Source: Sphaerotilus mobilis (GTDB lineage: Bacteria; Pseudomonadota; Gammaproteobacteria; Burkholderiales; Burkholderiaceae_C). Taken from it: a stretch of DNA of 64,000 nucleotides. The notes under the pieces were generated by a model. The model was not told the origin of the DNA, did no database searches, and was given only the letters and a program-made list of their open reading frames with translations. The stretch spans positions 544,588 through 608,587 of the forward strand of contig NZ_SGWV01000010.1 of the NCBI RefSeq assembly GCF_004216565.1. The letters run 5' to 3'. Made by a program: the position numbers and the translations under genes. The stretch's first letter is position 1. Every line of letters starts with the position of its first letter. This document shows, piece after piece, positions 1-64,000 of the stretch.

Positions 1-421
1 TCAGGATGGCAATGCCGCGCTCGGCCGAGACGCTGCGGTGCGGTGCGTGCTCACGCCCGAGGTCCTTGCGGCTCAGGGTGTAGACCAGCACCGCCGCGAG
101 GATGAAGGGCAGCGCCTTGCGCAGGCTGCCCGCACTGACCTGCGTGACCAGCCAGGCGCCAAAGGCCGCCCCCGCAAAGGCCGCCACCATGGCCGGCCCC
201 AGCGAAGACCAGTTCAGCGTGACACGCCGCGCATACAGCCGCGCTGCCCAGGCGGTGCCCCAGACAGAGGCGCTCTTGTTGGTGCCAAACAGCGTGGCCG
301 GCGCCACGCCCGGATAGGCCGCGAACAGGGCCGGTACCAGCACCAGCCCGCCACCGCCGACGATGGCGTCGACGAAGCCCGCCAGTGCGGACGCCAGCGT
401 CACCCAGATCCATTCCGTCAT
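1..421 (-). CDS. TauE/SafE-family (TSUP) membrane exporter, partial
   Basis: The visible N-terminal 140 residues begin MTEWIWVTLASALAGFVDAI and continue with the glycine cluster VGGGGLVLVPAL and the motif ATLFGTNKSASVWGT. That arrangement (first helix, G-rich loop, then GTNK) is the hallmark of the first half of the TSUP family, inner-membrane proteins that export sulfite, sulfoacetate or related organosulfur anions. The ATG at 419-421 is the first in-frame start; the gene runs off the left edge, so only about half of a usual 250-260 residue protein is present. Further hydrophobic stretches (LNWSSLGPAMVAAFAGAAFG, LPFILAAVLVY) fit membrane helices. The substrate cannot be deduced from the sequence. 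Confidence 0.85.
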   Translation of the reverse strand, partial: MTEWIWVTLASALAGFVDAIVGGGGLVLVPALFAAYPGVAPATLFGTNKSASVWGTAWAARLYARRVTLNWSSLGPAMVAAFAGAAFGAWLVTQVSAGSLRKALPFILAAVLVYTLSRKDLGREHAPHRSVSAERGIAIL

Positions 422-490
422 GCCCGTGTGTCCCTCGTGAGCCGGTCGACCGCGCTTCATGTGCCCGCGCCGGCCCCCGGTCACGTCCAG

Positions 491-524
491 ACAAAGAAAA
501 AGGCGCCGGCATGACCGGCGCCTT
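491..524 (-). terminator. Rho-independent terminator on the minus strand
   Basis: A perfect 10-bp stem AAGGCGCCGG/CCGGCGCCTT (500-509 and 515-524) surrounds a 5-nt loop. Read on the minus strand it is followed by a T-rich run (TTTTTCTTT). It ends transcription coming from the GMC oxidoreductase side, about 275 bp after that gene's stop codon. Confidence 0.85.
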
Positions 525-798
525 CGAATTGTCTCTTGTGTGATGAGGCGGCATCGCCTGCACCCATCGGGATCGAGCCCTGGAACAGCCTGTGCCGGCT
601 GCTTTTCCTGGACGTTTCCGCGCTGATGTTGTTCTGCGGATTCCGTCCGATCTTGCGAGTCTTGTCTCCTCAGCACCTCGCTCCGGCAAGGTGCCGCTGG
701 GGCCCCGCTTGCGAGTCGCTGGACTGTATCGATCCGCCGCGCACGTCAGCATCAGGAAGAACCCGCACCGCTGTCGGGCGCGGCGCACCGTCTAGGTG
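525..798. other. 274-bp non-coding interval between GMC oxidoreductase and its terminator
   Basis: No convincing coding sequence is seen on either strand. On the minus strand it would be the 3' part of the GMC oxidoreductase transcript or an independent short transcript ending at the 491-524 terminator. A purine-rich GAGGAGACAAG (RC of 661-671) resembles a ribosome binding site but is not followed by a sensible start codon. It may be a small RNA or a decayed gene end; nothing in the sequence decides this. Confidence 0.3.
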
Positions 799-2466
799 TC
801 AGGCCGTGCCCGCACCCGCATCGGCCCGGATCCAGGCTGCCGCTCGCTCGGCCAGCATCAGCGTCGGGGAATTGGTGTTGCCGCTCGTGATGGTGGGCAT
901 GACGCTGGCATCCACCACGCGCAGGCCGCGAATGCCGCGCACGCGCAGCCGGCTGTCGACCACCGCACCGGCATCGTCGGCCGTCCCCATGCGGCAGGTG
1001 CCGACCGGGTGAAAGATCGTCGTGCCGATGTCTCCGGCCAGGCGCGCCAGGTCCTCGTCGCTGTCCGGGCCGGGCCCAGGCTTGACTTCCTGCGGCCGGA
1101 ACGGCGCCAGCGCAGACTGGCCGACGATGCGCCGGGTCAAGCGCAGCGACTGCGCGGCGACGCGCCGATCTTCCTCGGTCGACAGGTAATTGGGCGCGAT
1201 GGCCGGGGCATCCTCGATGCGCGGGCTGCGGATGTGGACCTCGCCACGCGAACTGGGGTTGAGGTTGCAGACGCTGGCCGTGAACGCATCGAAGGGATGC
1301 AAGGGCTCGCCAAAGGCATCCAGCGACAGCGGCTGGACGTGGTACTCGAGGTTGGCGTGGGCGCGATCCGGGTCTGAGCGCGCGAAGGCACCCAGCTGCG
1401 AGGGCGCCATGCTCATCGGACCGCTGCGCCGCAATGCGTACTCCAGGCCAATCCTGGCCTTGCCCCACCAACTGCGCGAGAGGGTGTTGAGCGTGCGCGT
1501 GCCCTGCACGCCGTAGACCGAGCGGATCTGCAGGTGGTCCTGCAGGTTCTGGCCGACGCCCGGCAATTCGTGCTGTGGCGTCACCCCCAGCCCATGCAGT
1601 CGCGCACCATCACCGATCCCCGACAACTGCAGGACCTGCACGCTGCCGATGCTGCCGGCACTCAACAGCACCTCGCCGCTGGCGTGCACGGTCTCGACGC
1701 CGTGCGGCGTGCGGACTTCGACACCGGTGCAGCGCATCGCGCCGTCGGCCTGGCGCTCAAGCAGCAGGCGCTGGACGTGCACGCCGGTCCACATCTCGAA
1801 GTTGGTCCGACCAAAGCAGGTCGGCCGCAGGAAGGCCTTGGCGGTGTTCCAGCGCAGGCCCTTGCGTTGGTTGACCTCGAAGTAGCCGACCCCCGTGTTG
1901 TCGCCCTGGTTGAAGTCCTTCGTGGCCGGAATGCCCGCCTGGACAGCGGCCTGCGCAAACGCGTCGAGGATCTCCCAGCTCAGGCGCTGTTTCTCGACCC
2001 GCCACTCGCCACCGTGGCCGTGGGCTCGGGCGAAGGCGGCATCGGGCGGCTCGGTGGCGCCCTCGTCGAGTCGCCAGTGGTTCTCGTGGGCCTTGAAGGC
2101 GGACAGGCAATGCTCCCAGCGCCAGGCGTCGTCGCCGGTCAGATCCGCCCACTGCTCGTAGTCGCGCGCCTGGCCACGCATGTAGATCATGCCGTTGATG
2201 CTGGAACTGCCCCCCAGCACCTTGCCTCTCGGGTAACGCAACGAGCGGCCGTTGAGTCCGGCCTCCGGTTCGGTGCGGTAGAGCCAGTCGGTGCGCGGGT
2301 TGCCGATGCAATGCAGGTAGCCGACGGGAATGTGGATCCAGTGGTAGTCGTCGTGTCCGCCGGCTTCAAGCAGCAGCACGCGGCATTGCCGATCGGCGGA
2401 CAGACGGTTGGCCAGCAGGCTGCCGGCCGTGCCGGCGCCGATGATGATGTGATCGAAAGTGGGCAT
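799..2466 (-). CDS. GMC-family FAD-dependent oxidoreductase (choline/alcohol dehydrogenase type)
   Basis: 555 residues, the normal size for the glucose-methanol-choline family, which oxidises alcohols with a bound FAD. The FAD-binding Rossmann motif GAGTAGSLLANRL is at the N-terminus. GMC signature 1 (GGSSSINGMIYMRGQ, about residue 85) and signature 2 (LSAGSIGSVQVLQLSGIG, about residue 270) are both present. The catalytic His is about residue 486 (FHPVGTCRMG) and the paired Asn about residue 532 (TNSPT). It resembles BetA-like and long-chain alcohol dehydrogenases, but no neighbouring betaine genes support choline as substrate, so only the family is assigned. No signal peptide is visible. Transcription ends at the 491-524 terminator. 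Confidence 0.93.
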   Translation of the reverse strand: MPTFDHIIIGAGTAGSLLANRLSADRQCRVLLLEAGGHDDYHWIHIPVGYLHCIGNPRTDWLYRTEPEAGLNGRSLRYPRGKVLGGSSSINGMIYMRGQARDYEQWADLTGDDAWRWEHCLSAFKAHENHWRLDEGATEPPDAAFARAHGHGGEWRVEKQRLSWEILDAFAQAAVQAGIPATKDFNQGDNTGVGYFEVNQRKGLRWNTAKAFLRPTCFGRTNFEMWTGVHVQRLLLERQADGAMRCTGVEVRTPHGVETVHASGEVLLSAGSIGSVQVLQLSGIGDGARLHGLGVTPQHELPGVGQNLQDHLQIRSVYGVQGTRTLNTLSRSWWGKARIGLEYALRRSGPMSMAPSQLGAFARSDPDRAHANLEYHVQPLSLDAFGEPLHPFDAFTASVCNLNPSSRGEVHIRSPRIEDAPAIAPNYLSTEEDRRVAAQSLRLTRRIVGQSALAPFRPQEVKPGPGPDSDEDLARLAGDIGTTIFHPVGTCRMGTADDAGAVVDSRLRVRGIRGLRVVDASVMPTITSGNTNSPTLMLAERAAAWIRADAGAGTA

Positions 2467-2524
2467 GGGTCGAGGTCGGATCCGGGTTCTGGTTCTTGTT
2501 GGAGAGGAAGGTCTGGGATGCCAT

Positions 2525-3166
2525 TCAGCGCGCCACGCCGGTCGCCAGCACGGGGAACAGCTTGGTCAGTCCCTCGGCCATGATCTCAACGGCCAGCGCC
2601 GCCAGGATCAACCCCATCAGGCGCGTCATGACGTTGATGCCTGTCGTGCCCAGCCAGCGGGCGATGCGCCCAGCGGCGGAGAAGCTGGCGAAGGTCGCTA
2701 GACCGACCACCACGCCATAGCCGACCAGGGCCGCCAGTTGGGTCCAGTGCCGGGTTTGGTCGGCATAGATGACCATGGTGGAGATGGTCGCCGGCCCGGT
2801 CAGCAGGGGGATGGTCAGGGGCACGACGGCGATGCTGGCGCCGGCATCGACCTTCTGCTCGCCCTCGCTGACGTCACCGCGTCGGCTCTCGGCCGGCTGA
2901 GCGTTGAGCATTTGCAGCGCGCTGATCAGCAGCAAGGTGCCGCCGCCGACCTGGAACGAGGCCAGCGAGATGCCGAAGAATTCGATCACCTGCAGGCCGG
3001 CCAGGGCACTGATCGAGATGACACAGAAGGCGGTGAAGCTGGACACACGGATGGTGTGGCGGCGCTGTGCCGCATCCAGCCCTTGCGTGAAGTGGATGAA
3101 GAACGGCACGACGCCGATCGGGTTGACGATCGCCAGCAAGGCGATCAGCGGCTTGAGGAGGTCCAT
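2525..3166 (-). CDS. MarC-family integral membrane protein
   Basis: 213 residues, starting MDLLKPLIALLAIVNPIGVV, the conserved beginning of MarC/YchE/YhgN proteins (LLaIvNPiGvvPfF). Six hydrophobic segments are visible, in two halves as expected for this family. A longer upstream in-frame extension is rejected because it is hydrophilic and lacks family similarity. The function of MarC proteins is unsettled: an early link to multiple antibiotic resistance was not upheld, and they are now treated as putative small-molecule transporters. The gene lies 58 bp upstream of the GMC oxidoreductase on the same strand and may be co-transcribed with it. Confidence 0.9.
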   Translation of the reverse strand: MDLLKPLIALLAIVNPIGVVPFFIHFTQGLDAAQRRHTIRVSSFTAFCVISISALAGLQVIEFFGISLASFQVGGGTLLLISALQMLNAQPAESRRGDVSEGEQKVDAGASIAVVPLTIPLLTGPATISTMVIYADQTRHWTQLAALVGYGVVVGLATFASFSAAGRIARWLGTTGINVMTRLMGLILAALAVEIMAEGLTKLFPVLATGVAR

Positions 3167-3393
3167 GGGGGCCCGATTCTCGCGGGGTCGACGTGGCGTG
3201 AATTGCGCCACGCGCTGGCCTGGACACAACACTTGTTGACACGCGCCCCTTTCAAGCTCTTGACTGTCGCGCATAATGGCTCTTCGTGTCTGGATGCGTG
3301 CGCCTTCTCTGTTCCCTGGAATGAGTGCTGGCTGTAGCTCCGCCACTGGCTCCCCGGCTCGACCGGTACTCGATTGTTGAAAGGCGCTCTTCC

Positions 3394-3897
3394 ATGGGCA
3401 ACAAACTCTATGTGGGCAACCTCGCCTACAGCGTGCGCGACGAAGATCTGAACGACGCGTTCTCCCAGTTCGGTGCGGTCCAGTCCGCCAAGGTGATGAT
3501 GGACCGCGAAACCGGCCGCTCCAAGGGCTTCGGCTTTGTGGAGATGGGTTCGGACGCCGAAGCCCAGGCAGCCATCAACGGTCTCAACGGCCAGGCCATC
3601 AGTGGCCGCGCGGTCGTCGTGAACGAGGCTCGCCCCCGTGAAGAGAAGCCGGGCGGCTTCCGCAGCCCCTACGGTGGCGGCGGCGGCGGTGGTGGCCGCA
3701 GCGGCGGCGGCGGCGGTGGCGGTGGCGGCTACAGTGGTGGCGGCGGCGGCGGTGGCGGTGGCGGCGGTGGTTTCCGCAGCCCCTACGGCGGCGGCGGCGG
3801 CGGTGGTGGCCGCAGCGGTGGCGGCGGTGGCCGCGGCTACGGCGGCGGTGGTGGTGGTGGCGGCGGCTACGGTGGTGGTGGTGGCTACGGCTACTGA
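3394..3897 (+). CDS. Glycine-rich RRM RNA-binding protein
   Basis: 167 residues. One RNA recognition motif occupies about residues 3-80, with RNP2 (LYVGNLAY) and RNP1 (KGFGFVEM) both intact. The rest is an extreme Gly-rich tail with Arg, Ser and Tyr (GGGGGRSGGGG and similar). This is the architecture of cyanobacterial and betaproteobacterial Rbp proteins, which bind single-stranded RNA and are often cold-induced. The start ATG at 3394 follows GAAAGG at a suitable distance; an upstream in-frame ATG is less likely. The tail contains a duplicated block GGFRSPYGG (starting near 3655 and 3769), so it probably grew by internal duplication. A strong terminator follows at 4001-4027. Confidence 0.93.
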   Translation: MGNKLYVGNLAYSVRDEDLNDAFSQFGAVQSAKVMMDRETGRSKGFGFVEMGSDAEAQAAINGLNGQAISGRAVVVNEARPREEKPGGFRSPYGGGGGGGGRSGGGGGGGGGYSGGGGGGGGGGGGFRSPYGGGGGGGGRSGGGGGRGYGGGGGGGGGYGGGGGYGY

Positions 3898-4000
3898 ACC
3901 GGTCCGGAAGCTGCGGCGATCCTGGGCCGGACCCGGCTGATCGGTAGCCAGCTACCTCGATCAGCCTGAGAAACCCCTCAGATCACTGCACGCCAGATTG

Positions 4001-4027
4001 AAAAGCCGACCTGCGGGTCGGCTTTTT
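4001..4027. terminator. Rho-independent terminator, probably bidirectional
   Basis: A-rich 5' flank, stem AAAGCCGACC/GGTCGGCTTT, TGCG loop and a run of T. It sits between the converging rbp gene (plus) and the SDR gene (minus), and the A/T flanks make it usable from both sides. Confidence 0.9.
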
Positions 4028-4081
4028 CACGTCTGTGCTTTCCCCGCGAGACGCCGTCTACCGGGCCGTGGGCGTGCGGGC

Positions 4082-4912
4082 TCACTCCTCAGCGGGCGCG
4101 CGACGGGGTTTGCGTGGGCGTCCAGCCATCAGCCGGTCGAACAGGGCGTCGGGCAGCCATCGCAACAGCGTCGCAACCAGACCCATCGGCCAGGGGATCA
4201 CCCGTCGGCTCACGCCCTGGTCGATCGCCTTCAGCGCTTGGGCCGCGAACGCATCCGGCCGCATCAGGAAAGGCATGGGATAGGGGTTGGACTGGGTCAG
4301 CGGCGTGGCGACGAAGCCCGGCAGCAGCGTGACAACCCGCAAGCCGTGCGCCCGCTGCTCGACGCGCAGGCTCTCGCAGTAGCTGATGACGGCGGCCTTG
4401 CTGGCGCAATAGCCACCGTGGCCCGGCAAGCCTCGGATGCCACCGACGCTCCCGATGCCCACCAGCGCGCCACGCCGGGCCTGCTGCATCGGCGCCAGAT
4501 AAGGCTGAAAGGTGGCCGCCATGCCGATGACGTTGGTGGCGTAGATCTCTTGCAGCACCGCCAGATCGCTGGCTTCGGCCGTGTCGACCCCGACGCTGAT
4601 GCCGGCATTGGCGATGACGACATCCGGAACACCCATCTCGGCCATCACCCGATGACCAGCCGCAACGATCTCATCGACCCGGCGCACGTCAGCACACAGG
4701 CAAAGCACCCGGCCCGCTTGTGGCGCATGGCCGGACACCCACTCGTGCAGCACGTCAACCCGCCGGGCGATCAGTGCCAGGCGCCAACCCCGCTGGGCAT
4801 AGGCGTCGGCCAGCGCCAGCCCGATGCCACTGGAGGCGCCGGTGATGACGACCAGCGGCGCGACGCGATCAGCGTTCGCCACGGCTGCGGGTGGCGACAT
4901 CCACCGGTTCAA
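4082..4912 (-). CDS. SDR-family oxidoreductase
   Basis: 276 residues with the classical short-chain dehydrogenase layout: the cofactor-binding TGASSGIG motif near residue 25, ANAG (IANAGIS) near residue 100 and the catalytic YCASK near residue 170. The C-terminal part is long and basic (RPRKPRRAP), as in membrane-associated SDRs acting on lipid-like substrates. The reading frame overlaps the end of lptC by about 44 bp, so it is the last gene of the kdsD-kdsC-lptC transcript; a start at Met5 is equally possible. The substrate is unknown. In related genomes this position downstream of lptC normally holds lptA and lptB. Confidence 0.88.
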   Translation of the reverse strand: MNRWMSPPAAVANADRVAPLVVITGASSGIGLALADAYAQRGWRLALIARRVDVLHEWVSGHAPQAGRVLCLCADVRRVDEIVAAGHRVMAEMGVPDVVIANAGISVGVDTAEASDLAVLQEIYATNVIGMAATFQPYLAPMQQARRGALVGIGSVGGIRGLPGHGGYCASKAAVISYCESLRVEQRAHGLRVVTLLPGFVATPLTQSNPYPMPFLMRPDAFAAQALKAIDQGVSRRVIPWPMGLVATLLRWLPDALFDRLMAGRPRKPRRAPAEE

Positions 4913-5570
4913 TCAGGCCTCGCACGCGACCATTCAGCACCATGAGCCGGCCGGCATGGTCGTAGTCGAGGCTGTCGGCATCGAAGCGGCTGCCTCCCAG
5001 ACTCAGGCGCACCGGTCGATCGCTGCGGATGCGACCCGTTCGGATGTCGATGTCCATCACCTCGCCCGTGAAGACCAGCGCACCGGGCTCACCGGCGATC
5101 GGATCACGCTCGACCCGTGCCCCGCCCTCGAGTCGGACCCGGCTGCCATCACCCTCGGCCACCGCACGTGGCGCCACGGCCAGCACCCGGTGCCCGACGG
5201 GGTCGGTCCAGCGCACGCGCACACCGTCGATCACCAGTTGGTCGGTGGCCGGGAAATGGCGCACCCGATCGCCTTCGATGACACCCTGTGCCGGTCCGGT
5301 GCGGGTGTAGTGCTGGACCGAAAAGCCGCGCATCTCGTAGTCGGGCTCACTGGCCGAGATCGCGACGCTGGGCAGGGTGTCGCCCGACGGCGTCTGGCGC
5401 ACGAGCCAGCCGGTCGCCGCCGCGATGGCGCCCAGCAACAACACCGGCAGGTACTGCGGCAGCTTGTGGCGCAGCCGCACGGTCCAGGGCAACTGGCGTT
5501 CGGGCGCGATCGCCGCGATCAGCGGCGGCAGTGGCAAGGGCAGCGGCAGCGGGCCGGAGTCGTCGTCCAT
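4869..5570 (-). CDS. lptC: LPS export ABC transporter periplasmic protein LptC
   Basis: 233 residues. A Pro/Leu-rich cytoplasmic N-terminus is followed by a single membrane anchor (about residues 41-58, YLPVLLLGAIAAATGWLV) and a beta-rich periplasmic domain with the family phrase PDYEMRGFSVQHYTRTG and the later DIDIRTGRIRSDRPVRL. LptC receives LPS from the LptB2FG transporter and passes it to LptA. It follows kdsC after 26 bp, as in the conserved kdsD-kdsC-lptC cluster. lptA, lptB and rpoN, which usually follow, are not here. Confidence 0.88.
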   Translation of the reverse strand: MDDDSGPLPLPLPLPPLIAAIAPERQLPWTVRLRHKLPQYLPVLLLGAIAAATGWLVRQTPSGDTLPSVAISASEPDYEMRGFSVQHYTRTGPAQGVIEGDRVRHFPATDQLVIDGVRVRWTDPVGHRVLAVAPRAVAEGDGSRVRLEGGARVERDPIAGEPGALVFTGEVMDIDIRTGRIRSDRPVRLSLGGSRFDADSLDYDHAGRLMVLNGRVRGLIEPVDVATRSRGER

Positions 5571-5596
5571 GCGAGATCGGGACGGTGCGAGCGGCC

Positions 5597-6211
5597 TCAG
5601 GCCGACGCACCGTCCAGCGTGGTCAGATGACCGTGCAGCAAGCCGGCGTAGCGCCCGGCGGCCATCAGCAGCAGGTCGCAGAACTCGCGCGCTGCACCCT
5701 GGCCGCCCGGCACGGCGGTAACGTGGTGGGCCACGGCCCGGACCTCGGCGTGTGCCTGAGCAGGCGCACAGGCGAAGGCGCAGCGGGTCATCAGCGGCAG
5801 GTCAGGCCAGTCGTCGCCGATCACGGCCAGCTCGGACCAGTCCACGCCGAGTCGAGCCAGCAACGCGGCGGCGGCGGCCAACTTGTCATGCACGCCGAAC
5901 AAGGCTTCGGTCACGCCCAGATCGGCGCAGCGTCGGCGCACGCCCGGCGAATCGCGGCCGGTCAGCACGACCGGCGTGATGCCACCCCGCGCGAGCAACT
6001 TGATGCCGTGGCCGTCCAGTGTGTTGAAGGCCTTTTCGGCCTCGCCATCCGCGCCGATCAGGATGCGCCCGTCGGTCAGACAGCCGTCGACGTCGAAGAT
6101 CGCCAGCCGTACGCCTTGGGCTTGCAGCAGCAAGGCCGCATCGAAGCCCAGCGTCGGCCGGACCGGCCGACCCGGCGGGATCACGGGATGAGCCACCGTC
6201 GCAGCGCACAT
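5597..6211 (-). CDS. kdsC: KdsC, Kdo-8-phosphate phosphatase (HAD family)
   Basis: 204 residues. The HAD nucleophile motif FDVDGCLTDGR (DxD) lies about residue 40, TGRDSPGV carries the motif II threonine region, and GDDWPDLPLM is the C-terminal metal-binding motif. There is no cap domain, as in tetrameric C0-type KdsC. It hydrolyses 3-deoxy-D-manno-octulosonate 8-phosphate to Kdo for lipid A-core synthesis. The gene begins 2 bp after kdsD ends, so the two are translationally linked and act at successive ends of Kdo supply. Confidence 0.94.
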   Translation of the reverse strand: MCAATVAHPVIPPGRPVRPTLGFDAALLLQAQGVRLAIFDVDGCLTDGRILIGADGEAEKAFNTLDGHGIKLLARGGITPVVLTGRDSPGVRRRCADLGVTEALFGVHDKLAAAAALLARLGVDWSELAVIGDDWPDLPLMTRCAFACAPAQAHAEVRAVAHHVTAVPGGQGAAREFCDLLLMAAGRYAGLLHGHLTTLDGASA

Positions 6212-6213
6212 GC

Positions 6214-7230
6214 TCAGATCACCTTGGCGCGCATCAGGTCGTGCGTGTTGACCGCACCGACCAGCCGACCGTCGGCATCGCTGACGAGCAGGGCGTTGAC
6301 GCGTGCGTCTTCCATGCGCGTGGCGGCCTCGACGGCCAGGGCGTCCTGCGGCACGCTGCGCGGATTCGGGCGCATCACCGAACGGGCATCGAGGCCGCGC
6401 AGGTCCAGGCCGGACTCGATCGCGCGGCGCAGGTCGCCGTCGGTGAAGATGCCGATCGCCCGGCCGTCGGCATCGACGATGGCGGTGGCACCCAGACCCT
6501 TGCCGCTCATCTCGCGCATCACCTCCAGGAAGGGCGTCTCGGGCCCGACGCGCGGCACCGCATCGCCCTTGCGCATGATGTCGCGCACATGGGTCAGCAG
6601 CTTGCGGCCCAGTGCGCCACCCGGGTGCGACCGGGCGAAGTCCTCTGCCCTGAAGCCGCGGGCATCGAGCAGCGCGACGGCGAACGCATCGCCCAGCGCG
6701 AGCTGCGCGGTGGTGCTGGCGGTTGGTGCGAGGTTGAGCGGGCAGGCCTCCTGCTCGACCCGGTTGGACAGCACCAGGTCGGCATGCGCGGCCAGCGTCG
6801 ATTCGGCCCGACCGGTCATCGCGATCAACGTGATGCCCACACGCTTGAGCGCCGGCAGGATGGCGGCGAGTTCATCGCTCTCGCCGGAGTTGGAGATCGC
6901 CAGCACGACATCACCGGGCTGGACCATGCCGAGGTCGCCGTGGCTGGCTTCGGCCGGGTGCACGAACAGGGCCGGCGTGCCGGTCGAGGCCAGCGTCGCG
7001 GCGATCTTGCGACCGACATGGCCGCTCTTGCCCATGCCCATCACCACGACACGTCCGCCGCAGGCCAGCGTGCGACGCACCGCCTCAGCGAAGGACTCGC
7101 CCTGCTGGGCCTGCAGCGCAACCAGGGCGTCGGCCTCGATCTGGAGGGTCTGACGGGCCATGTCGATGGCGCGTGCGGGGTCGAAGGCGGGGCTGTTCAC
7201 AGGCGTGTGCGCCGGTCTTGCCGGCCTCAT
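6214..7230 (-). CDS. kdsD: D-arabinose-5-phosphate isomerase KdsD
   Basis: 338 residues. An N-terminal SIS sugar-isomerase domain (VVVMGMGKSGHVGRKIAATLAS, HPAEASHGDLGM, ISNSGESDE) is followed by two CBS domains (about residues 215-275 and 280-335). This is the full KdsD/KpsF layout. The enzyme converts ribulose 5-phosphate to arabinose 5-phosphate, the first committed step to Kdo. The reading frame starts at 7230, but an internal Met near residue 24 would also give a normal N-terminus. It is divergent from the Kef-type antiporter, a pairing conserved in Burkholderiales. Confidence 0.94.
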   Translation of the reverse strand: MRPARPAHTPVNSPAFDPARAIDMARQTLQIEADALVALQAQQGESFAEAVRRTLACGGRVVVMGMGKSGHVGRKIAATLASTGTPALFVHPAEASHGDLGMVQPGDVVLAISNSGESDELAAILPALKRVGITLIAMTGRAESTLAAHADLVLSNRVEQEACPLNLAPTASTTAQLALGDAFAVALLDARGFRAEDFARSHPGGALGRKLLTHVRDIMRKGDAVPRVGPETPFLEVMREMSGKGLGATAIVDADGRAIGIFTDGDLRRAIESGLDLRGLDARSVMRPNPRSVPQDALAVEAATRMEDARVNALLVSDADGRLVGAVNTHDLMRAKVI

Positions 7231-7289
7231 GTCTTACGATCGGTCGATTCTAGGCGGCACCCCTCGCGCGCCTGTCCGACCCCGCCCCG

Positions 7290-9287
7290 ATGGCCACCTC
7301 GCTCGACCTTGCGCTGCTCTACCTGCTGGCCGCCGTCACCGGCGTGGTGATCTGCCGGCTGCTCAAGTTGCCGGCCATGCTGGGCTACCTGATCGTGGGC
7401 GTGCTGATCGGACCGCATGCCCTGGCACTGGCCAAGGACTCGGCCGGCATCCGCTACCTGGCCGAGTTCGGCGTGGTGTTCCTGATGTTCGTGATCGGGC
7501 TGGAGTTCAACCTGCCCAAGCTGCGCAGCATGTGGCGGCTGGTGTTCGGCCTGGGCATGGGCCAGGTCGTGCTGACCATCGCCGGCGCGGTGCTCGGCAA
7601 CATCTTCCTCACGGCGGTCTTCGCCTGGTTCGCCCGCCCCTGGGAACTGCACTGGACCGGCGCGATGGCCCTGGGCGCCGCGTTGGCGATGTCCAGCACG
7701 GCGATCGTCGCCAAGATGATGGCCGAGCGGCTCGAACTGGAGAGCGACCACGGCCGGCGCGTCATGGGCGTGCTGCTGTTCCAGGACATTGCGGTGGTGC
7801 CCTTGCTGGTGCTGATCCCGGCCCTGGCCCAAGGCGGCGACAACATCGTCCGCACGCTGGGCGTTGCCGTGCTGAAGGCCGCTGTGCTGCTGGCGGTGCT
7901 GTTCTGGGGCGGCCAGCGCCTGATGCGCTGGTGGCTCACTCGGGTGGCCAAGCGCAAGAGCGAGGAACTGTTCATCCTCAACCTGCTGCTGATCACGCTG
8001 GGCCTGGCCTGGCTGACCGAGCACGCCGGCCTGTCGCTGGCGCTGGGCTCCTTCGTGGCCGGCATGCTGATCGCCGAGACCGAATACAAGCACCAGGTCG
8101 AGACCGACATCCGGCCTTTCCACGATGTGCTGCTGGGCCTGTTCTTCATCACCATCGGCATGAAGCTGGATCTGCAGCCAGTGCTCGAACGCTGGCATCT
8201 GGTGCTGATGCTGAGCACGGCGCCGGTGCTGGCCAAGGGCCTGCTGGTCGCCGGCCTGGCCCGCATCACCGGCGCACCGGCGGGCGTGGCCATCCGCACC
8301 GGCCTGTACCTCGCGCAGGCTGGCGAGTTCGGTTTCGTGCTGCTCAGCCTGGGCACCGAACACGCGTTGATCGCCGACCGCTGGCTCAGTCCGGTGCTGG
8401 CCTCGATGGTGCTGTCGATGCTCGCCACGCCCTTCCTGATCATGCACAGCGACCGCATCGTCGTGCGCCTGGCCGCCAGCGACTGGCTGCTGCAGTCGGT
8501 CGCGCTGACGAGCATCGCCAAGAAGGCGATCCGCACCGAGGCCCACGTGATCATCTGCGGCTACGGCCGGGCCGGCCAGAACCTGGCCCGTCTGCTCGAC
8601 AAGGAACGCATCCCCTACATGGCGCTGGACCTCGATCCCGACCGGGTCCGGCAGGCCGCCGCAGCCGGCCAGAGCGTCGTCTTCGGCGACGCCGCGCGGC
8701 TGCAGAGCCTGATGGCCGCCGGCCTGGCGCGGGCCAGCGCAGTGGTCATCAGCTACCACGACACGCCCTCGTCGCTGAAGGTGCTGCACCACGTGCACGA
8801 GCACGCGCCGCAGGTGCCGGTGGTCGTGCGGACCATCGACGACACCGACCTCGAGAAGCTGCGCGCGGCCGGCGCCACCGAGGTCGTGCCCGAAGCCATC
8901 GAGGGCTCGCTGATGCTGGCCAACCACGCGTTGGCGCTGGTCGGCGTGCCGATGCGGCGGGTGTTGCGCATCACCCAGGAAGCCCGCGATGCGCGCTACA
9001 GCCTGCTGCGCGGCTACTTCCACGGCGTGGACGACGACACGGTTCATGAGCTGGAACAGGCACGCCTGAGCAGCGTCAGCGTGCCGGCCGCCGCGCCGAC
9101 CATCGGCCAGACGCTCGACGATCTGGCGCTGGACGCCATCGGCGTGGCGGTGATGTCGATCCGGCGTGCCAGCGGTCAGGTCGAACAGGCCACGGCCGAG
9201 ACCCCTCTGCGCGGCGGCGACGTGCTGGTGCTGCGCGGCCTGCCCGAAGCGCTCGCGCTGGCCGAAGGCAAGCTCCTGCACGGCTGA
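7290..9287 (+). CDS. Kef-type monovalent cation:proton antiporter (CPA2)
   Basis: 665 residues. The N-terminal about 390 residues are a Na+/H+ exchanger-type membrane domain (LLKLPAMLGYLIVGVLIGP, FMFVIGLEFNLPKL, SSTAIVAKMM). They are followed by an RCK/TrkA-N nucleotide-binding domain starting at VIICGYGRAGQNLARLL (near residue 420) and a TrkA-C region at the end. This matches KefB/KefC-like potassium efflux antiporters; a KefF/KefG ancillary subunit is not nearby, so glutathione gating cannot be assumed. It is transcribed divergently from kdsD with about 60 bp between, and converges on phhB with 12 bp between stops. Confidence 0.92.
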   Translation: MATSLDLALLYLLAAVTGVVICRLLKLPAMLGYLIVGVLIGPHALALAKDSAGIRYLAEFGVVFLMFVIGLEFNLPKLRSMWRLVFGLGMGQVVLTIAGAVLGNIFLTAVFAWFARPWELHWTGAMALGAALAMSSTAIVAKMMAERLELESDHGRRVMGVLLFQDIAVVPLLVLIPALAQGGDNIVRTLGVAVLKAAVLLAVLFWGGQRLMRWWLTRVAKRKSEELFILNLLLITLGLAWLTEHAGLSLALGSFVAGMLIAETEYKHQVETDIRPFHDVLLGLFFITIGMKLDLQPVLERWHLVLMLSTAPVLAKGLLVAGLARITGAPAGVAIRTGLYLAQAGEFGFVLLSLGTEHALIADRWLSPVLASMVLSMLATPFLIMHSDRIVVRLAASDWLLQSVALTSIAKKAIRTEAHVIICGYGRAGQNLARLLDKERIPYMALDLDPDRVRQAAAAGQSVVFGDAARLQSLMAAGLARASAVVISYHDTPSSLKVLHHVHEHAPQVPVVVRTIDDTDLEKLRAAGATEVVPEAIEGSLMLANHALALVGVPMRRVLRITQEARDARYSLLRGYFHGVDDDTVHELEQARLSSVSVPAAAPTIGQTLDDLALDAIGVAVMSIRRASGQVEQATAETPLRGGDVLVLRGLPEALALAEGKLLHG

Positions 9288-9299
9288 GGCGTCAGGCGC

Positions 9300-9686
9300 T
9301 CACGCTTCGTCATCGAACTTGATGTAGCGAAGCCGCGGATCATCCAGCGGCGTGCCTTCGAGCGGGTTGCCGGGCTCATGCTGCGGTCGCCAGGTGACCA
9401 CGTCCTCGATCTTGCGCGCCAGCGCGAAGTCCTTCTCGGTGATGCCACCGGCCGAATGGGTTGTCAGCTTCACGCCCACGACCGCATAGGTCACCGTCAG
9501 ATCCGGGTGGTGCCAGCCGGCCTCGGCCAGGTGGCCGATCACGTTGACCACCATCAGCGTGGCCTTCCAGCCGCCCGTGCGGTAGCGGCGTCGCAGCAGG
9601 CCGTCCTCCAGCGTCCAGTGCGGCAGTTCGGCCGCGAGGCGGGCGCGGATCTGTTGTTCATCGATGACGGCATCGGTGGGCTTCAT
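9300..9686 (-). CDS. phhB: 4a-hydroxytetrahydrobiopterin dehydratase
   Basis: 128 residues from an ATG preceded by GAAGGAG at ideal spacing, which rules out the longer in-frame extension. It carries the pterin-4a-carbinolamine dehydratase core: WHHPDLTVTYAVVGVKLTTHSAGGITEKDFALARKIE contains the paired histidines and the (E/D)KDxxLA motif. The enzyme recycles the hydroxylated pterin made by aromatic amino acid hydroxylases, normally phenylalanine hydroxylase. No phhA gene is adjacent here. Confidence 0.9.
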   Translation of the reverse strand: MKPTDAVIDEQQIRARLAAELPHWTLEDGLLRRRYRTGGWKATLMVVNVIGHLAEAGWHHPDLTVTYAVVGVKLTTHSAGGITEKDFALARKIEDVVTWRPQHEPGNPLEGTPLDDPRLRYIKFDDEA

Positions 9687-9799
9687 CGGGGGCTCCTTCG
9701 GGCCATGACAAGGACCCGAGGTTGCCGCAGCCGCCGCTGTCTTGCCGCAAGGCGGCGGATGACAGCACACCCGTCACGGCCTTGCGGCGGGCGGTGGCC

Positions 9800-10279
9800 T
9801 CAGGCCACCGCGATCTGATGGACCATGTTGGCGCGCAGCCGCGCCACCATCACCGCACCGGCCGCGCGCAGGAACTCGATGGCGATGCCCGGCGCGCGGG
9901 CGGAGAGTTCCTCGAAGCGCGGCAGGTGCATGGCCCAGACCTGGGTCGGCGTCATCGCCTCGATGTTGGCCGAATGCGGCTGGTCGCTGAACAGGCCCGT
10001 CTCGCCCACCAGCGCGCCCGGTCGCAGCAAGGCGATGCGGGCCTGCCCGGCGTTCGGCCCGCTGCGGAAGACCTGCAGCGAGCCGGCGGCGATGAAATAC
10101 GCCGTGCGATCGGCATCGCCTTGCCGAATCAGCATGTCGCCGGCCCGCATCTCGTAGGCGGCCAGATAGGAGCCCAGCGTTCGCCACTGGAAGCCATCCA
10201 GTCGAACCCGGAACGCGTCATCGGTCTTCAGTGATCTGACCACCTGGATCAGGTCTTCAAGGTCCATCGTGGGCTCCAT
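9800..10279 (-). CDS. Stand-alone cyclic nucleotide-binding domain protein
   Basis: 159 residues holding one CRP-type cNMP-binding beta-barrel: GDMLIRQGDADRTAYFIAAGSLQVFR and the cassette GALVGETGLFSDQPHSANIEA. In the phosphate-binding cassette the usual Arg-Ser-Ala is replaced by His-Ser-Ala, so binding of a cyclic nucleotide is uncertain. No HTH follows; the C-terminus is a short helix, so this is not a DNA-binding Crp protein. The start may be the Met five residues in (MDLED). It is separated from mnmE by about 160 bp. The role is unknown. Confidence 0.8.
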   Translation of the reverse strand: MEPTMDLEDLIQVVRSLKTDDAFRVRLDGFQWRTLGSYLAAYEMRAGDMLIRQGDADRTAYFIAAGSLQVFRSGPNAGQARIALLRPGALVGETGLFSDQPHSANIEAMTPTQVWAMHLPRFEELSARAPGIAIEFLRAAGAVMVARLRANMVHQIAVA

Positions 10280-10441
10280 CGCGGGTCATTGCGCCACCGC
10301 ACCGCGCACAAAAACGATTTCGCCAGATGTTCCAACAGGCCCGCGCCGGGTGCCAGCCCTCAAGCGTGACCAGACGCGACGGAATCGGCGCCGACGCGCA
10401 TGGCGTGATGACGGGCACCCGCATGGGGGTGCCGGGTCGTG

Positions 10442-11914
10442 TCACTTCCCGATGCAGAAGCGCCCGAAGATGTCGCCCAGCAGCTCGTCGCTGCTGTACG
10501 CGCCGATGACCTCGCCGAGCACGTCATGCGACAGGCGCAGTTCCTCGGCCAGCAGGTCGAGCGCATGGTCGCCCTGGGCGGCCCAGTCGCGCGCGGCGGC
10601 CAGATGGCCGGCAGCGGCGCGCATCGCCCGCAGGTGCCGTTCACGGGCGATGAAGACCCCTTCGGGCACGGCCTGCCAGCCGGCCAGTTGCAGCAGCGCA
10701 CGGCGCAGCGCGTCCAGGCCGGTGCCGGTCTTGGCGCTCAGGCGGATCGGTGCCAGGCCGTCGGCGCTGGCGCCGATGGTGGCCACCACCTCGGCGATGC
10801 GCGCGTCCTGACGTGCATCGGCAAGGCCGGGAAGGTCGATCGCATCGGCCTTGTTGAAGACGTGCAGCAGCCGCGCCCCGGCCGGCAGGCGGGCGGCGAT
10901 CTGTGCCTCGGTGTGGCGGTAGTCGGCCTGGTCCAGCCGGGTCAGGTCGTGCAGGAGCAGCACCGCATCGGCGTCGGCGATGGCCTGCCAGCTGCGCGCG
11001 ATGCCGATGCGCTCGACCTCGTCGCTGGCCTGCGCGTCCTCGCGCAGCCCGGCGGTGTCGGTGACATGGACCGGCACGCCTTCGATCTGCACGGTCTGGC
11101 TGACCTTGTCGCGGGTGGTCCCCGGAATGGCGGTGACGATGGCCAGCTCGGCCCCGGCCAGCGCGTTGAGCAGCGAACTCTTGCCCGCGTTCGGTTGGCC
11201 GGCGATGACGACCTGCAGACCTTCGCGCAGCAAGGCGCCTTGCCGCGCCGTGGCCAGCAGGCCATCGAGCCGTGCGGCCAAGCGGTCCAGACGACCGATG
11301 GCATCGGCCTTCTGCAGGAAGTCGATCTCCTCTTCCGGGAAATCGAGCGTCGCCTCGACCAGCGCGCGCAGCTCGATCAGGCCCTCGCGCAACTGGCCAA
11401 CCGGCTGCGACAAGGCACCCGACAGCGACCGGGCGGCACCGCGCGCGGCGGCCTCGGTGCTGGCGTCGATCAGGTCGGCGACGGCCTCGGCCTGGGCCAG
11501 GTCGAGCTTGTCGTTGTGAAAGGCCCGCTCGGTGAACTCGCCCGGCATCGCCAATCGCAGACCGGGCAAACGCTGCTGGCCGCTGGCTTGCGGATCGGGC
11601 TCGGCGGCGGCCTCCAGGCAACGCGCCAGCAGCAGTTGCAGGACCACCGGGCCGCCATGCGCCTGCAACTCCAGCACGTCCTCACCGGTGTAGCTGTGCG
11701 GGGCCGGGAAACGCAGGGCCAGGCCGTGGTCAATGGCGCTGCCATCGGCATTCAGGAAGGGCCCGTAGTGGGCGACGCGGGGCGTGCCGACACGTCCGGT
11801 CAAGGCTTGCATCAGGCGGTCAAGGCCGCGACCGGAGACGCGCACGATGCCGACCGCACCGCGTCCGGCGGCGGTGGCGATGGCGACGATGGGCTGGTCG
11901 AGACGGGCAAGCAT
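10442..11914 (-). CDS. mnmE: tRNA uridine-5-carboxymethylaminomethyl GTPase MnmE
   Basis: 490 residues. The N-terminal tetrahydrofolate-binding domain, the helical domain and the inserted G domain are all present: G1 GQPNAGKSS with Lys about 245, G3 DTAG, G4 NKAD. The C-terminal CIGK motif, whose Cys is essential, is the last four residues. With MnmG it installs the cmnm5 group on the wobble uridine of certain tRNAs. The position downstream of yidC in the rpmH-rnpA-yidD-yidC-mnmE run is conserved, although a 372-bp gap and a terminator separate it from yidC here, so it probably has its own promoter. Confidence 0.96.
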
Positions 11915-12027
11915 GGGCGGAATTGTCGCCCGCCGCTGCAGGGCGCAGCGCTGATGCGGCCCGTCAGGTGGAGATGTTCGAGCGGGGGGAGGCTGGCCGA
12001 CTGGCTGAAGGCCTCCTGAGCCAAGGG

Positions 12028-12095
12028 CGTCGCTGCAGGCTCGTGTTCATCGGGCATCCCGTTGATGCACGTGGTTTCAGAAGCCTGCAGCGACG
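12028..12095. repeat. Perfect 14-bp inverted repeat with 40-bp spacer
   Basis: CGTCGCTGCAGGCT at 12028-12041 is the exact reverse complement of 12082-12095. The 68-bp unit could fold as a long-looped hairpin in RNA, or mark a small non-autonomous repeat element. It lies upstream of mnmE on the minus strand. Confidence 0.75.
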
Positions 12096-12233
12096 ACCTC
12101 GGGTCGGCCCCGCGTTGCTATGGTGCGATCGGTGCCCTGGCCGCTCAACCCCGTAAACGTGGCGGTTGGTGACGGGATGTGGCGCATGTCTCGGCAGCAT
12201 TGCACGGCCGTCACGCCCGTACCGGTGGAAACA

Positions 12234-12261
12234 ATTCGGGCGGCCCGAAGACCGCCCGAAT
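12234..12261 (-). terminator. Terminator after yidC
   Basis: Perfect 10-bp stem ATTCGGGCGG/CCGCCCGAAT with an 8-nt loop, 26 bp beyond the yidC stop. On the minus strand the stem is followed by TGTTTCC, a weak T tract. Confidence 0.7.
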
Positions 12262-12286
12262 CACCCGCCAGATCAGCCGATCAGCC

Positions 12287-13957
12287 TCACTTGTTGAGGC
12301 CCAGCGAGCGGTTGATCATCCATTGCTGCGCGATGGACAACAGGTTGTTGACGAACCAGTAGAGCACCAGGCCAGCCGGGAAGAAGAAGAACATCACGCT
12401 GAAGGCCAGCGGCATGATCCACATCAGCTTGGCCTGGACCGGGTCCGGCGGCGTCGGGTTCAGCCAGGTCTGCAGCACCGTGGTGGCGGTCATCAGCAGC
12501 GGCAGGATGAAGTAGGGATCCTTGACGCTCAGGTCCGTCACCCAGCCCAGCCACGGCGCACCGCGCATCTCGACGCTCGACAGCAGCACCCAGTACAAGG
12601 CGATGAAGAAGGGCATCTGCACAAAGATCGGCAGGCAGCCGCCGATCGGGTTGACCTTCTCCTCGCGGTAGATGCGCATCATCTCCTGCTGCATCTGCTG
12701 AGGCTTGTCCTTGAGACGCTCGCGCATCTCCATGATCTTCGGGTTGATGGCCTTCATCTTGCCCATCGAGCGATAGGCGCTGGCATTGAGCCAGTAGAAG
12801 GCGATCTTCAACAGCACGACCAGCGCGACGATCGACCAGCCCCAGTTGGCCAGCAGCCCATGCAGACGATCGAGCAGCCAGAACAGCGGCTTGGACAGGA
12901 TGGTCAGCCAACCATAGTCCTTGACCAGGTCCAGGCCAGGCGCGAGCGCCTCCAGCACCTTTTCCTGCTGCGGGCCGACGAATAGGCGGGCCTCGACCGT
13001 GCGGCTGGCCGCCGGGGCGAGTTCACCAAGCGTCATCAGCGTGCCGACGGCGTAGAGGTTGTCCGACACCTTGCGGGTGTAGAACTCGCGCGGCGTGTTG
13101 CCGGTCGGCAGCCAGGCCGAGGCGAAGTAGTGCTGCACCATCGCGACCCAGCCGTTGTCGGCCGAGACCTCGTGGCCGGGCTTGTCGCCAGTCTTGCGCT
13201 TCTCGATGTCGCTGAACTCGACCTTCTGGTACTTGCCGGCCTCGGAGTAGATCGCCGGCCCCGTGAAGGTGCTGTAGAAGCTCGACGCGTCGGGCAGCGG
13301 GTTGCCATCGCGCACCAGCTGCAGGTAGAGCTGCGGCTGAACGGCGGCAGACCCACCGTTGCTGACCTCGTGCTTGACGTCCACCGCGTAGCTGCCGCGC
13401 TGGAAGGTGTAGGTCTTGACCAGCTTGATGCCAGCGGCCGTGGTGGCCTCGAAGCCCAGAACCAGCTTGTCCTGCCCGTCGGCAAGCGCACGCGCCTCTG
13501 TGGTCGGCTTCATCACCGTCGTGTGGTCGGGCACGGCGCCCGCCATGCCGGCGGCAACCAGGCCAGTCTCGGCCACATAGAGTCGCTGGGCCGACTGGTC
13601 CAGCAGCACGACATGACCGTCGCCTTCCTTGTGCGCCAGCAGTTCGACCCGCACCAGCGAGCCGCCGCGGGTGTCGAAGGTGGCCTTGACGAGGTCGGTC
13701 GTGACGACCAGTCGCTCGCCCGCTTGAGGCACGGCGGCTGTGGCTGGCACGGCACCCGGCGCGACGGCGCTGGCCGCTGCGGTCGGCGCCGGCACCGACG
13801 AGGCACCCGCTTGGGCCGCACCCGGCGCGGCAGGAGCCGTCACCGCCGGCGGCGCGAACATCGACGGCTGGCCGTTGTGCCGGTTCCAGCCGTCCCACAA
13901 CATCACGAGGGACACCGAGAAGATGCCCCACAGCAGCGCACGCCGCAGTTCGGTCAT
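12287..13957 (-). CDS. yidC: Membrane protein insertase YidC
   Basis: 556 residues from the ATG at 13955-13957; a longer in-frame reading upstream belongs to yidD in another frame. It has an N-terminal membrane anchor (RRALLWGIFSVSLVMLW), a Pro/Ala-rich linker, a large periplasmic beta domain (about residues 95-340) and the conserved five-helix insertase core. The core includes KEEKVNPIGGCLPIFVQMPFF-like sequence near residue 420 (here YREEKVNPIGGCLPIFVQ) and the final FFPAGLVLYWFVNNLLS. It inserts inner-membrane proteins alone or with SecYEG. Its ATG overlaps the yidD stop (ATGA). Confidence 0.96.
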   Translation of the reverse strand: MTELRRALLWGIFSVSLVMLWDGWNRHNGQPSMFAPPAVTAPAAPGAAQAGASSVPAPTAAASAVAPGAVPATAAVPQAGERLVVTTDLVKATFDTRGGSLVRVELLAHKEGDGHVVLLDQSAQRLYVAETGLVAAGMAGAVPDHTTVMKPTTEARALADGQDKLVLGFEATTAAGIKLVKTYTFQRGSYAVDVKHEVSNGGSAAVQPQLYLQLVRDGNPLPDASSFYSTFTGPAIYSEAGKYQKVEFSDIEKRKTGDKPGHEVSADNGWVAMVQHYFASAWLPTGNTPREFYTRKVSDNLYAVGTLMTLGELAPAASRTVEARLFVGPQQEKVLEALAPGLDLVKDYGWLTILSKPLFWLLDRLHGLLANWGWSIVALVVLLKIAFYWLNASAYRSMGKMKAINPKIMEMRERLKDKPQQMQQEMMRIYREEKVNPIGGCLPIFVQMPFFIALYWVLLSSVEMRGAPWLGWVTDLSVKDPYFILPLLMTATTVLQTWLNPTPPDPVQAKLMWIMPLAFSVMFFFFPAGLVLYWFVNNLLSIAQQWMINRSLGLNK

Positions 13958-14301
13958 GGCGAGTTCTTTCGTACTGGCGAGGATCCGTCGGCCACTGATA
14001 CGGCAGCCTGCGGACCGGAAGTCAGCCGGGACAGTCCCGGCAGCGAGGAAAAGAGCGGACTCGGACGTTCCGGCACCGGATCGCAGCCACCGGCGCACCA
14101 CGGGTGACAGCGCGCAAGTCGGCCGAGCGTCAGGCGCGCACCGGTCGCCGCACCGTGGCGGGTCAGGGCGTCGAGCGCGTAGACCGAACAGGTCGGCTCA
14201 AACCGGCAGGCCGAGCCCAGCCAGGGGCTGAGCAGGTAACGGTAGCCGCGCACGATGACGATCAGCAGGCGCTGCATCGGCGAGGTCCGAACGCCACTCA
14301 C
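13954..14301 (-). CDS. yidD: Membrane insertion efficiency factor YidD
   Basis: 115 residues with the YidD core RLLIVIVRGYRYLLSPWLG, CRFEPTCSVYALDAL (conserved CxFxPTCSxY) and CHPWCAGGCDPVPE. The preferred start is GTG at 14301. It overlaps the rnpA stop as GTGA and has GGAG 8 nt upstream, whereas the internal ATG at 14277 has no ribosome-binding site. The C-terminus extends about 35 residues past the usual family end, in a low-complexity tail whose stop overlaps the yidC start. YidD is a small membrane-associated protein that helps YidC-dependent insertion. Confidence 0.9.
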   Translation of the reverse strand: MSGVRTSPMQRLLIVIVRGYRYLLSPWLGSACRFEPTCSVYALDALTRHGAATGARLTLGRLARCHPWCAGGCDPVPERPSPLFSSLPGLSRLTSGPQAAVSVADGSSPVRKNSP

Positions 14302-14765
14302 CGCGACGCTCCAGCCACCTTGCTGGCGACGCGGACGCCGTCGGCGATCAGCCGCGACATCTCTTCACGCACGACCGACAGCAGCGCGGCAGAAGCGGCG
14401 CTGCTGTAGAGGGTGCGATCAAAGGGCGCACGCAGACGCAACACCCAATCGCCTGGCGGCAGGATGGTCACGCTGCGCGCCATCTGGGCCCGTGCCTCGC
14501 GGCGGACCAGGTTGCGCGTGACGGCCCGCTTCGCGTGCCGTTTGGGCACAACCAGACCCAGGTGGACCCCGAACTCGGGCGGCGCGACAGGCTGTGCCGG
14601 AGAGGTGTCTTCGGATTCATCCACAGACCGATCCTGCGTAACCATCCGGCCTGTTGACAACTTGTCCACCGCTCGGTAGTGCAGCATGAAATGTGCACTG
14701 CGCGAACAGGGTCGCGTGCCCAGCACCGCCTGGAAGCGTTCGGCACCATCAAGGCTGCTGAGCAT
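14298..14765 (-). CDS. rnpA: Ribonuclease P protein component
   Basis: 155 residues. The N-terminal RFQAVLGTRPCSRSAHFMLHY and the central HLGLVVPKRHAKRAVTRNLVRREAR (conserved RNR-type helix) identify the protein subunit that helps the catalytic RNA cleave pre-tRNA 5' leaders. An insertion of about 25 residues (near residues 36-62) separates the first strand from the rest, as is common in Burkholderiales. It lies between rpmH and yidD in the canonical order; the stop overlaps the yidD GTG. Confidence 0.92.
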   Translation of the reverse strand: MLSSLDGAERFQAVLGTRPCSRSAHFMLHYRAVDKLSTGRMVTQDRSVDESEDTSPAQPVAPPEFGVHLGLVVPKRHAKRAVTRNLVRREARAQMARSVTILPPGDWVLRLRAPFDRTLYSSAASAALLSVVREEMSRLIADGVRVASKVAGASR

Positions 14766-14821
14766 GACGCGACGTCAGGCGCGGCGGCCGTGGCCGGATC
14801 GGCGTCGCGCCGTCGACGGGA

Positions 14822-14956
14822 TCAGAGACCCAGGCGCTTGCGGCCCTTGGAACGGCGGTTGGCAATGACCTTGCGGCCACCGGCGGTCTTCATGCGGACC
14901 AGGAAACCGTGCGTACGGGCACGACGGACCTTCGAGGGCTGATAGGTGCGCTTCAT
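14822..14956 (-). CDS. rpmH: 50S ribosomal protein L34
   Basis: 44 residues, [19 protein letters not shown] at the start and GRKRLGL at the end, matching the near-invariant L34 sequence across its whole length. GAGGAT precedes the ATG. It lies directly beside the origin and reads away from dnaA, the ancestral bacterial arrangement. Confidence 0.98.
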
Positions 14957-15299
14957 GATGGGATCCTCGGTTGTGCCCGCATCGGCGCACACGGCGCTCA
15001 GTCAGGCTTGGACAGTGTTGTTCGGCAGCGGCGCACCGGATGCGAGATCCGGGCGACTGGTGAGCCGTGGCGCCGTGGAACCACCGGTGGAACCAACGGA
15101 CCCGCCGCGGTCGCCACACCGGGATCGTTTGTCGCTGGAACCCGCAACGCCCGGATGCCCACACAAGGGCTTCCTCACATTCGGCCACGACAAGACCCCC
15201 GACTCGGGAAACCCGGCATTACAACAAATCCACCAAGGACCGTCAATGCGCACCCCAGATCGAGGCTCGAAAACGCCGGCTTGACCCTCGCCAGGAAAC

Positions 15300-15308
15300 T
15301 GTGGATAA
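15300..15308 (-). promoter_or_regulatory. DnaA box 1 (perfect)
   Basis: TGTGGATAA, the reverse complement of the consensus TTATCCACA, 71 bp upstream of the dnaA start. Confidence 0.85.
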
Positions 15309-15359
15309 CCACGCCTTCAGGGCCGCTCTTGTGTCTACAATCGCGCCCCCCGAAGAGAG

Positions 15360-15368
15360 TTATCCACA
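15360..15368 (+). promoter_or_regulatory. DnaA box 2 (perfect)
   Basis: TTATCCACA, 10 bp before the dnaA ATG and in opposite orientation to box 1. Its position in the dnaA leader suggests autoregulation of dnaA as well as an origin role. Confidence 0.85.
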
Positions 15369-15378
15369 TTCCTAGAAG

Positions 15379-16920
<1,542 letters not shown>

Positions 16921-16931
16921 GGCCGGACACG

Positions 16932-16990
16932 GGCAGGTCCTGAGGACCGGGCCGTGCCTGCCGAAGCGAACCGGCATACAGGCCGGTTCG
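16932..16990. other. Two adjacent hairpins between dnaA and dnaN
   Basis: The first is nested: GGTCC-TGA-GGACC at 16936-16948 inside the flanking pair GGCAGG/CCTGCC. The second is a perfect 9-bp stem CGAACCGGC/GCCGGTTCG at 16967-16990 with a 6-nt loop. No T tract follows, so these may attenuate or stabilise the dnaA-dnaN message rather than act as simple terminators. Confidence 0.6.
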
Positions 16991-17102
16991 TGGGGGAGGC
17001 CGGAAGCGCCCTGAATTCAGGCGAAAATGGCGGCTTCGCGCGCGCGAAACGCCACGACCAGCGGACCTCTTCCGCACCATCACGACACGGGTGAGACAGC
17101 AC

Positions 17103-18242
17103 ATGATCGTCCTGAAAGCAGCACAGGAACAGGTATTGGGAGCCCTGCAAGCGGTCTCCGGCATCGTCGAGCGACGCCACACGCTGCCGATCCTGGCCAA
17201 CGTGCTGATCCGCAAGTCGGGCGGCCGCACCGAGCTCACCACCAGCGACCTGGAAATCCAGGTCCGCACCAGCGCCGACCTCGGCGGTGACGACAACGCC
17301 TTCGCCACCACCGTCGGTGCGCGCAAGCTGATCGACATCCTGCGCACCTTGCCGTCCGACCAGATCGTGACGCTGAGCGCGGCCCAGAACAAGCTGACGC
17401 TGCAGGGCGGCAAGAGCCGCTTCACGCTGCAGACGCTGCCAGCCGATGACTTTCCGCTGGTCCAGGAGGCGGCCGAATTCGGCCCTGCCTTCAGCGTGCC
17501 GCAGAAGACGCTCAAGGGCTTGATCGACCAGGTCCACTTCGCGATGGCGGTGCACGACATCCGCTACTACCTCAACGGCATCCTGTTCGTCGCCGAGGGC
17601 AAGACGCTCACACTGGTCGCCACCGACGGCCACCGACTGGCGCTGGCCCAGGCCACGCTAGAGACCGAGATCCCCAAGCAGGAGGTCATCCTGCCGCGCA
17701 AGACCGTGCTCGAACTGCAGCGCCTGCTGAAGTCCGAGAAGGACGACAAGAACGCGCCCGAAGGTGCCGAGGAAGCCCGCATCGAGATGCGCTTCGCCGA
17801 CAACCAGGCCAAGTTCTCCTTTGGCGGCATGGAGTTCGTGACCAAGCTGGTCGAGGGCAAGTTCCCCGACTACAACCGCGTCATCCCGCGCAACCACAAG
17901 AACCACGTCACGCTGGGTCGCGCCCCGCTGCTGGCCAGCCTGCAGCGCGCGGCCATCCTGACGAGCGAGAAGTTCAAGGGCGTGCGGGTCAACTTCGAGC
18001 CCGGCAACCTTCGCATCGCCAGCTCCAACGCCGAGCAGGAAGAGGCCAAGGAAGAACTCGAGATCGACTACGGCGGCGACGCCATCGAGATCGGCTTCAA
18101 CGTGACCTATCTGATGGACGTGCTGTCCAACGTCTCCGAGGAGATGGTCACCCTCTCGCTGCAGGACGCCAGCAGCTCGGCCCTGGTGACCGTGCCCGAG
18201 CGCAGCGGCTTCAAATATGTCGTGATGCCGATGAGGATCTGA
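17103..18242 (+). CDS. dnaN: DNA polymerase III beta sliding clamp
   Basis: 379 residues starting MIVLKAAQEQVLGALQAVSG, the Burkholderiales DnaN N-terminus; a GTG 12 bp upstream is in frame but less likely. Three repeated clamp domains are visible, with the conserved VERRHTLPILANVLI near the start and the C-terminal YVVMPMRI that lines the partner-binding cleft. As a dimeric ring it tethers Pol III and other DNA-processing enzymes to DNA. It lies between dnaA and gyrB. Confidence 0.97.
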   Translation: MIVLKAAQEQVLGALQAVSGIVERRHTLPILANVLIRKSGGRTELTTSDLEIQVRTSADLGGDDNAFATTVGARKLIDILRTLPSDQIVTLSAAQNKLTLQGGKSRFTLQTLPADDFPLVQEAAEFGPAFSVPQKTLKGLIDQVHFAMAVHDIRYYLNGILFVAEGKTLTLVATDGHRLALAQATLETEIPKQEVILPRKTVLELQRLLKSEKDDKNAPEGAEEARIEMRFADNQAKFSFGGMEFVTKLVEGKFPDYNRVIPRNHKNHVTLGRAPLLASLQRAAILTSEKFKGVRVNFEPGNLRIASSNAEQEEAKEELEIDYGGDAIEIGFNVTYLMDVLSNVSEEMVTLSLQDASSSALVTVPERSGFKYVVMPMRI

Positions 18243-18275
18243 CGCGCCCCGCGCGCCGTCCCGGCCATTCCACCT

Positions 18276-18299
18276 TCAAGCGGGCCCCGGCCCGCTTGA
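18276..18299. terminator. Strong hairpin between dnaN and gyrB
   Basis: TCAAGCGGGCC pairs perfectly with GGCCCGCTTGA around a minimal loop, followed by GCATTTCTG. It probably terminates or attenuates dnaN transcription before gyrB, although the T tract is short. Confidence 0.65.
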
Positions 18300-20936
<2,637 letters not shown>

Positions 20937-21356
20937 GGGGTGGGCAGCCGTAGGTCGCCAAAGTAGTGGCGACTCGCGCCACAAGATTTCGACCAGCGGG
21001 CGGCAGTTCCTGCGACCGGCCTCGCCACGCATGCCGGTGGAGTCCAAGGGCGCGGCTGCAACCAGGTGGGGCGTGACCCCACCGACGTCACCTCAGCTTG
21101 CCTGCTTGTGAAGCTGCGCCGCGAGCGACGACAGCATTGCGGCAAGCCAACGGCCTTGGCCTCGGCGTGCTACCGACCCGGAGCGGACATCCACCGCCTG
21201 AACCTCAAGGTCGGAAAGCAGACGTTCGCGGCGGTCTGTGAGCCCAGAAGCAGTGGGCTCCGCCTGAGCGCCCATTGGTTCATTGGAATATCCGGGCGCC
21301 AAGCTCTAAGTCCCCGGTGCAAACTTCGACGTCGACCTCGGCTTGCACAGAGCGAT
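20937..21356. other. 420-bp gene-free region at the gyrB / tartrate-island boundary
   Basis: No convincing gene. It contains a hairpin GGTGGGG/CCCCACC (21065-21083, 5-nt loop), possibly a gyrB terminator, and GAGCCCA/TGGGCTC (21240-21260). A minus-strand stretch around 21093-21302 reads as a short polar peptide without recognisable domain; it may be the decayed edge of an inserted segment, since the catabolic genes start just beyond it. Confidence 0.35.
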
Positions 21357-22250
21357 CTATTGCGCCATCTGGAGCCGCAACGCTTCCACGCACAGCCGAA
21401 CCTTGGCCGACTGCGCCGAGCGCACGGTCGACACCGCATACAGCGGTGCCTCTTGCGCCCACTGCGGCAACACCTGCACCAGCGCCCCGCGGGCCAGGCT
21501 GGGCGCCAGCAGCCACTGCGAGCTCATGACGATGCCGTGGCCGTCGCAGGCCCAGCGCAGGACAACGTCGATGTCGTTCGAGGCCAGGGTACTGGCAGGC
21601 TTGACGCTTGCAGGACCTTCTGGCCCTGTCAGCCGCCAGGCGCCGAACGGGTCTTCGCGGTCGCGCAGCAACACGCACTGGTGCTCTGCCACGTCGCCCA
21701 GTACCTGAGGCGTCCCGCGCCGTGCCAAGTAGGCCGGCGCCGCACACAGGATGCGCTGGTTGGGTGCTACCAGGTGACCGATCAGGTGCGGCTCGGCCAC
21801 CGAGCCGACCCGCACATCGAGGTGGAAGGATTCGCCGATCAGGTCGACCCGCCGGTCCAGAAGTTCAAGCCACACGTCGATCGCCGGGTGGCGTGACTTC
21901 AGTGCCGAAAGTGCCGGTGCCACCACCTCGCGGCCCAGGCGCGGGCTGCTGCAGATGCGGATCGGACCCTCGGGCTCGACCGCGATGCGCGCCACGTCCT
22001 CGCGCATGTCGTCCACGTCGTCGAGGATGCGCTGGGACCAAGCCAGAACCTTGCGTCCCTCGTCGGTCAAGTCGACCCGGCGCGTGGTGCGCTTGAGCAG
22101 CGTGACGCCGAGCGTGGCCTCCAGTTGTGCGATGCGCTTGCTCATCAGCGTGGGCGCCACGCCAGCCTCGCGCGCGCCGGCGGCGAAGCTGGCGCGACGA
22201 GCAACACAGCAAAACAGGCGAAGGTCGCCCAGGTCGGGATGTTTATCCAC
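21357..22250 (-). CDS. LysR-family transcriptional regulator
   Basis: 297 residues. The N-terminal winged helix-turn-helix (about residues 7-66, LRLFCCVARRASFAAGAREAG then TLMSKRIAQLEATLGVTLL) is followed by the LysR substrate-binding domain from about residue 95. It is transcribed divergently from the catabolic operon with 96 bp between the starts, the usual position for a LysR activator that controls the adjacent genes and itself. The ligand is probably tartrate or a related acid; this is inferred from context only. Confidence 0.93.
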   Translation of the reverse strand: MDKHPDLGDLRLFCCVARRASFAAGAREAGVAPTLMSKRIAQLEATLGVTLLKRTTRRVDLTDEGRKVLAWSQRILDDVDDMREDVARIAVEPEGPIRICSSPRLGREVVAPALSALKSRHPAIDVWLELLDRRVDLIGESFHLDVRVGSVAEPHLIGHLVAPNQRILCAAPAYLARRGTPQVLGDVAEHQCVLLRDREDPFGAWRLTGPEGPASVKPASTLASNDIDVVLRWACDGHGIVMSSQWLLAPSLARGALVQVLPQWAQEAPLYAVSTVRSAQSAKVRLCVEALRLQMAQ

Positions 22251-22346
22251 GATTTGGCATCAGTAAATCTCAGTGGCGGCAGATTGTCTTTGATTTTGGA
22301 ATCTCTAAGCTCACAGCACTCCACCGACCAACCCCTACGACGCGCC
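22251..22346. promoter_or_regulatory. Divergent promoter region with candidate LysR sites
   Basis: Two dyads lie here: ATTTGGCATCAGTAAAT (22252-22268, arms ATTT/AAAT) and AGATT-N14-AATCT (22281-22304). Both are AT-rich islands in very GC-rich DNA and fit the loose T-N11-A type sites bound by LysR proteins upstream of the operon they activate. Confidence 0.5.
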
Positions 22347-23279
22347 ATGCCCACCATCGCCAACTACCGCGGCATCATTCCCGCCATCGCCTGCCCGTTC
22401 ACCGAGAACCATCGGATCGACGAACCCGCGTTGCGCCGTCTCGCCGGCTGGCTGGCCGAGCAGCGCGGCATCGTGGCGGTGATGACCAACGGCCACACCG
22501 GCGAGGTGTTCTCGCTGCAGCCGCACGAACGCGCCGAGGTCACTCGCATCGTGGCAGACGAATTGAGGGGCCGGATCCCCGTGATCAGCTCCATCGTCTG
22601 CGAGGGCATAGAGGACGCGAAGGTTCACGCCCGCATGGCCAAGGAAGCCGGCGCCAGCGGCCTGGACGTGATGCCGCCGCACCACTGGCTGCGCTTCGGT
22701 TACCGGCCAGACCATGTGCGCCACTACTTCGACGCCATTGCCGAGAGCGGGCTGGACCTCATAGCCCACGTGTACCCGGCCTGGACGCGCGCCAGCTACA
22801 GCACCGCGGTGATGGCCGACCTGGCCCGCCACCCCGCCGTGGCCGCCTTCAAGGTGGGCCAGCGCGACATGAACAAGTACGCCGCCGACATTGCCGCCGT
22901 GCGTGCTGCCAACCCGGCCAAGGCCATCCTCACCTGCCACGATGAATACCTGCTGGCCAGCATGGTGCAGGGCGTGGATGGGGCCCTGGTGGGCTTCGCC
23001 ACCTTCATCCCGAACCTGATTGCCGACCTGTGGGAAGCCGTGAAGGCTGGCGACCTGAAGCGCGCCATGGCCATTCAGGCTGTGATTACCCCGCTGAAGG
23101 ATGCCGTGTACGGCGGCGGCGAGCCCACTGGCGAAGCGCATGCCCGCATGAAAGCCGGCATGTGGCTGGCCGGTGTCATCGACTCCCCCACCGTACGCCC
23201 GCCCACCGAGGCCCCCACCGAGGCCGAGATGGCCACCCTGCGCGCCGCCGTGACGCAGGCCGGGCTGCTGAAGCGTTAA
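22347..23279 (+). CDS. DapA/NAL-family lyase (dihydrodipicolinate synthase-like)
   Basis: 310 residues, a TIM-barrel of the class I aldolase DapA family. The Schiff-base lysine is about residue 169 (VAAFKVGQRD) and the catalytic tyrosine about residue 143 (IAHVYPAW). The pyruvate carboxylate-binding loop, normally GTTGE, is NGHTGE here. The chosen ATG (MPTIANYRGI) fits the family N-terminus; the frame is open well upstream but that part is the LysR region. In this operon it is more likely a catabolic hydratase-aldolase or dehydratase for a 2-keto acid than a lysine-biosynthesis enzyme. Confidence 0.88.
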   Translation: MPTIANYRGIIPAIACPFTENHRIDEPALRRLAGWLAEQRGIVAVMTNGHTGEVFSLQPHERAEVTRIVADELRGRIPVISSIVCEGIEDAKVHARMAKEAGASGLDVMPPHHWLRFGYRPDHVRHYFDAIAESGLDLIAHVYPAWTRASYSTAVMADLARHPAVAAFKVGQRDMNKYAADIAAVRAANPAKAILTCHDEYLLASMVQGVDGALVGFATFIPNLIADLWEAVKAGDLKRAMAIQAVITPLKDAVYGGGEPTGEAHARMKAGMWLAGVIDSPTVRPPTEAPTEAEMATLRAAVTQAGLLKR

Positions 23280-23321
23280 ACCCCCACCCGCACCCATAAC
23301 ACCCCGAAGGAGACGACAACC

Positions 23322-24284
23322 ATGAACCGTTCAAACTTCCTGCGCGCCGCCGCCGCGGCCGCCCTGTTCGCCTGCATTGGCAGTGCCTCGGCCCAGGCTT
23401 ACCCCAACAAGCCGGTGAAGGTGATCATTCCCTTCCCGCCCGGCGGCACGCTCGACTTCATCGGACGAAGCTTGGCGCAGAAGATGAGCGAATCCACCGG
23501 CCAGACCTTCGTCGTGGAGAACCGCCCGGGCGGAAACGGCTTCATCGGTGCCGACGCCGTGGCCAAGGCGCCGAACGACGGCTACACCCTGCTCTTCAAC
23601 GCCAGCACCTTCACCACCGGCCCCATGGTGGCCAAGGCGCCGTATGACGTGCAGAAGGACTTCAGCCCCGTGGTGCTGGTGGCGCAAGCCCCGCTGGCCC
23701 TGAGCGTGAACAACGACCTGCCGGTGAAGGACGTGGCCGGGCTCATCGCTTACGCCAAGGCCAACCCGGGCAAGTTGAACTTCGCCATCGGCTCCACCGG
23801 CTCGGCCGGTCACCTTTCCACCGAACTGCTCAAGCGGGCCGGCGGCTTGGACATCACCATCGTGCCCTACAAGGGAACGGCACCGGCCATGCAGGACCTG
23901 GTGGGCGGCCAGATCCAGGGCTTCATCGACCCCCTGCTGGGCGCGATGAACTTCCACAAGACTGGCAAGCTGCGCATCATTGCGCTGACCTCCAAGAACC
24001 GCGTGCCCAACCTGCCCGAAGTGCCCACCGTGGGCGACACCGTGGCCGGCTACGAGTTCTACAGCTGGTATGGCTTGTGGGCTCCGGCCGGCACCGCGCC
24101 CGACGTGGTGGCCAAGCTGAATGCCGAAGCCAACAAGGCCCTGGCCAGCGACATGAAGCAGAAGCTCGTCGACCAGGGCCTGATCGTCAACGGCGGCAGC
24201 GTGGCCGACATCGTGAAGTTCCAGAGCGAGGACATGGCCAAGAGCCAGAAGATCATCACCGAAGGGAACATTCGTGCCCAGTGA
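23322..24284 (+). CDS. Tripartite tricarboxylate transporter (Bug-type) substrate-binding protein
   Basis: 320 residues with a Sec signal peptide (FLRAAAAAALFACIGSASAQA) and the family phrases YPNKPVKVIIPFPPGGTLDFIGR, VENRPGGNGFIGADAVAKA and PDGYTLLF-like NDGYTLLF. Bug proteins are periplasmic binding proteins for organic acids and work with TctA/TctB membrane subunits. Neither membrane subunit gene is here, as is usual for the many orphan Bug proteins of Burkholderiales. The ligand is likely a dicarboxylate such as tartrate, inferred from the operon. Confidence 0.93.
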   Translation: MNRSNFLRAAAAAALFACIGSASAQAYPNKPVKVIIPFPPGGTLDFIGRSLAQKMSESTGQTFVVENRPGGNGFIGADAVAKAPNDGYTLLFNASTFTTGPMVAKAPYDVQKDFSPVVLVAQAPLALSVNNDLPVKDVAGLIAYAKANPGKLNFAIGSTGSAGHLSTELLKRAGGLDITIVPYKGTAPAMQDLVGGQIQGFIDPLLGAMNFHKTGKLRIIALTSKNRVPNLPEVPTVGDTVAGYEFYSWYGLWAPAGTAPDVVAKLNAEANKALASDMKQKLVDQGLIVNGGSVADIVKFQSEDMAKSQKIITEGNIRAQ

Positions 24285-24984
24285 CGGGCCCGAAGGCGCA
24301 CGGCGAGCGCTGGTCACCGGCAGCAGCTCGGGCATCGGCTACGCCGTGGCCGAGCGCCTGCTGGCCGGCGGCTGGAAGGTGCTCGGCCTGGACGCCCAGG
24401 GCCCCGCGCTCGCCCACGCCTCCTACACGCATGAGGTGATCGACCTCACCGATGCACCGGCCATCGACGCCCTTTGCGCCAGCCTGCCCACGCCGCAGGC
24501 GGTGGTTCACGCCGCTGGCGTGCTGCGCACCGGCAGCCTGGGCAGCCTGACGGCTGAAGACGCCACCCTGATGTGGCAACTGCATGCGCAGGCCGCCACG
24601 CGCCTGGCCGATGCCCTTCTGCCGCGCATGGCCCAGGCCGGCACCGGCCGCCTGGTGCTCATCGGCAGCCGGGTGGCGCAGGGCATGCCTGGGCGCAGCC
24701 TGTATGCGGCCAGCAAGGCGGCCCTGGTGGCGCTGGCGCGCAGTTGGGCAGCCGAGGTGGTGGCGCTGGGCGTGACGGTGAACATCGTCTCGCCCGCCGC
24801 CACCGACACCGCCATGCTGCGTGACCCGGCACGCGCCGCCACCGCGCCGAAGCTGCCACCCATCGGCCGGCTCATCCAGCCGCAGGAAGTGGCCGCGCTG
24901 GTGACCTACCTGCTTTCCCCCGAAGCTGCAGCCATCACCGGGCAGGACATCGCCCTGTGCGGCGGCAGTTCATTGCCGCGCTAA
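24274..24984 (+). CDS. SDR-family oxidoreductase of the tartrate operon
   Basis: 236 residues, classical SDR: cofactor motif TGSSSGIG near residue 16, HAAG near residue 78 and catalytic YAASK at about 144-148. The C-terminal ITGQDIALCGGSSLPR is like FabG-type dehydrogenases. The GTG start overlaps the end of the binding-protein gene by 11 bp and follows GAAGGGA. It would oxidise or reduce a hydroxy acid or keto acid of the pathway; the substrate is not determined. Confidence 0.88.
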   Translation: MPSDGPEGARRALVTGSSSGIGYAVAERLLAGGWKVLGLDAQGPALAHASYTHEVIDLTDAPAIDALCASLPTPQAVVHAAGVLRTGSLGSLTAEDATLMWQLHAQAATRLADALLPRMAQAGTGRLVLIGSRVAQGMPGRSLYAASKAALVALARSWAAEVVALGVTVNIVSPAATDTAMLRDPARAATAPKLPPIGRLIQPQEVAALVTYLLSPEAAAITGQDIALCGGSSLPR

Positions 24985-25001
24985 TTTCTTCACCACGCAT
25001 C

Positions 25002-26171
25002 ATGAAAATCGTCGAGATCCGCGAAAGCACGCGGCCCATCAGTTCGAACATCCGCAACGCCTACATTGACTTCAGCAAGATGACGCTGAGCCTGGTGGCG
25101 GTGGTCACCGATGTGATCGTCGATGGCAAGCCGGTCATCGGCTACGGCTTCAACTCCAACGGCCGCTATGGCCAGGGCGCGCTGATGCGCGAGCGCTTCA
25201 TTCCCCGGGTGCTGGAAGCCGAGCCAGACAGCCTGCGCGACACGCAGCGCGACAACCTCGATCCGCACAAGATCTGGGCCACGATGATGACGAACGAAAA
25301 GCCCGGTGGACACGGTGAACGTTCCGTGGCCGTGGGCACCATCGACATGGCGGTGTGGGACGCTGTGGCGAAGATCGAGCGCAAGCCACTGTCTCGCCTG
25401 CTGGCCGAACGCTACGGCCAGGGCAAGCCAGCCAACCCCAAGGTGTTTGTCTACGCCGCCGGTGGCTACTACTGGCCGGGCCAGGGCCTGGAAGGCCTGA
25501 CACGCGAAATGCAGAGTTACCTTGACCGCGGCTACAGCGTGGTAAAGAAGAAGATCGGCGGGGCCTCGCTCAGCGAAGACTGCAAGCGCATCGAGGCCGT
25601 GCTGAAGCTGCTGCAGCCCGGCCAGCGCCTGGCGGTGGATGCCAACGGCCGCTTCGATTTGAAGACCGCGATTGAGTACGCCAAGGCGCTGAAGGACTAC
25701 AACCTGTTCTGGTACGAGGAAGCCGGGGACCCGCTCGACTATCAGCTTCAAGCCGAACTCTCGCCCCACTACGACGGCGCAATGGCCACGGGCGAGAACC
25801 TGTTCTCGATGCAGGACGCGCGCAACCTCATCCGCCACGGCGGCATGCGGCCTGACCGCGACTGGCTGCAGTTCGACTGCGCCCTGAGCTACGGCCTGGT
25901 CGAATACCTGCGCACGCTGGAGATGATCCAGGCCCATGGCTGGAGCCCATCGCGATGCATTCCCCACGGCGGCCACCAGATGAGCCTGGCGATCGCCGCC
26001 GGTTTGGGCCTGGGCGGCAATGAAAGCTACCCCGATCTGTTCCAGCCCTATGGCGGCTTCCCCGACGGCGTGCGGGTCGAGAACGGCCACGTCACCCTGC
26101 CCGACCTGCCGGGCATCGGCTTCGAAGGCAAGGCTGATCTGTATGCTGAGATGAGGGCCCTCGCCTCCTGA
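25002..26171 (+). CDS. tarD: D(-)-tartrate dehydratase, enolase superfamily (MR/MLE)
   Basis: 389 residues, the length of the characterised Bradyrhizobium enzyme. From memory the two share most of their sequence, including SNIRNAYIDFSKMT, NEKPGGHGERSVAVGTIDMA and NESYPDLFQPYGGFPDGVR. The key residues fall at the same positions as in that enzyme: KxK with Lys184, metal ligands Asp213, Glu239 and Glu265, and His322. The reaction is Mg-dependent dehydration of D-tartrate to oxaloacetate. The start chosen is the ATG at 25002; an upstream in-frame Met would add unrelated residues. It is the last gene of the operon and defines its likely purpose. Confidence 0.9.
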   Translation: MKIVEIRESTRPISSNIRNAYIDFSKMTLSLVAVVTDVIVDGKPVIGYGFNSNGRYGQGALMRERFIPRVLEAEPDSLRDTQRDNLDPHKIWATMMTNEKPGGHGERSVAVGTIDMAVWDAVAKIERKPLSRLLAERYGQGKPANPKVFVYAAGGYYWPGQGLEGLTREMQSYLDRGYSVVKKKIGGASLSEDCKRIEAVLKLLQPGQRLAVDANGRFDLKTAIEYAKALKDYNLFWYEEAGDPLDYQLQAELSPHYDGAMATGENLFSMQDARNLIRHGGMRPDRDWLQFDCALSYGLVEYLRTLEMIQAHGWSPSRCIPHGGHQMSLAIAAGLGLGGNESYPDLFQPYGGFPDGVRVENGHVTLPDLPGIGFEGKADLYAEMRALAS

Positions 26172-26365
26172 GCGGGACTCGCGATCAGACTTGGCGCGCA
26201 CGTAGGCCAGCCGCAACGACTCGTGGACACCTTCGACCGAAGCTGCGGTGCGGCACTCGCCAAGTGCTTGTCGGCGCTGGCGCGCCAGAGCAACTAATCT
26301 GGCGCCCTGCGGCAGCCGTAGGCCGTCCCCCGAACCAGCAACCGTTCAGACCCCGGAGCCCCACC

Positions 26366-26818
26366 ATGCTCAAGCGCATCCCCGACTTCATCGACGCCGA
26401 CCTGCTGTGGATCCTCGCGGCCATGGGACATGGCGACCAGCTCGCGGTGGTGGACCGCAACTTCCCGGCCCACGCCATCGCGCAGCAGACCCGCAGCGGC
26501 AAGCTCGTGACGCTGGGCGGCATGGATGCGCCGCGCACGGTGGCCGGCCTGCTGGAACTGCTGCCGCTGGACACCTTCGTGGACCAGCCGCTAGCCTGGA
26601 TGGACCCGGTCGACGAGCCCGGCAAGGTCCTGTCGGTCCATGCCGACGTGCTGGCGGTCTGCCTTGCCGCCGAAGGCCGCGAGATCGCCCACCGGGTGAT
26701 CCCCCGCGCCGATTTCTACGACGCCGCCAAACGCTGCTTCGCGGTCGTCCAGAACACCGAGTCGCGGCCGTACGGGTGCTTCATCCTGACCAAGGGCGTG
26801 GTGTTCGAGGCGGAGTGA
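26366..26818 (+). CDS. RbsD/FucU-family sugar mutarotase
   Basis: 150 residues. The conserved MGHGDQLAVVDRNFPA (catalytic His about 22) and the C-terminal TESRPYGCFILTKGVV are the two signatures of RbsD/FucU proteins, which interconvert pyranose/furanose or anomeric forms of ribose or fucose. FucU-like features (the C-terminal PYG block) suggest an L-fucose-type mutarotase. GGAG precedes the ATG. It stands 195 bp beyond the tartrate operon with no sugar transporter or kinase alongside, so the physiological sugar is unknown. Confidence 0.88.
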   Translation: MLKRIPDFIDADLLWILAAMGHGDQLAVVDRNFPAHAIAQQTRSGKLVTLGGMDAPRTVAGLLELLPLDTFVDQPLAWMDPVDEPGKVLSVHADVLAVCLAAEGREIAHRVIPRADFYDAAKRCFAVVQNTESRPYGCFILTKGVVFEAE

Positions 26819-26979
26819 GCGGCCTGGCGGTCGATGCAAGACCGCTTGCGCCGCGTTGCTGGTGCGTCAGCGCCTCGACGACGCTGCCTTTGAACAAGGC
26901 TCGCCGCACGCCCTGCAGCAGCCACGCGGGAACCCCGCAGCCAGCAGAACAGCAGCGAACGACGGGGCAGGTCTTCCGT

Positions 26980-27336
26980 TCAAGCTTGCGGACGGGCACT
27001 GCCGACCATCGGGACTGGCCGGTCGGCCAGCGGATGCGGGATGCCGCGGTCGCCATAGTTGCCAATGACTTCGGCGATGACCACCTGGTAGCCGTCCAGC
27101 CAGCGACCTTGCTGGCGCTTCGCGGCCAGGTGGTAAGGATGGTTCATCAGCGCCGTCAGCGCTTCCAGCGAGTCCCAGTAGTAGACGTTGCAGATGAGCC
27201 CGCTGGACGGGTTCTCCCACGCTTCCTCGCCCAGGTAGCCGGGTGTCGCTTTTGCGATGGACGCGATGACCCCGTCGATGGCGTGGAACGCGTCGTCGAA
27301 GTCCTTCTTGGCGAAGGTGAAGGTGGCGGTGTACAT
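26980..27336 (-). CDS. Antibiotic biosynthesis monooxygenase (ABM) domain protein
   Basis: 118 residues forming one dimeric alpha+beta ferredoxin-like ABM domain: MYTATFTFAKKDFDDAFHAID, a central ENPSSGLICNVYYWDSLEAL and ALMNHPYHLAAKRQQGRWLDGYQV. Proteins of this fold include cofactor-less monooxygenases and haem-degrading enzymes, but many are uncharacterised. It lies 21 bp downstream of the PaiB-like gene on the same strand and is probably in its transcript. Confidence 0.8.
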   Translation of the reverse strand: MYTATFTFAKKDFDDAFHAIDGVIASIAKATPGYLGEEAWENPSSGLICNVYYWDSLEALTALMNHPYHLAAKRQQGRWLDGYQVVIAEVIGNYGDRGIPHPLADRPVPMVGSARPQA

Positions 27337-27357
27337 GGTGGTGACTTCGGGGGCGGG

Positions 27358-27981
27358 TCAAGCCTGGCGCACGACGTTCGCCATCGCGGCATGGCCCCTG
27401 ACATCGAGGTTCTCGACGACGCCTTGGCGGTCGCGCGCGTCCTTGTTCTGGCTGGCCTTGACCTTGCCGACGATGGACGTGACGGCCACCTCGATGCCGA
27501 CGATGTGCCGCAGCATCTCGTCAAGGTAGTCCGGCGGCGCGTCGCCCATCTTCCACGGCTTGGGCTCGGTGGCCTCGTGCGTGCGGGTCAACCTGGCGAC
27601 CAGGCGACGCACGAAGCGCTCGTCGTCGTGGACATTCAAGATGCCCTGCACGTGGACCACTTCGTAGTTCCAGGTCGGCACCTGGCGATGCGCCTCGTGC
27701 TTGCTGGGGTACCAGTTGGGCGAGATGTAGGCCTGCGCCCCGCGGAAGACCACCAGCACCGGGCTGCCCGTCGGGCAGTGCTGCAAGAACGGGTTGGCAC
27801 GCGCGACATGGGCACTCAAGACGCCCTGACCACCCCCGACGCCGGGCTCGTATTCGAAGGGGATGTGGTCGGCGTCGAGGCCCGCCGTGCCGGACGTGAC
27901 CAACATGCCCAGCGGGTGCTCGCGCATGATGCGCTGGAGGACTTCGGGGCGGTTCTCGGCGAAGTGTTGGGGGATGTACAT
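27358..27981 (-). CDS. PaiB-like FMN-binding negative transcriptional regulator
   Basis: 207 residues. The split-barrel flavin-binding family is recognised from MYIPQHFAENRPEVLQRIM at the start, then LDADHIPFEY, LSAHVARANPFLQ, AYISPNWYPSK and VPTWNYEVVHVQG. PaiB of Bacillus represses sporulation and protease genes, but most homologues are probably FMN-dependent enzymes or sensors rather than DNA-binding proteins. It is divergent from a MocR regulator with 90 bp between starts, a frequent pairing. Confidence 0.9.
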   Translation of the reverse strand: MYIPQHFAENRPEVLQRIMREHPLGMLVTSGTAGLDADHIPFEYEPGVGGGQGVLSAHVARANPFLQHCPTGSPVLVVFRGAQAYISPNWYPSKHEAHRQVPTWNYEVVHVQGILNVHDDERFVRRLVARLTRTHEATEPKPWKMGDAPPDYLDEMLRHIVGIEVAVTSIVGKVKASQNKDARDRQGVVENLDVRGHAAMANVVRQA

Positions 27982-28071
27982 GGGGCGTCCGGCGGCAAAG
28001 GTGACAAGCGCGACGGCCGGACTTTCGCGTCAAACCGGCACAATGAGAAGTTCCAGTTTTGACGAATCTTG
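27982..28071. promoter_or_regulatory. Divergent promoter region between paiB-like and mocR-like genes
   Basis: The interval contains GTCAAA (28029-28034) and its inverted match TTTGAC (28058-28063), an AT-richer segment AATGAGAAG between them, and no strong ribosome-binding site for the MocR gene. It is the likely operator by which the MocR protein regulates both genes. Confidence 0.4.
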
Positions 28072-29583
28072 ATGGACCAGTTGCCATCCTCTGACGACCT
28101 CGGCGCAGCGCCTGCAAGGCCCGGTCGCCGCATCTACCTGCTGCTGCGCGCGCAGATGACCGACGGCACGCTCGCGGCTGGCGCGCGGGTGCCCTCGACG
28201 CGCGCCCTGGCGGCCGAGTTCGGCGTCTCGAGGACGACGGTCACCGCCGCCTACGAACAGCTGGCGGCCGAGGGTTTCATCACCACCGCCTTGGGGCGCG
28301 TGGCCCGTGTCACAGCGCCCCTGGCGTCAACCCGGGCACCCGTCGATGCGCCCCGGCCCCGCACCGAACGGCGGGCCCGTGCGACACGGCACCTGTCCGA
28401 TTTCGCCCAGCGCATCAGCGCCGCGCCGATGCCGGTGATGCCCGCCGAGGGCCTGGCACCGGTCGACTTCCGCTACGGCGCCCTGGCGGCCAGCGACTTC
28501 CCGATCCTGGCCTGGCGACGTCAGTACCTGCTGGCGCTCCAGCGGCCAGCGGATAGCCTCTATTACGCCGCACCCGAGGGCCTGGCCGATCTGCGCCGGG
28601 CCATCCAGGGCTACCTGCGGCGGGCGCGCGGTGTCGTCTGCGACGCCGAACAGGTGCTCGTGGTCCACGGCTCACAGCAGGCCATTGACTTGTGCGCCCG
28701 GCTGTTGCTGAACCCCTCGGACGCCTTCGTCTTCGAAGACCCGGGCTACCTGATGGCTCGTCGCAGCTTCGAAGCCACCGGCGCGCAACGTTGGCCTGCG
28801 CCCGTCGACGAGCATGGCTTGGTCACGGACGCGCTGCCGCGAGACGCCCGCGTCCGTCTGGCCTACGTGACGCCGTCGCACCAGTTCCCGCTGGGTGGCG
28901 TGCTGCCCTTTGGCCGTCGACAGCAGCTGTTGCAATGGGCGCAGCGCCAGGAGGCCTGGGTCATCGAGGACGACTACGACGGCGAGTTCCGCTACGGCCA
29001 GCGTCCGATTGATGCGCTGCAGGCGCTGGATGCGGACGGCAGGGTCATCTACGTCGGCACCTTCTCCAAGGCCTTGTCGCCGCAGATGCGGCTGGGCTAC
29101 CTCGTGCTGCCGCCCGAGCTGGTGCCGGTCTTCCGCCAGGCCAAGCGCCTGACGGACCGGCACGCACCGGTCATGGAACAACGCGTGCTGGCCGCACTGA
29201 TGGACGATGGCACCTACGAGCGCCATGTCCGACGCCTGCGGCGCGAGAACGAGCGGCGACGGTCCGCGCTTCTGGAGGCGGTCGCGCGCCACATGCCAGC
29301 GGACACCCAGGTCGTGGGCACATCGGCCGGACTGCATGCGGTGCTGTGGCTGACCGGCCTGCAGGCCCGCGAGGAAGGCGCCGTCATCGCTGCGGCCCTG
29401 GAAGCGGGGGTGAGCGTCTATCCGCTGTCGCCGCTGTACGCAAGTCCGCCACCGGACGGATCGAACCGCCCTGCAGGACTGGTCCTCGGCTACGCCAGCT
29501 TGACGGTCGAGGCGATCGAGGCCGGCATCCAAGGCCTGGGCGCCGCGTTGCACCGCTGGACCGCTGCCCGTCATCGCCTGTGA
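28072..29583 (+). CDS. MocR/GntR-family regulator with aminotransferase domain
   Basis: 503 residues. A GntR-type winged helix (about residues 20-85, ARVPSTRALAAEFGVSRTTVTAAYEQLAAEGF) is fused to a fold-type I aminotransferase domain with IEDDYDGEFRY and the PLP-binding lysine about 333 (TFSKALSPQMRLGY). MocR proteins such as PdxR and GabR bind PLP and an amino acid or vitamin B6 form to control transcription. The ATG at 28072 is preferred over an immediately preceding in-frame TTG. The probable target is the divergent paiB-ABM pair. Confidence 0.93.
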   Translation: MDQLPSSDDLGAAPARPGRRIYLLLRAQMTDGTLAAGARVPSTRALAAEFGVSRTTVTAAYEQLAAEGFITTALGRVARVTAPLASTRAPVDAPRPRTERRARATRHLSDFAQRISAAPMPVMPAEGLAPVDFRYGALAASDFPILAWRRQYLLALQRPADSLYYAAPEGLADLRRAIQGYLRRARGVVCDAEQVLVVHGSQQAIDLCARLLLNPSDAFVFEDPGYLMARRSFEATGAQRWPAPVDEHGLVTDALPRDARVRLAYVTPSHQFPLGGVLPFGRRQQLLQWAQRQEAWVIEDDYDGEFRYGQRPIDALQALDADGRVIYVGTFSKALSPQMRLGYLVLPPELVPVFRQAKRLTDRHAPVMEQRVLAALMDDGTYERHVRRLRRENERRRSALLEAVARHMPADTQVVGTSAGLHAVLWLTGLQAREEGAVIAAALEAGVSVYPLSPLYASPPPDGSNRPAGLVLGYASLTVEAIEAGIQGLGAALHRWTAARHRL

Positions 29584-29746
29584 GCGCTCAGGCGTCCCCT
29601 TGCCCAAACAGCAGCCAATCACAGGGCGTTTGACCGGGCCACCAAAGGCCAAGGTCCGCAGGAGCGGCTCCGTCCGGTGATCCGCCGCGCCGATTTCAAC
29701 GGCGCAGCATGGAAACTATCCCTGTTTCTCGCACGCCGTCTTCGCC

Positions 29747-30913
29747 ATGCCCGCTGCCCTGTCGACCCTGACCCGCCACGCCGTCCTCGTCGCGCTCGAT
29801 GAGTTCCAGCGCCTGGGTCGCAGCACCTTCCTGAGGACGTACGGATTCGGCGAGGCGAGGGACTATTTCGTTCTGCATCCGGTGAGCGGCCTGGCATGCG
29901 ACTCGAAGGCCATCGTTGGGGTCGCCCACGGCATCCAGTTTCCGGATCGAGGGCCGCTGGGACCCAAGGACTTCTCGGGTGGCGTGGCAACCGTCGCGAA
30001 GTTGCTGCGCGACCTGGGCTTCGAGTTGAGCAACGCATCGGCCGGCGAGCCTGCGGTCAGATCATCCAACCTGGCGCGAGCCTGGTCACGCGAGGAAGTC
30101 GAGCTGCTGGTGGCCGACTACCTGCAAATGCTCACGCTCGAACTAGCCGGCCAGACCTACAACAAGGCGGCGCGACGCCGGGCCTTGCTGCCTTTGCTGG
30201 AGGGGCGATCGGAGGCATCGATTGAGTTCAAGCGACGCAACGTCAGCGCCGTCATGGGCCAGCTGGGCTTGCCTTACGTGCGCGGCTACCTACCGGCCGA
30301 GAACACGCAGGCCGAGATGCTCATCAGCGTTGTGTCGCAACAGATGGACCTGATGCCGCAACTGGCGGCGGCGGCCGATGAAGCGGTCGAGCGGCTGGCG
30401 GTCGAGGTCGAGGCCGTCGACCACGCCCATGCCAAGGCCGCCGCACCAGCACGGCAGTTCCGTGCGGCCGAGCCGGTGACGACCTATCACCGCCGTGCGA
30501 TCCGGCGTGACTACCTGGAGCGCGAGACGCGCAACCGATCGCTCGGTCTGGCCGGCGAAAAATTCATCGTCGACCACGAGCGCTGGCGCTTGCTGAAAAG
30601 CGGGCTGGGCCAGTTGGCCGACCGGGTCGAACACAAGTCGGTGAGCGAAGGTGACGGCCTCGGCTACGACGTGCTGTCCTTCGAGTCCGATGGCAGCGAG
30701 CGCTACATCGAGGTCAAGACCACCGCCTTCAGCGAGTTGACGCCCTTCTTCGTCACCGCCAACGAACTGGACTTCGCCCGCACCGAGCCAGACCGGTTCG
30801 CGCTGTGTCGGGTCTTCGACTTCCGTCAGGGCCCGCGCTTCTTCGAGGTCCGTGGTCCGGTCGAACGCCACTTCCACCTCGATCCAGCCACATTCCGGGC
30901 AAGCCTGCAGTAG
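29747..30913 (+). CDS. ScoMcrA-head plus DUF3883 protein, candidate restriction endonuclease
   Basis: 388 residues in three parts. The N-terminal about 100 (GFGEARDYFVLHPVSGLACDSKAIVGVAHG) resembles the head domain of the type IV enzyme ScoMcrA. The middle (about 115-185: WSREEVELLVADYLQML, NKAARRRALLPLL, RSEASIEFKRRNVSAVM) is a helical domain found in many defence-linked nucleases. The C-terminal DUF3883 domain has a PD-(D/E)xK-like active site, Asp308 ... Glu322-Val-Lys324 (YDVLSFE ... YIEVKTT). This suggests a stand-alone modification-dependent DNA endonuclease. No methylase, DND or other partner gene is adjacent, and the assignment is by motif only. Confidence 0.75.
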   Translation: MPAALSTLTRHAVLVALDEFQRLGRSTFLRTYGFGEARDYFVLHPVSGLACDSKAIVGVAHGIQFPDRGPLGPKDFSGGVATVAKLLRDLGFELSNASAGEPAVRSSNLARAWSREEVELLVADYLQMLTLELAGQTYNKAARRRALLPLLEGRSEASIEFKRRNVSAVMGQLGLPYVRGYLPAENTQAEMLISVVSQQMDLMPQLAAAADEAVERLAVEVEAVDHAHAKAAAPARQFRAAEPVTTYHRRAIRRDYLERETRNRSLGLAGEKFIVDHERWRLLKSGLGQLADRVEHKSVSEGDGLGYDVLSFESDGSERYIEVKTTAFSELTPFFVTANELDFARTEPDRFALCRVFDFRQGPRFFEVRGPVERHFHLDPATFRASLQ

Positions 30914-30983
30914 CGCTCGCTCACCTCACACCTCGTCACCCCCCCACACAGCACGTCACCCGCCTTCCCGCCAGACTGCGCGG

Positions 30984-32099
30984 ATGCCGTCCATCGTTCC
31001 CGCACCACGCCCTGCCGAATCGTGTTTCGAACCTGGGTCGCCCGAGCGGCGGCGCCTGGGGCTGGCGGGCTTGTCGGCGCTGTGGCTGGCGGCTTGTGGG
31101 GGTGGTGGGGATGCGGCGGGCGCGACCGGTGTGGCGCCCGCGCCGGCACCGGCGCCGACGGCGGGGTCGGGCAATGGCAGCACGGTGTTCGGCAACTTCA
31201 GCGGTGCGGGCACGGGCGTGAACGCGGCTTTGAACGGGGCCGTCGCGTTTCCGGCGGGCCATGCGTGGAACACCGATGTGTCGGCGGCGGCGGTTGATGC
31301 GAACTCGGCGGCGATCCTGGCGAGCATCGGGCTGGGGACCAGCCTGCGGCCGGACTTCGGTGCGGGAACCTGGCAGGGCGCGCCGATCGGCATTCCCTAT
31401 GTGGTCGTGGCGGGCAACCAGACGCGGGTGCGGATGAACTTCGTGGCCTATGGCAGCGAGAGCGATCCCGGCCCCTACCCGGTGCCGGCCTATGCGCCCA
31501 TCGAGGGTGGCAGCGGCAGCACCGGGGACCGGCATGTGCTGGTGATCGACCGCGACAACCACCGGCTCTACGAACTCGCGCGGGCCTTCCAGCAGGGCGA
31601 TGGCAGCTGGAATGCGGACTGCGGCGCGGTCTTCCACCTCGACAGCAACACGGTGCGGCCGGGCGGGCAGGCGGGCTGGACCAGCGCGGATGCGGCCGGA
31701 TTGCCGATCTTTCCGGGGCTGGCGCGGTATGAGGAAGCCGCGCGCGGGCCCGGCGGCATCCGCCATGCGCTGCGCTTCACGGCGGCCCGCACGCGCAAGG
31801 CCTATGTCGCGCCGGCCACACACTGGGCGTCGAGCAACACGTCGACCAGCCTGCCGCCGATGGGCCTGCGGGTGCGGCTCAAGGCCAGCTACGTGATCCC
31901 GTCGACGTTCAGCACCGAGGCCCGCGCCATCCTGACCGCGCTGAAGACCTACGGGATGCTGCTGGCCGACAACGGCAGCAACTGGTACCTGAGCGGCGCG
32001 CCCGACGAGCGCTGGCCCGGTACGCTGGTCGCGCAGCTCGGGCAGGTCACGGGCAATGACTTCGAGGTCGTGCAGATGACGGGCGTGGTGAGCGGCTGA
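30984..32099 (+). CDS. Unknown lipoprotein
   Basis: 371 residues from the ATG at 30984. A basic N-terminus, hydrophobic stretch and lipobox LAAC (Cys about residue 38) are followed by a Gly/Ala/Pro linker, so it should be a lipid-anchored envelope protein. The globular part (about 75-371) contains HVLVIDRDNHRLYELARAF, SADAAGLPIFPGLARYEE and WYLSGAPDERW. This pattern occurs in hypothetical proteins of soil bacteria, but I know no function or named domain for it. It converges with the NIT-ANTAR gene and follows the DUF3883 gene after 70 bp. Confidence 0.8.
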   Translation: MPSIVPAPRPAESCFEPGSPERRRLGLAGLSALWLAACGGGGDAAGATGVAPAPAPAPTAGSGNGSTVFGNFSGAGTGVNAALNGAVAFPAGHAWNTDVSAAAVDANSAAILASIGLGTSLRPDFGAGTWQGAPIGIPYVVVAGNQTRVRMNFVAYGSESDPGPYPVPAYAPIEGGSGSTGDRHVLVIDRDNHRLYELARAFQQGDGSWNADCGAVFHLDSNTVRPGGQAGWTSADAAGLPIFPGLARYEEAARGPGGIRHALRFTAARTRKAYVAPATHWASSNTSTSLPPMGLRVRLKASYVIPSTFSTEARAILTALKTYGMLLADNGSNWYLSGAPDERWPGTLVAQLGQVTGNDFEVVQMTGVVSG

Positions 32100-32129
32100 G
32101 GTCGCGCTCGCCCCGTCACCGCCGGGCGA

Positions 32130-33431
32130 TCAGCCCTTGTTGTCGCCCGCTTCGCGCGTGAACACGAAGTCCGGCAAGGACAGCGTGGCCTCTGCGACCT
32201 GCAGCAGGCGGCGGTTCTGGTCCATCGCGGTCTTCTGCAGGGCGCGGAAGGCGACGTCCTCGGTCATGCCCAGACGGGCCATCAGCATGCCCTTGGCGCG
32301 CTCGATGATCTTGCGTTCGTGCAGCGCGCGGCGGGCCGCTTCGAGCTCGGATTCCATCCGCGCCAGCCGCATCGACTGTTCCTGCACCAGGGCCAGAAGC
32401 CCGTGTTCATCGGGGGTTGGCTCGGTCGGCCCGTCGGCCACCCGGCCGGCGCTGGCCGACAGGTCCAGTTCGCGTTCGACCGCCTGGCGCTGGGCCGGCG
32501 GGTTGGCGCGCAGCTCGCGCAGCAGCCGTTCGGAGTCCTGCAGGTCCTGACGGGCCGCCTCGATCTGGGCCTGGCAGTCCGCGCGCAAGCCGTGCAGCAG
32601 CTCGACCTGCAGATGCCAGAGTTCGGTGATGCGTTCGCTGCAGACCGAGAACCAGGTCTCGCTGAGCTGGCTGTCCAGCGCCGCGCCGGGCCGGGCGGCG
32701 CAGAGCGTGCGGCGCAAGCGTTCCAGCCGCGCCACGCCGGGCGAGAGCTGCTGCTGTTCCCAGCGCGCGCGCAAGGTGTCGTCGGTGAACTCGGACCAGG
32801 TCTGCAGGTTGCGGTCCTGGGCCTCGATCAGGTGCACCAGGCGCTGCTGCGGGGCCTCGTGGCAGACGCCGCCGGCAAACAGCTCGCCGCCCACCGCACG
32901 TTCCTGGCCGGCCGCCTCGTTGCCCTGCACCAGATGGACCAGCGCGACCAGCCGGCGCGCGATGGCCGGGTGGGCGCTGGCGTCGGCCACCAGCACGATC
33001 AGCTCAACCAGGCCGGCGACGACGCGGCTGTAGGCCACCACCGCGTCATGCGCGCTCAGGGCGTGCTGCTCGACCTGGGCGCGCAACTCGTCGAGCGACT
33101 CCAGGCCCAGCAGCACCCAGGCCATCAGCGACAGCAGCCGCGAGGAGGCCTCCTGCCCGGGCGCCAGCTGTTTGGAGGCCAGTGCGCGCAGGCGCGCCTG
33201 CATCGGCAGGGCCTCGGCCACCGCCTGCTGGCGCACGTCGGCATAACGCAGCCCGCGCGAGGCCAGGTAGACGCTGGATGCGCCGCGTTCACGCTGCAGC
33301 GCATGGATCAGCTGGCCGGTCAGGTCGACCAGCTCGGCGCGGGCGGCCAGCAGGTGCAGCGTGTCGATGTCGCGCTGCTTGGCGCGCAACACCAGGGCGG
33401 ACACCGACAAGGGCTCGGTCGCTGCAGGCAT
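32130..33431 (-). CDS. Nitrate/nitrite-sensing NIT-ANTAR antiterminator (NasR-like)
   Basis: 433 residues. The N-terminal NIT sensor domain (about 35-290) is recognised by LIHALQRERGASSVYLASRG, the most conserved segment of nitrate/nitrite-sensing domains. A coiled linker leads to a C-terminal ANTAR RNA-binding domain (about 370-425, LHERKIIERAKGMLMARLGMTEDVAFRALQKTAM). In Klebsiella NasR, nitrate binding to NIT lets ANTAR bind leader hairpins and prevent termination of the nas operon. The gene lies 75 bp downstream of nirD on the same strand, so it probably controls the nirBD leader. Confidence 0.9.
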   Translation of the reverse strand: MPAATEPLSVSALVLRAKQRDIDTLHLLAARAELVDLTGQLIHALQRERGASSVYLASRGLRYADVRQQAVAEALPMQARLRALASKQLAPGQEASSRLLSLMAWVLLGLESLDELRAQVEQHALSAHDAVVAYSRVVAGLVELIVLVADASAHPAIARRLVALVHLVQGNEAAGQERAVGGELFAGGVCHEAPQQRLVHLIEAQDRNLQTWSEFTDDTLRARWEQQQLSPGVARLERLRRTLCAARPGAALDSQLSETWFSVCSERITELWHLQVELLHGLRADCQAQIEAARQDLQDSERLLRELRANPPAQRQAVERELDLSASAGRVADGPTEPTPDEHGLLALVQEQSMRLARMESELEAARRALHERKIIERAKGMLMARLGMTEDVAFRALQKTAMDQNRRLLQVAEATLSLPDFVFTREAGDNKG

Positions 33432-33506
33432 GGGGTACTCCAGGATCTCGGACAGAGGCCGATTCTCCGTAAAAACCCATGCACGACCCGGGCCCGCGCC
33501 CAGGGC

Positions 33507-33872
33507 TCAGGTCAAGGCGACGAGCACGCGCCCTTCGTGGATCTGAACGCGGTGCGCGCGCACCGACTGCTCGGGCGCTTCCAGGCATTCGCCCGACAAC
33601 AGGTCGAAGTGGTTCTTGTAGAGCGGCGAGGCGACGACGAGGCGCTCGCCCAGGTTGCCGACCAGGCCGCGCGACAGCACGCTGGCCTGCGAGCGCGGGT
33701 CGACGTTGTCGATCGCGTAGCAGCGGTCGTCGCCAAGACGGAAGACGGCCACATGGCGGCCGTCGACGCGGGCGCAGACCCCCGTGCCGGGCAGGATCTC
33801 GTCGACGTGGCAGACGGCGGTCCAGGCCGATGTGGGGACCACGGCGGTGGCGTCTTCAACGGGTGGGTTCAT
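33507..33872 (-). CDS. nirD: Nitrite reductase (NADH) small subunit NirD
   Basis: 121 residues. Rieske-like fold without the iron-sulfur ligands, as in other NirD proteins: ILPGTGVCARVDGRHVAVFRLGDDRCYAIDN and LYKNHFDLLSGECLEAP occupy the positions where a true Rieske protein has Cys-His pairs. It is the partner of NirB in cytoplasmic NADH-dependent nitrite reduction to ammonium. It starts 34 bp after nirB. Confidence 0.94.
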   Translation of the reverse strand: MNPPVEDATAVVPTSAWTAVCHVDEILPGTGVCARVDGRHVAVFRLGDDRCYAIDNVDPRSQASVLSRGLVGNLGERLVVASPLYKNHFDLLSGECLEAPEQSVRAHRVQIHEGRVLVALT

Positions 33873-33906
33873 GCTGCGGACTCCTTGCTGGGGTTGCGGG
33901 GATGGC

Positions 33907-36429
33907 TCACGCCGACGCGGCCTGCGCTTGCCGTTCTTCCGGCCGGGCCGGGCGGATCTGGCCGCGTTCCTCGATGAACACGATGTGTTCGTCAGGCCGT
34001 TCGCTGTTGACGAAGCTGCGGAAGCGCGCGCGCACGGCCGGGTCGGTCACGGCGGTCTTCCATTCGCACTGGTAGGTCGAGACGACGTGGGCCATCTGCG
34101 CCTCCAGCTCGGCGGCCAGGCCCAGGCGGTCGTCGACGATCACGCCCTTGAGGTAGTCCAGCCCGCCTTCGAGGTTGTCGCGCCAGGTGCTGGTGCGCTG
34201 CAGCCGGTCGGCGGTGCGCACGTAGAACATCAGGAAGCGGTCGATCAGGCGGACCATCTCGTCGCGGCTGAGGTCGCTGGCGAGCAGCTCGGCGTGGCGC
34301 GGCTTCATGCCGCCGTTGCCGCAGACGTAGAGGTTCCAGCCCTTCTCGGTGGCGATGATGCCGACGTCCTTGCCCTGGGCCTCGGCGCATTCGCGGGTGC
34401 AGCCCGAGACGCCGAACTTGATCTTGTGCGGCGCGCGCAGGCCCTTGTAGCGGTTCTCCAGCTCGACCGCGAGGCCCACGCTGTCGCCCACGCCATAGCG
34501 GCACCAGGTCGACCCGACGCAGCTCTTGACCGTGCGCAGCGCCTTGCCGTAGGCATGGCCGCTCTCGAAGCCGGCGGCGATCAGCTCTTCCCAGATCAGC
34601 GGCAGCTGCTCGACGCGTGCGCCGAACAGGTCGACCCGCTGGCCGCCGGTCACCTTGGTGTAGAGGCCGTACTTCCTGGCGACCTGGCCGACCGCGATCA
34701 GGCCCTCGGGCGTGACCTCGCCACCGGGCATGCGCGGCACCACCGAGTAGCTGCCGTCCTTCTGGATGTTGCCCAGGTAGTAGTCGTTGCTGTCCTGCAG
34801 GCCGGCGAGTTCCTTCTTCAGCACGAACTCGTTCCAGACCGAGGCCAGGATGCTCGCGGCCACCGGCTTGCAGACGTCGCAGCCCAGGCCTTGCCCGTGG
34901 CGGGCCAGCAGCTCGTCGAAGGTCCGGATCTCGCCCACACGCACCAGGTGGTAGAGCTCCTGGCGCGAATGCGGGAAGTGCTCGCAGACGTGGTTGTTGA
35001 CGGCCATGCCGCGCTTGGACATCTCCGCCTTCATGACCTGCGTGACCAGCGGCACGCAGCCGCCGCAGGTCGCGCCGGCCTGGGTGCAGGCCTTCAGCGC
35101 GGCGACGGTGGTGGCGCCCTCGCCGACCGCCGCGCACAGGCGGCCCTTGCTGACGTTGTTGCACGAACAGATCTGCGCGCTGTCGGGCAAGGCATCGACC
35201 CCCAGGCCCGGCTTGGCCTTGCCGTCGCTGCTGGGCAGGATCAGGAACTCCGGCTCGGCCGGCAGGGTGATGCCACCCCGCGCCATCTGCAGCAGCGTGT
35301 TGTATTCGGCGGCATCGCCGACCAGCACGGCGCCCAGCAGGCGCTGGCCGTCCTCGCTGACCACGATCTTCTTGTAGGTCTGCCGGCGCTCATCGGTGTA
35401 GTGCAAGGCCCGGGCGCCCGGCGTGGTGCCGTGGGCATCGCCGATGCTGGCCACGTCCACGCCCATCAGCTTGAGCTTGGTGCTCATGTCGGCGCCCACG
35501 AAGGCGGCGTCGTCCTGACCGACCAGGTGGCGGGCGGCGACGCGGGCCATCTCGTAGCCGGGGGCGACGAGCCCGAAGACCTGGCCGTTCCAGGCCGCGC
35601 ATTCGCCGATCGCGTAGATGTCCGGGTCGCTGCTGCGGCAGGCGCTGTCGATCGCCACGCCGCCGCGCGGGCCGATGTCCAGGCCGGCCGCGCGGGCCAG
35701 CTCGTCACGCGGGCGGATGCCGGCGGAGAACACGATCATGTCGGCCTCCAGCACGCTGCCGTCGGCGAACTCCATGCGGTGCGTGGCGGCCTCGCCGTCG
35801 ACGATGCGCTGGGTGTTCTTCTGGGTGTGGACCTGCACGCCGAGGGCCTCGATCTTGTGGCGCAGCATGCGGCCACCGCCCTCGTCGACCTGCACGGCCA
35901 TCAGGCGCGGCGCGAACTCGACCACGTGCGTGGTCAGGCCCATGTCGAGCAGCGCCTTGCCGCACTCCAGGCCCAGCAGGCCGCCGCCGATGACGACGCC
36001 GGTCTTGCTGCGCGCACCGCAGGCCTGCATGGCCTCCAGGTCCTCGATGGTCCGGTAGACGAAGCAGTCGGACCGCTCGCGGCCCGGCAGCGGCGGCACG
36101 AAGGGGTAGGAGCCGGTTGCCAGCACCAGCTTGTCGTAGGCCAGCACCTCGCCGTCCAGCGTGGTGACCGTGTGCGCGGCGCGGTCGATGTGGGCTGCAC
36201 GGGTCGCCAGCCGCAGCGTGTGGCCGCTGCGCTCGAAGAAGCCGGGCTCGACCAGCGACAGGTCATCGGCCGACTTGCCGGCGAAGAACTCGGACAGGTG
36301 GACGCGGTCGTAGGCGGCGCGCGGCTCCTCGCACAGCACCGTCACCTGCACGTCCTGCGCGGCAACCTCGACGAGGCTTTCGAGGAACTTGTGGCCCACC
36401 ATGCCGTGGCCGACGACGATGATCTTCAT
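33907..36429 (-). CDS. nirB: Nitrite reductase (NADH) large subunit NirB
   Basis: 840 residues from the ATG at 36427-36429, preceded by AGGAT. Order: FAD/NADH domain (KIIVVGHGMVGHKFLESL at the N-terminus), BFD-like [2Fe-2S] domain (ICSCNNV ... CGGCVP, about 415-465), ferredoxin-like half-domain, then the sirohaem-[4Fe-4S] domain with C637-x5-C643 (CVGSTWC) and C677-x3-C681 (CTREC). All cofactor ligands are present. With NirD it reduces nitrite to ammonium for assimilation. No nitrate reductase or nitrate transporter gene is in the window. Confidence 0.96.
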   Translation of the reverse strand: MKIIVVGHGMVGHKFLESLVEVAAQDVQVTVLCEEPRAAYDRVHLSEFFAGKSADDLSLVEPGFFERSGHTLRLATRAAHIDRAAHTVTTLDGEVLAYDKLVLATGSYPFVPPLPGRERSDCFVYRTIEDLEAMQACGARSKTGVVIGGGLLGLECGKALLDMGLTTHVVEFAPRLMAVQVDEGGGRMLRHKIEALGVQVHTQKNTQRIVDGEAATHRMEFADGSVLEADMIVFSAGIRPRDELARAAGLDIGPRGGVAIDSACRSSDPDIYAIGECAAWNGQVFGLVAPGYEMARVAARHLVGQDDAAFVGADMSTKLKLMGVDVASIGDAHGTTPGARALHYTDERRQTYKKIVVSEDGQRLLGAVLVGDAAEYNTLLQMARGGITLPAEPEFLILPSSDGKAKPGLGVDALPDSAQICSCNNVSKGRLCAAVGEGATTVAALKACTQAGATCGGCVPLVTQVMKAEMSKRGMAVNNHVCEHFPHSRQELYHLVRVGEIRTFDELLARHGQGLGCDVCKPVAASILASVWNEFVLKKELAGLQDSNDYYLGNIQKDGSYSVVPRMPGGEVTPEGLIAVGQVARKYGLYTKVTGGQRVDLFGARVEQLPLIWEELIAAGFESGHAYGKALRTVKSCVGSTWCRYGVGDSVGLAVELENRYKGLRAPHKIKFGVSGCTRECAEAQGKDVGIIATEKGWNLYVCGNGGMKPRHAELLASDLSRDEMVRLIDRFLMFYVRTADRLQRTSTWRDNLEGGLDYLKGVIVDDRLGLAAELEAQMAHVVSTYQCEWKTAVTDPAVRARFRSFVNSERPDEHIVFIEERGQIRPARPEERQAQAASA

Positions 36430-36804
36430 GGGTGATCCTGCTGAGGTTCGGGCGGACGCCGACATCGGTGCAGGTCACTGCGCCTCGGCCCACCCGGACG
36501 GGGGCGCGACGAGCGCCCTCCGCGGTTGACGGATGTATTCGGGTCTGGAACGACCGCCGCAAGCCGGCCCGCGAGGGCGCGTTGCGAGGTCTGGTTCCGC
36601 CGTCATTAGCGGAGGCTGTGATCCGTCCGGGGGCTGCGATACCGCCGGACACGGGCAGGACTACGCAAGCGGCGTGCCTGAGGCCGCCGTGCGTGTCTTC
36701 ACAGGGAGCGTTCGGTCAGGGCCGGCCGCAGAGTCCGTCCAGCGCATCGAACTGGTGCCCGCCACGGCCCACGGCGGGGCATGCCGCCAGTCGGCGGGGC
36801 GCCG
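36430..36804 (-). promoter_or_regulatory. nirB leader and promoter region (375 bp)
   Basis: There is no gene here. Nearest to nirB is a perfect 6-bp stem with 5-nt loop, GGGCGC/GCGCCC, at 36502-36518. Other GC hairpins are possible further up (for example around 36570). Given the NIT-ANTAR gene downstream, an antitermination leader is expected. I could not find a clear two-hexaloop ANTAR target or a T-tract terminator by eye. Confidence 0.4.
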
Positions 36805-37134
36805 TCAGGGCGTGGTGCGGGCGACCTGCTGCAGCAGCGCACGCGCGGCCTGTTCGGATTCGACCGAACGATCCAGCGGTGCGCGCGACAGGCCCGCGTG
36901 GGCGTAGTGCAGGTTCTCGTAGAGCTCGGCGGTCGACGGATGGGCCTTGAGCAACGCGTCGATCAGGTCTTGCGGCCAGTCCTCGGACAGGGCTTGCGAC
37001 AGCCGGATGACGACGGTGCGGTACTGCGCCGCGTCGACCGGGACCGAGCTGCGTTCGAGCCGTTCCAGCAGGCCGGCGAGCACCAGCAGGGCCTGGGCGC
37101 GGCTGCGGACGGACTCGGTGGACGGTGCGGACAT
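36805..37134 (-). CDS. Small conserved-looking protein of unknown function
   Basis: 109 residues from an ATG with AGGAG upstream. The sequence is helical and soluble (RAQALLVLAGLLERLERSSVPVDAAQYRTVVIRLSQALSEDWPQ), with an aromatic patch TAELYENLHYAHAGLSRAPLD. No domain is recognised. It lies upstream of nirB on the same strand, separated by the 375-bp leader, and 128 bp downstream of the MtfA-like gene. Codon usage looks typical for the genome, so I judge it real. Confidence 0.7.
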   Translation of the reverse strand: MSAPSTESVRSRAQALLVLAGLLERLERSSVPVDAAQYRTVVIRLSQALSEDWPQDLIDALLKAHPSTAELYENLHYAHAGLSRAPLDRSVESEQAARALLQQVARTTP

Positions 37135-37262
37135 GGGGGGCTCCTGTTCGGATGGCAGACCGGGATCGATCTCCGGCACATGCGGTGGCGACGGGGCTTT
37201 TCAAGCGTCTGGGCGACGGCCATGTGTTGCAGCCGTCACGCGGGCGAACGCTGCCGGCGAGG

Positions 37263-38099
37263 TCACCACGCGGCCGGCGCCACGCCGTACAGGCCGCACA
37301 GTTCGCGGTAGACGGCGGGCTCCTCGGCGGCCAGGTCACGCGCGCGCTCGAAGAAGGTCTCGGTGACGCAGGCGAAGAACTCGGCCGGGTCGCTGGCGCC
37401 GTAGGGGTCGATCAGCCCGGTCGGCTGGCTGCGCAGCCGGGACAGGCCAGCCGCCATCGCTTGCGCCCAGGCCAGGCGGCGGCGCTTGCCGGGTCGCCAC
37501 GGCTGGCCGTCGGCATGGCCCTTGTCCTGGTCGATCTGGTGGGCGAACTCGTGCAGCGCGACGTTGCGACCGTCGCCCGGATCGGCCGCGCCAGCCAGCA
37601 CGTCGGGCCACGACAGCACGACCTGGCCGTGGGCCCAGGACTCGCCCGACATCGTCACCCGCTGCTGCCGAACCAGCGTGCCGTCGGGCGACTGTTCGCG
37701 CTCGACCGCGAAGGCGGCCGGGTAGACCAGCACCTGATGCAGCTTCGGGTAGACCTGCGCCCGCGCATCGCCCAGCAGCAGCAGGCAGGCCTGGGCGGCG
37801 ATGGTGACGCGGACCTCGTCGGTGATCGGCTGGCCGGCGCAGCCCAGGAAGGGCTTCTCGGCCAGAAAGACCTGGATGTGGCCCTTCAGGCGCAGTTGCA
37901 GGTCCGCCGGCAGCCGGGCAACCAGCGGCACCCGCCGCCGCAGGATGCGCCGCCACGCGGCCGGAAAGGGCGTGGCCCGCAGGCGCGCTCGGCGCCGCTC
38001 GCGCCGCCAGGTCTGGCTGACCAATGCGGCGATGGCGGCCAGGCTGGCGGTGGCCAGCGCCAGCAGGGGCCAGGGGCCGAAGGGGGTGTCAGCGCTCAT
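37263..38099 (-). CDS. mtfA: MtfA/M90-family zinc metallopeptidase
   Basis: 278 residues. An N-terminal hydrophobic segment is followed by the M90 domain with the zinc motif HEFAH (His183, Glu184, His187) and a downstream SDPAEFFACVTETFFERA that supplies the third ligand region. E. coli MtfA binds and inactivates the glucose repressor Mlc and has aminopeptidase activity. The N-terminal anchor, if real, would tether this version to the inner membrane. No Mlc homologue is nearby. Confidence 0.9.
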   Translation of the reverse strand: MSADTPFGPWPLLALATASLAAIAALVSQTWRRERRRARLRATPFPAAWRRILRRRVPLVARLPADLQLRLKGHIQVFLAEKPFLGCAGQPITDEVRVTIAAQACLLLLGDARAQVYPKLHQVLVYPAAFAVEREQSPDGTLVRQQRVTMSGESWAHGQVVLSWPDVLAGAADPGDGRNVALHEFAHQIDQDKGHADGQPWRPGKRRRLAWAQAMAAGLSRLRSQPTGLIDPYGASDPAEFFACVTETFFERARDLAAEEPAVYRELCGLYGVAPAAW

Positions 38100-38201
38100 G
38101 CTGGGCAGATGGGACGGCGATTCGCCGATTCAAGTCAGTCGACACCTCACCTTCGGGGGCGGAGTTTTTTTCATTTCGGTAGGGCGCCTACACATTCGAG
38201 T

Positions 38202-38214
38202 AGTCAAGTTGACT
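38202..38214. promoter_or_regulatory. Perfect 13-bp palindrome AGTCAAGTTGACT
   Basis: Six-base arms around a central G, in the divergent interval between mtfA and the small membrane peptide. TTGACT within it could double as a -35 element for the rightward genes, so it looks like an operator. Confidence 0.5.
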
Positions 38215-38298
38215 TGCACAGGGCATTCGCCTGGGTTTGCGGATTCCTACAGTCCATGCATCCCTTCCCGACCGATCCACCCCACCGGAAAGCCCGCC

Positions 38299-38421
38299 AT
38301 GAAGCTCATCGACATCGTCTTCGCCATCGTCCTCGTCAGCATGAGCGGCCTGCTGGTCGGGGTGGATGCCCGTGACATCGTCCGGTACATCGCCAGCAGC
38401 GACACTGCCCGGCCCGTCTGA
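38299..38421 (+). CDS. 40-residue single-helix membrane peptide
   Basis: MKLIDIVFAIVLVSMSGLLVG forms one clear transmembrane helix, followed by a short polar tail ending in RYIASSDTARPV. GGAAAG lies upstream of the ATG. It sits 22 bp before the DUF1232 gene on the same strand and probably forms an operon with it. Function unknown. The start signal, the helix and the co-orientation support translation, but a 40-codon gene cannot be proven from one sequence. Confidence 0.5.
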   Translation: MKLIDIVFAIVLVSMSGLLVGVDARDIVRYIASSDTARPV

Positions 38422-38443
38422 GCCGACACGTTTGCCTCACGCC

Positions 38444-38860
38444 ATGCCCCCCATCCTGCGTCGAGCCCGCCAGTTGCTGCTGGGGTCCCGGACCTGGGCC
38501 CGGGGCGTCAAGCGCGACGTGCTGACGCTGTGGTTCGTGCGTGCCCATCCCGACACGCCCTGGACCGCCCGGCTGCTGGCCGCGCTGGTGGTGGCCTATG
38601 CCTTCAGCCCGATCGACCTGATTCCGGACGTCATCCCGGTGCTGGGCTGGCTGGATGACGTGATCCTGCTGCCCGTCCTGATCGGCCTGACCGTGCGCCT
38701 GCTGCCGCCCCATGTGCGCGATCACGGCCGGCGCGAGGCCGAGGCGTGGCTGGCACGGGGCGAGGCCCGGCCGCGCAGCCGCATCGCCGCCGGGGTGATC
38801 GTCGTGCTGTGGCTGCTGGCGGCGTTGGGGGTCGGACTCTGGTGGTTCGCCGGGCCCTGA
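38444..38860 (+). CDS. DUF1232 (YkvA-like) membrane protein
   Basis: 138 residues. The DUF1232 core AYAFSPIDLIPDVIPVLGWLDDVILLPVLI is near-perfect, with the invariant SPIDLIPD. A C-terminal hydrophobic helix (RIAAGVIVVLWLLAALGVGLWWF) anchors it. Members are widespread small membrane proteins without an established function. It converges with the HupE-type gene; their stops are 5 bp apart. Confidence 0.9.
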   Translation: MPPILRRARQLLLGSRTWARGVKRDVLTLWFVRAHPDTPWTARLLAALVVAYAFSPIDLIPDVIPVLGWLDDVILLPVLIGLTVRLLPPHVRDHGRREAEAWLARGEARPRSRIAAGVIVVLWLLAALGVGLWWFAGP

Positions 38861-38865
38861 GAGGA

Positions 38866-40038
38866 TCAGGGTGCGATCAAGGCGACGTCGAACGCCCGCT
38901 CGACCAGCCAGACCAGCGCCAGCGCGGCGATCAGCAGCGAGCCTGCCTGCAGCACGACCCGGCGGTAGGCCGCATGGGCCCGCCAGCGCCAGGCCAGCGG
39001 CAGGACCAGCGCGACGATCAGCAGCTGGCCCAGTTCCACCCCCAGGTTGAAGCCCAGCAGCGGCGCGAGCAAGCCGTCGCCCTGCAGGCCGAGGTCCTTG
39101 AGCACAGCGGCGAAGCCAAAACCGTGCACCAGCCCGAAGGCGAAGGTCAGCGGCCAGCGGTGCAGCGCCACCACCGGGCGCAGGTTGTTCAGGGCGACCA
39201 GCACGACGCTGGCTGCGATCAGCGATTCGATCCAGCGCGACGGCGGGTTGAGCAGGTCGAAAGCCGCCAGCGCCAGGGTGATCGAGTGCGCCACCGTGAA
39301 GGCGCTGACGACCTTGAACACATCCAGCGTCATGCCGCGCCGGTCCTGCGACGGCGTCCAGCCCGCCTGCGCCGGCCGCCACACCAGCACCGCCGGCAGC
39401 AGCAAGGCGAGCAGGAACAGCACATGGTCAGTGCCGATCAGGATGTGGTGCAGGCCCTGCACCACGAAGCCGATCCAGCCAGTGGCCGCCTGAGCGGTCG
39501 ACGGCAAGCCGGGCGCGTCGAAGTTCTGTGGCACCGGACCGGGCACGAACACCGCGGTGCCAAGCGCCGCCCCTTCGCCCCAGCCCACCTGTGCGACGCC
39601 GCGGTGCTGCGGGTCGCTGCGCTCGAACAGCGCGTAGCGGGCCTGGAGCTGGCGGATCGGTCCGCTGCAACGCCATTGCCGGGTCAGCACGGCATGTCGG
39701 CCGTCGCTGTGCTGGTCGAGTTGCGCCGGCCCGTGTGACACCGCCTGGCAGGCGCGGCCGTCGGCCGCCAGACGCACGTTGGCGTCGGCCAGCGCCTGGA
39801 TGTCCGGCCAGCGGCGGCGCACCTCGCCCCAGCTCAGGCGGCCGTCGGCATCGGCGTCGAGGTCCAGCTCGCGGTCGAGGTCGCGCAGCGCGATGTCCAA
39901 GCGCTCGGCGACCTGGCCGGCGGCGCCGTCGACCTGCCAGCGCAGGTAGGCGTCGCTGGCCTTGTGGGCGAAGGCCGGTGCGGCCAGGCACAGGGCCCAT
40001 GCCGCACACAGGCCGGCGGCGATCTGCCTCGTGTTCAT
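38866..40038 (-). CDS. HupE/UreJ-type membrane protein with N-terminal EF-hand-like domain
   Basis: 390 residues. Signal peptide (LCAAWALCLAAPAFA), then a soluble domain of about 180 residues containing a textbook EF-hand loop, DLDADADGRLSWGE (near residue 60). The C-terminal half is a HupE/UreJ_2 domain with GLHHILIGTDHVLFLLALLL and FAFGLVHGFGFA, histidines that bind transition metals in nickel/cobalt permeases. The N-terminal domain would be periplasmic. It is the last gene of the DUF4331 operon; its ATG overlaps the upstream stop by 4 bp. The transported metal, if any, is unknown. Confidence 0.88.
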   Translation of the reverse strand: MNTRQIAAGLCAAWALCLAAPAFAHKASDAYLRWQVDGAAGQVAERLDIALRDLDRELDLDADADGRLSWGEVRRRWPDIQALADANVRLAADGRACQAVSHGPAQLDQHSDGRHAVLTRQWRCSGPIRQLQARYALFERSDPQHRGVAQVGWGEGAALGTAVFVPGPVPQNFDAPGLPSTAQAATGWIGFVVQGLHHILIGTDHVLFLLALLLPAVLVWRPAQAGWTPSQDRRGMTLDVFKVVSAFTVAHSITLALAAFDLLNPPSRWIESLIAASVVLVALNNLRPVVALHRWPLTFAFGLVHGFGFAAVLKDLGLQGDGLLAPLLGFNLGVELGQLLIVALVLPLAWRWRAHAAYRRVVLQAGSLLIAALALVWLVERAFDVALIAP

Positions 40039-41354
40039 CGGGGGTCCTGAGCAAGCGGGCGTGCGGCCCGGGGGTCGGAGAGACGCAGAGAGGAGCGGTC
40101 GGCTGGGCGGTCAGCCGTGCGGTCAGCCGACAACCGCAGGCGCACATCCACCAGCCCGGTCGCCCGCACATGCTCCAACACTGGCCGTGCGGCTTCAGGC
40201 CGACCGGCGGCGCGGGCCGCGTCGACCAGCAGGCGCGCGTCGGCGGGCTCCTTCTGGATCGACCAGTTCTGCTGGGCCAGCCGCAGCGCCTCGGCCGCCC
40301 GGTCCTTCAGGTGCAGCTCGAAGCGGGCTTGCTCGCGGCGGTGGGTCAGGTCGCCCCGTGCGGCGGCGGCCTCGAAGCGGGCCTGCAAGGTGGCGATCGA
40401 GCCGGCGGTGCGCGGGTCGGCCACCGCCTGCTGGGCCAGTGCCAGTCGCAGCAGCAGCGCGTCGGCCTCCTCGCGTCCGGCCAGCAGGCTCAGCACCTCG
40501 CGCGGCTGGCCGTGGTCGAGCAGCCAGTCGGCCAGCGCGGCCAGCGTGTAGACATCGGCCTCGCCGCCGTCGGCCTGCTGGGCCGACAGGGCCTGCCGGT
40601 AAAACGCGCCGGCCTGTGTGCGGCCACGGCGCTCGGCCCCTTCGGCCCGCACCAGCGCGAGCCAGCCGGCCAGCGCGGGCGGCGCCTGCGTGGCCAGACG
40701 GGCCAGCGTGGCCTCGCCCTCGGCGGCTCGCCCGCTCAGGCTGGCAAGCTCGGCGCGGCAGACCTGCGCGGCCAGCCCCGCGCCATCGGCCGCCGCACCC
40801 CGTCGGGCGACGTTCGAGGCCTGCAGGCGCGCGCAGCCGGCATCCGCCTCAGCGATCCTGCCTTGCACCTGCAGCACGCTGGCGCGGGTCAGCTCGGCCT
40901 GGGCCTGCAGGGCCGGCGTCGCAGCCGGATCGGCCAGAACGCCGTCGAGGTCGGCGAGCGCGCCGCTGAAGTCATGCAGGCTCTGGCGCACGGTGCCACG
41001 CAGCAGCCGCACCACAGCGGGCGGCGTCGGCTCGGTCCACCAAGCCGACAGGGCGGCCTGGGCCTGGCCCAGCTCGCGCGGGTCACCGCTGCGGCGGAAG
41101 CCTTCGATCGCGGCGCGCGCCGTCGCCAGCGCCAGCAGCAGGTTGCGCGGCTCGCGCATCAACTGGGCGCGCCGGGCGCGCTCGGCCTGTCGGGCCGCAC
41201 CGGCAAGGCCGCCGCGCAGGGTTTCAACCACCACGTCATCGCTGGCCGGCACGAAGGGCGCGGCGGCGGCGGGCGCGGTCGTCCACAGACTCAGCGCGAG
41301 GCCCAGCGTGCAAGCACCGGCCAGCCGCTGGATCGACGGGAAGATCGTGTTCAT
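40035..41354 (-). CDS. Exported helical-repeat (TPR-like) protein
   Basis: 439 residues with a signal peptide (LAGACTLGLALSLWTTAPAAA) and then a long series of Ala/Leu/Arg-rich helix pairs (for example LARLATQAPPALAGWLALVRAEGAERRGRT, LLLRLALAQQAVADPRTAGSIATLQARFE) typical of TPR-type repeats. It should be a periplasmic scaffold. It is translationally coupled to the HupE-type gene. No enzymatic motif is seen. Confidence 0.82.
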   Translation of the reverse strand: MNTIFPSIQRLAGACTLGLALSLWTTAPAAAAPFVPASDDVVVETLRGGLAGAARQAERARRAQLMREPRNLLLALATARAAIEGFRRSGDPRELGQAQAALSAWWTEPTPPAVVRLLRGTVRQSLHDFSGALADLDGVLADPAATPALQAQAELTRASVLQVQGRIAEADAGCARLQASNVARRGAAADGAGLAAQVCRAELASLSGRAAEGEATLARLATQAPPALAGWLALVRAEGAERRGRTQAGAFYRQALSAQQADGGEADVYTLAALADWLLDHGQPREVLSLLAGREEADALLLRLALAQQAVADPRTAGSIATLQARFEAAAARGDLTHRREQARFELHLKDRAAEALRLAQQNWSIQKEPADARLLVDAARAAGRPEAARPVLEHVRATGLVDVRLRLSADRTADRPADRSSLRLSDPRAARPLAQDPR

Positions 41355-41418
41355 CGGACGTGTCTCGATTCAGGCAGGGGCTGGCGACCCCGCTCGGAGC
41401 CGCCAGCCCGGGGCGCGC

Positions 41419-41673
41419 TCAGTTGACGGCGCGCGGCTCGCCGCTGTCGTCAACGGCCAGCGTGTCGGGCACCGCCAAGGGCTCGCTGCTGTCGCTCTGG
41501 GCGTCGGACGTGGCGGCCACGTCCTGCACGAGGTTGATGGCGACAGCCGGGGACGTCTCGGCCGTGGCCACCGGCACGTCAGGCAGCGTCGACGAGTCGC
41601 CGCAGGCGCTCAGCAGCAGGCAGGCCGAGGCCAGCGCGGCGGCAGCGCAAGATCGAAGGATGTGCGTGTTCAT
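41419..41673 (-). CDS. Small lipoprotein of the DUF4331 operon
   Basis: 84 residues. Signal peptide with lipobox LSAC (Cys about residue 24); the mature part is a short acidic, Ser/Ala/Val-rich chain without recognisable domain. It begins 13 bp after the DUF4331 gene. Its conservation with the neighbouring genes cannot be judged from here. Confidence 0.75.
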   Translation of the reverse strand: MNTHILRSCAAAALASACLLLSACGDSSTLPDVPVATAETSPAVAINLVQDVAATSDAQSDSSEPLAVPDTLAVDDSGEPRAVN

Positions 41674-41686
41674 CGTGTGCTCCGGC

Positions 41687-43345
41687 TCAGTTGCGGGTGC
41701 CGCCGATGGGCGTGGCGAGGTAGGGGAAGCCGGCCAGATAGCTGGCCTTGTTGGCGTCCGAAGCCTGGTCGACCGCGTCGTGCAGCGCCGCCGAGGTGGC
41801 GCCCAGCGGCACCTTGCCGATGCGGCATTCCGAACTCAAGGTGGCCGAGCCGGGGATGGCGAAGGTGTTGAGGCCCAGCACGTTGGCATTGCTGCCGGCC
41901 GTGATGGCGCCCAGCGTGGCCTCGCTGTTGAGCACACACAGGCCGCCGGCAACGGCTACCAGCGCGATGTCGACGACGTCGTCATTGGGCCGCCGGCCAT
42001 TCGGGAAGCCCGCCAGGTCGGTGGCTGCGCCCAGGTTGCCGGCACCGCCGACCCGGATCACCTCGCCGGCCACGCCCAGCCGGTTCTGCTGCGCCAGCGG
42101 CACCGCCGCGATGGCCGTGTTCAGCCGCAGCATCTCGGCCGGCGTGACCGTGCCGGCCGGCCGGTTGACACCCGCGATGCCGGTCAGGAAGGTGTTGAGC
42201 AGGTCGGTGCGCGGCAGGTTGGACGGCGCCAGGCCGCCTGCGGGGGTGTCCAGCGCGATCTCCAGCAGGCGCGGCAGGGTGGGGTTGGTCACGTAGGCCG
42301 CGAACTGCAGGTCGTCCTTGGGCTTGGAGGCGTTGAAGCGGTCCTTGTCCGGCAGGCCGATGACGACCTCGTTGACCAGCGGGTTGCCCAGCCGCGAGAC
42401 CTGCGTCCAGGCGCCGCCGGCTTTCTCGCTGACCTGGTGGCCGGCGCCCGGCGTGCCGTTGAGCAAACGCCCCTGGCGCAGGCTGGCGGTGGTCCAGCCG
42501 CCGATCACCGGGTCGTTGCCGGAACCGGCCAGCAGGCAGGACTTGTGCACCTCCAGCGCCAGCGTGGTGACGTTCTTGTCGGCCAGGGGGTTGGGCGCGG
42601 CATTGATCAGCGCCGGGTTGGTCAGCACGCTGGCCGGGGCGTTGACGAGGTCGAAGATCGTGCCGAGGTTGACCGCGAAAGGGTCCTTGCGCTGGCCGAC
42701 AAAGACCTTGCCCGGCATCGCGCAGCCAGGGATGTTGACGGTGTGGACGTGCTTGGCGGCATAGGCCGGGTAGTCGGCGATCGTCTTCACGCCGATGTGG
42801 TCGACCGGCTTGTCGAAGACCGCCGATGTGCCCACCACGTTCGTCAGCGCGGACTTGCTGCCCTTGCGACGGTCGCCCCGCACCAGATCGACGGTGTAGG
42901 TCTCCTGCAGGTTGAGGCTGGCGTCGCGCACATTAGCCACCGCACCGGCCTGGATCAGCGGGATCGGCACGCGGGTGCCGCCGATGTCGAGCGCAACCTT
43001 GTTGAGCTGGTTCCGGAAACGGAACTGGAAGGTCAGGTCCTCGCGCCCGTCGCCGCTGTTGTCGAGGTGGATCTCGTAAAGCGCGTTCGGGTCGAGCGAG
43101 AAGTAGTTCGGGCCGCCATAGGCGTCCTGCAGCGGCTGGTAGTTGGCGATCAGCGTGACGTAGCCGCTGCGGCCGGTCTCGTAGCTGTTGAACAGGTAGA
43201 AGTCGGTGGCGTCGACCTTGGGCGCGGTCGTGAGGAAGGGGGCTTCACGGTGGCTGGATGCCTGCGCGGACGGCGCCAGCGCGAAGGCGGCCAGCGCCGC
43301 CAGGGCCAGGGCGTGGGGACGGACGTTCAAGATGCTGCGGGTCAT
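41687..43345 (-). CDS. DUF4331-family exported protein
   Basis: 552 residues. Signal peptide (LALAALAAFALAPSAQA) followed directly by SSHREAPFLTTAPKVDATDFYLFNSYE, the diagnostic N-terminus of DUF4331 proteins, and further family phrases (YFSLDPNALYEIHLDNSGDGREDLTFQFRF, VSRLGNPLVNEVVIGLPDKDRFNASKP). The family is secreted and beta-rich, of unknown function, and found in many proteobacteria and actinobacteria. Here it leads a four-gene operon with a lipoprotein, a repeat protein and a HupE-type membrane protein. Confidence 0.92.
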   Translation of the reverse strand: MTRSILNVRPHALALAALAAFALAPSAQASSHREAPFLTTAPKVDATDFYLFNSYETGRSGYVTLIANYQPLQDAYGGPNYFSLDPNALYEIHLDNSGDGREDLTFQFRFRNQLNKVALDIGGTRVPIPLIQAGAVANVRDASLNLQETYTVDLVRGDRRKGSKSALTNVVGTSAVFDKPVDHIGVKTIADYPAYAAKHVHTVNIPGCAMPGKVFVGQRKDPFAVNLGTIFDLVNAPASVLTNPALINAAPNPLADKNVTTLALEVHKSCLLAGSGNDPVIGGWTTASLRQGRLLNGTPGAGHQVSEKAGGAWTQVSRLGNPLVNEVVIGLPDKDRFNASKPKDDLQFAAYVTNPTLPRLLEIALDTPAGGLAPSNLPRTDLLNTFLTGIAGVNRPAGTVTPAEMLRLNTAIAAVPLAQQNRLGVAGEVIRVGGAGNLGAATDLAGFPNGRRPNDDVVDIALVAVAGGLCVLNSEATLGAITAGSNANVLGLNTFAIPGSATLSSECRIGKVPLGATSAALHDAVDQASDANKASYLAGFPYLATPIGGTRN

Positions 43346-43608
43346 GCCGGGTCTCCGGTGCGGTTCACAAGGAACGGGGTTGGGTGGCCGACGTGCGCAT
43401 CGCTGCCGACCTGCAACCCCTTACGGCCACCGGGCCGGGCCGGACGCAACGCTCAAAAGACCTGGCTGCAAACAGGGTCAGTCAGAACCCCGGCGGGCGG
43501 GCAACAAGGCCGGAACAACCCCGTTGATCGATCGACCGGCTGCACCGACCTTCGACAAACCTTGGGCAGAATCGGTCGACCCGGGTTCATCCCCACACCC
43601 TCGAAGCC

Positions 43609-46422
43609 ATGCCCTTGACGTCCCGCTTCGAATCTCAGGTCCTGTCCGCCTTCCTCGCCGCCTCCCTGGTGGTGATCGGATTGACCGTGATCGCCTGGCA
43701 GATGGGGCGGCAGGCGATGGCCGCCCAGGTCTGGGTGCAGCACACCCAGGGCGTGCTGCGTGACCTCGCGCGGGTGCAGGGCGGCACCCACCTGATCGAG
43801 CTGCACACCCAGGCCTACCGCATCAGCGGTGAGCCGGCCCGCCTGCAGGACCGCAACGTCGCGATGGCCGCGCGCGAGTCGGACATGCAGCACCTGCGCG
43901 ACGCACTGGTCGACAACCCGGCACAGCTCGCGCAGTGGCAGGCCCTGCGGGAGGTGATCGACCAGCGCATCGCGATCTCGCGCCGGGTCGAGCAGCTGCG
44001 CAAGGAAGACGGCCTCGCCGCCGCGACCGCCTATGCCGCCAGCGCGCCACTGGGCGAGACCCGGGCCCGATTCCAGCGCGTGCTCGATCGCATGGAGGCC
44101 GACGAGACCGAACGGCTCAGGCGGCGCACCGAACAGGCGGTGTCCGCCGGCCAGCGCCTCGTCGCTGTCGGCGCGCTGACCGCCCTGGCGCTGCTGCTGC
44201 TGCTGGGCGGCAGCTACAGCATCATCCGGCGCCAGCTGCGCAGGACGGAAGTCAGCCGGCAGGCCCTGGCCGACAACGAGGTGCAGCTCGAACGGCGCGT
44301 GGCCGAGCGCACCCGGCAGCTGCAGGCCAAGCAGCAGGAACTGTCCCGCGTGCTCGAAGGCTCGGACCAGGGCTACTGGACCTGGGACCTGCCGAGCAAC
44401 GACTTCCGGGTCAGCGCCCGCTGGGAAACCATGCTGGGGTACGCGCCTGGCGAGATGAACGTCGCGCCCGACAACTGGCATGCGCTGGTCCATCCGTCCG
44501 ACCTGCCGGTCGCGCTCGAATCGATCCAGCAACACCTTGATGGCGCCACGCCCCGGCACGAGGTCGAGTTGCGCGTGCACCACCGGCAGGGCGGCTGGCG
44601 CTGGATCCTGACCCGCGGCCGGGTGGTCGAACGGGCGAGCGATGGCACGGCACTGACCATGTCGGGCACCCACACCGACATCACCGAACGCAAACACGCC
44701 GAGCTGGCGCAGCGCCAGTCGGCGGCGGTGTTCGACAACAGCGATGAGGGGATCATGGTCGCGGACGCCGACGGGCTGATCACGCAGGTCAACCCGGCCT
44801 TCACGCGCATCACCGGCTACGAGGCGCACGAGGTCATTGGCCGCTCGCCCGGCCTGCTGTCCTCCGGCCGCCACGACGCGGCCTTCTACGAGGCCTTCTG
44901 GTCCGCGCTGCAACAGCGCGGCTTCTGGAACGGCGAGATCTGGAACCGGCGCAAGAGTGGCGACGTCTTTCCCGTGCTGCAGTCGATCACGACGGTCCGT
45001 GATGCCGGCGGACGGGTGCAGCACCACGTCAGCGTGTTCACCGACATCAGCCGGCTCAAGGCGCACGAGGCCGAACTCGACCGGGTCGCCCACTTCGACG
45101 CCCTGACCGGCCTGCCCAACCGCCGCCTGCTGACCGACCGGCTCGCGCAGGCGGTGCTGCGCGCCTCGCGCAGTGGCCGGCACGGTGCCATCTGCTTCAT
45201 CGACCTGGACGGCTTCAAGGCCGTCAACGACGCGCACGGCCACGCCACCGGCGACCAGTTGCTGATCGGCATCGGCGAACACATCAAGGCCGTGCTGCGG
45301 CCCGAAGACACGCTGTCGCGGCTCGGGGGCGACGAGTTCGTGCTGCTGCTCACCGAGCTGGGTTCGATCAAGGAGACCACCCAGATCCTCGACCGCGTGC
45401 TGCACGCCGCACGTCAGCCGGTGGCGGCGGAGGATCACCTGCTGAGCCTGTCGGCCAGCATCGGCGTGAGCCTGTTCCCCAACGATGACGACGACCCCGA
45501 CACGCTGCTGCGCCACGCCGACCAGACCATGTACCTGGCCAAGCAGGCCGGCAAGAACCGCTATCAGCTGTTCGATCCGGAGGTCGACCGCGTGGCCCAG
45601 CAGCGTCGTGACCAGCTGACCCGTCTGCGCGAGGCCCTGCGCGTCGGCGAGTTCGAGCTGTACTACCAACCCAAGGTCGATCTGCGCGACGGCAGCGTCA
45701 CCGGCGCGGAGGGCCTGATCCGCTGGTTGCACCCGGAACGCGGCCTGATCGCGCCGGGCGAGTTCCTGCCGGTGCTGCAAGGCAGCGACCTGGAGGCGGC
45801 GGTCGGTGAATGGGTGATCGACTGCGCGCTGTCCCAGATCGTCACCTGGAAGGCCCAGGGCCTGCACCTGCCGGTCAGCGTCAACATCAGCCCGCGACAC
45901 CTGATCCAGCCGGCCTTCGCTGAGCGCCTGGCCAGCGCACTGGCGCGTCACCCCTGCGTCGACGCCCGGGACTTCCAACTGGAGGTCCTGGAGACCGCCG
46001 CCATCGCCGACATGCAGCAAGCCGCCGACATCCTGCAGCGCTGCATGGCCCTGGGCATCGACTTCGCGCTGGACGACTTCGGCACCGGCTACTCGTCGCT
46101 GACCTACCTGCGCAAGCTGCCGGCCCGCACGCTCAAGATCGACCGCAGCTTCGTCAGCGACCTGCTCGACGACCCCGAGGACCACGCCATCGTGCGCGGC
46201 GTCATCGACCTGGCCCGCGCCTTTGACCGTGAGGTCATCGCCGAAGGCGTAGAAACCCTCGCCCACGGCAAGGCCCTGCTCGCGATGGGCTGCCACCTCG
46301 CCCAGGGCTACGGCATCGCCCGCCCCATGCCCGCCGGCGACCTGATCGCCTGGCGGACGCGCTGGCTGTCGCAGTGGCAGCCGCTGCGCATGGACACGAG
46401 CGAAAGCGCCGTGCGCGGTTGA
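43609..46422 (+). CDS. CHASE3-PAS-PAS-GGDEF-EAL cyclic-di-GMP enzyme
   Basis: 937 residues. Two membrane helices (about 13-33 and 184-204) bracket a periplasmic CHASE3-like sensor. A short coiled coil, two PAS domains (about 245-365 and 370-485), GGDEF (about 495-655) and EAL (about 670-915) follow. The cyclase motif is intact (RLGGDEF, Asp575-Glu576). The phosphodiesterase signature reads EGL instead of EAL (Glu701); the other catalytic residues are present (NIS, LEVLE, DDFGTGYSS, LKIDRSF, AEGVET, QGYG). It may therefore both make and degrade c-di-GMP in response to an envelope or redox signal. Confidence 0.95.
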   Translation: MPLTSRFESQVLSAFLAASLVVIGLTVIAWQMGRQAMAAQVWVQHTQGVLRDLARVQGGTHLIELHTQAYRISGEPARLQDRNVAMAARESDMQHLRDALVDNPAQLAQWQALREVIDQRIAISRRVEQLRKEDGLAAATAYAASAPLGETRARFQRVLDRMEADETERLRRRTEQAVSAGQRLVAVGALTALALLLLLGGSYSIIRRQLRRTEVSRQALADNEVQLERRVAERTRQLQAKQQELSRVLEGSDQGYWTWDLPSNDFRVSARWETMLGYAPGEMNVAPDNWHALVHPSDLPVALESIQQHLDGATPRHEVELRVHHRQGGWRWILTRGRVVERASDGTALTMSGTHTDITERKHAELAQRQSAAVFDNSDEGIMVADADGLITQVNPAFTRITGYEAHEVIGRSPGLLSSGRHDAAFYEAFWSALQQRGFWNGEIWNRRKSGDVFPVLQSITTVRDAGGRVQHHVSVFTDISRLKAHEAELDRVAHFDALTGLPNRRLLTDRLAQAVLRASRSGRHGAICFIDLDGFKAVNDAHGHATGDQLLIGIGEHIKAVLRPEDTLSRLGGDEFVLLLTELGSIKETTQILDRVLHAARQPVAAEDHLLSLSASIGVSLFPNDDDDPDTLLRHADQTMYLAKQAGKNRYQLFDPEVDRVAQQRRDQLTRLREALRVGEFELYYQPKVDLRDGSVTGAEGLIRWLHPERGLIAPGEFLPVLQGSDLEAAVGEWVIDCALSQIVTWKAQGLHLPVSVNISPRHLIQPAFAERLASALARHPCVDARDFQLEVLETAAIADMQQAADILQRCMALGIDFALDDFGTGYSSLTYLRKLPARTLKIDRSFVSDLLDDPEDHAIVRGVIDLARAFDREVIAEGVETLAHGKALLAMGCHLAQGYGIARPMPAGDLIAWRTRWLSQWQPLRMDTSESAVRG

Positions 46423-46579
46423 GGGGTGCTTGCAGGTGTCCTTGTCCGGGCGGCGCCTGGACTGTCCGCCCCACAAGTTGGGCGCGACCTGGATGCCGAC
46501 CAATCGGCAGGACGCGGGTCCGCCCGTCACCCCGCTAAAGTCGCCGCTCCCCCACGCGCCGCCACGTCCAGACACCGCC

Positions 46580-47374
46580 ATGAGCCGCCTGCAGCAAGCG
46601 TTCCGCCGCCTCTACCAGCGTCCCGAGACAGCATCCGGCGACGCCCTGATCGACGCTCATGGCCACGTGCGGGCCGCCGTGCTGGAACTCGGCCGGCCGG
46701 CCGACTGGGAGCGGCTGGGGCAGGTCTGGCGTGGCGTGCAGACCGAGCTGGGCTTGCCGGCGCCGGGCATCGCGGCCTCGGGCACGGATGCGCTGCAGCT
46801 CTGGTTCTCGCTGGCCGAGCCGCTGTCGGTGGACAGCGCACACGCCTTCGTCGACGCGCTGCGGCGGCGCTGGCTGGTCGACCTGCCGGCGGGGCGGGTG
46901 ACGCTGTGGCCGCAGCCCGCCAGCGCCGTCGACGTCGCCCGGCACCTGCGGCCGGTGCCGGTGCTCAACGAGGCGACCGGCAACTGGTCAGCCTTTGTCG
47001 CACCGGACCTCGCGCCGCTGTTTGCCGACACGCCATGGCTGGACATCCCGCCGGGTGACGAGGCCCAGGCCGGCGTGCTGGGCGCGCTCGCCAGCATCCA
47101 GCCGGGTGTGCTGGCGACCGCGACGACCCTGTTGACGCAGGCCTTGCAAGCGGCATCGGCCCCGACGGCATCGGCAATGACGGCGCCGGCACCTGAGGCC
47201 AGCCCTGCAGGCATGTCGAGCACGGCGGGCACGGCACTCGCCGCAGCCACCGCGCACCTCGGCCACACCGCCCACACCGAACCGCGCAGCTTCCTGCTGG
47301 CGGTGATGAACGACGGCTCGGTCCCGCTGCCGCTGCGCATCGAGGCAGCACGCGCGCTGCTCGGGACCGGCTGA
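46580..47374 (+). CDS. Unknown soluble protein
   Basis: 264 residues from the ATG at 46580; the frame is open upstream but that part is unlike coding sequence. The N-terminal two thirds look globular (HVRAAVLELGRPADWERLGQVW, GTDALQLWFSLAEPLSVDSAHAFVDALRRRWL). An Ala/Thr/Ser-rich linker and a C-terminal helix (PLPLRIEAARALL) follow. I recognise no domain. It lies 157 bp downstream of the c-di-GMP gene. Confidence 0.75.
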   Translation: MSRLQQAFRRLYQRPETASGDALIDAHGHVRAAVLELGRPADWERLGQVWRGVQTELGLPAPGIAASGTDALQLWFSLAEPLSVDSAHAFVDALRRRWLVDLPAGRVTLWPQPASAVDVARHLRPVPVLNEATGNWSAFVAPDLAPLFADTPWLDIPPGDEAQAGVLGALASIQPGVLATATTLLTQALQAASAPTASAMTAPAPEASPAGMSSTAGTALAAATAHLGHTAHTEPRSFLLAVMNDGSVPLPLRIEAARALLGTG

Positions 47375-47388
47375 AGGCCGCCGGCCGC

Positions 47389-47418
47389 GACGGGGCGTGA
47401 CGGGCCGTGACGGGGCGT
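47389..47418. repeat. Three tandem 10-bp repeats (GACGGGSCGT)
   Basis: GACGGGGCGT, GACGGGCCGT and GACGGGGCGT in direct succession, in the short space between two converging genes. Probably a slippage product; no function evident. Confidence 0.7.
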
Positions 47419-47485
47419 GACTCTCTGCACCAGCCCTGGCGCAGAGTGTTCCGTGAACGGTCGTCGCCGATCGGGCGGGCCGGCC

Positions 47486-47803
47486 TCAGCGCGCGCCCAG
47501 CAGGCGCCGCAGCCAGCCGAACAGGCCACCGCCGGACGGCGTGGCAGCCGGTGCGGCGGCCGGTGCTGGCCGGGGTGCGGCGACCGGTGCGGACACCCGC
47601 GCTGGCGCCGGCCGGGCCACCGTGCTGGCGGCCCGGCGGGCGGCCTCGGACGCTGCGGCACGGGCCTGCAGCGAGTCGACCAGCTGGTCGTGGTGACGGC
47701 GCAGCACCACGTCCGTCGGGGGCAGCCCAAGGGCGCGCAGCCGCTCGGTGGTGGCGTGCCGCCGCAGCACGGAGTCGGTGGGAAGGTTGTCGAGCAGGAC
47801 CAT
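47486..47803 (-). CDS. Small unknown protein with Ala/Pro-rich linker and basic amphipathic tail
   Basis: 105 residues from an ATG preceded by GGAG. The N-terminus MVLLDNLPTDSVLRRHATTERLRALGLPPTDVVLRRHHDQLVD contains an internal near-repeat (PTDSVLRRH / PTDVVLRRH). Then come an Ala/Pro linker and the C-terminal GGGLFGWLRRLLGAR, which could bind a membrane surface. A longer in-frame extension upstream is rejected. No known domain. Confidence 0.68.
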   Translation of the reverse strand: MVLLDNLPTDSVLRRHATTERLRALGLPPTDVVLRRHHDQLVDSLQARAAASEAARRAASTVARPAPARVSAPVAAPRPAPAAAPAATPSGGGLFGWLRRLLGAR

Positions 47804-48087
47804 GGTGGCGTCTCCAGGAGATCCGTTCGGGCACGGATTCGTGTGGGTTGCCCACGGCTCGCCGCGCGGCAGGGACTGCACCGGGCAGGACCGCAGGTCC
47901 AGGCGAGAAGCAAGGCGCGGACCCAGGACCGCCGCATCAGGGTAAGACCCGGTGAGCGCCCCACAACCCGGCGGGCTGTCGGAAAGGGGCTGCGGTGTAA
48001 GCTGGCCGACCGCCTTATTCCGCCCCTGTTTCACCGCTTTCCCACCTTGAACACGCCGTCCGGCTGCGGCCGGCGCTGGAGTCCACG

Positions 48088-49218
48088 ATGCCTGCACTGC
48101 GCCCCGATGTCGATCCCGATGGCCTGCTCGAATATTCGGTCGTCTACACCGACCGGGCGCTCAACCACATGTCGGCCCGCTTCCAGAAGGTGCTGACCGA
48201 CATCACCGCGACGCTCAAGGAGGTCTATGCGGCCCGCGCTGTCGCCATCGTGCCGGGCAGCGGCACCTTCGGGATGGAAGCGGTCGCGCGCCAGTTCGCC
48301 ACCGGCCAGCATGTGCTGGTGATCCGCAACGGCTGGTTCAGCTACCGCTGGACCCAGATCCTGGACATGGGCGCGATCCCGAAGTCGTCGACGGTGCTGA
48401 AGGCCCGCCGCACCGGTGACGGCGGCCCGAAGGCGCCGTTCGCGCCGGCCCCGATCGATGAGGTGGTCGCGCGCATCGCGGCCGAACGTCCGGCGGTCGT
48501 GTTCGCGCCGCACGTCGAGACCTCCGCCGGGATGATCCTGCCCGACGACTACCTGCGCGCCGTGGCCGACGCCACGCATGCGGTTGGCGGCCTGTTCGTG
48601 CTGGACTGCATCGCCTCGGGCACGGTCTGGGTCGACATGGCGGCCACGGGCGTCGACGTGCTGGTCAGCGCGCCACAAAAGGGCTGGAGCGGCCCGCCGT
48701 GCTGCGGTCTGGTGATGCTCAGCGAGCGCGCCCGCGCCGCCATCGAGACGACCACCAGCACCAGCTTCGCCTGCGACCTGCGCAAGTGGCTGGCCATCGC
48801 CGAGACCTATGAAGGCGGCGGCATCGCCTACCACGCCACCATGCCGACCGACGCGCTGGCGACGCTGCGCGACGTCATGGTCGAGACCCGCGCGATCGGC
48901 TTCGCGCAGCTCAAGGACGCGCAGATCGAGCTGGGCCGCCAGGCCCGCGCGCTGCTGGCGTCCAAGGGCTTCCCGAGCGTCGCCGCCGATGGTTACGGCG
49001 CGCCCGGCGTGATCGTCAGCTACACCGACGACGCGCAGATCCAGAGCGGTGCCAAGCTCAAGGCCCAGGGCCTGCAGATCGCCGCCGGCGTGCCGCTGCA
49101 GTGCGACGAAGGCACCGACTTCCGCACCTTCCGCATCGGCCTGTTCGGCCTGGACAAGCTGGGCAACGTGGCCCGCACCGTCGAGCATCTGGACCGGGCG
49201 CTGAGCCACATCGTCTGA
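48088..49218 (+). CDS. Class V PLP-dependent aminotransferase (alanine-glyoxylate/serine-pyruvate type)
   Basis: 376 residues. Fold-type I class V features: VPGSGTFGMEAVARQF near residue 56, the cofactor-binding Asp in LFVLDCIASG near 172 and the PLP lysine about 198 (SAPQKGWSGP). FRTFRIGLFGLDKLGN near the end carries the carboxylate-binding Arg. Relatives transaminate serine, alanine or ureidoglycine with glyoxylate or pyruvate. No neighbours specify the substrate. Confidence 0.9.
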   Translation: MPALRPDVDPDGLLEYSVVYTDRALNHMSARFQKVLTDITATLKEVYAARAVAIVPGSGTFGMEAVARQFATGQHVLVIRNGWFSYRWTQILDMGAIPKSSTVLKARRTGDGGPKAPFAPAPIDEVVARIAAERPAVVFAPHVETSAGMILPDDYLRAVADATHAVGGLFVLDCIASGTVWVDMAATGVDVLVSAPQKGWSGPPCCGLVMLSERARAAIETTTSTSFACDLRKWLAIAETYEGGGIAYHATMPTDALATLRDVMVETRAIGFAQLKDAQIELGRQARALLASKGFPSVAADGYGAPGVIVSYTDDAQIQSGAKLKAQGLQIAAGVPLQCDEGTDFRTFRIGLFGLDKLGNVARTVEHLDRALSHIV

Positions 49219-49262
49219 GCTTGGCCTGAGCTCGATCAGGTCGGACCGCCCGGCCCGTCTTG

Positions 49263-49293
49263 CCATACCCAAGCGGTGTGACAGACTGGCCAG
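49263..49293 (+). promoter_or_regulatory. Duplicated upstream element, crp1 copy
   Basis: The 31 bases before the crp1 ATG (CCATACCC ... GACTGGCCAG) match 51119-51146 upstream of crp2, apart from a 3-bp gap and a few substitutions. CATACY may be a -10 element. TGTGA at 49277-49281 is a Crp half-site. Confidence 0.6.
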
Positions 49294-50019
49294 ATGCCCG
49301 AACCCGACGCCCCCGCACTGAGCGGCCTGCGCGCCGTCCACCTGCTCAAGGACCTGCCCGAGCCGGTGCTCGCCGAGGTCGCCGCCGCCTGCCGTTTCCG
49401 CCTCTACCGCGCCCGCCAGGGCGTGATCTCGCGCGACGACCTCGACCGCGACTGCTACTTCATCGTCTCCGGCCGGGTCCGTGTGGTGGCCTTGTCGCCG
49501 AGCGGTCGCGAGGTCAGCTTCCGCGACTCGGGCGCCGGCGAAACCATCGGCGAGATGGCTGCGATCGACGGTGCGCCGCGTTCGGCCACCGTCGTCGCGC
49601 TGCAGGACACCCTGCTGGCGCGCCTGAGCCCAGATGACCTGCGCCGGCTGCTGCAACGCCATTGGGTCATCACCGAGCGCATGCTCGGCCACCTCGCCAG
49701 CATTGCCCGCCGGCTGACCGACCGGGTCTACGAACTCAGCACGCTCAATGTGCAGCAGCGCCTGTGTGCCGAGCTGCTGCGGCTGGCGCTGGCCGATGCG
49801 GCGGTGCACGACCGCAGCGCCGACAACCGCATCGTGCTGCGCCCGGCGCCCAGTCACAGCGAGCTGGCCGGACGCATCAGCAGCTACCGCGAGCAGGTCA
49901 CGCGCGAGCTGGCCGAGCTGGGTCGCGCCGGCCTGGTCGGGCGCGAGGACGGCGCGCTGGTGATCGAGGACCTGTCGCGTCTGGCCGAGCGCATTGAAGC
50001 GGTGCGCACCTCGACCTGA
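49294..50019 (+). CDS. Crp/Fnr-family regulator, copy 1
   Basis: 241 residues. A cNMP-binding barrel (about 25-125) with the phosphate-binding cassette intact, IGEMAAIDGAPRSATVV, keeping the Glu and Arg-Ser that hold the cyclic phosphate in CRP. A long dimer helix and a Crp-type HTH follow (SELAGRISSYREQVTRELAELGRAGLV, about 190-216). There are no Fnr-type cysteines. It is the first gene of a duplicated crp-btad pair and shares more than half its residues with the gene at 51164. cAMP is the likely ligand, given the adenylate cyclase at 58531. Confidence 0.93.
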   Translation: MPEPDAPALSGLRAVHLLKDLPEPVLAEVAAACRFRLYRARQGVISRDDLDRDCYFIVSGRVRVVALSPSGREVSFRDSGAGETIGEMAAIDGAPRSATVVALQDTLLARLSPDDLRRLLQRHWVITERMLGHLASIARRLTDRVYELSTLNVQQRLCAELLRLALADAAVHDRSADNRIVLRPAPSHSELAGRISSYREQVTRELAELGRAGLVGREDGALVIEDLSRLAERIEAVRTST

Positions 50020-50059
50020 GCCTCGACCGCGTCCCCGGCGCCGAAACAATTTGCAGCAT

Positions 50060-50089
50060 GTGGGCGGTGCGCCAGCGCACTGCGCCCAC
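50060..50089. repeat. 30-bp near-perfect palindrome between crp1 and btad1
   Basis: GTGGGCG-GTGCGC pairs with GCGCAC-(TG)-CGCCCAC around a CA centre; only the TG dinucleotide is unpaired. It is either an operator or the crp1 terminator (no T tract). It lies just ahead of the conserved element at 50097. Confidence 0.7.
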
Positions 50090-50096
50090 GGGGGGT

Positions 50097-50110
50097 GACT
50101 TCCTAGACTG
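50097..50110 (+). promoter_or_regulatory. Conserved element upstream of btad1
   Basis: GACTTCCTAGACTG recurs with one base deleted at 51977-51989 upstream of btad2, 70 bp before this start and 54 bp before that one. The surroundings do not align, so the element itself seems selected; TAGACT could be a -10 box. Confidence 0.55.
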
Positions 50111-50179
50111 GCTCATCGACGTCGCGCCGCACGGACCGCCCGTGCGGGACCGGCGTCGACGCTCTTGGGAGTCAACACG

Positions 50180-51097
50180 ATGGAACTCGATGTCTTGAGC
50201 CGACCGGCCGCCATGGCCGGTCCAACCCTGGTGCTGCCCTTCGATCGCCCGATCGCACCCGCACCGCTGCCGGTGTCGAGCCGCCCGGCGGCGCTTGCCG
50301 AACCGATGCTGACGGTGCACATGCTCGACGGCCTGCAGCTGAGCCTGGGCGGGCAGCGCATCCAGGACCTGCCGCATGGCAAGGCGCGCGCGCTGCTGCG
50401 CGTGCTGCTGCTGCAGCGTCGCCGGCCGATGTCACGGCTGCGCCTGTGCAGCCTGTTGTGGCCGGAGGCCGATCCGGCCGGCGCGCGCAACAGCCTGCAC
50501 GTCACCTTGCACCGGCTGCGCCGCGCGATCGGCGACAGCGGCCTGATCCGCCACGGCGACGAGGGCTACCAGCTCGTCGCGCCGGGCGAGGTCTGGCTCG
50601 ATGCCGAGCAGTTCGTGCTGCACGCCGAGGTCGGCGCGCTGGAGGACCTGCGCGGCAACCTGGATGAAGCGATCACCGAGTACGAATCGGCCATCGCGCT
50701 CTACCGCAGCGACCTGCTCGACGACGGCGAACACGAACCCGCGCTGGCCTGCGACGACCAGGCCCTGCGTGACCGCTTCAACCAGGCGCTGGAACGGCTG
50801 GCCCGGCTGCGCGAATCGCGCGAGGACCTGCACGGCTGCCTGCGCGTGTCACTGCGTCACCTGGGCATCGACCCGTGCAACGAACAGGCCCACCGCCGCC
50901 TGATGCGCTGCTACGCGCGGCTCGGTCAGGTCCAGCTGGCCGAACGCCAGTTCCGCACCTGTGTCGACACGCTGCGCCGCCAGCTCGGCGTGACGCCGCA
51001 GGCGGAGACGATCGAGTTGCATCGGCGCCTTCTTGTTGACAGGCACCAGCCATCGGCCAGCTGGTTCGCCAGCCGCTCCGCTCCTTCAGGCGGATGA
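50180..51097 (+). CDS. BTAD-domain (SARP-like) transcriptional regulator, copy 1
   Basis: 305 residues from an ATG with GGGAG upstream. An OmpR-like winged helix (about 43-125: LSLGGQRIQDLPHGKARALLRVLLL, SRLRLCSLLWPEADPAGARNSLHVTLHRLRRA) is followed by a bacterial transcriptional activator domain of TPR-like helices (about 135-285, ending CVDTLRRQLGVTPQAETIELHRRLL). This is the DNA-binding plus BTAD core of SARP regulators, without an NB-ARC ATPase. It is paralogous to the gene at 52043. The likely targets are the importer and enzyme genes downstream. Confidence 0.9.
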   Translation: MELDVLSRPAAMAGPTLVLPFDRPIAPAPLPVSSRPAALAEPMLTVHMLDGLQLSLGGQRIQDLPHGKARALLRVLLLQRRRPMSRLRLCSLLWPEADPAGARNSLHVTLHRLRRAIGDSGLIRHGDEGYQLVAPGEVWLDAEQFVLHAEVGALEDLRGNLDEAITEYESAIALYRSDLLDDGEHEPALACDDQALRDRFNQALERLARLRESREDLHGCLRVSLRHLGIDPCNEQAHRRLMRCYARLGQVQLAERQFRTCVDTLRRQLGVTPQAETIELHRRLLVDRHQPSASWFASRSAPSGG

Positions 51098-51118
51098 TGC
51101 AGTAACCCAACCGAGATC

Positions 51119-51146
51119 CCATACTCCGTGTGTCCGGACTGCCCGG
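51119..51146 (+). promoter_or_regulatory. Duplicated upstream element, crp2 copy
   Basis: CCATACTCC ... GACTGCCCGG aligns with 49263-49293. The ATG that follows, equivalent to the crp1 start, opens a frame of only a few codons; translation has moved to a GTG 17 bp further on. Confidence 0.6.
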
Positions 51147-51163
51147 ATGCAAGGAGCAAGACC

Positions 51164-51949
51164 GTGACACTGCTTCGCTCGACCGACGCACGTGCGCTGA
51201 GCGGCCTGCGTCAGGTGCACCTGCTGCGCGATCTTCCCGACGAAATCGTCTCGGAAGTCGGACAGATCTGCCAGTTCAAGCTGTTTCGTTCCCGTCAGAT
51301 CGTGATGTCGCGGGACGAAAGAGATCGGGACTGCTACTTGATCCTGTCCGGCAAGGTGCGGGTGGTCGCGCTGTCGCCCAGCGGCAAAGAAGTCAGCTTC
51401 CGCGACGCTGGTCCTGGCGAACTGATCGGCGAGATGTCAGCGATCGACCGGCTGCCACGCTCGGCCACGGTCGTGGCCGTCCAGGATGCCCTGTTGGCGC
51501 GGATGAGCCCAGATGACCTCCTGGCGCTGCTCAGGCGCCATTGGGATGTCAACGAACGCATGCTGAGGCATCTGGCTGGCGCTGCGCGCGGTCTGACCGA
51601 GCGGGTCTACGAGTTGAGCGCCCTGAACGTGTCCCAGCGTTTGTGCGCCGAACTGCTCCGACTGAGCCACGCCAGCGCGGCATCGCCAAAAGCGCAACGG
51701 TGCCTGCTGGATCCCACGCCCAGCCACAGCGAACTGGCAGGCCGCATCAGCTGTACGCGAGAGCAGGTCACACGAGAGCTTGGTGACTTGCGCCGCGCCC
51801 GGGTGATCGAGTGCTCGACGCGGGGACGGGTCGTGGTCGACCTCTTGCGGCTGGCCGATCGCGTGGATGTGCCCACCAGCTCGCCGACGGCCCCGTGCGA
51901 AGCGACCAAGCGCTCGGTTGCCCCCAGAACTTCCGTCGAAAGCATGTGA
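51164..51949 (+). CDS. Crp/Fnr-family regulator, copy 2
   Basis: 261 residues. The GTG at 51164 is chosen because AAGGAG lies 7 nt upstream; an in-frame GTG at 51128 has no such site and would add residues lacking similarity. The cassette IGEMSAIDRLPRSATVV and the HTH SELAGRISCTREQVTRELGDLRRARVI match copy 1 closely. The C-terminal about 25 residues are extra. It is 66 bp downstream of btad1, the second unit of the duplication. Confidence 0.92.
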   Translation: MTLLRSTDARALSGLRQVHLLRDLPDEIVSEVGQICQFKLFRSRQIVMSRDERDRDCYLILSGKVRVVALSPSGKEVSFRDAGPGELIGEMSAIDRLPRSATVVAVQDALLARMSPDDLLALLRRHWDVNERMLRHLAGAARGLTERVYELSALNVSQRLCAELLRLSHASAASPKAQRCLLDPTPSHSELAGRISCTREQVTRELGDLRRARVIECSTRGRVVVDLLRLADRVDVPTSSPTAPCEATKRSVAPRTSVESM

Positions 51950-51976
51950 GCGAGATCACCGGCGAGGTTGCCTGCC

Positions 51977-51989
51977 GACTTCTAGACTG
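51977..51989 (+). promoter_or_regulatory. Conserved element upstream of btad2
   Basis: GACTTCTAGACTG, the partner of 50097-50110. Confidence 0.55.
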
Positions 51990-52042
51990 AGTCGCGATTT
52001 CTCCGATTTCTCAATCACGGCGACCCTCAGCCCGGAGGCAGC

Positions 52043-52990
52043 ATGCTGAACGACGAACACACGACATCCCGGAACACAGCCATGGCGAGCGTCAACCGCG
52101 CCAGCGCTGCGCCGGCCGACATCCTGCTCGACATGCCAGCGTGCCTGCGCACCAGCCTACCCAGGTCGAACGGCCCGTTGTTGTCGATGAAGGTCATCGG
52201 CGGTTTCGAACTGTGGCTGGACGACATGCGTGTGGAGAACCTGCCGCGCGGCAAGACCCGTTCACTGCTCAAGCTGCTGCTGTTGCGGCGGCATGGTCCC
52301 CTGTCACGGACGCGGCTTTGCAACCTCTACTGGCCTGAAGCCGACGCTGGAAGCGCCCGCAACAGCTTGCACGTGACGCTGCACCGTGTGCGCCGGGCGC
52401 TCGATCCGGCGGGGGTGATCGTGCATCAGGATGAGGGCTACCAGTTCCTGCCGAACGGGCCGGTGTGGATCGACAGCGAACAGTTCCTGCAGCGCTCCGA
52501 CATGGGCGCGCTTCTGGATGCCCGTGGCAAGCATGTCGAGGCGATCGCCCACTACGAGGCGTCTTTGGTGCTGCACGGTCTGGACCAGATCGACGAAGAC
52601 AGCCAGGACGCGGCACTGTCAGGTCTGGCGCAACAGCTGCGCGACCGCCACAACCAGGTTCTGCAGCGACTGGCCGAGCTGCATGAAGCTGCAGGCGATC
52701 TCCATGCCTGCTTGCGGACGGCGTTGCGCCACCTGAGCCTGGATGCCTGCAACGAGGCCGCCCATGGTCGCTTGATGCGCTGCTATGCAGCGTTGGGACA
52801 ACCCCAGCTCGCCGAGCGCCAGTACCGCACCTGCGTGCGGGTTCTGCGAGAGACGCTCGGCGTCGCACCGCAAGAGGTCACGACGCGCCTGTACCGCTTG
52901 CTGACCTCGCGGGAGGTTTCGGCGGCAGATATCCATGCGAACGGCGCAACGGCCCGACCGGCTTGGCACGCGCTGCATCCCTCGCCGTAG
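52043..52990 (+). CDS. BTAD-domain (SARP-like) transcriptional regulator, copy 2
   Basis: 315 residues with the same layout as copy 1: winged helix (LPRGKTRSLLKLLLLRRHG, RNSLHVTLHRVRRAL) and BTAD (LMRCYAALGQPQLAERQYRTCV, RETLGVAPQEVTTRLYRLL). Conservation with copy 1 is strongest in these blocks, while the first 45 residues differ. It is the last regulator before the importer genes, 90 bp upstream of the binding protein, and the best candidate for their activator. Confidence 0.9.
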   Translation: MLNDEHTTSRNTAMASVNRASAAPADILLDMPACLRTSLPRSNGPLLSMKVIGGFELWLDDMRVENLPRGKTRSLLKLLLLRRHGPLSRTRLCNLYWPEADAGSARNSLHVTLHRVRRALDPAGVIVHQDEGYQFLPNGPVWIDSEQFLQRSDMGALLDARGKHVEAIAHYEASLVLHGLDQIDEDSQDAALSGLAQQLRDRHNQVLQRLAELHEAAGDLHACLRTALRHLSLDACNEAAHGRLMRCYAALGQPQLAERQYRTCVRVLRETLGVAPQEVTTRLYRLLTSREVSAADIHANGATARPAWHALHPSP

Positions 52991-53080
52991 GCGGAGAACG
53001 GCCCGTTCCCTGGTGTACAGGCTCGGGGCTGTCGAACAGAATCAAGAAGCCGATCTACCTGAACCATGCAAGGATCCACG

Positions 53081-54862
53081 ATGAGAGAAGCGGACATCAG
53101 GGCAGCGATCCAAGCGGTTCGATCTGGCGCCTTGTCACGGCGCGCCTTCATCGCGCGCTTGACGGCAGTCGGGCTGCCGGGGCCCATGGCGGCGGCCTTG
53201 CTGCCGATGTCCGACGCTGCCGGCGCGCAAACCGGCAAGCCCTTCTACGAACCGGTTCGGCGCGGCGGGGGCGGGGCGCTCCGGATGTTGTTCTGGCAAG
53301 GACCGACGCTCCTGAATCCTCACTTCGCCAGTGGCAGCAAGGACCAGGCGGCCTGCAGGCTGTTCTACGAGCCGCTGGTCGACTGGGACAGGGACGGCAA
53401 CCTCTACCCCATGCTGGCTCAGGAGGTGCCCTCGCTCGCGAACGGGGGGCTCGCTCGGGACGGGCGTTCCGTGACCTGGAAACTCAAGCCCGACGTCACC
53501 TGGCACGACGGCAAGCCCTTCACGGCCGACGATGTCGTCGCGACATGGGAGTACGCACGAGACCCGGCCACCGCCGCCATCACGCACGGGTCATTCCGCT
53601 CGATCCAGGTCCGCAAGGTCGATGCCCTGACCGTGCGCCACGAATTTGATCGCCCGACGCCCTTCTGGGTTGACGCCGCCTTGCATTGCGTGCTGCCGCG
53701 ACACCTCTTCGCAGCCTTCCGAGGAGCGACGTCGCGCGATGCCCCCGCCAACTCGCGACCGGTCGGGACGGGCCCCTACCGTTTCGTCGACATGGTTCCG
53801 GGCGACCTGGTTCGAGGCGAGCTCAACCCGACGTACCACCAACCGCTCAAGCCGCATTTCGACACGGTCACGATCAAGGGCGGCGGCGATGCCCTGTCCG
53901 CGGCCCGCGCGGTGCTGCAGACCGGCGAGTACGACTTCGCCTGGAATCTCCAGATCGAGGATGAGATCCTGCGACGGCTGGAAGAAGGCGGCCGCGGCAC
54001 GTTGGACTTCGCGCATGGGGGCCATGTCGAGTTCCTGATGCTCAACCACGCGGACCCCTGGAGCGAGGTCGATGGCGAGCGGGCTTCTCCGGCCAGTCGC
54101 CACCCGGTGCTGCTGGACCCGGCGGTGCGAGAAGCGCTGGCTTTGCTGGTCGATCGCGACAGCATCCAGCGATTCCTGTATGGACGAGGAGGCGTCGGCA
54201 CCGCCAACTTCCTGGTCAATCCGGCGCGCTACACCTCCACGCGCAAAGGGCTCGGACACGATCCGGCACGGGCCGAGGCACTGCTGGAAGCCGCGGGCTG
54301 GAAACGCGGGCCGGACGGGGTGCGTCAGCGTGATGGGAAGCGGCTGAAATTCTTGTTCCAGACCTCCGTCAACGCGACCCGCCAGAAGGTTCAGGGCCTT
54401 TTGCGACAGGCCGCACAGCGGGTTGGAATCGAACTGGAACTGAAGTCGACGACGGCCTCGGTGTTCTTCTCCTCCGATCCCGGCAGCCAAGACACAGCGA
54501 CCAAGTTCCTGGCCGATCTCCAGATGTACCAGCAGGGCCGCAACGGGCCAGATCCGGGGCGATTCATGGAGATGTTCTGTTCCTGGCAGATCGCATCGCG
54601 AGAGAACAAGTGGGAGGGTCGCAACGTGATCCGTTGGCGACATGAGCGCTATGACCGCACCTTCCGCGCGGCTGAGGTCGAGGTCGATCCTGTGCGGCGC
54701 GCCGCGCTGCTCATCGAGCTCAACGACCTGGTCTGCGAGGACGGCGCGATCGTTCCCATCGTCTACCGACCGGCCATCTCCGCACTGACCCGCCGGCTGC
54801 GTGCGCCCATCAGCGGATGGACCGTCGAGACGGCCCAGATCGCCGACTGGTTCAAGGCTTGA
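53081..54862 (+). CDS. Peptide-type ABC transporter substrate-binding protein (SBP family 5)
   Basis: 593 residues, long for the DppA/OppA family (about 530). The N-terminus SRRAFIARLTAVGL followed by a weakly hydrophobic stretch is a Tat-type signal. The body has the SBP_bac_5 signature (VTWKLKPDVTWHDGKPFTADDVVATWEYARDP) and RPVGTGPYRF. AAGGAT precedes the chosen ATG, an in-frame ATG 15 bp earlier being less likely. Ligands of the family include di- and oligopeptides, nickel, opines and glycosides; the ligand here is unknown. Confidence 0.92.
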   Translation: MREADIRAAIQAVRSGALSRRAFIARLTAVGLPGPMAAALLPMSDAAGAQTGKPFYEPVRRGGGGALRMLFWQGPTLLNPHFASGSKDQAACRLFYEPLVDWDRDGNLYPMLAQEVPSLANGGLARDGRSVTWKLKPDVTWHDGKPFTADDVVATWEYARDPATAAITHGSFRSIQVRKVDALTVRHEFDRPTPFWVDAALHCVLPRHLFAAFRGATSRDAPANSRPVGTGPYRFVDMVPGDLVRGELNPTYHQPLKPHFDTVTIKGGGDALSAARAVLQTGEYDFAWNLQIEDEILRRLEEGGRGTLDFAHGGHVEFLMLNHADPWSEVDGERASPASRHPVLLDPAVREALALLVDRDSIQRFLYGRGGVGTANFLVNPARYTSTRKGLGHDPARAEALLEAAGWKRGPDGVRQRDGKRLKFLFQTSVNATRQKVQGLLRQAAQRVGIELELKSTTASVFFSSDPGSQDTATKFLADLQMYQQGRNGPDPGRFMEMFCSWQIASRENKWEGRNVIRWRHERYDRTFRAAEVEVDPVRRAALLIELNDLVCEDGAIVPIVYRPAISALTRRLRAPISGWTVETAQIADWFKA

Positions 54863-54866
54863 GCCC

Positions 54867-55835
54867 ATGCACCGGCGCGCCCACTCCGTCGGATGGCGTG
54901 CGCTGCGGGCCTTGCTGAGCGTGCTCGGCATCAGCGCGGTGTTGTTCGCGGTGCTGAAGATGGCTCCTGGCGACCCTATGAGCGAGCTCGTGACGCACCC
55001 CGACGTACCGCCAGAGGTCCGTCGACAACTGCGACACCAGTTCGGTCTGGACCAGCCGCCCATCGCGCGCTATTTCCACTGGCTGTGGGCCATGCTGCGC
55101 GGCGACTGGGGCTGGTCCCACGTCAGTCGGTTCGACGTGATCGACCTGATCCTCCAGCGTCTGCCCGTCACCTTGGCAATCGTCGGTGGCTCGTTGCTGC
55201 TGGCGCTGGCGCTGGCCGTGCCGATCGGGATGAAGGCCGGGCTGCATCCCGGGAGCGCCTTCGACCGCTGTGTGTCGGCCCTGGCCTATCTGGGCTATGC
55301 CCTGCCGTCGTTCTTCACGGGTCTGCTGCTCATCCTGTTGTTCTCGATTCAACTCGGCTGGCTGCCGTTCGTTTTTCGCACCGATCTGTCGCAGACCGGC
55401 TGGCCCTGGATGGTGGAGCAGGCTCGACAGTCGCTGATGCCCGTGCTGGTCCTGGCGTCCTTCCAGTCCGCGATCTGGTTGCGTCATGTGCGTTCGGCGG
55501 TGATGGATGTCGCTTGCCTCGACCACGTCCGGCTGGCTCGCAGCAAGGGCCTGCCAGAGACCCTCGTGGTCTGGCGGCATGTGCTGCCCAACGCCCTGAT
55601 TCCGCTGGTGACCCTGCTGGCCTTGCAACTGCCGGCGGTGTTCAGCGGCGCGATCGTGACCGAACAGATTTTCCGGGTGCCGGGCATCGGCTCGCTGCTG
55701 GTCGAGTCGGTCCTGAGAAATGACACGCCCGTGCTGCTGGCCATCACCCTTCTTCTCGCTGTGCTGGTGGTCATGGCCAACGCGCTGGCAGATGTGACCT
55801 ATGGTTGGCTCGACCCCCGCATTGGCACGCGCTAG
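54867..55835 (+). CDS. ABC transporter permease, DppB-like
   Basis: 322 residues, six predicted helices. Family phrases: MAPGDPMSELVTHPDVPPEVRRQLRHQFGLDQP in the first periplasmic loop, a YLGYALPSFFTGLLLILLFS helix and the EAA-type loop DHVRLARSKGLPETLVVWRHVLPNALIPL that contacts the ATPase. It starts 4 bp after the binding-protein stop. Confidence 0.94.
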   Translation: MHRRAHSVGWRALRALLSVLGISAVLFAVLKMAPGDPMSELVTHPDVPPEVRRQLRHQFGLDQPPIARYFHWLWAMLRGDWGWSHVSRFDVIDLILQRLPVTLAIVGGSLLLALALAVPIGMKAGLHPGSAFDRCVSALAYLGYALPSFFTGLLLILLFSIQLGWLPFVFRTDLSQTGWPWMVEQARQSLMPVLVLASFQSAIWLRHVRSAVMDVACLDHVRLARSKGLPETLVVWRHVLPNALIPLVTLLALQLPAVFSGAIVTEQIFRVPGIGSLLVESVLRNDTPVLLAITLLLAVLVVMANALADVTYGWLDPRIGTR

Positions 55836-56688
55836 GCCGGCGGGCATCGCCGGTCTGGTCTCGCTGGTGCTGCTTGCAGTCGTCGGCCCGTGGCTGTGGA
55901 CGCCGACGGTCGACGAGATCGATTTCTCGTCCCGGCTGTTGCCTCCCGGTGCGCAGCACCCACTGGGCACCGACGAGATGGGCCGTGACCTGTTGGCGAG
56001 GCTGTTGCACGGTGGTCGCATCAGCCTCGCGATCGGTGCTGCTGCCATGCTGTTGTCGGCCCTGGTCGGCACAGCCGTTGGTGCTGTGGCGGGGCTGTCC
56101 AGACGCGGTCGCAGCGACGCCGTCCTGATGGCCGCCACCGACCTGTTCCTGTGCCTGCCCCAGTTGCCCGTGCTGCTGCTGCTCGTTCACCTGTTCCGAG
56201 ACCCCTTGCAGGCCCGTCTGGGTTCAGGACCGGGCCTCTTCGTGCTGATCGTGGCCGTGATCGGCGGCTTCCGCTGGATGACCGTCGCGCGGCTGGTCAG
56301 GGCGCAGTTCGTGACGGTACGCCAGCGGGAGTTCATCGACGCGGCGCGGGCCCTGGGCGCGTCGCGTCGCTGGCTGGCGTGGCATCACCTGCTGCCACAT
56401 GCGAGGGGTCCGGTGGTGGTCATGTGCTCGCTCGACGCGGCGGCGGCGATCCTCACGGAGTCGACCCTCTCCTTTCTCGGCCTGGGCTTTCCGCCCGAAA
56501 CGCCGACCTGGGGCCGCATGCTGCATGACGGCAAGGACTACCTGGACATCGCACCATGGGTGGCCGTCGCGCCCGGACTGGCGATTGCGTTGACCGTGCT
56601 GGCGCTGCATCTGGCAGGCGATGCCTGGCGGGACGCCAAGGACCCGCACGCCCGCCTGTCGCATCGCAAAAGGACCTCAACGACATGA
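55801..56688 (+). CDS. ABC transporter permease, DppC-like
   Basis: 295 residues. HPLGTDEMGRDLLARLLHGGRISLAIG is the hallmark of DppC/OppC permeases; the EAA loop is REFIDAARALGASRRWLAWHHLLPH, and TLSFLGLGFPPETPTWGRML is conserved. Its start lies inside the end of the preceding permease gene (35-bp overlap), and its stop overlaps the next ATG. Confidence 0.94.
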   Translation: MVGSTPALARARPAGIAGLVSLVLLAVVGPWLWTPTVDEIDFSSRLLPPGAQHPLGTDEMGRDLLARLLHGGRISLAIGAAAMLLSALVGTAVGAVAGLSRRGRSDAVLMAATDLFLCLPQLPVLLLLVHLFRDPLQARLGSGPGLFVLIVAVIGGFRWMTVARLVRAQFVTVRQREFIDAARALGASRRWLAWHHLLPHARGPVVVMCSLDAAAAILTESTLSFLGLGFPPETPTWGRMLHDGKDYLDIAPWVAVAPGLAIALTVLALHLAGDAWRDAKDPHARLSHRKRTSTT

Positions 56689-57689
56689 GCGTCCGAGATC
56701 TGACGGCGGGTGGTCTGTCCGTGCGCGGCTTGTCAGTCCACTTCGAGACCCCGGAGGGCACGGTCGAGGCACTCGACCACGTCAGTCTGGACATCGAGCC
56801 GGGGAAAACGTTGGGCCTGGTCGGGGAGTCCGGCAGCGGCAAGTCCGCGCTCGCCAGTGCCATCGTCGGGATGGTCGCAGGGCCAGCCGGACGGGTGGTG
56901 AGCGGCGAAGTCTTCTGGCAGGGTCGTGACCTGCTCAAGCTGGGGCCCAAGGACCTGCGCACGGTTCGTGGGCGCGAGATCGCCTGGATCCTTCAGGATC
57001 CGGCCACCGCGCTGAACCCCGTTCGGCGCATCGGCGATCAGGTCGGAGAAGCCGCGCGCTGGCACCTGCAACTGTCGAGGTCGCAGACGCGTGCCCGGGC
57101 CCTGTCATGGCTGGCGCGCGTTCACTTGTCCGATCCAGAGAGACTGGCCGATGCTTACCCCCATCAGCTCTCTGGCGGCATGCGCCAGCGAGCCCTGATC
57201 GCAGCGGCCCTGGCCTGTGGACCGCAACTGCTGATTGCCGATGAGCCCACGTCGACGCTGGACGTCAGCGTGCAAGCGGGAATTCTCGAACTGCTGCGCG
57301 ACATGCGTCGAGACCTCGGACTTTCGATGCTGCTGATCACGCATGCCCTGCCGGTCGTCGCGCAGATGTCCGACCGCATCGTCGTCCTGTATGCCGGACG
57401 GGTGGCTGAAGAGGCCGACACGCAGCGGCTGTTCTTCGGTGCCCGCCATCCGTACACGCGCGCCATGATCGAGGCCGTGCCACGCCCTGAGCCCGGGCGG
57501 GCACGTCAGGTTCAGATGACGGGCATTGCTGGCCAGGCGCCGTCGCTGATCGGGCCTGCCGGGGGTTGCCGGTACGCTGACCGCTGCGCATCGGTCCATG
57601 CACGCTGCCACGCCGAGGCACCGCCACTGCGTGAAGTCGGTCCGTCTCACCGGGTGGCTTGCTGGGCCGTTGAGGGCGACGTCCGATGA
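56685..57689 (+). CDS. ABC transporter ATP-binding protein, DppD-like
   Basis: 334 residues. Walker A GESGSGKSAL (near residue 47), signature LSGGMRQRALIA and Walker B LLIADEPTSTLD are intact. The C-terminal oligopeptide-transporter extension has the Cys-containing CRYADRCASVHARCHAEAP segment. ATGA overlaps join it to the permease upstream and the second ATPase downstream. Confidence 0.95.
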   Translation: MSVRDLTAGGLSVRGLSVHFETPEGTVEALDHVSLDIEPGKTLGLVGESGSGKSALASAIVGMVAGPAGRVVSGEVFWQGRDLLKLGPKDLRTVRGREIAWILQDPATALNPVRRIGDQVGEAARWHLQLSRSQTRARALSWLARVHLSDPERLADAYPHQLSGGMRQRALIAAALACGPQLLIADEPTSTLDVSVQAGILELLRDMRRDLGLSMLLITHALPVVAQMSDRIVVLYAGRVAEEADTQRLFFGARHPYTRAMIEAVPRPEPGRARQVQMTGIAGQAPSLIGPAGGCRYADRCASVHARCHAEAPPLREVGPSHRVACWAVEGDVR

Positions 57690-58534
57690 ACCCTCCTCTG
57701 CTGGCCGTGCGCGAGTTGGTCAAGGTCTACCCGACCGTTCGGTCAACCTGGTGGGGGGGACCAGCCCAAGGCGTGCGGGCGCTGGACGGCGTGAGCTTGG
57801 AGCTGTCCGCCGGCCGGACGCTGGGCGTGGTGGGAGAGTCCGGATGCGGCAAGAGCACGCTGGCACGCTGCATCCTGAACCTGATCGAACCCAGCTCGGG
57901 GGAAGTTCGGATCGACGGAAGACCGGTCGATCGCCGGCGCCGAACCGATCGGCTGGCGTGGGCCCGTGCCGTCCAGATCATCTTCCAGGATCCGCAGACC
58001 TCGCTCGATCCGTTGATGACCGTTGCCGACATCGTCGGCGAGGGCCTCGTTCTTCATGGCTTGGTGCGGGGACGCGCCGAACGGGATGCGCAGGTGGTGG
58101 AGCTGCTCGCACAGGTCGGCCTCGGGACCGAACACCTGCGGCGGCATCCGCACGCGTTCTCGGGAGGACAGCGCCAGCGCATCGCCATCGCGCGGGCGCT
58201 GGCCGTCCGGCCACGCCTGCTCGTTTGCGACGAGGCGGTTTCGGCGCTGGATGTCTCGGTGCAGGCTCAGGTGCTGAACCTGCTGGTCGACCTGCAGCGA
58301 CGACAAGGCCTGGGCATGGTGTTCATCAGCCATGACCTGGCGGCCGTCGCACAGGTGAGCGACCACGTGGCCGTCATGCAGGCCGGCCGCGTGGTCGAGT
58401 GCCGGACAACGGCCGATCTGCTCGAACAGCCTGGGCATCCCTGCACGCGGGCACTGCTTGCCGCCCTGCCGTGCATGCCAGGCGAAACCGGCCAGCGGGC
58501 GCTTGCGACGGCGCCGAACTGTCCATCAGAATGA
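57686..58534 (+). CDS. ABC transporter ATP-binding protein, DppF-like
   Basis: 282 residues. Walker A GESGCGKSTLARC, signature FSGGQRQRIAIARAL, Walker B LLVCDEAVSALDVS. The C-terminal extension is short compared with typical DppF. Its stop overlaps the cyclase ATG (ATGA), so the cyclase is translated from the importer message. Confidence 0.95.
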   Translation: MNPPLLAVRELVKVYPTVRSTWWGGPAQGVRALDGVSLELSAGRTLGVVGESGCGKSTLARCILNLIEPSSGEVRIDGRPVDRRRRTDRLAWARAVQIIFQDPQTSLDPLMTVADIVGEGLVLHGLVRGRAERDAQVVELLAQVGLGTEHLRRHPHAFSGGQRQRIAIARALAVRPRLLVCDEAVSALDVSVQAQVLNLLVDLQRRQGLGMVFISHDLAAVAQVSDHVAVMQAGRVVECRTTADLLEQPGHPCTRALLAALPCMPGETGQRALATAPNCPSE

Positions 58535-60447
58535 GGATGCCTGAACCCAAGCAAGAGCACACCATGGCACCCGAGGAAGCGGCGCAACCGGAAGTGGGGA
58601 AGCATCCATGGCCCGAGTTGGTGCGGGTGCGCCGAACCGTGGTGGTGGTCGACGTGGTCGAGTCGGTCCGGCTGCTGAGGGAGCATGAAAACGACGTGAT
58701 CCAGCGCTGGCGGCAGTTTGTCCAGCAGGTACGTAGCGACGTGCTCCCCGTCAGGAACGGACGCATGGTCAAGAGTCTGGGCGATGGCATGCTTCTCGAA
58801 TTCCGGTCCGTGCCTCAGGCGGTGGATGCCGCCTTCGAGCTGCACAGGCTCGCCTCTGCATTCAACCAGGGCCGTCCGCAGGACGCCTCCATCGTCCTTC
58901 GAGCAGGGGTGCACGAAACCGACCTGGTCGTCGAGGAATATGACGTTTTCGGGTCTGGCGTCAACTTGGCTGCCCGGCTGTGTTCAGTCGCCCAGCCTGG
59001 AGAGACCATCCTGTCGCCGCAGGCCCGACAGGCACTCGTTCCCGACATCGATGCAGACATCGAGGATCTCGGTGATGCCGACTTGCCCATGCCGGACACC
59101 ACCGCGCGCCCGGTGCGGCTGGACCTCGAGATCGAGGACCTCGGCCTCGTGAACCTCAAGCATTTTTCCGAGCGACAAAGGGCCTTCCGTGCAGGCCCGA
59201 TCGGTGAACGTATGCCGATGTGGGCCTCACAAGGCGCCGGGCATGACGAGCGCATCGGCATCGCGGTCATCCCGTTCGAGGACCCGCTGGCGACCGAGCG
59301 TATCCAGAGCGTGCTCGGAGAGGTGCTGGCCGATGACCTGATCGCCCAGTTCGCACGGCTGCCCCAGCTCAACGTGATCTCGCGACTGTCGACGACGCGC
59401 CTGCGTGACCGGTCCTTCGACGCGCAGGTGCTGCACGAGGTGCTGGGGTGCAACTACGCGGTGACGGGAACGCTGACGCTCGTCGGCGAACGTTTCCGGC
59501 TGCGGGTGCAACTGGTGAACTGCCCGCTCGGCGAGGTCATCTGGGCCGAGGGGCTCGACGGCCGTGTCGCCGAAGCGCTCGACGGCAGCAGCCCGGTCGT
59601 CGAGCGGCTCGGCGAGCAGATCGGCGCGGCCATGGTCGGGGCCGAGGTGCGCAGGGCGGTCAGGCTTCCGCTGCCGACGCTGGACAGCTACACCATCTTG
59701 CTGGGCGCGATCTCGCAAATGCATCTGCTGTCCCCGCGCGAGTTTGGACGGGCTCGCGAGATGCTGAGCTACCTGTGCGATCGACACCCCCGTTCGCCGG
59801 CACCGCGCGCCTGGCTGGCGAAATGGCATGTGCTGCGCGTCGCGCAGGGTTGGTCCGAACGCGAGGACGACGACCACCAGATGGCGCGTCTCGCGGTCTC
59901 GCAAGCCCTCGATCTGGACGGCGGCTTCAGCCTCGCACTGGCGATCGACGGGCTGGTGCACGCCTATCTGGGCAAGGACCTGGAACAGGCCTCGGACCGG
60001 TATTCGCAGGCGATCCAGATCAATCCGAACGAAGGCCTGGCGTGGCTGTTCCAGTCCGCCTTGCATGCCTATGCAAACGATGGGCAGGACGCGGTCCGAT
60101 GCGCGCTGCAGGCGCAACGCCTGTCACCGCTCGATCCGATGCGCTACTACTACGACAACTTCACCTCGATGGCGCTGCTGTCCCACGGTGACTACGACAC
60201 CGCGATCTCCTACGGCAAGCGCTCGCTGCGTGCCAACCGCACCCACGGATCGACGCTGCGCATCCTGGCGATCGCGCAGTCGCTGGGTGGCCATGCCGAC
60301 GAGGCGCACCAGACCGTCCAGGATCTGCTGCGGGTCGAGCGCGGCTTCAGCGTGTCCCAGTACCTGCGGCGATACCCCGGCGCCGACAGGCCACATGCCG
60401 TCCGCTATGCGCAGGCCCTGCGCGAGGCCGGTCTGCCGGAGAACTGA
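58531..60447 (+). CDS. Class III adenylate cyclase with TolB-like and TPR regions
   Basis: 638 residues, no membrane segment. The cyclase domain (about 35-175) has both metal Asp residues (Asp41 in VDVVES, Asp85 in LGDG), the purine-selecting pair Lys81 and Asp138, which favours ATP over GTP, and the transition-state pair Asn145 and Arg149 (NLAAR). A TolB-like domain (about 245-365, IGIAVIPFEDPLATERIQ, VTGTLTLVGERFRLRVQLV) and TPR-like helices to the end follow. The ATGA overlap with the ATPase gene ties it to the importer. Expected product: cytoplasmic cAMP, available to the two local Crp proteins. Confidence 0.92.
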   Translation: MRMPEPKQEHTMAPEEAAQPEVGKHPWPELVRVRRTVVVVDVVESVRLLREHENDVIQRWRQFVQQVRSDVLPVRNGRMVKSLGDGMLLEFRSVPQAVDAAFELHRLASAFNQGRPQDASIVLRAGVHETDLVVEEYDVFGSGVNLAARLCSVAQPGETILSPQARQALVPDIDADIEDLGDADLPMPDTTARPVRLDLEIEDLGLVNLKHFSERQRAFRAGPIGERMPMWASQGAGHDERIGIAVIPFEDPLATERIQSVLGEVLADDLIAQFARLPQLNVISRLSTTRLRDRSFDAQVLHEVLGCNYAVTGTLTLVGERFRLRVQLVNCPLGEVIWAEGLDGRVAEALDGSSPVVERLGEQIGAAMVGAEVRRAVRLPLPTLDSYTILLGAISQMHLLSPREFGRAREMLSYLCDRHPRSPAPRAWLAKWHVLRVAQGWSEREDDDHQMARLAVSQALDLDGGFSLALAIDGLVHAYLGKDLEQASDRYSQAIQINPNEGLAWLFQSALHAYANDGQDAVRCALQAQRLSPLDPMRYYYDNFTSMALLSHGDYDTAISYGKRSLRANRTHGSTLRILAIAQSLGGHADEAHQTVQDLLRVERGFSVSQYLRRYPGADRPHAVRYAQALREAGLPEN

Positions 60448-60486
60448 CGGGGGTCCTGTCCCAGCCCATCCACAGGGAGTGAACCC

Positions 60487-61641
60487 ATGAGCATCCTGTC
60501 CGCGTCGTCGGCATCGTCCGCGTCTTCGGCGTCCTCGGCCTCGTCTGCCTCGTCAGCGTCTTCCGCATCGTCGGCATCCTCGGCATCGATGAACGGCGTC
60601 GCCGGCTATGCCGGCGCGATCGTCAACCCCGCGCTGACGCAGGCCCTGGAGTCGTCGCAGCATGCGCTGTGGCGTCTCGGTGTCACCGGGGCTGCAATGG
60701 TCCCGACCCCGAGCAAGGGCGAGGGGGATCGGCTCCGGCAGTGGCAGCCTGACGTCCGAGGCGCGATCTGGGGCTTCGAGGTCGCGCAGGACCTGGTCTT
60801 CAGAGCGGAGTCGCAGGATTCCGCAACCCTGGGCCTCTGGGTCCCCAACCCGGCCGGCGTCAAGGCAACATTCAAGGCCCTGTTGACCTTGACTGCGCCA
60901 TCGGATGCGACCTTGATGGCCCAGGCCCAAGCGGTCGCGGAAAAGACCCGGTTTCGCTCGATGCCGAAGTCCCAGGATCCCTCGCGCGAGCGCCTGCTGG
61001 AGATCACCACCCAGACCACACCGGCCTTTGCTTTCTGGTCTCAGATCCTGCCGCTGCACCCCGACCGGACGCCACGCACCCTCGAATTGATGCAGGTCGC
61101 GCTCGGTCTGGCCAACCATGCCGTGCAGCGCCTGAAGCACGCGCTGGATGTGAGGCGGCCCCATCGCATCAACCACCAGGTGATGCCGGCGATCCTGACG
61201 CCTGCCCATGGCAGCCTGCCCAGCGGCCACGCCACTGAAGCGTTCACGATCGCCTGGGTGCTGTCGCAATTGGTGGACGGGGACCGCAGAGCGCTCCTTC
61301 CCTTGACCCGAACACAACTGGCCCTGGCGTACCGCATCGCCGAGAACCGCGAGTACGCCGGCGTGCACTACGAGATCGACTCGATCGCGGGGCAGGTGCT
61401 GGGCACCGTGATGGCGGACTATCTGATCGCCCGTTGCACGGCAGACGAGAACGCAACCGTTGATGTCGAGGCACGCGCATTCAATCCAGAAGTCAAGCGC
61501 AAGCAGAAAGGGGTGGACGCAGCGGCCGATGTGGTCGATTTGGTCGTGAGCCGGATCCCGGCCCCACGTGGGGCGGTCCCCGTCGGCCGTTCCGAGCCGC
61601 TGGCCTGGCTCTGGACGCAAGCGTCTGCGGAGTGGCACTGA
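60487..61641 (+). CDS. PAP2 / vanadium-dependent haloperoxidase-fold enzyme
   Basis: 384 residues. The acid phosphatase/haloperoxidase signature is complete: K217-x6-R224-P (KHALDVRRP), P245-S-G-H248 and R288-x5-H294-x3-D298 (REYAGVHYEID). The surrounding helical region and the length fit soluble vanadium-haloperoxidase-like proteins better than membrane PAP2 lipid phosphatases; no transmembrane helices are seen. The N-terminus is a run of nine Ala-Ser-Ser units. GGGAG precedes the ATG at 60487; a second Met after the repeat could also serve. Whether it is a haloperoxidase or a phosphatase cannot be told. Confidence 0.85.
   Translation: MSILSASSASSASSASSASSASSASSASSASSASMNGVAGYAGAIVNPALTQALESSQHALWRLGVTGAAMVPTPSKGEGDRLRQWQPDVRGAIWGFEVAQDLVFRAESQDSATLGLWVPNPAGVKATFKALLTLTAPSDATLMAQAQAVAEKTRFRSMPKSQDPSRERLLEITTQTTPAFAFWSQILPLHPDRTPRTLELMQVALGLANHAVQRLKHALDVRRPHRINHQVMPAILTPAHGSLPSGHATEAFTIAWVLSQLVDGDRRALLPLTRTQLALAYRIAENREYAGVHYEIDSIAGQVLGTVMADYLIARCTADENATVDVEARAFNPEVKRKQKGVDAAADVVDLVVSRIPAPRGAVPVGRSEPLAWLWTQASAEWH
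60502..60588 (+). repeat. Ala-Ser-Ser coding repeat (nine 9-bp units plus a partial)
   Basis: Each unit encodes Ala-Ser-Ser, but Ser is written tcg, tcc, tct or tca and Ala gcg, gca or gcc, so neighbouring units differ at the DNA level. That points to selection on the protein sequence or an old expansion rather than recent slippage. Confidence 0.9.
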
Positions 61642-63557
61642 TGTCCGCCCCGGATCCCTACCTGCAATGGGCCAAGCTCACCCAGCTTCGCTACCTGCAA
61701 CCGATGCGCGACGCGCAGGACGGTGACTGGCTGCGTCTGATCACCACCCCTGAGGGGGTCGCTGCCCTTCAGGAAAGGGCGCAGCACCAGGTGTTGTCGC
61801 TCGTCGATCCGGCCGCTCGACACCGGACGGTCTGGCTGCACGCCGATGACCTGCCGGTCGCGCTGGACTGCTCGAACCACCACCGCATCGGTCTGGCGCA
61901 CCCCGGAATGGCGCCCGTGGGGGGTCGAAAGTCCGTCGGGTTGGTGGACATGGCGCCTCTTCCAGAAAAACCAGGCGCGGAGGAGGTGCAGCCCTGCGAG
62001 GCTGCGACGGTGATCGGCGTCATCGATGGTCGTTGCGGCTTCCTGCACCAGGACTTCTGGACCGACGAGGGGCGCACCTTCATCCGGCATTTCTGGGACC
62101 AGGGTGTCCCGGCCACGGCAGATCCGGCCTTTTGGCGCACACCGGACGACATGCAATACGGCCGACAGGTCACCGGTGCGCGCCTTGAAGAACGCTTCGG
62201 TGCGTCGCTCGCCGCGTGCGCGACCGGCTGGCAGCGCGAGCAGCGCGAACTGGCGAGCTATCGGGCCATCGGCTATGCCTTGCCCGAGGCGGCGGACTGG
62301 AGTCACGGCACCCATGTGCTGTCGACAGCCCTGAAGGCTTACCGCGACCTCGATGCCAGAGGCAACACGTCGCCACCGGTGGGGCCAGCGCTGATCCATG
62401 TCCAACTGCCGGACCTTGCCCTGCACGACACCAGCGCGAACTGGCTGGCCTCGCATGTGCGCGACGGGATCGACTACATCCTGGCTCGCTGTTCGCCCGA
62501 GGCACGGGTGGTCATCAACCTCAGCCTGGGCGGATTTGGCGGGCCGCAGAACGGCACGTCGATGCTTGAGGAGGCCATCGACGAGCGCATCCGCCGCTGG
62601 AACGGGCCTGACGGCATCCAGCGGCTGCAGGTCGTCGTGGCCGCCGGCAACATCGGCACAGGCGACGTGGACGATGACGGCTCCGGGGAGCCGCGCCGGG
62701 TCCATCTGCGCAAGGGCTGTAAAGAGGACGGCAGCATCGAGTTCTCATGGGACATCGAGGTTCCCGACGCCACTGAAACCTTCCTCGAGTTCTGGGTACC
62801 AGCGACAGGAGACTCACCGGTCCGGATGACGGCGACCCTGATTCCGCCGCCCGGCGCTGTCGCACTGCAAGCCACTGCCGGGCCGGGCGAGCATGCCACC
62901 TGCGACTGGCAGGACGCACCCGGTGTCCAGGCGGCGGTCTTCAATGGCACCCACACATCCGAGGGCGCCTGCGGTACCGGTTCCAGCCTGATTCTGGTCG
63001 CCTTGCCGCACACGACCGACTGGCTCGGTCGTCGATGTGGCCCTCTGGGCCGCTGGTCGCTCAAGCTGTCGCCGCAGGACCGTGCGCGCGAGCCGCTCCA
63101 TGTCGACGGCTGGATCCGTCGGCGCGACGTGCCGGGCGAACTGGCCGGCGAACGACCTCAGTACGGTTTCAGCAAGGCGGACGCGCCATCTGGGCAGCTC
63201 GCCGATCAACGGTCCACCCTGGCCCATGCCCACCAGGTGGTGGTGGTGGGCGCCGTCGAACCGGCGCGCATGCCCAGGGCAATCTACCCGTTCGAGGAGG
63301 CCGACTATTCCTCGACCATCCTGGGCGGCGACCCGGTCTACGGCCCAGGTCGGCTCCACGGGCCCGGCTTCACGACCGGGACACGCCAGCAACTGCGGGG
63401 AACGTCGATCGCTGCGGCCCATGTCTGCGGAGCCCTCGCTGCCCAGGCAACGCCATCGCCGCTCAACCTGGAAAATCTGCCGCCTGGCCCAGCACTGCCG
63501 GGTGCAAGGGCCGAACCGTCAAAGAAGGTCAGGCGGGTCCGGGCCATCTTGCCCTGA
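61641..63557 (+). CDS. S8 (subtilisin) family serine protease
   Basis: 638 residues. Catalytic triad Asp129 (GVIDGRCG), His222 (SHGTHV) and Ser589 (GTSIAAAH), with oxyanion Asn337 (AAGN). About 250 residues separate Asn337 and Ser589, including a beta-rich insertion (about 345-470, SIEFSWDIEVPDATETFLEFW). There is no signal peptide or obvious prodomain, so it may act in the cytoplasm or leave by a non-Sec route. The ATG overlaps the PAP2 stop (TGATG). Substrate unknown; it could supply peptides to, or be regulated with, the upstream importer. Confidence 0.9.
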   Translation: MSAPDPYLQWAKLTQLRYLQPMRDAQDGDWLRLITTPEGVAALQERAQHQVLSLVDPAARHRTVWLHADDLPVALDCSNHHRIGLAHPGMAPVGGRKSVGLVDMAPLPEKPGAEEVQPCEAATVIGVIDGRCGFLHQDFWTDEGRTFIRHFWDQGVPATADPAFWRTPDDMQYGRQVTGARLEERFGASLAACATGWQREQRELASYRAIGYALPEAADWSHGTHVLSTALKAYRDLDARGNTSPPVGPALIHVQLPDLALHDTSANWLASHVRDGIDYILARCSPEARVVINLSLGGFGGPQNGTSMLEEAIDERIRRWNGPDGIQRLQVVVAAGNIGTGDVDDDGSGEPRRVHLRKGCKEDGSIEFSWDIEVPDATETFLEFWVPATGDSPVRMTATLIPPPGAVALQATAGPGEHATCDWQDAPGVQAAVFNGTHTSEGACGTGSSLILVALPHTTDWLGRRCGPLGRWSLKLSPQDRAREPLHVDGWIRRRDVPGELAGERPQYGFSKADAPSGQLADQRSTLAHAHQVVVVGAVEPARMPRAIYPFEEADYSSTILGGDPVYGPGRLHGPGFTTGTRQQLRGTSIAAAHVCGALAAQATPSPLNLENLPPGPALPGARAEPSKKVRRVRAILP

Positions 63558-63644
63558 GCGGGGCGTCTGGCAGGTGCTTGGGGAACAGGTCGAAACCTAC
63601 AATTCCCGATTCCCTCGAACGCGCCCGTCCCCGGGCCCTGCGCC

Positions 63645-64000
63645 ATGTCCACCGCCTCTTCCCTCAGCGCCCTGACCGCCCTGTCCCCCCTCGATGGCCG
63701 CTACGCCGGCAAGCTCGGCGCGCTGCGCCCTCTGCTGAGCGAATTCGGTCTGATGCACCGCCGCGTGCAGGTCGAGGTGGCCTGGTTCATCGCGCTGTCG
63801 GACGCCGGCTTCGCCGAGTTCGCGCCGCTGTCGGACGGCGCACGGGCTCACCTGAACGCGCTGGTTGCCCAGTTCAGCGAGGCCGATGCCCAGGCCATCA
63901 AGGACATCGAGCGGACCACCAACCACGACGTCAAGGCGGTCGAGTACTGGCTCAAGTCGACCTTCGCCGACCAGCCCGAGCTGGTCGCCGCCGGCGAGTT
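63645..64000 (+). CDS. purB: Adenylosuccinate lyase, partial
   Basis: The 118 visible residues include LSPLDGRYAGKLGALRPLLSEFGLMHRRVQVEVAWF and IERTTNHDVKAVEYWLK, the conserved start of PurB (SPLDGRY; the NHDVKA motif lies in the active site). It catalyses two steps of purine synthesis. The gene runs off the right edge. It marks the return to housekeeping genes after the 49.3-63.6 kb accessory locus. Confidence 0.96.
   Translation, partial: MSTASSLSALTALSPLDGRYAGKLGALRPLLSEFGLMHRRVQVEVAWFIALSDAGFAEFAPLSDGARAHLNALVAQFSEADAQAIKDIERTTNHDVKAVEYWLKSTFADQPELVAAGE

Follow-up and report, generated by a model that had tools for sequence, protein, structure and literature searches.

The Csp germination proteases (CspB, CspA and CspC; family S8) process their substrate by removing its N-terminal propeptide. 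The protease of the locus analysed here shares with them the S8 fold, an inserted beta domain and a propeptide-like N-domain, but differs in being proteobacterial and in adjoining a PAP2-fold enzyme and a cyclase, and is 15-17% identical to them in fold alignments; no neighbour resembling SleC, their germination substrate, was noticed in the loci read. By its sequence and a structure model, the PAP2-fold enzyme has the phosphate/vanadate-site residues and the fold of the PAP2 superfamily, which includes class A acid phosphatases and vanadium haloperoxidases, whereas a peptide array at its N-terminus falls outside the matched region. Class III adenylate cyclases with TPR C-termini likewise have catalytic residues that can be recognized in the first gene of the cassette; in the cassette, however, the cyclase half has been lost in 12 of 84 loci, and DNA-binding domains are present in some.

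A cyclase encoded beside an effector-like enzyme is also a feature of the Pycsar defence systems catalogued in PADLOC. The three cassette proteins of the window found no match in PADLOC, and the Pycsar pairing of PycC with a Pyc effector was not encountered, the nearest approach being a single locus (L099) with a weak PycC match in gene 1 and a weak IetS match in the S8 gene. Peptidases and cNMP-cyclases have been described as exchangeable modules of biological conflict systems (eLife 2020, PMC7159879). The likeness to the cassette lies in this exchangeability; the words PAP2, haloperoxidase and tripeptide are absent from the main text of that paper. A description of the cassette was likewise not found in the accessible part of the open-licence literature.

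Organization of the gene run

The window is the whole stretch of 64,000 nucleotides of Sphaerotilus mobilis DNA that was analysed. A reading of its ORFs and Pfam domains places twelve genes, rather than the eleven of the initial annotation, at 49294-63557, all on the plus strand and with the domains that had been assigned to them. The run begins with two pairs of regulators. In pair A, the Crp/Fnr regulator CrpA (49294-50019; Pfam cNMP_binding and HTH_Crp_2) is followed by the SARP-type regulator BtadA (50165-51097; Trans_reg_C and BTAD), whose assignment also draws on synteny in relatives. In pair B, CrpB (51128-51949; cNMP_binding and HTH_Crp) is followed by BtadB (52043-52990; Trans_reg_C and BTAD), both also compared by identities. 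A cNMP pocket motif with R-S/T-A was found in the Crp proteins of the window, as IGEMAAIDGAPRSA in CrpA and as IGEMSAIDRLPRSA; the motif used did not catch the corresponding proteins of G008, G009, L111 and L184.

Downstream lies a peptide importer, consisting of an SBP_bac_5 solute-binding protein (53066-54862, with a start at 53066 or 53081), identified by Pfam and followed through its distribution, permease B (54867-55835) and permease C (55801-56688), both BPD_transp_1, ATPase D (56685-57689; ABC_tran and oligo_HPY), which overlaps permease C by an ATGA, and ATPase F (57686-58534; ABC_tran). The last three genes constitute the cassette. Gene 1 (58531-60447, with a start at 58531, 58537 or 58564) combines by Pfam a class III cyclase with TPRs, and a TolB-like region is visible by eye. 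Gene 2 (60487-61641) encodes a soluble enzyme of the PAP2/acid-phosphatase fold, as assigned by Pfam PAP2 and a structure model, and gene 3 (61641-63557) a Csp-like S8 subtilase, as assigned by Pfam Peptidase_S8 and a structure model. From 53066/53081 onward the genes are separated by gaps of at most about 40 bases or joined by ATGA/TGATG overlaps, as had been claimed from the sequence. A simple scan of the locus for sigma-70 promoters and terminators gave no signal above chance.

Linkage and distribution of the cassette

Searching contigs with a single protein yielded no match, while an alignment retrieved 345 loci. The best 80 of these 345 were examined, a sample that therefore leans towards relatives of the window and is mostly from Alpha- and Betaproteobacteria. 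In 73 of the 80 the genes for the cyclase-TolB-TPR protein, the PAP2 enzyme and the subtilase occur in the same order on one strand, neighbours being called with profiles derived from the five cassettes that were identified first. By this measure of gene order, the triad is a real conserved unit.

The cassette enzyme is common within the family of the window, where 59 genomes out of 399, window included, have it at E<=1e-20 (four candidates scored per genome); this sample is not blind to the array because the profile used, A1, contained array columns. Profile A4, built without the array, was used for the class and phylum samples. The enzyme is rare in the class beyond the family (three of 369 genomes) and was found in 21 of 398 genomes of the phylum sample, with five candidates scored per genome. 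The enzyme is also encoded on conjugative plasmids of marine Phaeobacter, in which gene 1 has no intact cyclase. Comparison of the window with Leptothrix discophora gives the S8 gene the highest dN of 12 gene pairs, and the dN of the PAP2 gene exceeds that of the importer genes and the cyclase.

Gene 1 has an exchangeable output domain

The cyclase domain of gene 1 retains the two metal-binding aspartates, the substrate Lys/Asp pair, and the Asn and Arg (D, K, D, D, N, R). The earlier statement that catalytic residues are intact was borne out for all three cassette proteins. The nearest solved cyclases are 3mr7 and Ma1120. Allowing K>R/N or N>S, the cyclase is intact in 69 of 84 loci; it has been lost in 12, and gene 1 is absent in three. 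Among eight of the 12 gene 1 proteins lacking an intact cyclase that were scanned with Pfam, two carry a Trans_reg_C winged helix, one (L141) a BTAD domain and one a Trans_reg_C match below the cut-off, whereas the other four (L130, L132, L135 and L184) gave no DNA-binding Pfam match. G033 has a cyclase domain that aligns as a degenerate one. The TolB-TPR half is kept where the cyclase is lost. Judged by these domain architectures, the output domain of gene 1 is exchangeable between loci.

Strong Crp/Fnr matches lie within 2 kb of the cassette in 19 of 84 loci, and farther out only one was seen, the own copy of L. discophora; the Crp profile had been rebuilt with matches from these same loci before near and far were counted. 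A weaker match to a cNMP regulator occurs in 12 further Burkholderiaceae loci, the sole Pfam-scanned member of which has GerE and cNMP_binding domains. The association is stronger with intact than with lost cyclases (Fisher p 0.03, uncorrected for relatedness) and is phylogenetically clumped. Cyclase-bearing cassettes are thus, by proximity in these loci, often adjoined by regulators of the cyclic-nucleotide-binding type. Given the conserved triad and the presence of Crp proteins beside cyclase cassettes, it is plausible that a local Crp protein reads cAMP.

The PAP2-fold enzyme and its peptide array

The site residues of the PAP2 enzyme are intact in the window (K217, R224, S246, G247, H248, R288 and H294); across 44 sequences all are invariant save S246, which is nearly so. 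The structure model has a pLDDT of 83, and its Foldseek matches are the acid phosphatases 7f17/7f18 and PhoN/PhoC, with 4usz weaker. No signal peptide is apparent by eye in the PAP2 protein or in the S8 protein, and the cassette is probably cytoplasmic. The PAP2 enzyme had no match in the phage collection or in PHROGs. Gene 1 and the S8 gene each had a weak match in PHROGs, with E about 1e-4.

At its N-terminus the enzyme carries an array in which a single short peptide is repeated in tandem, a feature that was absent from the initial annotation. In the window the array is (SSA)n, encoded at 60499-60588 on the plus strand as 10 perfect copies with scrambled synonymous codons; elsewhere the unit is, for instance, GGA, EGV, NSF, RAQ or TGN. 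Residues 1-44 of the protein have a pLDDT below 50 in the model. Among the best 80 of 345 loci, 78 PAP2 proteins have an array of at least three perfect copies, and the other two are ended by a contig edge. Arrays are also present in all 24 loci, window included, of the class and phylum searches, which used the repeat-free profile. As a background, an N-terminal five-copy array was found in none of 1093 neighbouring ORFs, and one such array elsewhere in an ORF.

The array is under selection at the amino-acid level, as its synonymous codons are shuffled but the peptide that they encode stays the same. Pooling 770 units, of which 14 are off-type, gives 1500 synonymous against 72 nonsynonymous differences (pN/pS 0.022), a count that favours regular arrays because it was seeded on arrays that already had three or more perfect copies and then extended. 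At the same time, the unit itself changes between lineages: there are 30 units among 83 PAP2 proteins, and at least 36 changes of unit on the tree of these 83. Pairs of Microvirga proteins, one with the GGI and the other with the GGV unit, are 82-88% identical in the core, compared with 64-65% to L095. A protein repeat is usually either retained through conservation of its sequence or free to drift under no constraint at all. In these arrays, strong purifying selection acts within each gene on near-identical copies, yet the peptide that is repeated varies from lineage to lineage, which poses a sharp and testable question as to what reads the sameness of the copies. The array may be a tag of a novel type, for recognition or for activation.

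A Csp-like protease, and its replacement

The S8 protein has the catalytic residues D129, H222 and N337, invariant in 40 sequences, and S589, nearly invariant. The top 11 Foldseek matches are all CspB, CspA or CspC chains (best E 2.6e-20), which also rank highest by sequence, and the model has a propeptide-like N-domain together with an inserted beta domain of the Csp jelly-roll type. In two distant loci the protease slot is filled by a Peptidase_A4 protein (A4/G1; E 1.4e-27 and 3.3e-23), a family unrelated to S8. The protease, like the output domain of gene 1, has therefore been exchanged. Such swaps amount to natural experiments on the wiring of the cassette. At another locus, L211, an array is present and no protease was seen nearby.

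A model in which the array was a strict tripeptidyl peptidase substrate is weakened, because array periods of 4, 6 and 2 also occur and because the fold match of the protease is to Csp. The S8 proteins show no excess of four-residue pieces taken from the unit of the same locus (13 seen against 12.7 expected).

A proposed mechanism and its alternatives

We tentatively propose, with somewhat less than even confidence, that the three genes are a sensor-controlled PAP2 effector cassette, in which the protease gates the effector by way of the array. Here, gene 1 would sense through its TolB-like/TPR half and report through the exchangeable output domain, either by a class III cyclase making cAMP that nearby Crp-type regulators would read, or by a winged-helix or SARP domain that would bind DNA directly. 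The PAP2-fold enzyme, a phosphatase or a vanadate-type oxidase, would be restrained, or placed, by its disordered N-terminal array. The protease zymogen, Csp-like S8 or in some lineages A4/G1, would act on the array and so release or activate the enzyme. As every copy would have to fit the same site, selection would keep the copies alike, whereas the shared peptide could drift between lineages and copy number could shift by whole units. In the window, the cassette adjoins a peptide importer, and an older Crp-BTAD locus lies ahead of both. This mechanism draws support from the linkage of the triad, the recurrent array with its selected peptide, changing unit and variable copy number, the affinity of the S8 protein to Csp proteases, the predicted disorder of the array, the exchange of both protease slot and output, the enrichment of Crp proteins nearby, and the comparatively high dN of the S8 and PAP2 genes. 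Counting against it are the missing enrichment of unit pieces in the S8 protein and gene 1, the array periods other than 3, the array of L211 with no protease seen nearby, the phylogenetic clumping of the Crp association, the gene 1 proteins with neither an intact cyclase nor a DNA-binding match, the degenerate cyclase domain of G033, and the rarity of the enzyme outside the family. A bolder reading, which is possible but doubtful, holds that the array is a lineage-specific password, a hypervariable and concertedly evolving peptide that the cognate S8 or A4/G1 protease reads while the sensor signals via cAMP or DNA, such that selection would act on the sameness of the copies and not on a given sequence.

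It is unlikely, if worth serious consideration, that the array is instead a homotypic assembly element, the copies of which pack against each other or against other PAP2 arrays in a filament or condensate. Any uniform sequence would then work, accounting for uniformity without a fixed sequence and for the many G, A, S and T residues, and the protease would disassemble the structure or act otherwise. Disorder predicted from a single-chain model is compatible with such packing, but units such as RAQ, DAR, TSD, NAE and NK have no obvious common packing chemistry, and the recurrent protease partner is left unexplained.

TPR domains commonly bind short peptides. The array could accordingly be a multivalent ligand of the gene 1 TPR that tethers the PAP2 enzyme to its sensor, with the unit co-evolving with the TPR groove and the protease acting elsewhere; the persistence of the TolB-TPR half after cyclase loss is in keeping with this. 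However, gene 1 has no signature of the unit (one four-residue piece seen against 2.9 expected), and its dN between the window and L. discophora is second-lowest among the ten gene pairs that the locus comprises, a weak counter-argument because both units are SSA. A tethering role of this kind is distinctly unlikely.

The Crp-BTAD pairs and the importer

The initial annotation treated the whole run as one module, in which an imported ligand or the state of the importer sets cAMP production, the Crp proteins read cAMP, and the BTAD proteins drive the importer, protease and PAP2 enzyme. The gene order and overlaps shared by the window and L. discophora, and the recurrence of Crp proteins beside the triad, are in line with such an arrangement, and the linkage of the triad in relatives upholds that portion of it. 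The Crp-BTAD pairs and the importer, in contrast, are found apart from the triad, and a BTAD match occurs at just one of the best 80 of 345 loci. The gene run is real, yet by the neighbourhoods compared it is not one conserved module, and its operation as such is quite improbable.

Reading of individual stretches places Crp-BTAD beside purB in G001 and G008, Crp-BTAD beside an aminotransferase in G009, and BTAD beside purB in G004, in each case without importer and triad. From this synteny, the pairs have long adjoined either the aminotransferase or purB in the genus of the window. In G004 a weak cyclase-domain match adjoins BTAD, and in G004 and G008 a 26-27% match to the importer binding protein lies some kb away. 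By identities, pair A is nearest to the pair of G009 and pair B to that of L. discophora; because the nearest relatives differ, a recent tandem duplication in the window is not favoured.

Among the relatives searched, the importer is present at this locus in the window and L. discophora only, contrary to its proposed place as a conserved part whose ligand acts as trigger. In the phylum sample (three and five candidates scored per genome), a close importer binding protein and the PAP2 enzyme are both present yet unlinked in all five co-holding genomes other than that of the window (G829, G925, G1042, G1062 and G1109). Matches near the triad are infrequent (binding protein 2/80 and permeases 6-7/80, best 80 of 345), and a conserved linkage of a Dpp/Opp/Nik-type importer to the triad was not found in these samples. 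The importer was therefore rejected as a core part of the cassette, on the grounds of unlinked homologues and rarity near the triad; a counter-example is a Rhizobium MAG (L123), in which a full importer, 49-61% identical, follows the S8 gene at a distance of about 2.5 kb.

That the array is mere slippage-prone DNA, neutral or phase-variable and with no role for the protein, is very improbable: copy number does vary between five and seven among six Phaeobacter plasmids by whole 9-base units, but the synonymous differences within arrays are many while the peptide is preserved, and the copy changes observed are all in frame, so that the gene would not be switched off.

The locus as a composite

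The initial annotation described part of the window (49263-63557) as a possible module of eleven consecutive plus-strand genes. The run is real, and importer through subtilase are indeed joined by overlaps or short gaps, but it comprises twelve plus-strand genes: two Crp/BTAD pairs, a five-gene importer with an SBP_bac_5 binding protein, and a triad encoding a cyclase-TPR protein (gene 1), a PAP2 enzyme and an S8 subtilase (58531-63557, plus strand). Linkage within the triad was borne out, but in relatives the importer and the Crp-BTAD genes are found apart from it, and the idea of a single module stands only in part. The window lies on contig 4 of a 4.65-Mb genome.

A contig scan with a PAP2 alignment recovered 345 relatives, of which the best 80 were kept. 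In 73 of these 80 loci, cyclase, PAP2 and S8 genes follow in order on one strand. In L085, L093 and L113 the order is incomplete near a contig end, in L109 it fails with gene 1 not found, and in L123, L132 and L135 gene 1 is divergent. The sole cassette with a non-proteobacterial name among the best 80 of 345 is L112 (Anaerolineae MAG IP29b_bin.19); that sample also yielded a Paracoccaceae MAG with the cassette, and L112 may be a binning error. A second, weaker cyclase-TPR match lies downstream of one cassette (L101:14780-16525), adjoining a Crp-type gene.

When the window proteins were mapped onto 16 stretches from relatives, the entire gene set was present in Leptothrix discophora CCM 2812, which belongs to the window's genus (PAP2 at 53961-55025 of its contig), with a single Crp-BTAD pair. 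In other cases the importer and triad are absent from the stretch: genome G009 has the order aminotransferase-Crp-BTAD, in G001 and G008 Crp-BTAD adjoins purB, and in G004 BTAD adjoins purB and a weak (28%) cyclase-domain match. Weak matches to the binding protein (26-27%) occur in G004 and G008. Conversely, G001, G033 and G021 hold cyclase-PAP2-S8 at other sites, in stretches without Crp or BTAD matches. Because relatives hold Crp-BTAD without importer or triad, and the triad elsewhere without Crp or BTAD, the window locus is a composite.

The importer is rarely close to the triad. At E <= 1e-80 the binding protein was found in three of 60 relatives (the window, L. discophora and G023). In a phylum sample of 398 genomes, 15 have close homologues (E <= 1e-130). 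All five genomes in that sample, besides the window's, that hold both binding protein and PAP2 (G829, G925, G1042, G1062 and G1109) have them on separate contigs or with more than 1.5 Mb between them. Among the best 80 of 345 PAP2 loci, permease matches occur in 6-7. Two of the loci have binding-protein matches: that of Leptothrix and that of L123, a Rhizobium MAG with a full importer ~2.5 kb beyond the S8 gene.

Synonymous divergence between the window and L. discophora is 0.54-0.93 for ten pairs inside the locus (51128-63557), versus 0.21 for the flanking aminotransferase (48088-49218) and 0.12 for the partial purB (63645-63998); because of this difference, the block looks as if it had been exchanged as an island.

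Gene 1 and its neighbouring regulators

Across 84 loci (the best 80 of 345 plus plasmid loci L177, L178, L184 and L186), the cyclase residues of gene 1 are intact in 69 and lost in 12, with gene 1 missing in three; 'intact' here tolerates R or N in place of the substrate-position K, and S in place of N at one other position. Eight of the 12 proteins with a lost cyclase were scanned against Pfam, revealing a Trans_reg_C winged helix in L096 and L177, BTAD with sub-cut-off Trans_reg_C in L141, sub-cut-off Trans_reg_C in L123, and TPR as the sole match in L130, L132, L135 and L184, the last being SARP-like by eye. RefSeq annotates L178 gene 1 as winged helix. In distant loci, Pfam gave BTAD barely above cut-off (L211), sub-cut-off Trans_reg_C (L212), or TPR as the sole match (L216, L218). 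Since cyclase, winged-helix or BTAD domains vary by locus, gene 1 encodes a TPR protein whose output half is exchangeable.

Strong Crp/Fnr matches lie less than 2 kb from the cassette in 19 of the 84 loci (425 kb of near sequence); the 690 kb examined farther out contain one strong match, L. discophora's own Crp past the importer, and one weak match (L143). Twelve Burkholderiaceae loci of the 84 have a weaker regulator match near the cassette; the one scanned against Pfam (L082:1442-2647), directly upstream, is a regulator with a LuxR-type GerE domain and a C-terminal cNMP_binding domain. Any such neighbour accompanies 29 of 69 intact cyclases versus one of 12 loci without one (Fisher p 0.03, uncorrected for kinship), leaving 40 intact-cyclase loci with none. 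Both Crp proteins of the window contain the pocket motif; their best matches in the compared set, L. discophora's and each other aside, are cassette-side Crps of L184 and L186 (36-41%).

A peptide array at the PAP2 N-terminus

At the start of the PAP2 protein a single short peptide is repeated in tandem, in the window as ten copies of SSA. At least three perfect copies are present in 78 of the best 80 of 345 loci and at least five in 76; the L085 and L113 proteins are cut by contig ends. A stricter longest-run test covered these 80 proteins together with those of three early relatives and of the window. Of the 84, it gave period 3 in 72, period 4 in one and period 6 in one; the other ten have a longer run because the array is interrupted or the N-terminus truncated or misread. 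The scan patterns that recovered the loci sat in the PAP2 core, outside the array. A five-copy array is absent from the N-termini of all 1093 neighbouring ORFs, and one of them has such an array elsewhere. A family sample of 30 loci showed period 3 in 17, period 4 in eight and period 6 in four, with one cut at the contig start. With a repeat-free profile, arrays were found in 24 of 24 loci (three from a class search and 21 from a phylum search, window included), with period 3 in 20, 4 in one and 2 in three. A distant PAP2 (L211:6929-7897) has an (SM)n array ~60 residues in, and a BTAD-bearing gene ~4 kb off.

Off-type units number 14 of 770, and adjacent units differ by 1500 synonymous versus 72 nonsynonymous base changes (pN/pS 0.022); it is thus the peptide that is kept uniform among the copies. 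A total of 30 units, with at least 36 changes, was counted for 83 PAP2 cores, versus 51.8 changes when shuffled, so the unit is inherited yet often changes. Units of closely similar sequences can be one residue apart, as in Microvirga (GGI/GGV, where cores are 82-88% identical, or 64-65% when L095 is compared) and in the pairs GGF/GGL (78%) and GGW/GGV (69%). Mixed arrays occur in L102 and L145, and six Phaeobacter plasmid arrays have 5, 6, 6, 6, 7 and 7 NSF copies. These plasmids (L177, L179-L183), of P. inhibens, P. piscinae and P. gallaeciensis, carry the cassette with gene 1 annotated as winged-helix; all are rep_cluster_636, four being conjugative and two non-mobilizable.

The protease and a possible role for the array

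The PAP2 model (pLDDT 83) matches acid phosphatases 7f17/7f18, then PhoN/PhoC; residues 1-44, containing the array, fall under 50. Both the S8 model (pLDDT 80) and its sequence profile match CspB, CspA and CspC, and modelled residues 30-85 form a beta-alpha-beta-beta-alpha-beta unit like that of subtilase propeptides. Csp proteases act on N-terminal propeptides.

Ten distant loci were read. Two of them, L213 and L214, come from different families and have a Peptidase_A4 gene (E 1.4e-27 and 3.3e-23) in third place instead of S8, overlapping PAP2. L215, L216 and L217 have Pfam Peptidase_S8 proteins, that of L215 upstream and divergent, and L218, L219 and L220 have S8-profile matches, the first two on the strand opposite PAP2. 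In L212 the gene after PAP2 lacks a Pfam match and has S8-like D/H/N/S motifs by eye; in the sequence surrounding L211 no protease was seen.

Because the protease family changes while the array stays, S8 is a Csp relative and Csp proteases act on N-terminal propeptides, we think that the array may face the protease, serving the PAP2 enzyme as a pro-segment or tether. Counting against this, a search for the array unit in S8 and gene 1 revealed no trace. The sameness of the copies would be explained equally well by homotypic assembly or by TPR binding of the array. The component families are already known; no description of the cassette, array or protease swap was found in open-licence full-text literature, and subscription papers or preprints may have one.

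Between the window and L. discophora, dN/dS is below 1 for all pairs. The effector pair and regulators evolve fastest, because their dN is 0.24-0.37 (S8 0.37, BtadB 0.29, PAP2 core 0.27, CrpB 0.24), while the cyclase has a dN of 0.13 and the binding protein one of 0.09.
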